Virus record (IMG/VR): IMGVR_UViG_3300006917_000131 | Span: 1 to 26,060 of that record | Origin: a virus | Length of the DNA stretch: 26,060 bases | Direction: 5' to 3' (one strand) | Part shown: one piece after another, positions 1-26,060 of the stretch | Layout: every line of letters begins with the position of its first letter | Position numbering within the stretch: position 1 is the stretch's first letter | Made by a program: the position numbers and the translations under genes | Notes under the pieces: model-generated | Told to the model about the DNA's origin: nothing | The model's database searches: none | The model's input: only the letters and a program-made list of their open reading frames with translations

Positions 1-1028
1 CCCCGTCGCATGGAGTCGGAACACAACCGAACAGTTTCCCGCCAGTAGCCCAGTAGCCACTGGTCGTAATGGGGGTAGGTCTGTATGCTCTGGTTTTCGC
101 TAGGGTATATTTCCAAGTCAAAATACGGCGGACTGAACAGTACGGCATCCACCCGACCACCGTAACGATCCAAGAAATCGGTTTCCCGTAACCGTTCGCT
201 CGGACACAGGTAGTGGTGCGAAGTTTTCTCTTCAGGGATCAGGGCAGATTCGTTCTGATGCCGTTCGTATTTCCCCTGTAGCCATCTACCGTTTTCTACC
301 ACTGTGGGTATAACATCGGTAGTCACATAGTGCTTGAACCCGCTGGAATAAAAGGCTAATTGATACGCATTCCATCCTGATACGGGTGCGAAAAGAGTTT
401 CACCGGTGAAAAGGCCATCAAGCATGGAAAGGTATGCTGTGGGATTGAAAACACTGGGTTTGTTTGCTCCAAACATAAAGTCTGTCCAGAACTGGTCGTA
501 TCCCGTGCTTCGGCACAAGCGATCAAAGAATGCGGGACAGGCAAGGCTGTTGCGGATCTTGAAATCCTCGAACGCTGCCCGAATCAAACCCAAGCAGTAT
601 TCGCTGTCGTTGCTGTACAGTTTCTTTGTTCCGTAGAACTCCCTGAAGTTCAGGTTTTTACAAATCCGTCCGTAACTGCTGCGGTGTCGTCCGTCAAAGA
701 TTCCATCGGTGGGAATAGGGGAATGGGGAACATGGAAATAGTGCTCCAGTGGTTCGTCAAGGGAAGCGTATTTGGTGAACCATCGCTCTAGTGCGGCTTC
801 GGCATCCGTGACAAGTATTTGGTACAGCCGCTGCTTGAAAAGCGGAAGCCGCTCTTCACGGCCATCGCCCCGAGACACACGACGGATAAACTCGTCTATT
901 CCGCAGCGCACCGCAAAGGTTCCGCTGGTGTCTGAGATGTCTAGTACCGAGAGTTCAGAGCAAAACTCCTCGTACGACACACGGCGTAGGCGAAACATTC
1001 CCAAAAAATCTGCGAGCGTGAATATCAT
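1..1028 (-). CDS. DNA methyltransferase (N4-cytosine/N6-adenine type), C-terminus beyond window
   Basis: The reading frame opens with ATG at 1028 and stays open to base 1, giving 342 residues before the window edge. The signature is an SPPY motif at residues 299-302 (catalytic motif IV of amino-methyltransferases), followed by a Y-P-x-Y-D-x-W stretch. A motif-I-like strand-loop (LFAPVSGW near residue 212, ending in a TTD acidic turn) precedes it, so the order is SAM-binding region and then catalytic region. The roughly 200-residue N-terminus has no motif I recognise. Such enzymes in phages methylate the genome at short sites, usually against host restriction. The gene lies downstream of the tRNA block on the same strand, with only 4 nt between its ATG and the 3' end of tRNA-Gln. 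Base versus site specificity cannot be read from this part. The family call is good; the exact target is unknown. Confidence 0.75.
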   Translation of the reverse strand, partial: MIFTLADFLGMFRLRRVSYEEFCSELSVLDISDTSGTFAVRCGIDEFIRRVSRGDGREERLPLFKQRLYQILVTDAEAALERWFTKYASLDEPLEHYFHVPHSPIPTDGIFDGRHRSSYGRICKNLNFREFYGTKKLYSNDSEYCLGLIRAAFEDFKIRNSLACPAFFDRLCRSTGYDQFWTDFMFGANKPSVFNPTAYLSMLDGLFTGETLFAPVSGWNAYQLAFYSSGFKHYVTTDVIPTVVENGRWLQGKYERHQNESALIPEEKTSHHYLCPSERLRETDFLDRYGGRVDAVLFSPPYFDLEIYPSENQSIQTYPHYDQWLLGYWRETVRLCSDSMRR

Positions 1029-1032
1029 CTAA

Positions 1033-1103
1033 TTCCCTTGCTTGGATTCGAACCAAGAAATAGAGATCCAAAGTCTCCAGTGATACCGTTTCACCACAAG
1101 GGA
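1033..1103 (-). tRNA. tRNA-Gln (UUG)
   Basis: The acceptor stem TCCCTTG/CAAGGGA is a perfect 7 bp. The D-arm is GTG/CAC and the anticodon stem GGAGA/TCTCT has one G-U pair. The loop CTTTGGA places anticodon TTG at 34-36. The T-arm is CTTGG-TTCGAAT-CCAAG. The CCA end is not encoded. It is the last RNA of the block, 4 nt before the methyltransferase start codon. Confidence 0.9.
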
Positions 1104-1105
1104 AA

Positions 1106-1129
1106 GGAAGAAGTGGGATTCGAACCCGC
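1106..1129 (-). pseudogene. Orphan tRNA 3' half (T-arm plus acceptor strand)
   Basis: A perfect T-arm (GCGGG, loop TTCGAAT, CCCAC has one relaxed pair) is followed by TTCTTCC, which looks like a 3' acceptor strand. There is no D-arm, anticodon arm or matching 5' strand. Only 11 nt separate it from the encoded CCA of tRNA-Ser. The TTCTTCC strand could pair 6 of 7 positions with the 5' acceptor strand of tRNA-Ser (one G-U), so it may be the remnant of a duplicated tRNA. Confidence 0.6.
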
Positions 1130-1140
1130 TATTAGTTAAT

Positions 1141-1227
1141 TGGCGGAAGATAATGGAATCGAACCATCATCGCTTTCACGGTGGGGTGGTTTTCAAGACC
1201 ACTTGTGCGCCATGCACCCTATCCTCC
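1141..1227 (-). tRNA. tRNA-Ser (UGA), CCA encoded
   Basis: The acceptor GGAGGAT/ATCTTCC pairs over 7 bp with one G-U. The anticodon stem GTGGT/ACCAC encloses loop CTTGAAA with anticodon TGA. There is an extended variable region of about 17 nt, as expected for a class II tRNA-Ser. The T-arm is GATGG-TTCGATT-CCATT, the discriminator is G as in Ser tRNAs, and CCA is encoded (1141-1143). Confidence 0.9.
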
Positions 1228-1231
1228 GTAA

Positions 1232-1302
1232 TGGACTCACGGGGATTCGAACCCCGAATCCCGCCTTGCAAAGGCGGTGTGATCCCGTTTCACCATGAGC
1301 CC
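1232..1302 (-). tRNA. tRNA-Ala (UGC)
   Basis: The acceptor GGGCTCA/TGAGTCC pairs over 7 bp and includes the G3-U70 wobble that identifies alanine tRNAs. The anticodon stem CCGCC/GGCGG encloses loop TTTGCAA (anticodon TGC). The T-arm is CGGGG-TTCGAAT-CCCCG and the discriminator is A. CCA is not encoded. Confidence 0.93.
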
Positions 1303-1305
1303 GTA

Positions 1306-1378
1306 TAGGAGCGGTGGGAGTCGAACCCACACTGCCATGATCTTAAGTCGTGTGCCTCTGCCATTGGGCTACGCTCCC
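1306..1378 (-). tRNA. tRNA with Leu anticodon UAA but a short variable loop
   Basis: This is a 73-nt cloverleaf: acceptor GGGAGCG/CGCTCCT with a G1-U72 pair, D-stem GCC/GGC, anticodon stem CACGA/TCATG with a C-A mismatch in the middle, loop CTTAAGA (anticodon TAA), a 5-nt variable loop and T-arm GTGGG-TTCGACT-CCCAC. The anticodon reads UUA (Leu), yet bacterial tRNA-Leu normally has a long variable arm. G at position 37 is also unusual next to A36. It lies 4 nt downstream of the tmRNA. It is a tRNA by structure; its charging identity is uncertain. Confidence 0.8.
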
Positions 1379-1382
1379 ATAG

Positions 1383-1712
1383 TGGAGTCGGGGGGATTCG
1401 CACCCCCGTCTAGATCTACATCGGAAACAAACATCTACGAAACCTAGTCCATGCTTTATACAGTGATTGGGCATGGACACCCGCTCACAGTTTATGAATC
1501 GTTAGTTTTGGTTGTGTTACGATCCCTAGCACAACCTATCCGATGATCCAGGTGGGGTAAGTATCGGAGTCCTTACCCCACCTTTGCCGCTTCAAGCAGC
1601 GAGACGATAATTGGTATTAGCAGTTATCTTTTGACCGATTTGAACAGAGCACTTCGATCAACTCTGGTTCGCCGTTTGTTTCTTACTTAGCCTATCGATT
1701 CTGTTCGACCCC
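1383..1712 (-). ncRNA. ssrA: tmRNA (transfer-messenger RNA), complete
   Basis: tmRNA rescues ribosomes stalled on broken messages and tags the nascent protein for proteolysis. All standard parts are visible. The acceptor GGGGTCG/CGACTCC has the G3-U70 pair read by alanyl-tRNA synthetase. The T-arm is GGGGG-TGCGAAT-CCCCC. Helix P2 contains GAAACAAAC/GTTTGTTTC (9 bp). PK1 is CAGAG/CTCTG with TTGATCGA/TCGGTCAA. After the tag comes an 11-bp helix (GGTGGGGTAAG/CTTACCCCACC), whose loop pairs with ATCGGA (PK2). PK3 is GGTTGTG/CACAACC with GGATCGT/ACGATTC, and PK4 is GTGA/TCAC with GTCCATGC/GCATGGAC. The 3' end is not followed by an encoded CCA. The 5' G (1712) directly adjoins the gp32 stop codon, so the RNA is probably released by RNase P from the gp32 transcript. 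Confidence 0.96.
1592..1621 (-). other. tmRNA tag reading frame, peptide ANTNYRLAA
   Basis: The resume codon GCT at 1621-1619 begins nine sense codons encoding ANTNYRLAA and then TGA, just after the PK1 region. The LAA end matches the ClpXP degron of bacterial tags. As I recall it, the Thermus tag is ANTNYALAA, so this one differs by Arg for Ala at the fourth residue from the end. Confidence 0.93.
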
Positions 1713-2633
1713 TTATTCGTCATTGCGAGCAAGTTTCTCGAAATACGACATGGCATCGCTCGAAAATTCGTCCTCCTCGTTTTCTGTCTTGATCTCCTTC
1801 GCACTACGGGTCTTGGCTGGAGCCGACCACGACGAGTCTTCGTCCTCGTCTGAAGCCACCTCTTCCGCACGCTTCGCAGCGGCAGGATTTCCACCAAGCA
1901 CCGAATCGTACTTACGCTTCAGTTCCTCGTATGACTTGAACTCCTTTGGAGCAATGAACTCCTTCAAGGAATACTGACTCTTCCAAAGAGCCTCAAGTTT
2001 CGCATCATCTCCACCGAGCAGCGGAGCAGGAGCGGCAAACTCGCTCTTGTCGTAATTGATATACCCGTCCACCTTGCGAACCTTCAACTTGAAATCCGCA
2101 CCCTTCCAGAAGTCAAAGGGATTGACTGCCTGTTCGTCTTGGAACTGTGGGTGCATCTTCTCTTCAATCTTTTCAAAGATCTTCTTGCCGTACTTGTACA
2201 GGAAAACCTTGCCTTCATTCTGCGGAGCCGCAGGATCAGAGATCACAAGGATATTGGAAACATACGAAAGCCGACGCTTGCGGTCACGGGCAATCGTCTT
2301 GTTGGACTCAATACCGCTGTTCCACAACTCGTTGTTGCCCTCACATACAGGACACTTCTGTCCAATGGTTGTGGGGCAGTTCTCGATAAACCATCCACCC
2401 TTGCCTTGGAAGCCGTGGCTGAACTGCCGAATCCACGGAATGTCTTCTCCCTCGGGTGCGGGCAGGAAACGAATCACGGCATAGCCATTGCTCGTTTTGT
2501 CCAGAGTGGGCTTCCAAATACGATTGTCTTCGTAAAGGTCTGCTCCACCACTGCCCTTCTTCAGTTTTTCGGCTTCGTTCAGTAGCCGCTTCATGTTGTC
2601 TTGGGAATTCTTTTTCAGGTCTTTGAAACTCAT
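1713..2633 (-). CDS. 32: Single-stranded DNA-binding protein gp32
   Basis: This 306-residue homologue of T4 gp32 (301 aa) coats single-stranded DNA in replication, recombination and repair. A basic N-terminal segment for cooperative binding (residues 1-26) is followed by the OB-fold core with zinc ligands H73, C86, C94 and C97, in the same H-x12-C...C-x2-C order as T4. A basic K-R-R-L-S patch lies near residues 119-123. The C-terminal tail is strongly acidic (residues about 260-306); in T4 this tail contacts gp59 and other replication proteins. The GAAAGGAAA ribosome site sits 7 nt before the ATG. It follows gp59 and gp33 as in T4, and has its own promoter at 2695-2723. Its TAA stop is immediately followed by the first base of the tmRNA. 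Confidence 0.96.
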   Translation of the reverse strand: MSFKDLKKNSQDNMKRLLNEAEKLKKGSGGADLYEDNRIWKPTLDKTSNGYAVIRFLPAPEGEDIPWIRQFSHGFQGKGGWFIENCPTTIGQKCPVCEGNNELWNSGIESNKTIARDRKRRLSYVSNILVISDPAAPQNEGKVFLYKYGKKIFEKIEEKMHPQFQDEQAVNPFDFWKGADFKLKVRKVDGYINYDKSEFAAPAPLLGGDDAKLEALWKSQYSLKEFIAPKEFKSYEELKRKYDSVLGGNPAAAKRAEEVASDEDEDSSWSAPAKTRSAKEIKTENEEDEFSSDAMSYFEKLARNDE

Positions 2634-2694
2634 GTGTATTTTCCTTTCATGTACGATGTGTTTCTATATGTGTGTACGAAGTGTACTGTGTACT

Positions 2695-2723
2695 AGTATG
2701 TAGTACGAACGCCCGGAAGTCAA
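2695..2723 (-). promoter_or_regulatory. Sigma70-like promoter for gp32 and the RNA block
   Basis: The -35 is TTGACT (2723-2718) and the -10 is CATACT (2700-2695), with a 17-nt spacer. The -35 box overlaps the gp59 stop codon. It shares TTGACTTCCG with the gp33 promoter. Confidence 0.6.
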
Positions 2724-3352
2724 GCACCAACCTCCCACTCCTCTAATTTTTGTTTGATGATCCGCCGATACTTGAACGGATTTGATAGGAGTCCACGGGC
2801 ACGAAGAAACGGACGGTACTTCTCGCACCTTTGGTGGAAATTTTGCCAAACAGGATCGCCCTCCAATTTTCGTGAAAGATCGGGCACGAATCCCAAGATT
2901 TCGTCCAACACAATAAAAGTCTCGGGAGAAACCTCCCCACGAATAACACTCTGTAGCAGAGGGGGATGTTGTCCGGTCTCGGCACGAAAAAGCCAATCAA
3001 AGCCCCGACCCGATCGGGCCAGATCTTGGGATATGCGTGACATCTCTTCGGCAAACTCCTCCGAGAAGTTTTCCATTTTACGCTGCCATCGGGTCCATAT
3101 CTCTTCGTGTCCGCCTTCCATCATCTGTCCTATCCACTGGTGTGGGTTATGGGCAAACAGGGACACAAAGAAATCCACAGGCTGTGCCTTCAGGCTTCGG
3201 GACAGTTTTTCAAACCAGTACTTGTCGCTCCGTTTCAGATACGAGGCAAACGAAGTATTGGTTTTCCCGTTGAACTTGAAATAATCATAAGAATCTGTGG
3301 TGAAATGGAGTTTAATGCCCAGATACACTTGGTACAGATCGTATCCTCTCAT
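2720..3352 (-). CDS. 59: DNA helicase loader gp59
   Basis: The 210 residues align end to end with T4 gp59 (217 aa). They share the start pattern (D-L-Y-x-V-Y-L-x-I-K), R-S-D-K-Y-W-F-E-K-L near residue 41, A-H-N-P-H-Q-W-I-G near residue 67, and a late S-P-E-T-F-I-V-L-D block. gp59 loads the gp41 replicative helicase onto gp32-coated forks. The ATG overlaps the gp33 stop (ATGA), so the two are translationally coupled, and gp32 follows. This is the T4 gene order and direction. Confidence 0.92.
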   Translation of the reverse strand: MRGYDLYQVYLGIKLHFTTDSYDYFKFNGKTNTSFASYLKRSDKYWFEKLSRSLKAQPVDFFVSLFAHNPHQWIGQMMEGGHEEIWTRWQRKMENFSEEFAEEMSRISQDLARSGRGFDWLFRAETGQHPPLLQSVIRGEVSPETFIVLDEILGFVPDLSRKLEGDPVWQNFHQRCEKYRPFLRARGLLSNPFKYRRIIKQKLEEWEVGA

Positions 3353-3579
3353 AGGGGTAGCCGTGTGCCTTTCTCCTTTCCTTTTGCCCGTAGCAGGTTC
3401 CGTCCTGCTGCCTCGATTCGGATCTTTTCAATCACGGTTTTGTTCAGATGCTTGGCAATGGATTGGGGCTCGATTCCGAACTGTTCACATACATCCATGA
3501 CCGCATCCAAGTACGATCCATTCTTACCTTTGACTCGTTTTTCTATCTCTGTGGCAAAGTTTACTGACCCGTCAAACAT
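3349..3579 (-). CDS. 33: Late transcription coactivator gp33
   Basis: The 76 residues match the core and C-terminus of T4 gp33 (112 aa): Y-L-D-A near residue 23, then a V-I-E-K-I-R-I-E-A block followed by N-L-L, parallel to T4 I-I-E-K-I-Q-S-E-A and N-L-L. In T4, gp33 bridges RNA polymerase and the gp45 sliding clamp so that late promoters are activated. The shorter N-terminus is the main difference. The position upstream of gp59 and gp32 supports the call. It has an AGAAAGGAAAA ribosome site and a strong promoter at 3606-3633. Its presence fits the CATAAATA late promoters seen elsewhere in the window. Confidence 0.88.
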   Translation of the reverse strand: MFDGSVNFATEIEKRVKGKNGSYLDAVMDVCEQFGIEPQSIAKHLNKTVIEKIRIEAAGRNLLRAKGKEKGTRLPL

Positions 3580-3605
3580 GGGCGTTTTCCTTTCTGTTCT
3601 AGGGG

Positions 3606-3633
3606 ATTATACAGCACTAACGGCGGAAGTCAA
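3606..3633 (-). promoter_or_regulatory. Sigma70-like promoter for gp33-gp59-gp32
   Basis: The -35 is TTGACT (3633-3628), the spacer is 16 nt and the -10 is a perfect TATAAT (3611-3606). It lies 27 nt upstream of the gp33 ATG. Confidence 0.8.
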
Positions 3634-3650
3634 ACCTAATTTCATGCCCC

Positions 3651-3658
3651 TGTAAATA
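3651..3658 (+). promoter_or_regulatory. Possible late promoter for the virion protein
   Basis: TGTAAATA differs by one base from the T4 late -10 element TATAAATA and lies 51 nt before the ATG at 3710. A ribosome site GGAGAG sits 3 nt before that ATG. Confidence 0.45.
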
Positions 3659-3709
3659 TACATACCATTGCTAACCAAAATAAAAGCCTAAAACGGGACT
3701 GGAGAGATC

Positions 3710-6175
3710 ATGTCACAAACAGCGGCATCAATCGGAGCAGGATTTACAGGTAGTTATGTCGGGGGAGTATACAATTTTCAGGCTGCGGATAGGTCAATTC
3801 TAGGCAATGCTGCCGGAGCAACGGGAGTCATCCCCTACAGCAAAATGGTATGGGGTGGTAGTGGTGAGGCCAAGTTTGTAAACAACAACACGAACGCTCC
3901 ATCGGCTCTCCCTATAAATCTAACAACCGCTGAAAACCAGTGGTTGTATAATGTTATTTCAGACATGGATGGTGTTGTAACTCTTGCGAATGGAATTACG
4001 GCCATCAATATCACAGGCGTAGGGTTCTCAGGAAACATCGTTGTAGATTTGTCCCAAGGCGTGACTATATCTGGTGTTTCTGGTAATTTTAATCTTGGAG
4101 TGACTTTTGGAGCAATACCAGGATACACCTCTGGTGGCTATTTCATGGTCGGAAACTATGAAAATAATGCCGGACAGATTACTCCACTCACAGTCACTGG
4201 TGGTGTACAGATTGCCGGCGGAACGGTAAATGTCTCTGGATTTAATGGAATTATTAATTTCCCTGTCGCTGGCATCACGATATTTGGTACTCAGAACGAC
4301 GATTCCGTTTTAGTCACCTTTGAGGGATTGACTCTAGGTCTTGTTGGTGTCACTTTCGGAGCGGTTGGGACCACTTTTGGTGGAGTGACTTTTGGAACTG
4401 TGGGAGCCACATTCGGAACTGTGGGTGTTACTTTCGGTACGGCAGGCGTGACATTCGGAACTGCCGGTGTTACATTCGGCACGGCAGGTGTAACTTTCGG
4501 AGGAATCACTTTTGGAACAGCCGGTGTCACATTCGGTGGTGTCACTTTTGGCGGAATCACTTTCGGAACAGTCGGTGTTACATTCGGAGTTGCGAGGGTA
4601 CGACCAGAAACAGGCGTTACTTTTGGAGTGGTGTTTACTAACAAGGCAGGCACTCCACTAGGAATATCTGGATCTGAAGTTGTAGGTATGCCTGTGTTCG
4701 GGGTTTGCGGAGCCACAGCAATACGAGTGGAAATTGTAGGAGGATTGAGTGGAATCACGGTGTCTGGACTGGCATTCCCCTCTGAGTTTGGAATTAGTGG
4801 AGGCACAGTCACAGTATCAAACATTGTGGGAACCACTTTCGGTAGTGTGGTCATCGCTGGAACGCCCGGTGTTACTATTTCTGGAAAACTCATAGTAGGC
4901 TTGGACCAGACTTCATCCAACAATGTGGTAGTCGTCGGAAACCTGACCAGCAGACCAGTTTATAATGTGCCTGTTAACTGGAATGATGCTAGTGGAAATA
5001 GACTGAAAGACCATCTGTCTGGTCTTACCGTGGCATCAACAGTGTCTATAGGTGGACTCACTTTCACCTCTGGTTCCAATCTTCCTACCACATCCTTGTT
5101 GGGCGTTTCTTTCGGTGATGTTTCTGTTGGAAATGTTAAACTTGTAAACACCTCTGTTGCGATACAAGGCGATCCCAACAGTTTGGTAAATTATCCTGTG
5201 GGAGTTTCCCTAATAGGAATAGCAGCAACAACCGGAGTCCGAGGCGGAACAAACGACAGAGGCTTGGTTGTTGCTGAAAAGCCTGGTGCGCTCTTTGCTC
5301 TAGGCATGACCCTCAGCAACTTGTTCTTTGGTTTTACTACTAATCCCAGTGATAATATTGCTGGCTCTTGTGGTGGCGGTCAATACTTGTACCTGAAGAG
5401 CACTCCAGTATGTGTCACCACAAATTATTCTGGTCCAGCCGCCAATGGAACCATAAATGGACAAGTCAGCGTTCCTCTAAAGCAAGGCTTGTATGTTCAA
5501 CTCACAAAGTGGGATCTTATTTCCCATGTCCATGTGGGATACACGGCAAGTACCGTTCAGGAGTTCCGTCGTAATGCCCAAGTGCTACACAAGGAATACC
5601 AGATGGCTCCGATTTGGGCACATGCCCTGGACCAGTTCCGCCGATTCCCTGGAGTAACGGGCAATAATGGTCCAATACTGAACAACGATTTTGAGATGAC
5701 AGACAATTCTTGGCCTATGGATGGTGATGGTAGTGCTAGCATGACTCCAGTCCAAAAGCAGTATATCGGAATTATTGAAAAACCCACCCGCATATTCATT
5801 CCGTGCCGTGATGCTGGTGAAGTCTATGTGCTGGTAAACGGAGACTTCTCGGGACACGAAATAGGAGCAGGCTTCTGGGATTTGGAAACGAAAACTTGGA
5901 CTGCTACTACCCTGTACGAACGTTCCTACTACGCCAGTTCTTTCTACGGCTTTACTGCCGGCGAACCAACAATAAGCACTAGCGGAGTTCCAGGGGGTGG
6001 TGCTGGCAGTGGTGGAGAATACGACGGTTGGAGTGATGGTGGAGTCGGTTTTGGCCTCGTTGCTCCAGGAATTTCCGCAGGAACTTCTGAGAATCCTGGA
6101 AATCCCGGCACAGCCATTGCCCAAATACTTGCGGGTTACACCAACAACCCGTTCATACGGGTCTGGGGATACTAA
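3710..6175 (+). CDS. Large virion structural protein with GVTFG repeats
   Basis: The 821 residues are rich in Gly, Val, Thr and Ser and poor in charge. The N-terminal 200 residues contain beta-strand-like stretches with Gly turns. Residues about 213-307 hold fourteen T-F-G units spaced mostly 7 or 5 residues apart (GVTFGTA and GVTFGGITFG types), a pattern that suggests a beta-solenoid or fibrous stalk. A second beta-rich zone (310-540) has related G-V-T-I-S-G motifs. The C-terminal 280 residues are more globular and aromatic, ending in a Gly-rich linker and N-P-F-I-R-V-W-G-Y. I infer a tail fibre, adhesin or other surface protein. It stands alone on the plus strand and meets the minus-strand genes head-on at 6176-6186. 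No specific family is recognised. Confidence 0.8.
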   Translation: MSQTAASIGAGFTGSYVGGVYNFQAADRSILGNAAGATGVIPYSKMVWGGSGEAKFVNNNTNAPSALPINLTTAENQWLYNVISDMDGVVTLANGITAINITGVGFSGNIVVDLSQGVTISGVSGNFNLGVTFGAIPGYTSGGYFMVGNYENNAGQITPLTVTGGVQIAGGTVNVSGFNGIINFPVAGITIFGTQNDDSVLVTFEGLTLGLVGVTFGAVGTTFGGVTFGTVGATFGTVGVTFGTAGVTFGTAGVTFGTAGVTFGGITFGTAGVTFGGVTFGGITFGTVGVTFGVARVRPETGVTFGVVFTNKAGTPLGISGSEVVGMPVFGVCGATAIRVEIVGGLSGITVSGLAFPSEFGISGGTVTVSNIVGTTFGSVVIAGTPGVTISGKLIVGLDQTSSNNVVVVGNLTSRPVYNVPVNWNDASGNRLKDHLSGLTVASTVSIGGLTFTSGSNLPTTSLLGVSFGDVSVGNVKLVNTSVAIQGDPNSLVNYPVGVSLIGIAATTGVRGGTNDRGLVVAEKPGALFALGMTLSNLFFGFTTNPSDNIAGSCGGGQYLYLKSTPVCVTTNYSGPAANGTINGQVSVPLKQGLYVQLTKWDLISHVHVGYTASTVQEFRRNAQVLHKEYQMAPIWAHALDQFRRFPGVTGNNGPILNNDFEMTDNSWPMDGDGSASMTPVQKQYIGIIEKPTRIFIPCRDAGEVYVLVNGDFSGHEIGAGFWDLETKTWTATTLYERSYYASSFYGFTAGEPTISTSGVPGGGAGSGGEYDGWSDGGVGFGLVAPGISAGTSENPGNPGTAIAQILAGYTNNPFIRVWGY
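4349..4627 (+). repeat. In-frame tandem repeats encoding T-F-G units
   Basis: Diverged 21-nt and 15-nt units encode the fourteen T-F-G motifs. Units of the form (G)TTACATTCGG(A/C)AC recur with mostly synonymous changes, so the protein repeat is maintained while the DNA has drifted. Confidence 0.85.
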
Positions 6176-6186
6176 ACAAAAACCCT

Positions 6187-6618
6187 TTAGGCTTGGGGAG
6201 CGGAGGGGGGAGGTTGCTGATGCAGCCTCCCTTCTTCTATTCCTTTTCGGACACTTGAAAGCAGTTCCTCGATCTGGATCTTGCGTGGTTCCGAATTATT
6301 GTTGGCCTCGTAGTTCGAGAACCCAGGCATCTTGCGTGGACACAGGAGTACAGGGTAGTCCAGTTTGGTGTACTCGCCAGGCGCACCGTTCAGCCACTTG
6401 CCAGGCTTGTCCCCACAGCCGCAGTCATTACAGTAGAACCGTCCGTCCTGAACCTTGCTCGGACGCAGGGCAGGACATACAGGAACCGTATGCCCGTCAC
6501 CGAAACACGAAAGCATACGGACATCTTTTACCGTTGGGTCCGCTTTCTTGTCCGAAAGTCCCCGTGAAAACCTGGCCCGAAGATATGATGCCATCTGTCC
6601 AAATGTGGGAACCGTCAT
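6187..6618 (-). CDS. Cysteine-rich conserved phage protein
   Basis: The 143-residue protein has six cysteines, C38, C48, C63, C66, C68 and C93. C63-x2-C66-x-C68 sits inside a F-Y-C-N-D-C-G-C-G-D segment, suggesting a bound metal (zinc or iron-sulfur). W-L-N-G and Y-T-K-L-D-Y-P follow, then C-P-x-K-M-P-G-F-S-N-Y. The last 30 residues are polar and Pro/Gln-rich. The start ATG overlaps the stop of the exonuclease gene (ATGA), so the two are coupled. I recall similar Cys-rich small proteins in T4-like marine phages, but no function is known to me. Confidence 0.78.
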   Translation of the reverse strand: MTVPTFGQMASYLRARFSRGLSDKKADPTVKDVRMLSCFGDGHTVPVCPALRPSKVQDGRFYCNDCGCGDKPGKWLNGAPGEYTKLDYPVLLCPRKMPGFSNYEANNNSEPRKIQIEELLSSVRKGIEEGRLHQQPPPSAPQA

Positions 6619-7265
6619 TGCCCTTGTCCTTTCTTACCAAAAGCCTGTTCGTACTTTTCTATGGCATCCTTCAATTGGGGAACAAAATCCCGAGAGTTCC
6701 GTATCACCTCTTGAACAATGCCGTCTTCGCATGAAATAAGAATCACGATTTGTGGCACTGCCATGCCTGTGCGCTCTTGCCACATGATGGCATATGCCGT
6801 TGCCTGTAGAAAATAGTTGTCAATATCGTCTAGCCGCTTTGCCCGTGTAGACCCCTTGAAGTCCACAATGCTTAGTTTGCCACGATATTCGGCCACACAG
6901 TCTGTTCGGCCAGCCAGCCGCAGGAGATCGCTCCAGAGTGGAACCTCTTGCCCGTATATCTTGCCGAAGTGCTTGAGATACGGCTGTAGTTGCTGTGCGA
7001 GATACTTCCACTCGCTCTCGGCCAGCGTGCCCATGGCGATCCAGTCTTCCATGAGTTTGTGCATGGTTGTGCCACGGCGTGTGGTCCGTGCGGACTCCTG
7101 TGGATTCTGTGCACGCCAACGGGCAAAGAACTGGTCCTTCTCCCATCCCACAACTGTTGTGACCGAGGGATAAACAGCACCACCCGATGTGGTGTAGTGC
7201 CGTTTACCATTCTCGTCGGTTTGACTTTGGATCTCCCAAGTTATGGGAAAGGGTTCATATAGCAT
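6615..7265 (-). CDS. PD-(D/E)XK exonuclease, RecB/Cas4/MGME1-like
   Basis: The 216-residue protein has the full order of motifs of this nuclease group: H69 in R-G-T-T-M-H-K, a Glu near residue 107, G-R-T-D with D122, V-D-F-K-G-S with D135 and K137, and Q154 in F-L-Q-A-T-A-Y-A. The D-x-K form and the Q-x-x-x-Y-A block resemble MGME1-type single-strand exonucleases. In a T4-like phage such a protein could process DNA ends in recombination or replication. Translation appears to be controlled: the GGAGG ribosome site (7282-7278) forms one arm of a hairpin that has a late promoter in its loop. The gene is coupled to the Cys-rich protein downstream. Confidence 0.87.
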   Translation of the reverse strand: MLYEPFPITWEIQSQTDENGKRHYTTSGGAVYPSVTTVVGWEKDQFFARWRAQNPQESARTTRRGTTMHKLMEDWIAMGTLAESEWKYLAQQLQPYLKHFGKIYGQEVPLWSDLLRLAGRTDCVAEYRGKLSIVDFKGSTRAKRLDDIDNYFLQATAYAIMWQERTGMAVPQIVILISCEDGIVQEVIRNSRDFVPQLKDAIEKYEQAFGKKGQGQ

Positions 7266-7278
7266 AGTTCACGATTTC

Positions 7279-7301
7279 CTCCACCGTTATTTATGGTGGA
7301 G
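7279..7301 (-). promoter_or_regulatory. Hairpin hiding the exonuclease ribosome site, with late promoter in the loop
   Basis: CTCCACC (7301-7295) pairs perfectly with GGTGGAG (7285-7279) across a 9-nt loop. The 3' arm overlaps the Shine-Dalgarno GGAGG. The CATAAATA late element (7295-7288) spans the arm and loop, so a late transcript would start near 7281 and lack the 5' arm, leaving the ribosome site free. Read-through transcripts would keep it paired. Confidence 0.65.
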
Positions 7302-7303
7302 TT

Positions 7304-7570
7304 TTAGTCTTCTTTCTTTTTCTTTATCGGCTTTTTCCGTGACCGACTTTGGTGAGAGTTCCGTTTTGTCGCCTTTTTGATGGGCTTTTCTTCGGGTGCT
7401 GGTGCGGGCGTTTCTTCCGCAACGGGTTCGGGTGCGACTACGGGTTCCTGTGTGGCAGGGGCATAGGTGGCCCCGTCAATCACTTCAGGTGGATGGACTT
7501 CTGCCTTTCCGTGAAACAGTTCTGTAATCTTATCTTTGAGTACCGCTATGGCAATCTTTAGTGTGTTCAT
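7304..7570 (-). CDS. Small Pro/Ala-rich protein with Lys-rich tail
   Basis: This is an 88-residue protein. Residues 1-20 could form an amphipathic helix (M-N-T-L-K-I-A-I-A-V-L), residues 35-62 are Pro/Ala/Glu-rich and disordered, and the end is very basic (K-K-P-I-K-K-K-K-E-D). There is a strong ribosome site (GAGGAG, 3 nt from ATG) and a CATAAATA late promoter upstream within the end of the HNH gene, so it is probably late. The basic tail could bind nucleic acid; no family is recognised. Confidence 0.72.
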   Translation of the reverse strand: MNTLKIAIAVLKDKITELFHGKAEVHPPEVIDGATYAPATQEPVVAPEPVAEETPAPAPEEKPIKKATKRNSHQSRSRKKPIKKKKED

Positions 7571-7591
7571 GTTCTCCTCTTCGTGGTTGGA

Positions 7592-8122
7592 TTACCGTAT
7601 ATTTATGTTCTGGTCGTGTTCGGAACCAACCCACCGCTGCCACCTCTCGTCCGCACGCAGAGTAGCGGTCACAATGGCATTCCGTGAGGGCGTAACAGGG
7701 GTCTTCAGGAGTTTCATCCCTGCTTCCTCGGGTGTACGGTTGCTTTTCTTACGATTACAGGGCTTACAGGCAGACACCATGTTTCCCCATGTACACGATC
7801 CCCCACGGGACCGGGGAACCACATGGTCAATGGAGCCGTTCTTGGTGTTCAGGTGGCATCCACAGTACTGGCAGGTGTGTCCGTCCCGCTTGTACACATT
7901 TCGCTTGGAGGGAGCCTTGGACCGTATGTACGGCACACGGACATACTGTCGTAACATGATTACCGATGGTAATTCAAAGTATCCACTGGATGTGCGTATC
8001 TTATAATGGTCCTGGTGGTTGTACGGCTTTTCTGCCTTTTCAGAAAAGATAAGCCGTACAGCCCGTGACCAGTGAATAACATCGAGAATCTCTTCGGAAG
8101 CGTTCAGCAATAGCACATCCAT
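7592..8122 (-). CDS. HNH endonuclease
   Basis: The 176-residue protein begins with the usual extension of this group (V-L-L-L-N-A-S near the start, then W-x-R-A-V-R-L-I). A zinc-braced HNH core follows: C84-x2-C87, D99-H100, N114 in W-G-N, and C119-x2-C122 followed by N123. The ATG at 8122 is preferred over the upstream GTG because AGAGG lies 6 nt before it. It is a free-standing nuclease that could act in DNA processing or as a homing-type enzyme. It has its own promoter (8154-8181), and its 3' end contains the late promoter of the next gene. Confidence 0.9.
   Translation of the reverse strand: MDVLLLNASEEILDVIHWSRAVRLIFSEKAEKPYNHQDHYKIRTSSGYFELPSVIMLRQYVRVPYIRSKAPSKRNVYKRDGHTCQYCGCHLNTKNGSIDHVVPRSRGGSCTWGNMVSACKPCNRKKSNRTPEEAGMKLLKTPVTPSRNAIVTATLRADERWQRWVGSEHDQNINIR
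7600..7607 (-). promoter_or_regulatory. T4-type late promoter
   Basis: CATAAATA lies inside the last codons of the HNH gene, 30 nt before the ATG of the 88-residue protein. Confidence 0.6.
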
Positions 8123-8153
8123 ACACACCTCTTTTTAGTGAGTAGACAACCAT

Positions 8154-8181
8154 ACTATACACCCAAACCGGGGAAAGTCAA
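8154..8181 (-). promoter_or_regulatory. Sigma70-like promoter for the HNH gene
   Basis: The -35 is TTGACT (8181-8176), the spacer is 16 nt and the -10 is TATAGT (8159-8154). The -35 box starts at the foot of the hairpin that closes the preceding operon. Confidence 0.72.
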
Positions 8182-8194
8182 ACCCCGAAGGGTT
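8181..8194 (-). terminator. UUCG-capped hairpin after the polyprotein gene
   Basis: AACCC, loop TTCG, GGGTT directly follows the double stop TAATAA. The stem is 5 bp with a stable tetraloop. The following TGACTTT is a poor U-tract, so termination may be partial. Confidence 0.45.
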
Positions 8195-8195
8195 A

Positions 8196-11100
8196 TTATC
8201 TATTCTGTGGACGGTTCTTGAATCTCTTGCCGATTCTCTTGGACCGCTTGGCCTTGCGAGAGATCATTCTTCTCTTCCCCTTGAGACGACGTGCCGCCCG
8301 CTTCAGTTTCATCTTTTTACGACGGAGAACTGCCGCAGGAACCTTTACTACCCGTCCCTTTTTATTGATACGATAGCCCTTGCGACCAGCGGTCTTGCCT
8401 CGCTTGACCTTTCCCCCACGGACACGAATGGTTCTTTTTATCCTTTCATTCAACTGTTCGTAGTTTTCTACAAGAATTCCACCGTCTTCTTCAACAATGA
8501 AATCGGCTCCGCTTTCCATGAGTGATTCGACTAGAGCATTATACTCAGAGTCGGTCATTTCGGAAAGGTCGTATTCTTCCCATTCCTCAGTTTCTTCATG
8601 TATACGATTAATGAAAGCATTCTCTATGATTGCCCGTACTGCTTCATCTAGTTTCTCTTCGTTCATTGCTTTCTCCTTTGATTTTTCTGTTTCTTCCTTG
8701 GTTGTTTTCTTTTTTCCTGGATCCTCTCCACTTGTCTGTTGCGATGCGCTTTTTCTTTCAAGCCCCAACTCATTACCCCAATCGTTAGATTCGTCTAGCA
8801 GGTCTTCAATATCCATGTCAACTTTAATTACAGAAATTTTTGTTGGGTTATCTCCTTTACCCATCATAAGATCCGCAACCGCCACAGCAGCCCATCTGTG
8901 ATGTCCATCCAAAACATACCCATCTCTGGAAACAATCAGAGGAGCCGTTAATGATTTTTTAGCCTTTGCTGCCTCGTTGTCGTTCATTCCCAACTCTTTT
9001 GGACGCATTAGAGTATTAGCCATGCCAAGAACTTTAGCCCCAACAAGTTGGTTTTGTGTGGCTTTCAGTTCTACAGAATCCATACTTTCTCCTTCACTAA
9101 ACTTTACGCCTTTGCTCTTCAGATGATCGAGGAATAGTTGTTCGGCATTAAATTCTGTTTCTGGTTTGAACTTTTCTCCCTTGGCTTCGGCTTGTGCTTT
9201 TCGTTTTTCGTTTTCTTGTGCCAGCAATTCTGCGGCACGACTACCAGGTATTACGGTTGTTTTTAATTGAGGCATATTATCTCTAGGAATACCCAAATCC
9301 GCACCGCAGAACAAATTGGTTCCTGGTATTGACACCGTACATATTTCAAACTCTGGATCTTTGCCTATGTTTTCGCCTCTTCTCTTTCTTTTTTCTCGGT
9401 CTAAAATAACCTCAGCAAGGGAAAACATCCGAGTTGCAACCTTTTTCTCTAATTTAGGATTTGTCCCAATGGCTTCTTCTTTAGAATCAGGACCGTCAAG
9501 ACCTGCTTCTTTCGCCGTTTGTCGATCTTTTCCGGTGGGTTTTATTTCCTGTGTTTTTTTAGCCGCTTTTCCTATTTCTGGATTTTCTCTTCCAGTAATT
9601 TTACCCCCTCTAGACCCTTCTACTTCTCTTTTCTTTGCCAGTGCGTCTTCTTTGCTTATTTTTCCAGCAGCAAAAGCCTTGGCAAGTGCTTCGGCATCAG
9701 GGTACAGTTTCTTATTGTAATATACCCTTTCTCCGTTTTTATTCTTGCCCGCCCAAGACTGTCCAGTGGACGCTTCCCAAGCCGTACCTGGCTTGTGTCT
9801 ATCGGCTTCTAGCAGTTCTAAGACTCGTACCACTTGGTCTGTGGATTCTTTCACAGATTTCTCCTTTTTTCTCCAGCCTCCACCTTGACCCTTGTACCAT
9901 TTTGCTGCCCAAGCATTAGCATACGCACTGGGATACACATCGAATGTGGATTTGGCTTTTGCTACGGCTTGTGCCCATAGTCCAGGATCTGTTGGTTCGT
10001 TTTCTTGTGCCTCAGAAAGTATATCGTCCACACCCTTGTCGGCTCTCCACATCTGGCAGGACCAATACCGTGCTTTCCACTTTGGTCCCACATCGTCATC
10101 ACATGAATGGCGTGACCGGAACGCTTTCAGGCGATCGGGGTTATCTCGCTTGATCTCCATGTTGGGGTCGCCGAAACGAACCTTCACAACATTTCCGTTG
10201 TCGTTCTTTACATAAACCGCAAACTTTTTCTTTTCGCCTGGTGTACGGAACGGCTTGTTCAGTTTCTTGCCTTCGGTTTCTCCGCCCTCTGTCTCTTCGT
10301 TCATGCCTAGTTTTGTCCGAGCCAAGCGAGCCAGTTCAGGCAACTTGATTTTTCCATCGCTTTCCGCCCACATTTCCCACATGGTACGAGTCATTTTGTT
10401 CAGGGCTTTTTGGTCATTTGCTAGTTTGGCTGGCAGCGCTTTTTGGGCAGCATCGAGCAAACGGGGATCTCCCATTTTCATGGTTGCTTCGTTCATTCCT
10501 TCTTTTACATCCAACACCCGTTGGCGGATAGCGTCATCACCCCAATAGATGTTCATTACATCCACATCATCAATCTGAACTTCCTCCCCACCTTTTTTAC
10601 GAGGGTGGAGTATGATGTAGTATCCCTTGGTGGCATAACCTTGGTCGTAGTACTGAAAACGCTTGAGTCTGCCGTCTACGGTTTTACGGTCTTTGGTGAT
10701 GATACGAACAGGCTCAGGACTCTTGTGCTGTTTGCTCATCCGTTCCCAGTCCTGCATACGGAAACCTTCGTTCACATATTCCGTCTCTTCCTTCACCTCT
10801 TTCCATGTGTCGCCAATCTTTGCGCTGGGCCAGTTTGCCACGAACACCTTTGGCTTTGACTTATCCTTGGGCAAGTATCCAGTATAGCCGCCGTACTTCT
10901 CGTCGGCCAACTTGCGGAGTTTTTTGGAACTGGTGGATTTTGCCACAACCTTTCCGCCCACAATCAGGGCATAGTATTCTACACCCCCACCGCTCTTGAA
11001 CACTTCGGTGATCTCTGTTTCTTCCTTAATCATCTTACCAGGAATTCCCATCATTTTGAACGCTCTCTGTATGGAGATATTCTTTTTTTCACTAGTCCCA

Positions 11101-11591
11101 CCCACAGACCAGTTGTGTGGTGCGGACTTGGATTTTGGTGGATTGTCGTAATCATACACCGTAAACACCAGTCCAGCAGAATTAATGAAACCCCATTCCA
11201 TTGTGGTCTGGTCGTTTTCGCTGTCTTCGTAATGTGGGCGACCCAGCACTTTGACCAACTGATTTACACTTACTCCCTCAAGCCGACCCACTCGGAAAGA
11301 AGGCAGATTGCCGTCCCATTTTTTGAAACCCATTTCTTTGACGGAGATTGCTTCATTGATTTCAACTTCTTCTTTTTTCATTTTAGCCTTTACTGCTTTT
11401 GCGTATTGTGGGTCTTTCATCATGGAATCAAAATCTCTACCCATGAGTTCCTTGAACTCTTCTTTGGTCATGTCTCCACGGAGCACCTGTAGCATGGCAT
11501 CCACGCCTGCGGAATAGGCACGACGACCAGCCCGTCCCATATGGGACCAGCGGGTGACTTCATCCAGACTAAACTCGTGAAAACCTTTCAT
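8196..11591 (-). CDS. Giant putative head-packaged polyprotein with serial protease sites
   Basis: The 1131-residue start (M-K-G-F-H-E-F-S-L-D-E) resembles T4 capsid-targeting leaders. Sites of the T4 prohead-protease type, [hydrophobic]-x-E, recur at module borders: LDE 11, INE 80, ITE 196, VNE 275, MNE 368, MNE 432, LSE 527, LLE 595, LDE 983 and LNE 1049, usually followed by Ala, Val or Gly and preceded by an acidic K-E-E-T-E linker. Recognisable modules are K-F-A-V-Y-V-K-N-D near 456-515, S-A-Y-A-N-A-W-A near 555-575, a W...YY module at 600-645, and a ParB/Srx-like domain at 841-937 with G-H-H-R-W (896-900). Residues 1051-1131 are Arg/Lys-rich and probably bind DNA. It is the last gene of the operon. 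The ATG at 11591 is chosen over an upstream frame start for the leader. Cleavage and packaging are inferred. Confidence 0.82.
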   Translation of the reverse strand: MKGFHEFSLDEVTRWSHMGRAGRRAYSAGVDAMLQVLRGDMTKEEFKELMGRDFDSMMKDPQYAKAVKAKMKKEEVEINEAISVKEMGFKKWDGNLPSFRVGRLEGVSVNQLVKVLGRPHYEDSENDQTTMEWGFINSAGLVFTVYDYDNPPKSKSAPHNWSVGGTSEKKNISIQRAFKMMGIPGKMIKEETEITEVFKSGGGVEYYALIVGGKVVAKSTSSKKLRKLADEKYGGYTGYLPKDKSKPKVFVANWPSAKIGDTWKEVKEETEYVNEGFRMQDWERMSKQHKSPEPVRIITKDRKTVDGRLKRFQYYDQGYATKGYYIILHPRKKGGEEVQIDDVDVMNIYWGDDAIRQRVLDVKEGMNEATMKMGDPRLLDAAQKALPAKLANDQKALNKMTRTMWEMWAESDGKIKLPELARLARTKLGMNEETEGGETEGKKLNKPFRTPGEKKKFAVYVKNDNGNVVKVRFGDPNMEIKRDNPDRLKAFRSRHSCDDDVGPKWKARYWSCQMWRADKGVDDILSEAQENEPTDPGLWAQAVAKAKSTFDVYPSAYANAWAAKWYKGQGGGWRKKEKSVKESTDQVVRVLELLEADRHKPGTAWEASTGQSWAGKNKNGERVYYNKKLYPDAEALAKAFAAGKISKEDALAKKREVEGSRGGKITGRENPEIGKAAKKTQEIKPTGKDRQTAKEAGLDGPDSKEEAIGTNPKLEKKVATRMFSLAEVILDREKRKRRGENIGKDPEFEICTVSIPGTNLFCGADLGIPRDNMPQLKTTVIPGSRAAELLAQENEKRKAQAEAKGEKFKPETEFNAEQLFLDHLKSKGVKFSEGESMDSVELKATQNQLVGAKVLGMANTLMRPKELGMNDNEAAKAKKSLTAPLIVSRDGYVLDGHHRWAAVAVADLMMGKGDNPTKISVIKVDMDIEDLLDESNDWGNELGLERKSASQQTSGEDPGKKKTTKEETEKSKEKAMNEEKLDEAVRAIIENAFINRIHEETEEWEEYDLSEMTDSEYNALVESLMESGADFIVEEDGGILVENYEQLNERIKRTIRVRGGKVKRGKTAGRKGYRINKKGRVVKVPAAVLRRKKMKLKRAARRLKGKRRMISRKAKRSKRIGKRFKNRPQNR

Positions 11592-11595
11592 CGGA

Positions 11596-12036
11596 TTATT
11601 TCTTTCCCGTAGTTGCATGTCGGCGGGCGGCACGTTCTGTCTTGTGAACCTTCAGGGTTTTGCCGGACTTGCTCACAACCGCTGGACCCTTGGGGTGGTG
11701 AAGATTGGTGAACAGGGGCTTTGCCTTTTTAGGCTTGGCGGCGGTTGCTTCTTCCATTTGACCAAAGAAAGTGTCCCAGTAGTCGTACACGATTTGAGCC
11801 GTGTCTTCACCCATCAACTTATCGTCCAGTCCGTGTTTCGCCAATATCTTTCCGATAAGAGGCAGTTTACGAACTCCAGTAGTCTTTTTGTCCCCCATTA
11901 TCGTCCTGATCTTGGCGACCGCTGGCTTCGGAATGGATTCCATAAAGTCTTCCAGTGCGGCTTTCATTCCGCCCTCTTGGAGTTCCACTGCTTCCTGTAT
12001 CTCTTGCTTGAACTGTTCGAATGTTTTTCGGCTCAT
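11596..12036 (-). CDS. Putative internal head protein with capsid-targeting leader
   Basis: This is a 146-residue protein. The start M-S-R-K-T-F-E-Q-F-K-Q-E-I-Q-E-A matches the T4 capsid-targeting pattern (K-T-Y-x-x-F...E then A), with candidate cleavage after E15 (IQE) or E21 (LQE). The middle (residues 30-95) is helical and includes a K-L-P-L-I-G-K-I-L-A-K-H-G-L segment. The C-terminal 45 residues are basic with T-E-R-A-A-R-R-H-A. The ribosome site AAAGGAAAAG fixes the ATG at 12036, 13 nt after the preceding stop. I do not recognise a family; head packaging is inferred from the leader. Confidence 0.75.
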   Translation of the reverse strand: MSRKTFEQFKQEIQEAVELQEGGMKAALEDFMESIPKPAVAKIRTIMGDKKTTGVRKLPLIGKILAKHGLDDKLMGEDTAQIVYDYWDTFFGQMEEATAAKPKKAKPLFTNLHHPKGPAVVSKSGKTLKVHKTERAARRHATTGKK

Positions 12037-12049
12037 GTCTTTTCCTTTG

Positions 12050-14290
12050 TTACTCTTGGTTTTTCTCTTTGCCTTGGCAGTGTGCCCGTTGTGAAAAGCC
12101 CTTGGGGTTCTCGCAATCAATGGACTGCTTGTATTTTTTGGACCATGCTTCCTTGATCTTATCTATACCCGTGGAAACACGAATGGGCTCCGCTCCGCCT
12201 CCAGGCTCGCCCTCACCCTTTTTAGCCATGCCGCCCTTCCGCTGGGCAGCCCGCTTACGACGGACAAAAGAGGAGATGCCCTTTTTGCCTAGTTTTTGGG
12301 CTTTTTGTTTGGACAGACATGCCGCATACGCTTCACCTTCCGCAGCATCGCCACACTTGCCGATCCGTTCACCCTTGGTATTGTACCGATCCCATCCTGG
12401 TTCTTTGGTTGCGCTCTCGTCATTGAACCATTTACCCAAGCCTGATTTGGCATACACCTTTTCCTGTAGTGCCCGTTCCCGCTTGGGGGAGTACTGTATG
12501 TGCTTGGTGCGGATACGGACCTTGCCCGGCACGGCCAATCGCTTGGCGTATTCCAAGTTTAGTTTGTTGTCATCATGGAACTCTATATCGTTGTAGCCTT
12601 GGTCGATCTGATCCTGTATCCAGTCGGCTTTGGCCCGAGCCACACCTTCATGGGAGCCACCAGATTTTGAACCTATGGCTACAACATCTACATCAATACC
12701 CATGCTTTCCAGGTACTTCTTTGCCGTATCTCCGTAGTTACGACCTGTAAGCACCACGGCTTTTCCGCCTCGACCAAGAACACTCCGCATGATTTTCAGA
12801 GTCGCAGGAATAGGACTGGCTTTTACACCCTCTTTGCCCAACTCAAATCTCTCATTGCCCTTGAGAGAGTAAGACTTGAATTCGTCTGTGGAGACGGTCG
12901 TGATAAGTTTACCTGTTTTTTTATCTACCACACGCACCCGAGCGGTGTCTACAGCAAGCGTATCATCAAAATCAAATATCCATAGGGGTTTACGAGCATC
13001 AGCCAACTCGGTAATTTCACTGTATACCCGTTCGTACAGGAATTGCTCAATGTCTGCGAGTGCTGCCATCTCTGCTTGAACTGCTGTCTCTGGTTTCTTT
13101 CGCTTAGGTCTTGTGCCTTTTTTCTTTAAATTAGCATACCGCTGTGCTTCGGTTTCTGTTTTTTGATACCGCAGTTGATCGGTGGAACCAACTTTTCCTG
13201 TCTTCTTTTTTCCGGCGGTCATTTTACCCGTGTTTCTTGCCGTGCCTGGTTCTTGATCTCTTGCCACGGCAGGTTTGTTTATTACTTTACCTTTTCTGGC
13301 GTATTGCTTTGCTGCTTGTTCATTATCAAAATAACGGACCCCAACACGACCATCTCCGACCACACCTGTTCTCTTGTTCTTGGCCCCAAACAACCCCTTG
13401 GAACTTCTCCAAGTTTCTCCCGGCTTGGCATTGGCAGCAAGATATTTTGCCTTGCTTTTTTCTGGCTCGGGTGATCCCTCTTCTGGTTTGGGTGCACTAG
13501 GTTCTGGTTCACCTTCAGTTTTAGGTGTGGTGGGTGGAGTAGCCCCTGTCTCTGCTGCGGCGGCTGCTTCTATTTCTTTAACTTTGTTCTTTATTCTAGT
13601 ATCTGCGGCCTTTTCTTCTGCTGATCCTTTTTTAGTCTTTCCTTTTTCTTTCGTCTGTACAGCAGACAATTCCATAGTCTTTCCCCAATTAGGATCGTTT
13701 TGACTCATCCAATTGGAGTTCTCTGTCTGAGCAGCAGAGATACGATCACTTCGCCTCCGCAGTTTTTCCAAAAGTTGAGGATCAGGACTGCCAGTGGCTT
13801 CGGCGTCTGCTATTCTTTTCTTGATCCGTTCGCTGTAACTCCGGATCAATTCTCCATGCGCTCGTCTGTCGTAAACATCATCACCAGGTTTATACTTCGC
13901 AAAATAATCCGAGTGCATGGAGTCTATGGCATCAAGATCTCTTAGGTTTTTTGTTCGTCTATCACTAACGGAAGTTAATTCACTTTCAATACCAGGAATT
14001 AGAGAGTCAACTCCCGCACGCTTTGCTGCTTCAAGATCTGCTTCCAGTTCTTTCTGTTTGGCAGCAAGCATGGTTTCGTTTGTCTCTGCTCCACGCATGG
14101 CAAGTTGTAGTTTTTCCCGAGCGGCACACGGGCAGTCGCCGCTCATCTTTACCGTTGCCTCCACCAAAACCTCCGGCATTTCCACGGGAAAACTACCACG
14201 GGACTCCATGAGTCCTAAAGTTTCCATTACATCAAAGAGGGTTTCAACCTCTTCAAGCAACTGATCGAGATTTTGAACTTTGGCTGACAT
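12050..14290 (-). CDS. Multidomain HAD phosphatase protein, putative internal head protein
   Basis: This is a 746-residue protein. The N-terminus (residues 1-45) is acidic and helical with LLE and LVE-A sites (cleavage candidate after E44). Residues 60-280 are coiled-coil-like and then Pro/Glu-rich. Residues 289-336 carry the W...YF...A module shared with four neighbours, and ITE lies at 426-428. A complete HAD domain follows: motif I F-D-F-D-D-T-L with D440 and D442, motif II V-V-L-T-G-R with T515, K554, and motif IV D573-D574. Then come a Cys-containing segment (W-D-R-Y-N-T-K-G near 633, G-K-C-G-D, C-L-S) and a basic stretch, ending S-I-D-C-E-N-P-K-G-F-S-Q-R-A-H-C. The HAD family removes phosphates; the substrate is unknown. 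The ATG overlaps the previous stop (TAATG). Confidence 0.85.
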   Translation of the reverse strand: MSAKVQNLDQLLEEVETLFDVMETLGLMESRGSFPVEMPEVLVEATVKMSGDCPCAAREKLQLAMRGAETNETMLAAKQKELEADLEAAKRAGVDSLIPGIESELTSVSDRRTKNLRDLDAIDSMHSDYFAKYKPGDDVYDRRAHGELIRSYSERIKKRIADAEATGSPDPQLLEKLRRRSDRISAAQTENSNWMSQNDPNWGKTMELSAVQTKEKGKTKKGSAEEKAADTRIKNKVKEIEAAAAAETGATPPTTPKTEGEPEPSAPKPEEGSPEPEKSKAKYLAANAKPGETWRSSKGLFGAKNKRTGVVGDGRVGVRYFDNEQAAKQYARKGKVINKPAVARDQEPGTARNTGKMTAGKKKTGKVGSTDQLRYQKTETEAQRYANLKKKGTRPKRKKPETAVQAEMAALADIEQFLYERVYSEITELADARKPLWIFDFDDTLAVDTARVRVVDKKTGKLITTVSTDEFKSYSLKGNERFELGKEGVKASPIPATLKIMRSVLGRGGKAVVLTGRNYGDTAKKYLESMGIDVDVVAIGSKSGGSHEGVARAKADWIQDQIDQGYNDIEFHDDNKLNLEYAKRLAVPGKVRIRTKHIQYSPKRERALQEKVYAKSGLGKWFNDESATKEPGWDRYNTKGERIGKCGDAAEGEAYAACLSKQKAQKLGKKGISSFVRRKRAAQRKGGMAKKGEGEPGGGAEPIRVSTGIDKIKEAWSKKYKQSIDCENPKGFSQRAHCQGKEKNQE

Positions 14291-15348
14291 TACTTGAGTA
14301 TCTTCTTGAATCCTGCGACTGCGGAGTTGTAATCATCGAGAGAGACTGGAGACTTCTTTCCTGAACTCTCCAACTTGAGTCTTCCTTGTAGACGATAGCC
14401 CACAGGACGAATACCTGTGTTTCGGGAGCCACCAGCACCAGGACGCATTTCGATGTCTATTTGCCCTTCAAGCATGGGAACTCCCAAGCCAAGGACATCG
14501 ACTCCGGTATGAAGCAATCCAATGCCACCGATCTGAATGTAGTGTACATTCTTTTTGGTATAATGTTCACGAATCCACCGTGAATCAAATCGGAGTTTTT
14601 TGTTTGACGGAATGACATATCCCAACTCCACAGCCCTTTCCCAATCCTTTGTCTTTACATTCAGCGGGAATCCCGTTACATCCTTGTAGAAAGGATCAGG
14701 CAGGTTTGCGAAGTGGTCGATGAGAGCATCAAGCCACCGCATAATTGGTTTCAGTGCTTCGTAGAAGATAGGCACATCGTCAGGATTGATCTTTTCCCAG
14801 TCAAACTTGTCCATTTTTCCAATCTCTGGATCTGAGAGCAAGTCTTCACGCTCGTAGCCTACAGAGGTTCCGCCCATCTGTGCTTTCGCATTCATTTTGA
14901 TTTCCATGTTTACCTGCCTGCCGTTTATTTGGAAAGACATGTCACCCGAGCCGACATTACTGAACGCACCACCAGCAGTTTCGAGTTTTCTGAAACCAGA
15001 GAACTTTTTCTCCAACTGGTCAATTACCTTTTCTACTTTCTTTTCGTAGGCAACACCACCTGCTCCAACGCTCTCTTCGATACGGCTCTGTGATGGTCTG
15101 CCCTTCATGTATTTGTGTACAGATGAAAGGTAATCGGCAGACTTGGTGATCTTGGATTGGACCCATGCGTCTAGATCCGTATCAGAGTCAATCATGTCAG
15201 CAATGGCTTCGGCATCATCAATGATGGAACGGAGTTCGGTACGGGCCATGTCTGCCTCGTCGTTTCCCACATCAAAGCCTTGAACCTCTGATTTTTCGGT
15301 CAAGACTTCAACTATTTTTTTATAAATATCAGACTTTTCTTTATCCAT
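14290..15348 (-). CDS. Putative PD-(D/E)XK nuclease, candidate head-packaged protein
   Basis: The first 92 residues are helical, with D-A-W-V-Q-S-K-I-T-K-S-A-D-Y-L near residue 60, a motif I recall from other marine T4-like phage proteins. Candidate protease sites are LTE 16-18 and IEE 90-92. The next part has the residue order of PD-(D/E)XK nucleases: E102 in a helix, G-S-G-D with D136, M-E-I-K with E149 and K151, and Q157. The remaining 195 residues contain beta-rich segments (Y-I-Q-I-G-G-I-G-L-L) that I cannot assign. The ATG lies 8 nt inside the upstream gene, whose end supplies CTGGAGG as the ribosome site. Nuclease activity is inferred from motifs only. Confidence 0.75.
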   Translation of the reverse strand: MDKEKSDIYKKIVEVLTEKSEVQGFDVGNDEADMARTELRSIIDDAEAIADMIDSDTDLDAWVQSKITKSADYLSSVHKYMKGRPSQSRIEESVGAGGVAYEKKVEKVIDQLEKKFSGFRKLETAGGAFSNVGSGDMSFQINGRQVNMEIKMNAKAQMGGTSVGYEREDLLSDPEIGKMDKFDWEKINPDDVPIFYEALKPIMRWLDALIDHFANLPDPFYKDVTGFPLNVKTKDWERAVELGYVIPSNKKLRFDSRWIREHYTKKNVHYIQIGGIGLLHTGVDVLGLGVPMLEGQIDIEMRPGAGGSRNTGIRPVGYRLQGRLKLESSGKKSPVSLDDYNSAVAGFKKILK

Positions 15349-16150
15349 TTGTGGCCTCCAGAAACTCTAAGAATCCCATTCTTTGTTTTGTAGTTCTATT
15401 CTCATTATGTATTGTTTGAGCCTCACCGAACACCTTTGGCTTTCCGAGCAAGATCTTCTCATGGGGATGACCACCAATAAGTCTGTTATACCAACCCATA
15501 TAGCCTGTTCGCCCGTCAGGATGCCGTCCGTGCCAGTCAATTTTCTTGCCCGTCAAAACCTCCTGTGCCTTGGATTTTGATCCAACGGTTGGAGATCCCT
15601 TGGACACCAAAATGTCCACTATTTTTCCTGAAACCTCGGCATAATTGCCACGGCTTCGAAGTAGACTTGCGGCAAGATCCAACATCTTTCGCTTGGCTTC
15701 TTTGGTCCCGTCCGTTGCCATTGTAGTGAGTTTTGTCCCAAATCTGGTATCCTTGCCCATCACTACGGCATCGGGGTCGGGGTCAGAGTCTGTGTTGACT
15801 AGTTTAATATCGGTATTGTCGCTGGGAACCGAGTCAGGATTCGGATAGTCGTGGTGTCCACCGATGGCAGCATAGGTGGCTTTTATCATATCAAATATGC
15901 TCTTTTTGATCCCACGGTCTTTCACCACTTCATCACGGTCAAGAACTTTCCACTTGTCTTTTTCTAATTTTGTGATCTGTGTTTCGGCGGACACTTCAGG
16001 CTTTTTCTCTTCTCTGCCGCTGGCCCATGCTTCGGCACTCTGGCGATCCGAGAAGTATTCGTACTGGCCCCCACGCTTGCCACGCCACCTCCCACCGTCA
16101 ATCTGAACGGCAGATCCGTCTCGTTGTTTTTCCCGTGGTTCTCGTTTCAT
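15341..16150 (-). CDS. Protein with W...YF module and C-terminal targeting-like sequence
   Basis: This is a 269-residue protein. Residues 14-45 hold the short module shared with four neighbours (G-G-R-W-R-G, Y-E-Y-F, S-A-E-A-W-A). Residues 95-238 form a globular region with striking motifs: V-N-T-D-S-D-P-D-P-D-A-V near 118, R-F-G-T-K-L-T-T, R-G-N-Y-A-E-V-S-G near 167, and H-P-D-G-R-T-G-Y-x-G-W-Y followed by G-G-H-P-H-E-K. The last residues (M-G-F-L-E-F-L-E-A-T-N-G) look like a capsid-targeting leader placed at the C-terminus. The same DNA carries the ribosome site of the next gene, so chance is possible. The start has only a weak ribosome site, 3 nt after the previous stop. No enzyme family is recognised with confidence. 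Confidence 0.75.
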   Translation of the reverse strand: MKREPREKQRDGSAVQIDGGRWRGKRGGQYEYFSDRQSAEAWASGREEKKPEVSAETQITKLEKDKWKVLDRDEVVKDRGIKKSIFDMIKATYAAIGGHHDYPNPDSVPSDNTDIKLVNTDSDPDPDAVVMGKDTRFGTKLTTMATDGTKEAKRKMLDLAASLLRSRGNYAEVSGKIVDILVSKGSPTVGSKSKAQEVLTGKKIDWHGRHPDGRTGYMGWYNRLIGGHPHEKILLGKPKVFGEAQTIHNENRTTKQRMGFLEFLEATNG

Positions 16151-16153
16151 TGC

Positions 16154-16849
16154 TCAAGACCCCAAAAACTTTTCTATCTCTGCGATTGTGTTCAACTCCA
16201 GAGGTTCGGTGAACAGCATGTCCCGTGGACGGTTTTTGTTGAACAGCATTACATCAATGCTCTCTGGTTGCCGTACCACGCTGATATATTCCCGTATCAC
16301 TGCCTTGAGTGAGTCCTTTCGGGACGATCCGAAACTCGCATTGGTCTGTATGCCTATGCCTGGATTTCCCTGAATGGAAAAATACACCCAACCCTTTTCC
16401 GTGGCAAGCACAGACACCGAGGGCATGGTGTCGTAGTATCCGTCTTTCATTATACGCATCACATTCTCGTAATCGTCTTGGTTTTTCTTGAACACACGGC
16501 TGGCAGCATAGGTGTATCGCATGGACTCCGTGGCCTTCCATTCGTCAATGGCCTTACGCATTTCCTGTTCACTGATGCCAAACTTTTCAGGATTCTTGAA
16601 TATCTGTGTTACATGGTAGTTTTTCGAACTCCATCCGAATGTGATGACATCCTTTACGGGATGCCACCAGCCGTACTGACCCCCGGTGCTGGCCCATACC
16701 CGCATCTCCCGTTCACGGGTTCGTCCCTTTTCCTTTGCCAATACCTGTTGTGATATGCGAGCCATGTTCGCCTTCGCCTGTTTTATCTGTGTGGGCGAAA
16801 GTCGAAAGGCTTTAGTTTCGGTAAGGTATTGTAGGAATGTTAGTCGCAA
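16154..16849 (-). CDS. Putative internal head protein, paralogue of the gene at 19822-20526
   Basis: The 231-residue protein starts at TTG 16849, with GGAG 5 nt upstream inside the previous gene. This start is chosen because it gives a capsid-targeting-like leader, M-R-L-T-F-L-Q-Y-L-T-E then T, with cleavage expected after E11. It shares F-R-L-S-P-x-Q-x-K-Q-A-K-A-N-M (residue 15 on), G-W-W-H-P, an R-K-A helix, S-R-x-S-L-K-A-x-x-R-E and a terminal E-x-F-L-x-S with the gene at 19822-20526. A central beta-rich part (V-L-A-T-E-K-G-W-V-Y-F-S-I) is present in both. The function is unknown. Duplication within the same cluster suggests the family is useful to the phage in more than one form. Confidence 0.78.
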   Translation of the reverse strand: MRLTFLQYLTETKAFRLSPTQIKQAKANMARISQQVLAKEKGRTREREMRVWASTGGQYGWWHPVKDVITFGWSSKNYHVTQIFKNPEKFGISEQEMRKAIDEWKATESMRYTYAASRVFKKNQDDYENVMRIMKDGYYDTMPSVSVLATEKGWVYFSIQGNPGIGIQTNASFGSSRKDSLKAVIREYISVVRQPESIDVMLFNKNRPRDMLFTEPLELNTIAEIEKFLGS

Positions 16850-16851
16850 TT

Positions 16852-17070
16852 TTACTCCACATACTTTTTGAGTTTGCTGTAGTAGTCAGGCACTTCTTCC
16901 AAATGATCCATAGCAATTTTGCGTGCCTCGGCATCGCTCTTGGTGTGCTCGTGTTCCACTTTGATGCCCATGTCTAATTGTCGTTGGATGTCCGAAGGCT
17001 CGACCCCGTGCTTTTTGGCAAGGGATTCCACCGTCCGCATCTCACGAATATACTTACGCCAAGGAATCAT
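16852..17070 (-). CDS. DUF5661-like small protein
   Basis: The 72-residue protein has K-K-H-G-V near residue 19, M-G-I-K-V-E-H-E-H-T near 34-43, and I-A-M-D-H-L-E-E-V-P-D-Y-Y-S-K-L near 52-67. The V-E-x-E-H...H-L-x-E-x-P-D-Y-Y pattern is that of the DUF5661 family of bacteria and phages, which has no known function. GGAGG precedes the ATG by 6 nt, and the start overlaps the previous stop (ATGA). Confidence 0.75.
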   Translation of the reverse strand: MIPWRKYIREMRTVESLAKKHGVEPSDIQRQLDMGIKVEHEHTKSDAEARKIAMDHLEEVPDYYSKLKKYVE

Positions 17071-17282
17071 TCTTCGCCTCCTTTGTTTCCCAAGACCTCG
17101 TTCTTGTAGGCATTTGCCACCGAATCAAGTACCTCTTGGTGTGTACGATTCGTGGGTGTGGGGTTTTTCGGTCCCTCCACTGGTTTGCCCTGTAGAATGT
17201 CTTCAATCATCCGTGTGGTTTCGCTGTTGGCGAGCCGTTCCAGTTCATTCCGATTGTCTGGTGTATTTCTCTGTACAGTCAT
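17067..17282 (-). CDS. Small hypothetical protein
   Basis: This is a 71-residue hydrophilic, mostly helical protein (N-E-L-E-R-L-A-N-S-E-T-T-R-M near residue 12; V-L-D-S-V-A-N-A-Y-K-N-E near 51). No family is recognised. It is coupled at both ends by ATGA overlaps, which supports its being a real gene of the operon. Confidence 0.65.
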   Translation of the reverse strand: MTVQRNTPDNRNELERLANSETTRMIEDILQGKPVEGPKNPTPTNRTHQEVLDSVANAYKNEVLGNKGGEE

Positions 17283-17437
17283 TTCACTTCCGCCTTTCGT
17301 TGTTTGGTTTCATCGCCCTTTACAAAGGGATTGTCTTTAACTTTTTTTCCACCCTGTAGTCCACGTCGTCCCCGTTCATAGTTTCCCTTGTCCACAGTGA
17401 ACGAAAAGTCGATGAATGAAATAGTCTGCCGTTTCAT
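17279..17437 (-). CDS. Small basic hypothetical protein (52 aa)
   Basis: The ATG at 17437 overlaps the stop of the 213-residue gene (ATGA), and its TGA overlaps the next ATG in the same way, so it fills the gap exactly. The protein starts M-K-R-Q-T-I-S-F-I-D-F and continues with G-R-R-G-L-Q-G-G-K-K and D-N-P-F-V-K-G-D. It is strongly basic and has no recognised family. The double coupling is the main evidence that it is expressed. Confidence 0.68.
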   Translation of the reverse strand: MKRQTISFIDFSFTVDKGNYERGRRGLQGGKKVKDNPFVKGDETKQRKAEVK

Positions 17438-18075
17438 CGGGGCCGCTTCCACTCATAGCCAGGCTTGGCCTTGCCTGTGTATTTCTGATATTCAGGACTG
17501 TCTTTGCCGTGTACTGCCAGGATTTCTGCCCCGTCCTTTTCCAGGTCTTTCACATACGCATCGAGATGCCGAAGGAACTCGTAGCGGTTTTCCGTTGTCT
17601 GTAGTGTGGTGGGTGGAAACAGCACCGCAAATTGCTGACCGCCCATGCGGAAAACTACAATGGAACGAAAAGCGTACTTGGGGTCTTCTTCACTGGCTTT
17701 CTTTTTGAGCGGGAACATTTTGTAGACATCCACACGCTCTTTCAGCATCCGTGAAGAGATCACATCCCATAGGAGCCGCTTTTCGTCCTTGTCTCCCATA
17801 AGCCTGTAGGTTTTTTCATTCCATTGGAACTCCCCGTCTGAACTCCAGATGGCATTCCATACGGGTGTAGGTATTTTGCCGTACCGTTCTTCCACGGCAC
17901 GGATCTTTGCCTCGAAAACAGCACTGTCCGTGGCAAGACCTTCAGGACGATCAGGATACGCTTTCTTGCCGGCGAGCGTCCACTCCTTGCGGGTGGAATC
18001 CGTTAGGCGTGGCACACTCTTCCAGAACTGTTCAAACTCTGGGTCTATAGGTTTATCCGTTTTGCTGCTCGCCAT
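17434..18075 (-). CDS. Hypothetical protein (213 aa)
   Basis: The frame extends 5' to 18135, but ATG 18075 (M-A-S-S-K-T-D) is preferred because it lies just after a GGCGGAGGG purine tract inside the end of the upstream gene and the longer form has no ribosome site. The protein is a mix of helices and strands with W-N-A-I-W-S near residue 72, M-F-P-L-K-K-K near 120, and a strand F-R-S-I-V-V-F-R-M-G-G-Q-Q-F-A-V-L-F near 135-152. The tail is basic and Pro-containing (W-K-R-P-R). No family is recognised, and no capsid-targeting leader is visible. Confidence 0.75.
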   Translation of the reverse strand: MASSKTDKPIDPEFEQFWKSVPRLTDSTRKEWTLAGKKAYPDRPEGLATDSAVFEAKIRAVEERYGKIPTPVWNAIWSSDGEFQWNEKTYRLMGDKDEKRLLWDVISSRMLKERVDVYKMFPLKKKASEEDPKYAFRSIVVFRMGGQQFAVLFPPTTLQTTENRYEFLRHLDAYVKDLEKDGAEILAVHGKDSPEYQKYTGKAKPGYEWKRPR

Positions 18076-18220
18076 TCCCTCCGCCCTTCTCCCGTTTGGC
18101 ACGGACCCGTTCGTTGTTGGTCTTTCGATTAACATAACGAATCCATGCTTCGTCCAACCGATGCCGATGGGTCATGCCGAAACCACCCTTGCCTTTACCT
18201 TTGGTGTTGTTGCTTGCCAT
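18053..18220 (-). CDS. Small basic protein (55 aa), first gene of the operon
   Basis: The ATG at 18220 is preceded by ACAGGAGCATCGTT, a good ribosome site. The protein begins M-A-S-N-N-T-K-G-K-G-K-G-G-F-G-M-T-H-R-H-R, continues with D-E-A-W-I-R-Y-V-N-R-K, and ends in a Gly/Asn/Gln-rich tail. It overlaps the next gene by 23 nt. The high Lys/Arg/His content suggests nucleic-acid or protein binding, but no family is recognised. Confidence 0.68.
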   Translation of the reverse strand: MASNNTKGKGKGGFGMTHRHRLDEAWIRYVNRKTNNERVRAKREKGGGNGEQQNG

Positions 18221-18239
18221 AACGATGCTCCTGTAAATG

Positions 18240-18464
18240 TTATGTATGGATACGGTTTTCCCGTGTGTGCTTGGTGAGATTGTATGTTTCGTTCCGATGG
18301 AGTTTCAACTGGTCCGAGCGGTAGTGTCGGATGGCTCCACCTTCACACAGGGCCACGCACCACACATCGTTTTCCCATGTTCCTCCGTCCCGCACATATA
18401 CCGCATATGCCTCGTCCCCATCCACGGTCACTACAGGAATGGGATTCGTAAACTCGTGAATCAT
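18240..18464 (-). CDS. Small conserved-looking phage protein (74 aa)
   Basis: The frame runs from 18554, but ATG 18464 is chosen because GGAGGA stands 8 nt before it. The protein starts M-I-H-E-F-T-N-P-I-P-V-V-T and has Y-A-V-Y-V-R-D-G-G-T-W-E-N-D-V-W near residue 20, R-H-Y-R-S-D-Q-L, and a polar basic end. I recall short proteins with this opening in T4-like phages of marine bacteria; no function is known. A CATAAATA late promoter lies upstream at 18526-18533. It may belong to the operon that continues to 8196. Confidence 0.72.
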   Translation of the reverse strand: MIHEFTNPIPVVTVDGDEAYAVYVRDGGTWENDVWCVALCEGGAIRHYRSDQLKLHRNETYNLTKHTRENRIHT

Positions 18465-18525
18465 GGTGTATTCCTCCATTAGTATCAGGCTAAAACCCCA
18501 CGGGTTTCGGCCTTGCTTCCGAAGG

Positions 18526-18533
18526 TATTTATG
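18526..18533 (-). promoter_or_regulatory. T4-type late promoter
   Basis: CATAAATA lies 61 nt upstream of the 74-residue gene and may drive the whole operon ending at 8196. Confidence 0.55.
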
Positions 18534-18597
18534 CCCGCTCTGGTCTACATACAAGACCCGAACATGGTGTTCAGGGAACTATACAAAAGGAAAGAAT

Positions 18598-18780
18598 ATG
18601 CTCATCAACTGGATCAAAACTTTCGTAGCGGATCAACGTGGTGCGGAGAGCACCGAACTCGCCATCACCACTCTTGTCGTGGCAGGCGGAGCCGTCGCTG
18701 GATATACCAGCGTCAAGAACAAGATCGGTGACAAGACCGACGACCTGCTCGGCAAACTGGACGAATCCACAGCCGACTGA
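18598..18780 (+). CDS. Flp-type pilin-like small protein
   Basis: This is a 60-residue protein. It starts with a short basic/hydrophobic segment (M-L-I-N-W-I-K-T-F-V), then D-Q-R-G-A-E-S-T-E, which resembles a class III prepilin peptidase site: cleavage after G would put Glu at position +5 of the mature form. A hydrophobic helix follows (L-A-I-T-T-L-V-V-A-G-G-A-V-A-G-Y), then a polar tail. This is the layout of Flp/Fap pilins of the Tad secretion system. AAAGGAAAG precedes the ATG by 3 nt; longer upstream starts lack a ribosome site. The gene is alone on the plus strand within minus-strand genes and has its own terminator, so it looks like an independent cargo gene. No clear promoter is seen. 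It could instead be an unrelated small membrane protein. Confidence 0.78.
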   Translation: MLINWIKTFVADQRGAESTELAITTLVVAGGAVAGYTSVKNKIGDKTDDLLGKLDESTAD

Positions 18781-18803
18781 TTGGAACATAACTTAAAGAA
18801 ACA

Positions 18804-18836
18804 GGGCTGGCCTTTGAGCCAGCCCTTTTCTATTTT
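18804..18836 (+). terminator. Rho-independent terminator after the pilin-like gene
   Basis: GGGCTGGC pairs perfectly with GCCAGCCC across loop CTTTGA and is followed by TTTTCTATTTT. On the minus strand the same stem is followed by TGTTTCTTT, so it may also slow transcription from the right. Confidence 0.9.
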
Positions 18837-18860
18837 AGTAATTTAATACTATTGATAGTT

Positions 18861-19286
18861 TTATGTTTCCCAATCTTCTCTACCAGAAGGGTTTGGCTCC
18901 GGATACTCCCGTCGCCCTCGCCGGTGGTCTTCTTGTTCCTTTTCTTTTTGTTTTCTTTTTTCTTCTTCTCTTTTACGTCTAATCGCATCTGCCCTTGCCT
19001 GATCTCTGCCTCTCGCCGCTTCTCGTTCGTTTTCTGCTTGTGCTTGGTTTGATGCTCTGACCCATTCTATTGCTTCATTTTTATCGTCAAAATATCTTAT
19101 TTCTTTTGTTTGTCTGTGCATTCCCCCGTACCCTGTGGGGGTTTCCCAGACTGTTCCTGGTTTTCGGGTTTTTGGGTCTGTTTTTTTCTCTTTGTTTGCT
19201 TTTCTTTTGGCAAAAGCCCGCTTGATTGCGCCAAAAATTTCGTTAATTTGTTCTACTTCTTCTTTGAACTGTCTGTAGTTTTTCAT
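18861..19286 (-). CDS. Putative internal head protein with W...YF module
   Basis: This is a 141-residue protein. The leader M-K-N-Y-R-Q-F-K-E-E-V-E-Q-I-N-E then I matches T4 capsid-targeting sequences; cleavage is expected after E16. Residues 42-79 carry the shared module (K-P-G-T-V-W-E-T-P-T-G-Y-G, R-Y-F, A-I-E-W-V). The rest (80-141) is a highly charged helix rich in Arg, Lys and Glu. The ribosome site ACAGGAGACACGGG is nearly identical to that of the next gene upstream, and the first codons are also similar, which points to duplication. The function of the module is unknown. Confidence 0.78.
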   Translation of the reverse strand: MKNYRQFKEEVEQINEIFGAIKRAFAKRKANKEKKTDPKTRKPGTVWETPTGYGGMHRQTKEIRYFDDKNEAIEWVRASNQAQAENEREAARGRDQARADAIRRKREEEKRKQKEKEQEDHRRGRREYPEPNPSGREDWET

Positions 19287-19301
19287 CCCGTGTCTCCTGT
19301 G

Positions 19302-19793
19302 TTAATCGTCGTCACGATTCATTCTCCGTCGAATCCGTTGACGTTCGGCCTCCCATTCAGCGTGTTGTTGAAGTTCTTTTCGCCAACTTTGTATCCATTT
19401 TTCTGCTGCTTCTCTAGTTTTAAAATACTCTATCATCAATTCCCCATGATGCTTTGTGGGAGCGGCTGCTCCAAACCCTGTAGGTGTTTTCCAGATTTCG
19501 CCCATTCTTCTTTTTTGTTTGTCCTGTGAAATTTGTGCTTTATGTTTGGCAATCTCGTTTCTCTTTTTTCGCCTCTGTAATGCTTGCTTGTATCTTTCTT
19601 TTCTTCCTATATTTCTCTCGATCTTTCTGGCTAATCGTTTCACTCCTCGTTTTATGAAACGAGGTGTAAGTGCAGATACTGCTTTTGCCACCGGTACGAT
19701 AACCGTTGTGGGGTCACCGATAGGTATTCCCGATGGGAGGCTTGCCTCATTCAGACTATCTATTTCTTCTTTGAACTGTTTGTAGGTTTTCAT
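19302..19793 (-). CDS. Putative internal head protein with W...YF module, paralogue
   Basis: This is a 163-residue protein. The leader M-K-T-Y-K-Q-F-K-E-E-I-D-S-L-N-E then A is close to T4 M-K-T-Y-Q-E-F-I-A-E then A; cleavage is expected after E16. A Gly/Pro/Val segment (17-43) is followed by a very basic helix (44-95) and the shared module at 97-136 (M-G-E-I-W-K-T-P-T-G-F-G, E-Y-F, A-A-E-K-W-I). The end is Arg-rich. The late promoter CATAAATA (19826-19819) lies 25 nt upstream, overlapping the stop of the preceding gene. The basic region suggests DNA binding inside the head, which is an inference. Confidence 0.78.
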   Translation of the reverse strand: MKTYKQFKEEIDSLNEASLPSGIPIGDPTTVIVPVAKAVSALTPRFIKRGVKRLARKIERNIGRKERYKQALQRRKKRNEIAKHKAQISQDKQKRRMGEIWKTPTGFGAAAPTKHHGELMIEYFKTREAAEKWIQSWRKELQQHAEWEAERQRIRRRMNRDDD

Positions 19794-19818
19794 CCCGTGT
19801 CTCCTGTGATAATCTATC

Positions 19819-19826
19819 TATTTATG
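19819..19826 (-). promoter_or_regulatory. T4-type late promoter
   Basis: CATAAATA contains the TAA stop of the upstream gene and precedes the ATG at 19793 by 25 nt. Confidence 0.6.
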
Positions 19827-20526
19827 AGTTCAAGAACCGCTCGATGGCTTCACGGTTTCGGATCAAGGTAAACGCTTCCTTGCCGCTGTCCGTGACCCCG
19901 ACCTCGATCTGGAACATCTCAGGCTTTTTCTCTGCGGAATCCAGTGTATCAAGAATCTCTCGGAACAGGGCTTTGAGGGAACGACGGCTTCCAGAGAACG
20001 CCCCGTCCATACGGATCATCCCGGATTTGCGGATCATAACCCACCCATTAGCATAGGCAAATTTGGTAAGGGTTGGGTCGGCGTCAATCTCACCGTCCTG
20101 TAAACGGTGTATAGTGGTTTCAACTTCCTCTTCCCATTTAGCCGAACCACGGGAGATGCCCACGGTGTACTCTGTGTAATCTTCCGCTGCCTTTCGGACC
20201 TGTTCTTTGGTCACTCCGAACGTGGCAGGAAAACGGGCAATCTGGTTTACATGCTGATTGCTGCCTACACGCCAGCCGAAAAGGTGGGCAGGCTTGTCGG
20301 GATGCCACCACCCCGTAATCCGATCACCGCTCAGATCCGCCCAATCAATATCAGGTTTTCGCTTGGGCTTTCCCTTGCGCTTTTCCCGATCGAGGACTTC
20401 CGCTGCGATACGGGACATGTTGGCTTTGGCCTGTTTTCTTTGGGCAGGAGACAGCCGAAAAGCCCGGGCTTGTGCGGCACGGGCTTCTCTCAGGGTTTCG
20501 GTGATGAACTGGAAAAGCAAGGACAT
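19822..20526 (-). CDS. Putative internal head protein, paralogue of the gene at 16154-16849
   Basis: This is a 234-residue protein. The leader M-S-L-L-F-Q-F-I-T-E then T puts the candidate cut after E10, the same position as in T4 internal proteins. It shares F-R-L-S-P-x-Q-x-K-Q-A-K-A-N-M (residue 23 on), G-W-W-H-P, V-R-K-A, and a C-terminal S-R-R-S-L-K-A-L-F-R-E and F-L-N-S with the paralogue. The ATG follows the previous stop directly (TGAATG). The core looks like a mixed alpha/beta domain, and no known family is recognised. Confidence 0.78.
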   Translation of the reverse strand: MSLLFQFITETLREARAAQARAFRLSPAQRKQAKANMSRIAAEVLDREKRKGKPKRKPDIDWADLSGDRITGWWHPDKPAHLFGWRVGSNQHVNQIARFPATFGVTKEQVRKAAEDYTEYTVGISRGSAKWEEEVETTIHRLQDGEIDADPTLTKFAYANGWVMIRKSGMIRMDGAFSGSRRSLKALFREILDTLDSAEKKPEMFQIEVGVTDSGKEAFTLIRNREAIERFLNS

Positions 20527-20826
20527 TCAGAAGCCCATCGAATCCATCCACAGCATCATTGCCGCATCATGGTAATGTCCAGCCTTGGCCTTGGCCTGAG
20601 CAAGGGGCAGTTGGGCTTCCATCCACTCAATGTGATTCTGTTTTTCTTTGAGTTCTCTTTTTTCAGATTTCATAATTTCTTTCCATCTTTTCACTCTGTA
20701 TTTGTAGTTTTCCTTGTCCTTGCTAAGAACCAGTTCTTTTGCTTGCTGTTGCTTGTTGGGGAGCATTGGTTTTTTGTCTTTGAGTCTCAGTTTTGCTTCT
20801 GTCAACATTTGCTTGAATGTTTTCAC
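20527..20826 (-). CDS. Putative internal head protein (99 aa), GTG start
   Basis: GTG at 20826 is preferred over the longer frame because GAGAGG precedes it and the product starts V/M-K-T-F-K-Q-M-L-T-E then A, almost the T4 capsid-targeting leader, with the cut expected after E10. The rest is a single long charged helix rich in Lys and Glu (residues 15-80), ending A-A-M-M-L-W-M-D-S-M-G-F. It lies 34 nt after the 151-residue gene and abuts the next one. Confidence 0.75.
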   Translation of the reverse strand: MKTFKQMLTEAKLRLKDKKPMLPNKQQQAKELVLSKDKENYKYRVKRWKEIMKSEKRELKEKQNHIEWMEAQLPLAQAKAKAGHYHDAAMMLWMDSMGF

Positions 20827-20860
20827 TAGTCTGCCCTCTCTCTTGTAGTTTGTTGAACCC

Positions 20861-21316
20861 TTAGTCGCTGTCGAACGCCCAAGCCCCCAGGTCATCAACT
20901 GCCGATTCGATGGTATCGTAGTCGCCTTTCTCGATCCCCTTCTTGCCTTTGGCTTCAGCATCTCTGAGCCATTCCTTGTGCCATTTCACGGCATCGGTTT
21001 CGGTGTAGAGCCTATCTTCAATATTCGCCTTGCCTTTGGGTGTCTTGGCACTGGCGAGTTTTTCCTTGAGTTTGACTACCAGACGTTCCATCTTGGCTAT
21101 TTTCTTCTTGAAGATCTTGACCATATTGGCGAAGTCCTTTTTTACATAAGCCAGATCCTCTGCGCTCGGGGCTTCGTCCTCGACCCACTTTGCTTCTTCG
21201 ATTTCAGCGTTGGTACGGCGTGGCCCGCCGGCTGGTCCTGATGCCGAACCCTTCGCCTCGTCCAAAATCTTTTGCGCCGATTCGATCAGCCCCTGGTATT
21301 CTTTGAATAGTTTCAT
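20861..21316 (-). CDS. Putative internal head protein (151 aa), coiled coil
   Basis: The ATG at 21316 has ribosome site CAGGAGCACGGG, matching the leaders of the genes at 19793 and 19286. The protein starts M-K-L-F-K-E-Y-Q-G-L-I-E-S-A-Q-K-I-L-D-E then A, with LIE (10-12) and LDE (18-20) as candidate cuts. Residues 60-105 form a Lys-rich coiled coil (M-V-K-I-F-K-K-K-I-A-K-M-E-R-L-V-V-K-L-K-E-K-L), followed by an acidic end (D-D-L-G-A-W-A-F-D-S-D). It is the first gene of this minus-strand group, diverging from the plus-strand gene at 21400. No family is recognised. Confidence 0.75.
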   Translation of the reverse strand: MKLFKEYQGLIESAQKILDEAKGSASGPAGGPRRTNAEIEEAKWVEDEAPSAEDLAYVKKDFANMVKIFKKKIAKMERLVVKLKEKLASAKTPKGKANIEDRLYTETDAVKWHKEWLRDAEAKGKKGIEKGDYDTIESAVDDLGAWAFDSD

Positions 21317-21399
21317 CCCGTGCTCCTGTGTGTGTGTTTCCCGTGATACTCTATATATAGTATTCCTCTTCCTACATAGGGGTGGAGGACCGCATCCAC
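21317..21399. promoter_or_regulatory. Divergent intergenic region with an 18-nt near-palindrome
   Basis: ATACTCTATATATAGTAT (about 21344-21361) is nearly self-complementary and lies between divergent genes. It could hold overlapping promoters or an operator. Neither a clear TTGACY/TATAAT pair nor an exact CATAAATA is present. Confidence 0.35.
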
Positions 21400-22482
21400 A
21401 TGGACAAGAAACCACAGCAAACAAACCCAAGAATCTCTTTGCGAGAACTGCCTCGGACCATACACCCTGGAGCCGCACCCGTGAACCCACCGACCAGATG
21501 GAACCCCACCACCACCATAATCTACGATTGGGCACCCGTCGAGATTCCCGAGGTGAAGGCCAAACTGGACCAGGTTCGTGCGGAGCCCTATATCCTGGTG
21601 TATCAGAATATTGATCCTGATTCGGCAAAGACCGGCATCATTAATCCCGATCTCATCATTCGTGAGATACGGGCAAAGCACGGGGAGAATCCGGGTGGCT
21701 GGGGAATGCTGGACTACGAGGAACCGTTTGACCGTGTGCTACAGAGCGGACCCGACAATCCTGAATACGGCAAGTGCACCAAATCCATGCTCGGTGCACT
21801 GGAAGCCGTGCGCCAGGCGTTCCCCCGTGTGCGTTGGACCTACTACGGAATGCCGGGCCTGTCGTACTGGCCTGGTGGAAAACTCTGGGCCTTTGCGGAC
21901 GAAGGGGCACGGCAGGCAGAGATTGAACGGCAAATCGTAGCCTATGGTTCGGTCTTACGGGAACTGGATTGGTATTCCCCGTGCGTGTACGATGTGTACG
22001 ACCTGAACCGGTTCGGGCAGCGGGAACAGGCCAGCCATCTGGTGAACGAACGGGAATACCGCCTGAGTCGGGTAGGTGTGGTTCGTGAACTACTGCGGCG
22101 TGAGGGATTGGGCCACCGTCCGGTACTGCCAGCCGTTTCACCGTTCTTTGCCCCTGGTGGGAATGCCGTGGAAAACCAACGGATTCCACCCGATGAACTC
22201 GTACGGGACCAGATCGCCCCGCTTGTGGCTGCCGGGTGTGACGGGGTTTGTATATGGTCTGCCGCCCAGTGGTACGGAGCCCAAGCCGTGCGCCCGGACG
22301 ATCCACGAAACAAGGCTCAGGCTCGGGTCCGCCCCGTGTTCACCCGTGACTACTTTGGTGGCACGGAACCCCAGTGGACCGATCCACAGACCCGGGTCAC
22401 GCTTTGGGCAGGATTGGGCAATGCCATTGCAGACATGGCTGTGGCTGCGGGTGCTGAATGGCGGCGACCTCGAACGGTCTAG
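21400..22482 (+). CDS. Glycoside-hydrolase-like protein (GH56-like TIM barrel suspected)
   Basis: ATG 21400 is chosen because GGTGGAGG lies 11 nt upstream; a GTG at 21382 is the alternative. The product is 360 residues. After a Pro-rich start, strand P-Y-I-L-V-Y-Q-N (63-70) is followed by W-G-M-L-D-Y-E-E-P-F (101-110), which resembles the catalytic D-W-E of GH56 hyaluronidases. Then come V-R-W-T-Y-Y-G-M-P-G (144-153) and a long helix leading to D-W-Y-S-P-C-V-Y-D (190-198). Late on are I-P-P-D-E-L-V near 262 and G-C-D-G-V-C-I-W-S-A (279-288), which look like the closing strands of a barrel. D105 and E107 are the candidate catalytic residues. A role in degrading a host surface or capsule polysaccharide is plausible. 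There is no signal peptide. The family is tentative. Confidence 0.72.
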   Translation: MDKKPQQTNPRISLRELPRTIHPGAAPVNPPTRWNPTTTIIYDWAPVEIPEVKAKLDQVRAEPYILVYQNIDPDSAKTGIINPDLIIREIRAKHGENPGGWGMLDYEEPFDRVLQSGPDNPEYGKCTKSMLGALEAVRQAFPRVRWTYYGMPGLSYWPGGKLWAFADEGARQAEIERQIVAYGSVLRELDWYSPCVYDVYDLNRFGQREQASHLVNEREYRLSRVGVVRELLRREGLGHRPVLPAVSPFFAPGGNAVENQRIPPDELVRDQIAPLVAAGCDGVCIWSAAQWYGAQAVRPDDPRNKAQARVRPVFTRDYFGGTEPQWTDPQTRVTLWAGLGNAIADMAVAAGAEWRRPRTV

Positions 22483-22498
22483 ACCAGGGATTCCGCTC

Positions 22499-23341
22499 TC
22501 AGTAGTTCATTATAAGAATTTCTGTTCCCTTGCTTGACTGCCGGTAGTCTGACCTGTTCCCGCTTCGTGTAGCCGCCGAACGGTACACGCTCTGCCGGTG
22601 CCAGCGGAACCGGTCTTCAGGATACAGGGTTCGCAAATCATCAAATTCATAATAACTCAGGGCAAACTTTCCCTGAATGCTCCCAAGGGTTCGGGCCAGG
22701 GTTTCGTGCTTTTCCCGTGGAAATTCTTTGCTGTAGTAGAACTCCTTGCTCCAGTACGGGGGATCGGCATAAAAGAATACCCCATCCCCATCGTGCTTGC
22801 GGATCAGGTCTTCACAGTCCAGATTCTCCACTCCCGTGGTCTTCTGTAGCCGCTCCAGAATTTCAGGTTTTTCTAGTTTACGCCGAAGGGTGTCCCACTT
22901 GGACGGATACTTGCCCCCTGCCTTGGTTTCGGTAAAGTACGGAACATTCGTGGCACTCAGAGGCGTGCCTGCGAAAACCTGGGTCTGTAGGTACAGGTAC
23001 TTGGTTGCCAGATCCAGATTGCCCAAGGCCATGTCCCGGTGCCAGCCTGTGTCCACGAACAATTCCCTTTGGTACGCCTTGTACCGTTCAGGATCGCTTT
23101 TGGGCGTGGCATTCATCTGCCGGAGCAGACCCGAGGGATCGGCACGGAAGCACTCCCAAACATTGGCGAGCAGGGGATTGTAATCGTTGTAGATCCGTTC
23201 GACGGCTCCGGCCACCTTGGGGCTCTTTACGAGTACCCAACCTGCTCCGCCGAAAACCTCCACATACTTGGTGAAGCCCACGGGAAACAGTGGGTCCATC
23301 CAACCCACATGGTGTGATTTACCGCCAATGTATGGAAACAC
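22499..23341 (-). CDS. dam: D12-class N6-adenine DNA methyltransferase (Dam-like)
   Basis: This 280-residue protein is close to the usual Dam length. Start P-Y-I-G-G-K-S (3-9), SAM motif I V-E-V-F-G-G-A-G (28-35), motif II Y-N-D-Y-N-P (51-56) and catalytic A-D-P-P-Y-W (192-197) are all present in the Dam (alpha) order. It transfers a methyl group to adenine N6, possibly at GATC as in T4 Dam, though the site cannot be proven from sequence alone. The start is 3 nt after the stop of the gene at 23345, and both are driven by the promoter at 24429-24456. It converges with the plus-strand gene ending at 22482. Confidence 0.92.
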   Translation of the reverse strand: MFPYIGGKSHHVGWMDPLFPVGFTKYVEVFGGAGWVLVKSPKVAGAVERIYNDYNPLLANVWECFRADPSGLLRQMNATPKSDPERYKAYQRELFVDTGWHRDMALGNLDLATKYLYLQTQVFAGTPLSATNVPYFTETKAGGKYPSKWDTLRRKLEKPEILERLQKTTGVENLDCEDLIRKHDGDGVFFYADPPYWSKEFYYSKEFPREKHETLARTLGSIQGKFALSYYEFDDLRTLYPEDRFRWHRQSVYRSAATRSGNRSDYRQSSKGTEILIMNY

Positions 23342-23344
23342 CCG

Positions 23345-24415
23345 TCACCGTACCCTTTCCCATAGTGCCGCAGGATTCTTAAGATTTTGTACCATGTTTT
23401 GTGGACAGCACGCAAAGGCTCCTTGGTGGTATCGAATCCACCAGTCCACCTGGGCCAGCCCTGAACGGCCAGACATGGAGATGCCGCACTGGATTTTTAT
23501 CCCTGTATCGAATACGGGTCGCATAACCACAGACTCCAATCGCAACCGGACCTGAGCCTCCTCTGCTCCAGGTATGTAGTACGCCTCTCCGGATTTCATG
23601 TATGCCAAGTACTGGGATTGCTCTGTGTGTCCAAGCATTTGGGCAAGTTTGCCTGGTGACTGTACCACTTCCCTACGGAATGCCCCTTCTACGAGCGGAG
23701 CCAACCCCCCGAACAACTCCTCCCGTTCCCTTTCAAAGGTCCGCTTGTGTTTTCCGTAGAAATTCCCAAAGACCCGCAGGTACTCCATGGGGAATTCGTC
23801 TGGTCGTTCTCTGGCGGTGATCGCATCCCGGTGTAGTACACGCTCACTTCCGTCACCGCAGGCTATTCGGTAGTGTTCCCCGGATTCCTTGCGAACAGAG
23901 TAGTGGGGCTTCCGGGGAAGCCACCAGCCCCCGTCCCGATCTACCTGATCCAGTAGTCGGGTCTTGACTCCCTGTAGCAACTGGTCGAATTCCCGTGGAC
24001 ACAGGAATCGGAACAGGTCTTGACCGTCTTGGTATCCCGGGAACAGTTCGCCGATTCCTAGATTTAATAGGTTTGTTCCATTAGATTTCACAGACACCCC
24101 ACCCACGGGATGCCCGACAAAAAGGATGTCGGCATGGGAGCCGTTGGAGTTCTGGTTCTGGTTTCCTTGCCAGCCTATACCAGTCACTGGGGCAAACCCC
24201 CGACGCCTCATGTCCCCCGTAACCGCATCACGAACAGATCGGGACAGGGCCAGATTCTTCTCCCATTGGGATTCGCCGTATTTCTGTATGGCAATTCCAC
24301 GGTATTCTTGTATTTTAGCGGTATTGGAATCTTCCAGTAGAGGGTACTGCTCCCCCCATGCCGCCAGCATTGGGAGTTCGGTGATGTACTTGGTGTGGTC
24401 GCTTCGTCCGCCCAT
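23345..24415 (-). CDS. Unknown protein upstream of dam, possible restriction-like nuclease
   Basis: This is a 356-residue protein. AGGAAC stands 7 nt before the ATG. Residues 75-120 hold G-I-G-W-Q-G-N-Q-N-Q-N-S, then S-H-A-D-I-L-F (D96) and G-G-V-S-V-K-S-N-G (S108, K110), which resembles a PD-(D/E)XK active site with Ser in place of the usual acidic residue. Later parts include a basic helix, K-R-T-F-E-R-E-R-E-E-L (229-239), and a beta-rich C-terminus with S-G-R-S-G-L-A-Q-V-D-W-W-I-R. The pairing with a Dam methyltransferase in one operon makes a restriction or DNA-binding function possible. No sequence family is firmly recognised. Confidence 0.72.
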   Translation of the reverse strand: MGGRSDHTKYITELPMLAAWGEQYPLLEDSNTAKIQEYRGIAIQKYGESQWEKNLALSRSVRDAVTGDMRRRGFAPVTGIGWQGNQNQNSNGSHADILFVGHPVGGVSVKSNGTNLLNLGIGELFPGYQDGQDLFRFLCPREFDQLLQGVKTRLLDQVDRDGGWWLPRKPHYSVRKESGEHYRIACGDGSERVLHRDAITARERPDEFPMEYLRVFGNFYGKHKRTFEREREELFGGLAPLVEGAFRREVVQSPGKLAQMLGHTEQSQYLAYMKSGEAYYIPGAEEAQVRLRLESVVMRPVFDTGIKIQCGISMSGRSGLAQVDWWIRYHQGAFACCPQNMVQNLKNPAALWERVR

Positions 24416-24428
24416 ATAGATGTTCCTT

Positions 24429-24456
24429 AGTATACTCTGTATCTCTCTAAGGTCAA
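24429..24456 (-). promoter_or_regulatory. Sigma70-like promoter for the dam pair
   Basis: The -35 is TTGACC (24456-24451), the spacer is 16 nt and the -10 is TATACT (24434-24429), 13 nt before the start codon. Confidence 0.7.
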
Positions 24457-24761
24457 GGGTAGAGGGGGAAAACGGTAAAGGTAAGAATTCTATAGGGGTT
24501 TCGGAGGGGCCCTCGGCGGCTCACCCCGAAAAATGGGGGTAAAAAAAGGCTAAAAAAAGGGGGTTAGCCGTGCGCTCTCGGGGAGCCTAGCCTACAGAGC
24601 ATCGGGGCCGGTAATTTTTAACATAATGAATGTTTTTAAAAACCTTCATGGGTCAGATTTTAACCTAATGAAACTTTCATTTCTATAATTTACTCTCGCC
24701 CAAACCTTCATCCCCCTCAAAAACAGCCCATGAAACTTCAGGAAGCCCTGATTTCCATATT
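24457..24761. other. Noncoding region between two operons
   Basis: No credible gene is seen here. The left part (24457-24600) is GC-rich with several G and C runs, a hairpin ACCCC/GGGGT near 24522-24540 and the terminator at 24541-24569. The right part (24615-24761) is AT-rich and holds the 31-bp-period array. Confidence 0.7.
24541..24569 (-). terminator. Rho-independent terminator
   Basis: On the minus strand, GGCTAA (24569-24564) pairs with TTAGCC (24553-24548) across a 10-nt loop and is followed by seven T (24547-24541). It would end the transcript of the genes at 24762-25377 before the dam promoter. Confidence 0.75.
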
Positions 24762-24773
24762 TTAAACCTTAAT
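24640..24773 (-). repeat. Five-unit array of an ATGAAGGTTT motif, about 31-bp period
   Basis: On the minus strand, units begin at 24773 (ATTAAGGTTT), 24741 (CTGAAGTTTC), 24711 (ATGAAGGTTT), 24680 (ATGAAAGTTT) and 24649 (ATGAAGGTTT), with steps of 32, 30, 31 and 31 nt. The filler between motifs is not conserved. The first unit overlaps the stop codon of the gene at 24762. One unit contains the palindrome ATGAAA-C-TTTCAT. The even spacing is about three helical turns, as for protein-binding iterons. Confidence 0.68.
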
Positions 24774-25091
24774 GTCCCCACCAGCCCCCGAAGGCCCAGC
24801 GATTCCCAGCACCCCGACACCCGCAACCGTTCGGCGGAACTCCAGTGCCTGTTTCTCGGCAGGTGGAGCGGGCGGGGGTTTCGGGGGGACGAAGGGAAAA
24901 CCTAAGAATCCTAGTTGCCGGGGCATGACCGCCCGTGGTCGTTGCTGTCCCCAACCGCCCCAGACCCGTGGGGGTGGAGGATTCATAGGGGCTTGGGGTG
25001 TGGGTGGCGATACAGCATTCAGGTGTGCCTTGCGAGCCGCTTCATGTGCCTGCCACTGGTCCCAGGACCACGCCTGCTTATTGGGGTCCAC
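24762..25091 (-). CDS. Pro-rich small protein (109 aa)
   Basis: It starts at GTG 25091, 14 nt inside the end of the zinc-ribbon gene, with AGGG 8 nt upstream. The N-terminus is helical (A-W-S-W-D-Q-W-Q-A-H-E-A-A-R-K-A), followed by a Pro-rich stretch (P-P-T-P-Q-A-P-M-N-P-P-P-P), then F-L-G-F-P-F-V-P-P-K-P-P-P-A-P-P and a Gly-rich end. It looks like a structural or adapter protein with a disordered middle. The opposite-strand frame over the same bases lacks a ribosome site and a believable start. No family is recognised. Confidence 0.6.
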   Translation of the reverse strand: MDPNKQAWSWDQWQAHEAARKAHLNAVSPPTPQAPMNPPPPRVWGGWGQQRPRAVMPRQLGFLGFPFVPPKPPPAPPAEKQALEFRRTVAGVGVLGIAGPSGAGGDIKV

Positions 25092-25377
25092 TGCGGAATC
25101 CCTTGTGGTCTAGTGCCCGGTCAATGTTTGCCCGTACTGCGGGGTTGTACCGTCCCAACTTTTTTCGGATGCCTTCCATGCGGGCTTTAAAACCGGAATC
25201 TGGTTTCACCGTCATGTCTACACCCATTGTGGGCGGTGTATCCCATGCCCGACGTTGGACCTTTCGCTTGCGGCACTGGGGACACGGTTTGCTCTGGGGT
25301 TCGTCACGGCGGGCGATAGGCAAGATCTCCTCCCACCGGTGCTGACACGCACTGCACTGGTAATCATAATTAGGCAT
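25078..25377 (-). CDS. FmdB-type zinc-ribbon protein
   Basis: This is a 99-residue protein. The start M-P-N-Y-D-Y-Q-C-S-A-C (residues 1-11) and the later C-P-Q-C give the two CxxC knuckles of FmdB-type zinc ribbons; the family usually begins M-P-x-Y-x-Y-x-C, which favours ATG 25377 over an in-frame ATG 12 nt upstream. The C-terminal part (G-F-K-A-R-M-E-G-I-R-K-K-L-G-R-Y-N-P) is basic and helical. Such proteins may regulate transcription or act as adapters; the role here is unknown. It is coupled to the Pro-rich gene. Confidence 0.82.
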   Translation of the reverse strand: MPNYDYQCSACQHRWEEILPIARRDEPQSKPCPQCRKRKVQRRAWDTPPTMGVDMTVKPDSGFKARMEGIRKKLGRYNPAVRANIDRALDHKGFRSGPQ

Positions 25378-25791
25378 AGGGTTTTCCATTCTTTGTTTAA
25401 TAAGGCGACCCGGGTATGTAGGCGACCGGAGGAAAACCTGGAATCCACTGGAAATCCAGCCGAATTTGGGACCGCTCGAAGCGCTCGTGCGGGGATTAGC
25501 GGCTAACTCGAAACCCTCGACGAGGCAGCCCTCGGGACGGCCAAAGAAAATTGGAAATTCCAGGGGTTTCCAGTAAAGTCTCCAGCCGGGCTCGCCGATA
25601 TTACACGTACGAGCGGGACGCCCGTACGCCCCCGACCCTAACAGGAGCCGAACCCTAGGTCCGATAATACGGGCGACCCCCGCAAAAATCCCATAACTCT
25701 CTGAAAAACAAGGACTTACGTCACTTTTGACCCCTGGACTTGACCTGGACGGCGATCCGGGGTATAATTGGGGGACAGAGATACTCTAGCC
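25378..25791. other. Noncoding region with inverted repeats upstream of the metallopeptidase
   Basis: I see no supported gene in these 414 nt. Imperfect palindromes TGGAAATCCAG (25449-25459) and TTGGAAATTCCAG (25551-25563) recur, with further CCAG copies to about 25585. The middle is GC-rich with several short inverted repeats around CGTACG. The right end holds two TTGACC boxes and the promoter below. Confidence 0.6.
25740..25768 (+). promoter_or_regulatory. Sigma70-like promoter for the metallopeptidase
   Basis: The -35 is TTGACC (25740-25745), the spacer is 17 nt and the -10 is a perfect TATAAT (25763-25768). A second TTGACC lies 13 nt upstream (25727-25732) in a direct repeat with TGGAC. 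Transcription should start near 25775, leaving a leader of only about 17 nt without a clear ribosome site. Confidence 0.85.
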
Positions 25792-26060
25792 ATGACCAAC
25801 CAGACCCAAAATCCTCAGTTCAATTCCGTGCGTGAAGCAACCGCCCGTCTCCTGGCCACCGAAAACATCACGGTGATCCAGGATCCCAAGGCGAAGACCG
25901 CCTACTTTGATCTTCGCTCCCGTGTGCTGGCCCTGCCCGTGTGGTCGGGCATGAGCAATGCCCAGTACGACATGCTCATCGGGCACGAGGTGGGCCATGC
26001 CCTGTACACGCCCAACGGCAACGGCGGATGGGTGGACCAGGCGAAGCGGATCGCTGCGGA
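25792..26060 (+). CDS. Zinc metallopeptidase-like phage protein, N-terminal part
   Basis: The frame from ATG 25792 is open to the window end (89 full codons). It contains I-T-V-I-Q-D-P-K-A-K-T-A-Y-F-D (25-39), R-V-L-A-L-P-V-W and then G-H-E-V-G-H-A-L-Y-T-P (residues 65-75), a classic HExxH zinc-binding motif. T4-like marine phages often carry such a putative peptidase, sometimes with a vWA-like domain behind it; its substrate is unknown. It is preceded by a strong promoter but no evident Shine-Dalgarno site. The C-terminus lies beyond the window. Confidence 0.85.
   Translation, partial: MTNQTQNPQFNSVREATARLLATENITVIQDPKAKTAYFDLRSRVLALPVWSGMSNAQYDMLIGHEVGHALYTPNGNGGWVDQAKRIAA

Follow-up and report, generated by a model that had tools for sequence, protein, structure and literature searches.

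A gene cluster of probable head-packaged cargo with T4-type leaders, partly encoded as polyprotein-like chains, in a T4-like virus

In phage T4 the internal proteins IPI, IPII and IPIII as well as Alt carry capsid-targeting sequences that are cut by the prohead protease gp21, and in the leader MKTYQEFIAE residues 4 and 7 serve targeting and residues 8 and 10 cleavage (PMC9026906). The T4 core proteins gp22, gp67 and gp68 also have multiple gp21 sites per chain, but these are scaffold proteins that are degraded to peptides. A large set of head cargo is also found among the inner-body and ejection proteins of phiKZ and SPN3US, which are processed by an S77-family protease at several sites per propeptide; these propeptides have 100 or more residues and A/S-x-E sites, and a chain of separately occurring modules has not been reported for them (PMC5694885). 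Polyvalent proteins, including DarA and DdrB of P1, are multidomain proteins with predicted DNA co-delivery that have been likened to polyproteins and whose release is attributed to peptidase domains within the chain (Iyer et al. 2017, PMC5512222). For virion enzymes of the cyanophages S-CREM2 and S-SCSM1 packaging has been proposed, and the available text of these publications mentions no leader or cleavage rule.

We analyzed a stretch of 26,060 nucleotides (the window), which encodes the T4-like phage core proteins gp32 (PF08804, E 7.7e-48) and gp59 (two domains, E 2e-13 and 4e-6), as T4 does, and which has no close DNA relative that we could find among isolated phages. Between 8196 and 21316 it contains a cluster of 17 genes that we read, with a probability of roughly 0.7, as cargo packaged into the head and probably injected, in part made as polyproteins cut by a gp21-type prohead protease. 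The same cluster is present in four close relatives. A sequence-only reading had listed at least eight proteins with T4-like leaders and an [L/I]-x-E site, and all eight were confirmed on the minus strand; a ninth leader gene (16852 to 17070) was absent from that list. Besides the gene ending at 8196, which is given further below, the leader genes are as follows, with a slash marking the predicted cut and the basis in brackets.

11596 to 12036, minus strand: leader MSRKTFEQFKQEIQE/AVELQE/G, start at 12036 (leader-rule scan)
16154 to 16849, minus strand: leader MRLTFLQYLTE/T, TTG start, paralog of 19822 (leader-rule scan and comparison)
16852 to 17070, minus strand: leader MIPWRKYIRE/M, DUF5661 (family match, E 1.2e-15)
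18861 to 19286, minus strand: leader MKNYRQFKEEVEQINE/I with a W-G domain (leader-rule scan)
19302 to 19793, minus strand: leader MKTYKQFKEEIDSLNE/A with a W-G domain (leader-rule scan)
19822 to 20526, minus strand: leader MSLLFQFITE/T, paralog of 16154 (leader-rule scan and comparison)
20527 to 20826, minus strand: leader MKTFKQMLTE/A, GTG start at 20826 (leader-rule scan)
20861 to 21316, minus strand: leader MKLFKEYQGLIE/S, ATG at 21316 (leader-rule scan)

These leaders share aromatic residues near positions 4 and 7 followed by [LIVM]xE and, like those of the T4 internal proteins, have the site near residue 10; with 10–16 residues they are T4-type and differ from the long propeptides of phiKZ and SPN3US. 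With corrected starts, under a single T4-derived rule, they occur in 9/17 cluster genes against 0/14 in the remainder of the window (Fisher p=0.0012; mean of 0.48 when leaders were shuffled, P=2e-4). The looser rule of the sequence-only reading, [LI]xE within residues 1–21, separates the two sets more weakly (12/17 vs 4/14, p=0.024). The more than 13 kb that seemed given over to such cargo includes genes that do not belong to it, as the region 17067–18464 and gene 15341 lack a T4-type N-terminal leader. The window's leaders are less exact than those of T4, with 0 matches to the fixed-position rule at a stage when three starts were wrong or missing; after correction gene 20527 fits the T4 positions by eye. 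T4 has three exact-rule genes among 279 predicted genes and the window nine leader genes in 13 kb, together with embedded sites in multi-module chains.

In the relatives of the window 3–7 of the 16–19 genes per locus match the exact fixed-position T4 rule, with 7/19 in L165 (shuffle 0.0035) and three to four genes per locus in L216, L218 and L219 (shuffle means <0.01), while whole reference genomes hold only 0–4 such genes among 207–279 predicted genes. A search for the protease gene itself found no gp21 on the 26-kb window or on the 37–92 kb contigs of the close clade; this absence is uninformative because the genes for the portal (gp20) and the major capsid protein (gp23) are likewise missing from the relatives' contigs. 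In six complete T4-like genomes gp21 is present. Matches to the T4 late promoter TATAAATA were not above chance (15 with at most one mismatch, 10.6 expected), PADLOC gave no match for nine cluster proteins and a search of IMG/VR found no relatives of the paralogs 16154 and 19822. An identity of the W-G domain with the GHGxWYD domain, which occurs in cyanophage proteins detected in virions, was rejected (hhalign probability 0.1).

Cargo domains that are separate and mostly leader-bearing genes in the relatives are fused here into proteins of 746, 352 and 1131 amino acids. These chains, their parts and two cluster genes without an N-terminal leader are the following.

8196 to 11591, minus strand: gene for a polyprotein-like chain of 1131 aa, leader MKGFHEFSLDE/V, about 28 internal [LIVM]xE sites
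10047 to 10268, minus strand: FGDPNM module (phrog_7595) inside 8196; the L216 homolog, 72% identical, lies in another protein
9858 to 9998, minus strand: YPSAYANAW module (phrog_27331) between LSE/A and VKE/S, a confident AF2 domain
8730 to 9080, minus strand: ParB-like DGHHRW module (phrog_2859), DGHHR motif seen by eye
8445 to 8684, minus strand: acidic stretch of 80 aa, net charge -19, ahead of the basic tail
8196 to 8444, minus strand: basic tail of 82 aa, net charge +40, after LNE/R
12050 to 14290, minus strand: gene for a chain of 746 aa with an N-terminal part, a W-G domain, a HAD phosphatase-like domain, an SGLGKWF module and an SIDCxNPKGFSQ module
12482 to 13006, minus strand: HAD domain, joined via SEITE/LA
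14290 to 15348, minus strand: fusion of 352 aa in which RIEE/SVG connects a helical module of 85 aa with a domain of 260 aa
15341 to 16150, minus strand: cluster gene that lacks an N-terminal leader; its C-terminus carries leader-like MGFLEFLEATNG
17067 to 17282, minus strand: stand-alone form of a module that L216 fuses after IKE/G

The true start of gene 8196 is the ATG at 11591 and not the GTG at 11633, and PHROGs assigned its three modules. Its DGHHRW module is a stand-alone gene in L165 (33% identity, E 8e-9) and its basic tail has, in L216 and L084, a gene of its own with a leader. The HAD domain stands alone behind a leader in L165 (MKSFSRYITE/LA) and L219 (MKPFSQYITE/LA), and the L165 homolog of 15341 makes up the latter half of a fusion with Nudix. 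In the opposite direction, the DUF5661 protein of the window corresponds to a module embedded in a cyanophage chain protein (L174). The acidic N-termini with [LI]xE sites proposed earlier for genes 12050 and 14290 are indeed there, and the relatives keep these sites. The AF2 model of 14290 falls below pLDDT 50 at residues 76–99, with the cut site at 92; a D...ExK pattern seen by eye in its C-terminal domain would fit a nuclease fold. Two AF2 models were weak (mean pLDDT 59.5 and 56.8) and Foldseek with them gave no significant match. In the 8196 protein sites at E94 and E100, E446, E541 and E596 flank the three best-modelled domains; an avoidance of confident AF2 segments by LxE sites over the whole protein was not significant in a hand count.

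The joins of these fusions bear on whether the chains are cut. An [LIVM]xE site is present at 15/17 junctions examined (background 0.127), and as the list was compiled after the pattern had been noticed and the sequences are related, p values for the junctions are too small. Counting against cleavage, the 15341 junction lacks a site, and at that of M2 within 8196 one occurs only further upstream. It is conceivable, if unlikely, that the leaders target the head while the long proteins are ordinary multidomain, polyvalent proteins injected uncut, the LxE at the joins being a by-product of E-rich linkers. Such linkers do make LxE likelier by chance, a single chain with several domains is common among polyvalent proteins (PMC5512222) and T4 gp21 spares some LxE sites, the portal gp20 being unprocessed (PMC5694885). 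Against this, the control motifs are rare at the same joins (LxD 1/17, LxQ 0/17). The widespread module M1 has a site upstream in 17/18 fused copies (shuffle mean 7.7; LxD 0/18), and its stand-alone copies, among those listed, begin M[A/S]xx-PT(N/K)P and have none, so that sites accompany fusion and are missing from these stand-alone copies, as would be expected of polyproteins of a prohead protease. In alignments of leader with fused forms the cut residues coincide exactly, as for ITE/LA of the HAD domain, for SYLAE/SVG and RIEE/SVG and for IAE/TDSRM and LHE/TDSRM with the same cargo, and complete internal leaders (IVLFKDFLVE/A, in the L165 homolog of 15341, and IVSFKTFIAE/A) lie within Nudix fusions. 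Pfam and PHROGs scans detected no peptidase domain in the chain proteins, which contain HAD, ParB-like and further modules; they resemble polyvalent proteins in their ParB-like domain and would differ in release, the sites fitting a prohead protease.

A role as prohead core or scaffold components like gp22, gp67 and gp68, chopped by gp21 for head assembly and not delivered as effectors, appears improbable to us. T4 core proteins do have many gp21 sites and yield short fragments (PMC5694885), and an internal peptide that condenses DNA would be a possible role for the basic tail with its acidic prodomain. However, the cargo includes enzyme folds, HAD in the window and Nudix and GNAT in relatives, the published examples of virion-associated proteins are enzymes (SAM hydrolase, kinase, cytidylyltransferase), and cluster content differs strongly between close relatives, unlike core assembly genes; the window's chains are made of folded modules.

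S-CREM2 and S-SCSM1 share T4-type leaders and small modules with the window; each of their genomes has just a few proteins of this kind. Virion mass spectrometry of S-CREM2 detected 3/3 leader-rule proteins and both module-chain proteins, 137 and 160 (PMC10665884); with the rule fixed beforehand the association with the leader has p=0.0023 among non-structural proteins. In S-SCSM1 the virion label is given to the NMNAT (MKSFLQFLKE/A) and to the chain protein ORF29. These proteomes show the presence of equivalent proteins and not their cleavage, and module families of the window (YPSAYA, DUF6321 and others) occur in the detected proteins of both phages. A shared amphipathic N-terminal helix with another role, in proteins staying outside virions, is very improbable given this association and the experimental T4 rule for IPIII, even though S-SCSM1 ORF30 (a strict leader) and S-CREM2 ORF175 carry leaders and are not labelled virion proteins.

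Head packaging via T4-type leaders is therefore the best reading of the cluster, supported by the T4 targeting and cleavage positions matched in the relatives, the S-CREM2 leader proteins in virions and the shared module families. In the window phage the leader would dock its protein onto the prohead core, a gp21-type protease would cut after the E and release the cargo, and this would remain in the head and probably enter the host with the DNA; injection and counter-defence roles are suggested by analogy. Genes 8196, 12050 and 14290 would then be chains of small cargo modules in which every join preserves the former leader's cut site, so that one leader could load several modules, later separated in the prohead. 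In the C-terminal part of 8196 the acidic stretch probably neutralises the strongly basic tail until the LNE/R cut, which would free the tail to bind packaged DNA. For this T4-like group we consider it rather probable that cargo is made as beads on a string, with one leader loading a chain of effector modules that the prohead protease separates during head maturation, and that modules shift between stand-alone leader genes and chains with the cut site kept, which would make the injected kit swappable by gene fusion.

Among the open-access papers searched, the Black review was the only one found to combine capsid targeting sequence and cyanophage, and we found no phage paper on the families DUF5661, DUF5872, DUF6321, DUF6267, YPSAYA and FGDPNM. 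If our reading is true, these orphan families would be placed as head cargo acting early in infection, and a short sequence rule would predict which uncharacterised T4-like phage proteins are carried in the head, a prediction that published virion proteomes could test at once. It would also mean that bacterial viruses employ a polyprotein strategy in which the capsid maturation protease is used for cargo release.

The minus-strand genes at 8196-21316, named here by their lower coordinate, had been taken in the sequence-only reading for a cluster of head-packaged proteins with T4-style targeting leaders, and the leaders hold up. A rule derived from T4 (an aromatic residue or Leu near position 4, followed three residues on by an aromatic or hydrophobic one and then by [LIVM]xE) fits 9 of the 17 cluster genes vs 0 of the 14 remaining window genes (starts corrected; Fisher p=0.0012), and shuffling residues 2-25 leaves a mean of 0.48 fitting cluster genes. 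Mutational work in T4 mapped targeting to residues 4 and 7 and processing to residues 8 and 10 (PMC9026906); IPII and IPIII, read from the T4 genome, both start with MKTYQEFIAE↓A (the arrow marks the predicted cut point). By sequence the window leaders are looser than this fixed-position leader: scanning the window genes with the rule M..[FY]..[FYLM][LI].E gave 0 matches, but three genes had wrong or missing starts in that scan, and the corrected 20527 leader, MKTFKQMLTE, meets the fixed positions by eye.

Judged from gene order and shared gene families, the same cluster is present in the 61-kb contig G001 (loci L084 and L165; 80% protein identity to the window for gp32, 62% for gp59) and in three further contigs found via cargo domains (L216, L218 and L219). 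The leader pattern reads sharper there than in the window, as 7 of 19 genes in L165 match the fixed-position rule (shuffle 0.0035) and 3-4 of 16-18 genes in the other three match a slightly wider version. Among whole-genome genes predicted with a simple in-house finder on 20-kb pieces, leaders match in 3/279 for T4 (IPII, IPIII and one 54-aa gene), 0/207 for HTVC008M, 3/209 for C48C1 and 4/241 for DSL-LC02. Two fibre-like genes are inserted in the middle of the L165 cluster (3705-7407, plus strand).

For the T4-like cyanophage S-CREM2, 52 proteins were detected in virions (PMC10665884 Table 3). Three of its annotated genes fit the leader rule fixed beforehand and all three products are listed in that table (p=0.0023 among non-structural proteins):

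ORF6: SAM hydrolase, leader MKDFDSFLEE
ORF14: kinase, leader MKRFDAFLTE
ORF154: cytidylyltransferase, leader MKNFSSFLTE

With the rule widened after the data had been seen, 5 of 6 proteins are virion-detected (p=1.8e-4), as are both carriers of the searched module signatures, ORF137 and ORF160. In the likewise detected, Cas9-annotated ORF12 (L222 7704-10313), approximately residues 18-25 resemble a leader (RFASFMAE↓A). For S-SCSM1 the virion-protein label is given to an NMNAT (MKSFLQFLKE↓A) and to the module chain ORF29 but not to the leader protein ORF30 (PMC9602691). Passages of these papers on S-CREM2 and S-SCSM1 put forward packaging for some such proteins, and no leader rule was seen mentioned in those passages (PMC10665884, PMC9602691). 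Several leader-bearing cyanophage proteins (L226, L227, L222, L212: NMNAT, kinase, ORF12) share an AxxLGLxxDGHGxWYD..VAKT domain that lies just behind the leader.

Domains encoded separately in relatives occur fused in the window, where 8196 (1131 aa), 12050 (746 aa) and 14290 (352 aa) are chains of modules, and the predicted cut site is retained when modules fuse. A HAD domain with its own leader in L165 (MKSFSRYITE↓LASPRK) and L219 (MKPFSQYITE↓LASPRK) lies inside 12050 at YSEITE↓LADARK, and the C-terminal domain of 14290, with its own leader in L165 (MKTFKSYLAE↓SVG) and L216 (MKLFKEYITE↓TVG), is fused at SRIEE↓SVG. TDSRMYG shows the opposite: L165 and L219 encode it as a leader gene, and L216 has it fused as PLHE↓TDSRM. 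The Nudix protein of L165, L216 and L219 holds a full second leader (IVLFKDFLVE↓A or IVSFKTFIAE↓A) before a domain that window gene 15341 also has, and the SIDC and SGLGKWF modules, in reversed order in L216 vs the window, have a cut site at every join. The C-terminus of 15341-16150 is itself leader-like (MGFLEFLEATNG) and overlaps the start codon of 14290-15348; it could have been left behind when a fusion split, or could work through translational coupling. Five cluster proteins (18861, 19302, 15341, 12050 and 8196) share a small domain some 40 residues long, PGxxWxTxxGxG...RYF...A..W, that is also found in L216 and L165. DUF5872 and DUF5754, reportedly named in papers on algal viruses (PMC12085832, PMC12220804), both occur in the chains of these phages.

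At 15 of 17 fusion junctions of the clade [LIVM]xE lies within 10 residues upstream (background 0.127), with a nominal p of 4e-12 that is too small because the junctions were listed after the pattern had been noticed and the sequences are related. Control motifs at the same junctions gave 1 (LxD), 0 (LxQ) and 5 (LxK), and the two junctions without a site in this span are 15341 and M2 in 8196, whose nearest site is slightly further upstream. A cleaner test took in every occurrence of module M1 (PTNPxLW...VYPSAYA) across the retrieved loci and the reference genomes. Among 18 distinct fused copies, 17 show a site in the 13-aa linker vs a mean of 7.7 after shuffling (p 5e-4; LxD 0/18). N-terminal copies number 18, and the 15 inspected begin directly (e.g. 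MASPK-PTKPALW), none with a site.

In the scheme that probably applies to this cluster, the leaders would dock cargo onto the prohead core and the S77 protease gp21 would then cleave after E, the cargo staying within the head; in chain proteins the same cleavage would split the modules, so that one leader loads several. 8196 ends with an acidic stretch of 80 aa (net -19), then LNE↓R and a tail of 82 aa (net +40). L216 and L084 encode this unit separately, behind a leader of its own and with acidic part, site and basic part laid out alike; the acidic part probably masks the basic part until cleavage. Weak AlphaFold2 models, built on shallow alignments, have pLDDT <50 at residues 76-99 of 14290, spanning the predicted site at 92, and three well-modelled segments in 8196 (about model residues 10-85, 370-430 and 530-575) bordered by predicted sites; Foldseek gave no match for either. 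Present in 6/6 complete T4-like genomes, gp21 was not found on the window or close-clade contigs, which says nothing since gp20 and gp23 are missing there too.

The 26,060-base window, a fragment from IMG/VR, belongs to a T4-like phage, encoding gp32 (PF08804, E 7.7e-48) and gp59; a DNA-level search of isolated phage records gave no close relative. Its gp59 is 100% identical in contigs L081-L083, and L082 matches the window over 6,260 bases without mismatch and continues past window base 1. This left extension (L082 8082-11359) encodes a DUF6267 protein, whose leader-like sequence reads MTISFSDYLESKTLNE↓A, as well as a nucleotidyltransferase chain containing numerous [LIVM]xE sites. Further window features are:

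1032-1572: tRNA genes Gln, Ser, Ala and Leu; a tmRNA call here is probably spurious because it overlaps two tRNAs
3710-6175, plus strand: glycine-rich GVTFGT repeat protein (1437-aa version in a relative), probably a fibre
18598-18780, plus strand: small ORF inside the cluster, resembling a Flp-type pilin (ESTELAITTLVVAGGAVAGY)
22499-24415: D12 adenine methyltransferase that may form a restriction-modification pair with the adjoining 356-aa gene (motif ADILFV...VSVKS)

The window cargo includes the HAD phosphatase-like domain (phrog_415 E 2e-9; Pfam match only below cut-off), a ParB-like DGHHRW module and DUF5661, and that of relatives Nudix (E 4e-15) and GNAT (E 1.5e-5) domains. YRG and SWST-like motifs occur in cluster proteins (L165 8052-8786, L216 1463-2869 and 7010-7687) that resemble by eye ADP-ribosyltransferases, as in T4 Alt; Pfam gave no supporting match for L165 8052-8786 and L216 1463-2869. 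The analogy with IPI and Alt would make counter-defence early in infection, or host take-over, the obvious role of the cargo.

Follow-up and report, generated by a model that had tools for sequence, protein, structure and literature searches.

The gene under study lies on the minus strand of a whole 26,060-base IMG/VR fragment, called the window below. It extends from an ATG at 11591 to a stop codon at 8196-8198 and encodes a protein of 1131 amino acids (ORF call P0001, 8196-11591), referred to here as the polyprotein. Since gp32 (7.7e-48) and gp59 (2e-13) are encoded nearby, the source phage is considered to be T4-like. No prohead protease, scaffold or capsid gene was found within the 26-kb window, which is an incomplete fragment. 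A Pfam scan of the whole polyprotein and of its separate modules (beads) gave no match above the cut-off, Pfam and PHROGs scans detected no peptidase domain in it, and searches of viral contigs with the whole sequence or with its last 179 residues returned no relatives.

Sites of the form [LIVM]xE, with a putative cut after the glutamate (marked by a slash below), are found at residues 11, 80 (INE), 196 (ITE), 275 (VNE), 368 (MNE), 432 (MNE), 527 (LSE) and 595 (LLE), with a spacing of 64-116 residues from 80 to 595. Later ones are at 934 (LDE), 978 (MNE), 983 (LDE), 1011 (LSE) and 1049 (LNE), besides others. The first 11 residues, MKGFHEFSLDE/ (11559-11591), form a putative capsid-targeting sequence (CTS). 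They are followed, all on the minus strand, by bead 1 (residues 12-80, 11352-11558), which ends in KEEVEINE/, bead 2 (81-196, 11004-11351; KEETEITE/), bead 3 (197-275, 10767-11003; KEETEYVNE/), bead 4 (276-368, 10488-10766; KEGMNE/) and bead 5 (369-432, 10296-10487; KLGMNE/). Relatives were not found for beads 1, 3, 4 and 5, and bead 2 gave one weak phage match (E 0.02). Bead A (433-527, 10011-10295) corresponds to phrog_7595 and bead B (528-595, 9807-10010) to phrog_27331, with a weak match to DUF5872. Next come a bead with a W-x-[ST]...Y-[YF] motif (WEAS-type; 596-720, 9432-9806), which is also present in L096 and L099 with a site at the same junction before each, and a ParB/sulfiredoxin-like bead containing DGHHRW (739-955, 8727-9377); residues 596-978 contain two domains that no clear junction separates. 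An acidic spacer dense in [LIVM]xE sites (979-1049, 8445-8657) precedes, after LNE/, a polybasic C-terminal piece (residues 1050-1131 plus the stop, 8196-8444) of 82 residues with a net charge of +40 and a pI of 12. The pieces predicted within residues 12-595 range from neutral to basic, with pI values of 7.0-9.8. Beads A and B and the WEAS-type and ParB-like beads are unrelated domains with separate distributions, brought together in one polypeptide. For residues 12-432 and 956-1131 no convincing relatives were found, and the polyprotein reading of these parts is therefore by analogy.

Counted in the polyprotein alone, the broad [LIVM]xE pattern is only marginally enriched (29 occurrences against 21.3 in composition shuffles, P 0.035) and is too weak to carry a claim of cleavage. 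The corresponding values are 18 versus 11 for [LI]xE (P 0.015), 6 versus 0.97 for [LIVM]NE (P 2e-4) and 10 versus 1.6 for [LIVM][NTSD]E[AGSEV]. Because the last two forms were picked post hoc, we rested the case on tests made outside the polyprotein. The acidic linker [KH]EE[TV]E occurs five times, where 0.02 occurrences are expected, and always at no more than 14 residues from a [LIVM][NTSD]E site. The first-pass annotation, made from the sequence alone, had described a single 1131-residue protein with these sites, spaced by 64-116 residues up to LLE at 595, a repeated acidic K-E-E-T-E linker near them and an Arg/Lys-rich C-terminal piece of 80 residues. All of this held, the gene being on the minus strand, the linker lying far beyond chance and the C-terminal piece measuring 82 residues; the site at residue 11 had been overlooked.

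Bead A has hundreds of relatives among viral contigs. In relatives of beads A, B and C taken together, with bead starts defined by profile, only 2 sites fall within the 2,750 interior residues, against 67 within the 1,057 residues of the 15-residue stretch upstream, the background rate being 1.64 per 100 residues. An upstream site is present in 22 of 33 cases for bead A, in 8 of 8 for bead B and in 22 of 28 for bead C (expected, about 0.25). The regex profiles of beads D, E, G and I had too few seeds, and that of bead F (ParB) was too short for the start test. When the bead A relatives were split by criteria independent of the sites, only 1 of 9 controls, i.e. complete siphophages without an S77 protease or proteins fused to an XkdF-like protease, had an upstream site, versus 21 of the other 24 (Fisher P 1e-4). 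The latter are mostly fragments and have not all been shown to be T4-like, and common descent could account for part of the upstream sites of bead A. The linkers before this bead vary (LTE/AEYQ, LEE/AEFQ, ITE/AEHQ, LDE/GEYR), while the hydrophobic and Glu positions remain constant. In a boundary test that does not depend on any definition of the beads, the boundaries of local homology fall on sites more often than on rotated sites (z 7.0 for starts and 9.5 for ends).

The same beads are also found as single genes or in other chains. Bead A is a single gene in the siphophages CRP-2, CRP-901 and Kolga and is CTS-tagged in T4-like phages; the Kolga and CRP-901 genes start at the residue after the putative cut (MAKYQGR, MATYKGK), and in C48C1 the arrangement is MKKFKQYIDE/...LTE/AEYQGKK. 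In CRP-2, the counterparts of beads A and B, which adjoin each other in the polyprotein, are the neighbouring genes gp71 and gp70. A small CTS-type gene corresponds to the ParB bead in L027 and L011. Another bead is a CTS-led gene in L178 (MKSTRLTSILNE/AKKYDIG; LNE/AKKYDIG), whereas in L126 it is found at the C-terminal end of a polyprotein (LKKLVE/AKKYDIG). Further multi-bead chains are present in L016, L026, L027, L036, L044, L059 and L046, and in HTVC008M (AGE60464). A large family of proteins of 600-1,760 amino acids (L101-L135) was also observed, whose members combine a ParB bead with recurring [LIVM]xE sites and in many cases start with MNMNLSELINEILSEWAYRV. In five loci (L012, L013, L014, L028 and L076) an apparent XkdF-type prohead protease and scaffold follows bead A in a fusion, and CRP-6 (L008) has a similar one; we regard such fusions as a second route into the head, used in other phages.

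In T4, the CTS comprises 10-19 N-terminal residues with an aromatic residue at positions 4 and 7, and ends at a hydrophobic-x-Glu cut (PMC9026906). The start of the polyprotein meets these criteria, its aromatics at 4 and 7 being placed as in T4 IPIII; it exceeds the canonical CTS by one residue, with the cut after E11 and not E10. CTS-like starts were found in 7 of the 14 genes at 8196-21316 (0.05 expected in shuffles) and in none of the 12 other minus-strand ORFs of the window. Across the fetched loci, the canonical T4 pattern was met by 18 of 755 non-redundant ORF starts, versus 0.1 in shuffles. The neighbouring gene (11596-12036, minus strand, as are those that follow) has the CTS-like start MSRKTFEQFKQEIQE/, and 12050-14290 encodes a second multi-domain protein, of 746 amino acids, in which ITE/ precedes a HAD-phosphatase bead and LQE/ a GKCGDAAEGEAYAACL bead; in L011 this GKCGDAAEGEAYAACL bead comes directly after a CTS. 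CTS-like starts are carried further by the genes at 16154-16849 ((M)RLTFLQYLTE/), 16852-17070 (MIPWRKYIRE/, canonical), 18861-19286 (MKNYRQFKEEVEQINE/), 19302-19793 (MKTYKQFKEEIDSLNE/) and 20861-21316 (MKLFKEYQGLIE/). The gene at 19822-20526 begins with a near-CTS, MSLLFQFITE/, which is outside the tested pattern. It is a paralogue of 16154-16849 (35% identity), and a distant copy occurs within the L011 polyprotein. Inside this minus-strand cluster of putative cargo genes there is a small plus-strand ORF (18463-18780) that looks like a Flp-type pilin on visual inspection (DQRGAESTELAITTLVVAGGAVAGY), without a Pfam match.

An S77 prohead protease was found in three cultured relatives (C48C1, HTVC008M and immuto) and in 11 of the 17 ParB-bead records; the records of the nearest relatives L096 and L099 also contain it. 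In L176 and L177, likewise nearest relatives, its gene is grouped with gp20, gp22 and gp23, and the maturation site of gp23, whose position is assigned by homology, reads AINE/AAPYN or ALNE/AAPYN. The INE/A or LNE/A of the capsid protein is of the same tripeptide class as polyprotein sites 80, 368 and 1049. In both L176 and L177 the interval from gp21 to gp23 encodes a distinct gp22-like protein, with the polyprotein homologue elsewhere; in L178 the S77 protease gene and a scaffold-like gene flank that of the polyprotein. The polyprotein itself does not qualify as a gp22-type scaffold, which would be helical and acidic and have its gene between those of gp21 and gp23.

The ParB bead was modelled with good confidence (pLDDT 88, pTM 0.82), and Foldseek ranked ParB-N, Srx and Noc highest (E from 5e-3, with probabilities reaching 1.00 and a TM of about 0.3), so that residues 739-955 are predicted, on the basis of the model, to meet the criterion for a ParB/Srx fold. 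There is also a weak sequence match to free serine kinase, and DGHHRW with its active-site arginine is invariant in 35 aligned ParB-bead sequences, for which there are no activity data. Relatives of this bead lie within a structural (virion) protein of phage H66 verified by MS, and DdrB-like ParB domains are a recognised component of polyvalent proteins (PMC5512222). Site 934, which the first-pass annotation had listed among those separating modules, did not withstand the structure prediction: it is within a confidently predicted helix of the ParB-like domain and was rejected, being probably not a junction. Given this site inside a fold, and the 66 sites in 4,675 residues of ParB beads, which is about the background rate, the motif alone cannot be taken as proof of a cut. 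The model of bead A is compact but of modest confidence (pLDDT 73, pTM 0.62), with disordered first residues, and comparison with the PDB gave no meaningful match and no known fold.

The explanation we consider likely is that the polyprotein is a CTS-targeted internal-head cargo of a T4-like phage, cut by the prohead protease. The N-terminal 11 residues would act as the CTS and carry one long chain into the prohead core, where an S77 protease of the T4 gp21 type, encoded beyond the fragment, would cut after [LIVM]-x-E, often in acidic linkers (K-E-E-T-E). About nine pieces would result, seven of them of 64-116 residues, together with one of ∼42 kDa holding the WEAS-type and ParB/sulfiredoxin-like domains and the 82-residue polybasic piece. 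The spacer 979-1049 is inferred to be disposable, since it is acidic and site-dense and precedes the +40 tail; it would probably be shredded and lost, and we propose that the basic tail would be unmasked as a consequence. The freed pieces would remain with the DNA and be injected early in infection, so that a single tag would deliver several proteins in equimolar amounts. There are no data on cleavage or on virions for the polyprotein or any close relative; that it is cut and packaged and that its pieces are retained and injected is inferred, as are the tasks assigned to the beads. The first-pass proposal of beads cut by a prohead protease is thus supported comparatively, by site placement, single-gene beads, the CTS start, S77 in relatives and the INE/A or LNE/A capsid sites, the cutting itself not being shown.

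Elements of this arrangement have precedents. The T4 proteins IPI, IPII, IPIII and Alt are targeted by a CTS, processed by gp21 and ejected, and the polyprotein likewise has a CTS-like start, with aromatics at 4 and 7 and an [LIVM]xE end; like the T4 internal proteins, its predicted pieces are small and mostly basic, and relatives have the S77 protease. However, each of the T4 internal proteins is a single unit behind an N-terminal propeptide, whereas here one CTS precedes many beads with sites between them. Polyvalent proteins (Iyer, Burroughs and Aravind 2017, PMC5512222) are multidomain and predicted to be packaged and injected, as is the polyprotein, whose ParB/Srx domain is of the kind found in those of the phage P1 DdrB type. 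An embedded peptidase is present in about 36% of polyvalent proteins and is not obligatory (PMC5512222). Unlike polyvalent proteins released, if at all, by an embedded metallopeptidase, the polyprotein has no peptidase of its own that we could find, and since its beads are separated by sites of the prohead-protease type, we propose release by the head protease instead. Several sites per chain and an acidic site-rich stretch are shared with the T4 gp22/gp67/gp68 core and with the long propeptides of phiKZ and SPN3US (PMC5694885, PMC9026906), but in the T4 core the sites shred a scaffold, whereas those of the polyprotein separate conserved folded beads. Finally, the cyanophage T4-GC190 cytidylyltransferase, detected in S-SM1 virions (PMC3037559), belongs to the same bead repertoire and has a CTS-like start in S-BM3; it is short, unlike the polyprotein, and its processing is unreported in the bearing sections of that paper. 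The polyprotein thus combines the idea of the T4 internal protein (one CTS, one unit) with that of the polyvalent protein. Because processing, packaging and injection are inferred, it is not a proven member of either class. A search of the open-access literature, which leaves out most subscription papers, found no description of a cargo polyprotein cut by a prohead protease.

Other explanations should be considered. The one that survives best, although we judge it unlikely, is an uncut polyvalent protein, packaged and injected whole as the phage N4 virion RNA polymerase or giant PLxRFG internal proteins are, the LxE motifs being incidental. In its favour, multidomain head proteins delivered uncut are already known (PMC5512222), and the ParB bead is related to part of such a protein in phage H66. 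Against it, sites are concentrated before beads and nearly absent within them, and in phages that lack S77 or carry XkdF-type fusions bead A is not preceded by a site. Slightly less probable still is a scaffold or core protein like T4 gp22, gp67 or gp68, which would be shredded and exit the head, the beads not being cargo. The many sites, the resemblance of acidic 979-1049 to a shreddable pro-region, the cutting of T4 core proteins to fragments (PMC5694885) and the gene position in L178 would fit. But the beads are units that are both folded and conserved (one is ParB-like), A, B and C have no internal sites, relatives retain a separate gp22-like gene, and siphophages carry beads as single genes. 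As for an intracellular multidomain protein with motifs arising by chance in an E-rich chain, the near-chance broad count (P 0.035) and the lack of virion data allow it, but the CTS-like start in a cluster full of such starts and the site placement across relatives make it very improbable.

If the cleaved-cargo reading is true, phages load many injected proteins with one tag by the cleaved-polyprotein trick of RNA viruses, so that a single targeting tag brings several proteins at once into a T4-type capsid. The sites would then mark injected domains and turn many ‘hypothetical’ genes of abundant marine T4-like phages into testable candidates for injected proteins. A bolder reading is that such a modular cargo system is widespread among the T4-like phages that infect aquatic bacteria: beads would shift between single genes with a CTS tag and polyproteins whose length can exceed 1,000 residues, leaders would become linkers, and the head protease would be a general polyprotein processor delivering injected sets in fixed ratio. 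Taken as a whole, we lean towards this reading, by a narrow margin only.

Elsewhere in the window, a full-length tmRNA gene is found at 1380-1712 on the minus strand (Rfam RF00023, 99.8 bits, E 1e-39), beside tRNA genes. ARAGORN places it at 1232-1572, which overlaps two tRNAs, and the tag peptide it gives is therefore doubtful. The plus-strand ORF at 3710-6175 encodes a protein of 821 amino acids with a long run of short (G)VTFGT-type repeats and no Pfam match, perhaps a fibre or adhesion protein. On the minus strand, 22499-23341 encodes a D12-class adenine DNA methyltransferase (2e-18) and adjoins an unassigned ORF of 356 amino acids at 23345-24415.

Follow-up and report, generated by a model that had tools for sequence, protein, structure and literature searches.

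What is a single pilin-like gene doing in a phage of the T4 superfamily? The window analysed here, by which we mean the whole stretch of 26,060 nucleotides, is a 26-kb virus record of metagenomic origin, a fragment of such a phage, in which the gp32 ssDNA-binding protein and the gp59 helicase loader are both encoded on the minus strand. The gp32 protein is 81% identical to those of two environmental contigs and 53-55% identical to cyanophage-type gp32. Nearly all of the genes in the window lie on the minus strand, including the neighbours of the ORF that concerns us, which is itself read from the plus strand. The nearest neighbour usable as a query (17434-18135) found no relatives.

The segment from 18598 to 18780 on the plus strand is a real gene of 60 codons. 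It starts with ATG at 18598 and ends with TGA at 18780, and the translation (leader, then mature part as predicted) reads MLINWIKTFVADQRG/AESTELAITTLVVAGGAVAGYTSVKNKIGDKTDDLLGKLDESTAD. The 60-residue product carries Gly15-Ala16, Glu20 (position 5 of the mature form), a single hydrophobic stretch and a polar tail, in agreement with the initial annotation, which had noted the length, the G-A-x-x-x-E start, the one hydrophobic helix and the polar tail. The ribosome site claimed there was also found: the Shine-Dalgarno sequence AAGGAAAG, read at 18587-18594 of the plus strand, is well spaced and has a duplex energy of -5.6 kcal/mol, equal to that of the phage's gp32 site; the corresponding value for a 72-aa ORF overlapping the gene in antisense orientation is -0.9. 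When codon usage was scored against the phage's own genes, the pilin frame obtained 0.286 per codon versus 0.017 for the antisense ORF, and the other plus-strand frames were negative. This score ranks second among 30 genes and ORFs of the window, the only higher one being that of a 55-codon ORF at 18053-18220 (0.298). The antisense ORF was dropped as a candidate for the gene on account of its near-zero coding score and poor ribosome site, and a 105-aa upstream extension of the pilin frame was dropped for want of a ribosome site.

Folding identified an intrinsic terminator at 18803-18836 (plus strand), consisting of a hairpin of 9-10 pairs (18803-18826; z = -4.3 versus shuffles) followed by a T tract. 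The hairpin lies between two convergent stops, at 18780 (plus) and 18861 (minus), so that it can serve both genes and may not be specific to the pilin gene; it is probably used from both sides. The convergent gene (18861-19286, minus strand) encodes 141 aa beginning MKNYRQFKEEV..., a capsid-targeting-like start. The plus strand upstream of the pilin gene showed neither a sigma-70 nor a T4-late promoter. The T4-late-promoter-like sequence CATAAATA at 18526-18533 is on the minus strand and faces the divergent gene 18240-18464, not the pilin gene.

Sequence comparison places the phage product among the Flp (type IVb/Tad) pilins, as a diverged member. Searches of Pfam, NCBIfam, PHROGs and the PDB by sequence and of structures with Foldseek returned nothing usable, and the PF04964 model was silent on the window. 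The homology became apparent when the protein alone was compared with 398 sampled Pseudomonadota genomes: the matches ranking ahead of the first non-pilin were all short ORFs for Flp-type pilins, many of them in tandem arrays. In the order to which the best genome belongs, called here alphaproteobacterial-type on the basis of the pilin sequences and of the sampling centre, 65 of 292 genomes matched at E <= 0.01 (best score, 27.8 bits), as opposed to none of 148 genomes of the same order when the query was a shuffled control preserving the leader/core/helix/tail layout. A Gammaproteobacteria-like class (the class name being inferred) is disfavoured as the source (0/369 genomes). The best relatives take the form MMKFIKTFRADEDGAVTVDWVVLTAAVVGLAIAAYTSIE, and the best one of all, whose genomic context was examined, immediately precedes genes for RcpC/CpaB, a secretin, a CpaE-like AAA ATPase and a T2SSE ATPase, that is, in a tad locus. 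Ungapped similarity to relatives of the L226/L255 type extends over about 50 residues at 31-41% identity.

The cellular relatives scanned themselves lie below or outside the curated models, which accounts for the failure of annotation to recognise the phage protein. Three relatives of the DW type matched DUF4244 in Pfam weakly and below cut-off (one of them also Flp1_like) and gave no match to PF04964; a fourth, of the EY type, matched PF04964 below cut-off. The DW type (GAVTVDWVVLTAA) forms a tandem Flp family in the alphaproteobacterial-type order (L226, L227, L233, L247 and others), and the members scanned fall under all Pfam cut-offs. An HMM of 202 cellular Flps assigned the phage protein 31.6 bits, a score reached by none of 20,000 full shuffles, none of 20,000 layout-preserving shuffles and none of 2,914 ORFs of other T4-type contigs. 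This profile was partly built from sequences found through the phage query itself, and the test was therefore repeated with 125 independently found classic Flps. The independent HMM gave the phage protein 13.1 bits, placing it second among 20,001 sequences, and scored the untrimmed pilin frame at 10.8 against 2.8 for the next ORF of the window. A few layout-preserving shuffles scored above the phage protein with the independent narrow HMM, reaching up to 18.9 bits; the evidence from the independent profile is thus good but, alone, not overwhelming. The Flp likeness proposed in the initial annotation is borne out by the profiles and genome searches built here, though not by curated pilin models, which gave no match. 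Direct searches of the viral_contigs, genome_contigs, phages and plasmids collections found no relatives of the phage pilin, and when the Flp alignments A1 and A2 served as queries, the same gene was not found in any other phage.

In two contigs, L002 and L003, the genes on both flanks of the region occur in the same order but the pilin gene has no counterpart, which marks it as probably lineage-specific cargo. Probably it was captured from a Tad-positive bacterium. The idea of an independent, moron-like unit holds insofar as the gene stands alone, on the opposite strand, and is absent from both syntenic contigs; it is weakened by the lack of a recognisable promoter and by a terminator which, strong as had been claimed, is probably shared. 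A chimaeric join in the metagenomic record is conceivable, though the gene sits among phage genes whose codon usage it matches. As to the host, the closest cellular pilins come from the alphaproteobacterial-type order and the phage has a one-piece tmRNA, a type that Alphaproteobacteria are not known to use; the two clues therefore disagree.

Alignment with cellular Flps separates the features that the phage protein has kept from those that it has lost. The leader has 15 residues (mostly 13-17 in the cellular set) and ends at a predicted prepilin peptidase site, Gly15/Ala16 (18640-18645), placed by alignment to the Flp cleavage site. The mature chains of pilins in the PDB start at an alanine aligned with Ala16. 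Ala1 is present in 120 of 125 cellular sequences, and the invariance of Gly(-1) among them follows from the way the set was constructed. Gly(-1) and Ala1 are conserved across relatives, as is an acidic residue at position 5 (Glu20 in the phage, Glu or Asp in the relatives), consistent with the predicted conservation of the G-A...E5 positions in homologues. The residue after Glu5 (18655-18660 for the pair) is leucine (Leu21, mature position 6). By position count, this residue is tyrosine or tryptophan in all 202 sequences judged genuine pilins among 204 cellular sequences chosen with position 6 left open. The hydrophobic segment that follows (18661-18711) is the weakest in the comparison with these 204 sequences, with a mean hydropathy of 1.34 versus a median of 2.24. 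A single-sequence AlphaFold model (mean pLDDT 76) predicts a leader helix, a break at residues 14-18, where the cleavage site lies, and a long helix from 19 to 59, a fold expected for an Flp and not diagnostic of one. The size of the protein and its single N-terminal helix without a globular domain fit the Flp class (about 45-70 aa).

The two residues at mature positions 5 and 6 correspond to Glu19 and Tyr20 of Caulobacter PilA. The cryo-EM study of the Caulobacter Tad pilus reports that these residues make inter-subunit hydrogen bonds and are crucial for Tad assembly, whereas expression and processing of the pilin do not depend on them (PMC11067988). With the aromatic residue lost and Glu5 and the cleavage signal kept, one would expect a subunit to be processed and inserted but to polymerise badly. 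We thus favour, at a probability of about 40%, the reading that the product is a processed, assembly-defective pilin which interferes with the Tad pili of the host. The protein would be inserted into the inner membrane of the infected cell, where the host prepilin peptidase (CpaA/TadV) would cleave it behind Gly15; the processed form would then join or jam the Tad assembly platform, where the normal contact between Glu5 and an aromatic residue 6 could not form, which would make it a spoiler subunit, dominant-negative or capping in effect. The infected cell would carry fewer Tad pili, and either pilus-dependent phages would be excluded or adhesion would stop. The gene, its homology and motif, the lost residue, the lone context and the recurrence in other phages are observed; processing, interference and the benefit to the phage are inferred. 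No Tad machinery genes were recognised in the window. Interference with Tad pili had already been put forward in the initial annotation; it is plausible on sequence grounds, and the missing Tyr/Trp6 slightly strengthens the case.

In Caulobacter, Tad pili serve phages as receptors; the pili also have a central role in adhesion. The phage product resembles the Flp/PilA subunits of Tad systems, in particular the GAVTVDWVVLTAA variant (L226/L255), in its length of about 60 aa, its leader of 14-15 residues, the Gly/Ala site, the acidic position 5 and the single helix; it differs in Leu6, in the less hydrophobic helix and in standing alone in a phage rather than in a tad locus. Small phage proteins directed against pili are known from Pseudomonas: D3112 Gp05 and DMS3 Aqs1 inactivate the PilB ATPase, and vB_Pae_QDWS Gp21 lowers the expression of PilA and PilB (PMC11436027). 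The likeness, which we draw by analogy, would be that a small protein of the phage suppresses a pilus serving phages as receptor; unlike Gp05, Aqs1 and Gp21, the protein described here is homologous to pilins and would presumably poison Tad assembly. If so, a pilin-based route would be added to the known anti-pilus strategies of phages, whose targets are the motor ATPase or gene expression. A phage pilin with an intact processing site and without the assembly aromatic would also be a ready-made tool for probing how Tad assembly can be poisoned.

Phage-borne Flps as such are not new, since they have already been reported in prophages: single Flp pilin genes occur in the Vibrio harveyi prophages phi345 and phiGANI1709 (PMC12482185), and an Flp pilin in phiLM21-like prophages of Sinorhizobium meliloti (PMC12429752). 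Those phages are temperate and their pilins have been read as virulence or accessory factors, whereas the present gene belongs to a T4-superfamily phage and has an altered assembly residue. The phrase 'phage-encoded pilin' was not found in the literature, and comparison of 50,697 cultured phages with the Flps tried gave no match of meaningful score. Classic Flps matched 36 contigs among 2.9 million IMG/VR viral contigs. In most of these matches the gene may be the host's, at the edge of a prophage; a match was counted as a phage gene only if phage genes flank it. At least two groups of Flps in real phages were found in this way, one in L285/L286 (together with L291) and one in L298-L300. In L285/L286, which come from contigs of 183 kb and 93 kb, a tmRNA gene begins no more than 10 bases after a lone Flp gene. 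The 183-kb L285 record is T4-type, as judged from its gp23, gp32-like and terminase matches and from PhoH and a PD-(D/E)XK nuclease near the Flp gene. L291 has the same Flp-tmRNA pair, and its Flp is 75% identical to that of L285 at the protein level. The dN/dS ratio of the two genes is about 0.08, an approximate value in that it derives from one pair and 51 codons with dS near saturation; by this sequence measure the pair is under purifying selection. In L298-L300, a longer-tailed Flp (L300:10001-10246) has its gene in the head module, flanked by a portal-like gene and the gene for the major head protein, with a terminase nearby.

All of these Flps stand alone among phage genes, as does ours; they adjoin a tmRNA gene (L285/L291) or lie in a head gene module (L298-L300), and they differ from it in keeping Glu5-Tyr6; the presumed spoiler trait is thus not shared by all phage Flps. 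Lone Flp genes turn up in phages unrelated to one another, which suggests a broader class, for the most part unannotated and overlooked by current models. That large phages, the T4 superfamily included, repeatedly capture single Flp genes, some of which, like the present one, would lack the assembly contact and serve as poison pilins to shut down Tad pili, is a tentative and somewhat doubtful generalisation. The Flp-tmRNA pair occupies L285:6028-6538 and L291:6010-6503, and the tmRNA tag, ANNNNHFELALAA, is conserved in the two different phages.

The Tyr6-bearing phage Flps bear directly on another reading, by which the product would be an assembly-competent replacement or extra pilin and the phage would keep or alter host Tad pili for adhesion, biofilm formation or receptor supply. 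The Flp homology of the product accords with such a role; the Flps of L285, L291 and L298 retain Glu5-Tyr6, with the apparent purifying selection on the L285/L291 pair, and a hydrophobic residue could partly stand in for the aromatic one. Leucine at a position occupied by Tyr or Trp in 202/202 cellular pilins, and a helix less hydrophobic than that of any cellular pilin compared, nevertheless render this reading unlikely. The same two deviations may instead reflect drift away from the pilin role, the homologue having been repurposed for some other phage membrane task (a block of DNA injection of the Imm/Sp kind, or a lysis-related function) that leaves pili unaffected. T4 phages do exclude superinfection by means of small membrane proteins, Imm and Sp, which set a precedent, and one of the phage Flps gave a sub-threshold match to a holin profile. 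Retention of the class III leader and of the G-A-xxx-E signature, neither of which would be needed for such a task, argues against it, and we hold this possibility, too, to be improbable.

A captured host pilin gene in decay, carried as a passenger without selected function, would account for the single known copy, for its absence from the syntenic contigs L002 and L003 and for deviations at normally fixed positions. T4-type phages, however, keep few idle genes, and the frame is open, with very good codon adaptation and an intact ribosome site, all of which leaves little probability for decay. Finally, chance resemblance of an unrelated single-helix small membrane protein, pilin-like only in appearance, would agree with the empty Pfam, NCBIfam, PHROGs and PDB searches but is very improbable in view of the genome-search enrichment over the shuffled control, the profile scores, the leader length and the relatives in tad loci.

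Some further features of the window were noted. The one-piece tmRNA gene lies at 1380-1712 on the minus strand (Rfam RF00023, 99.8 bits), adjoining genes for tRNA-Leu, Ala, Ser and Gln; its tag, read by eye, is ANTNYRLAA. Besides this phage, two other phage contigs that bear an Flp gene have a tmRNA. The ARAGORN placement of this gene at 1232-1572 was rejected as a wrong position. A second plus-strand island, at 21382-22482, has 366 codons, a GC content of 59% and the sequence TATATATA 30 bases upstream; no family was found for it. An 821-codon gene of the plus strand (3710-6175), likewise without a family match, has partial relatives in L003, L007 and L008. A long series of minus-strand genes whose products start with MKTYKQFKEE-, MKNYRQFKEE-, MKLFKEYQGL- or MSLLFQFITE-like sequences occupies 16154-21316 of the window, L002:2600-8400 and L003:700-5850. 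These starts resemble the capsid-targeting sequence of T4, and the genes possibly encode internal head proteins in large number.
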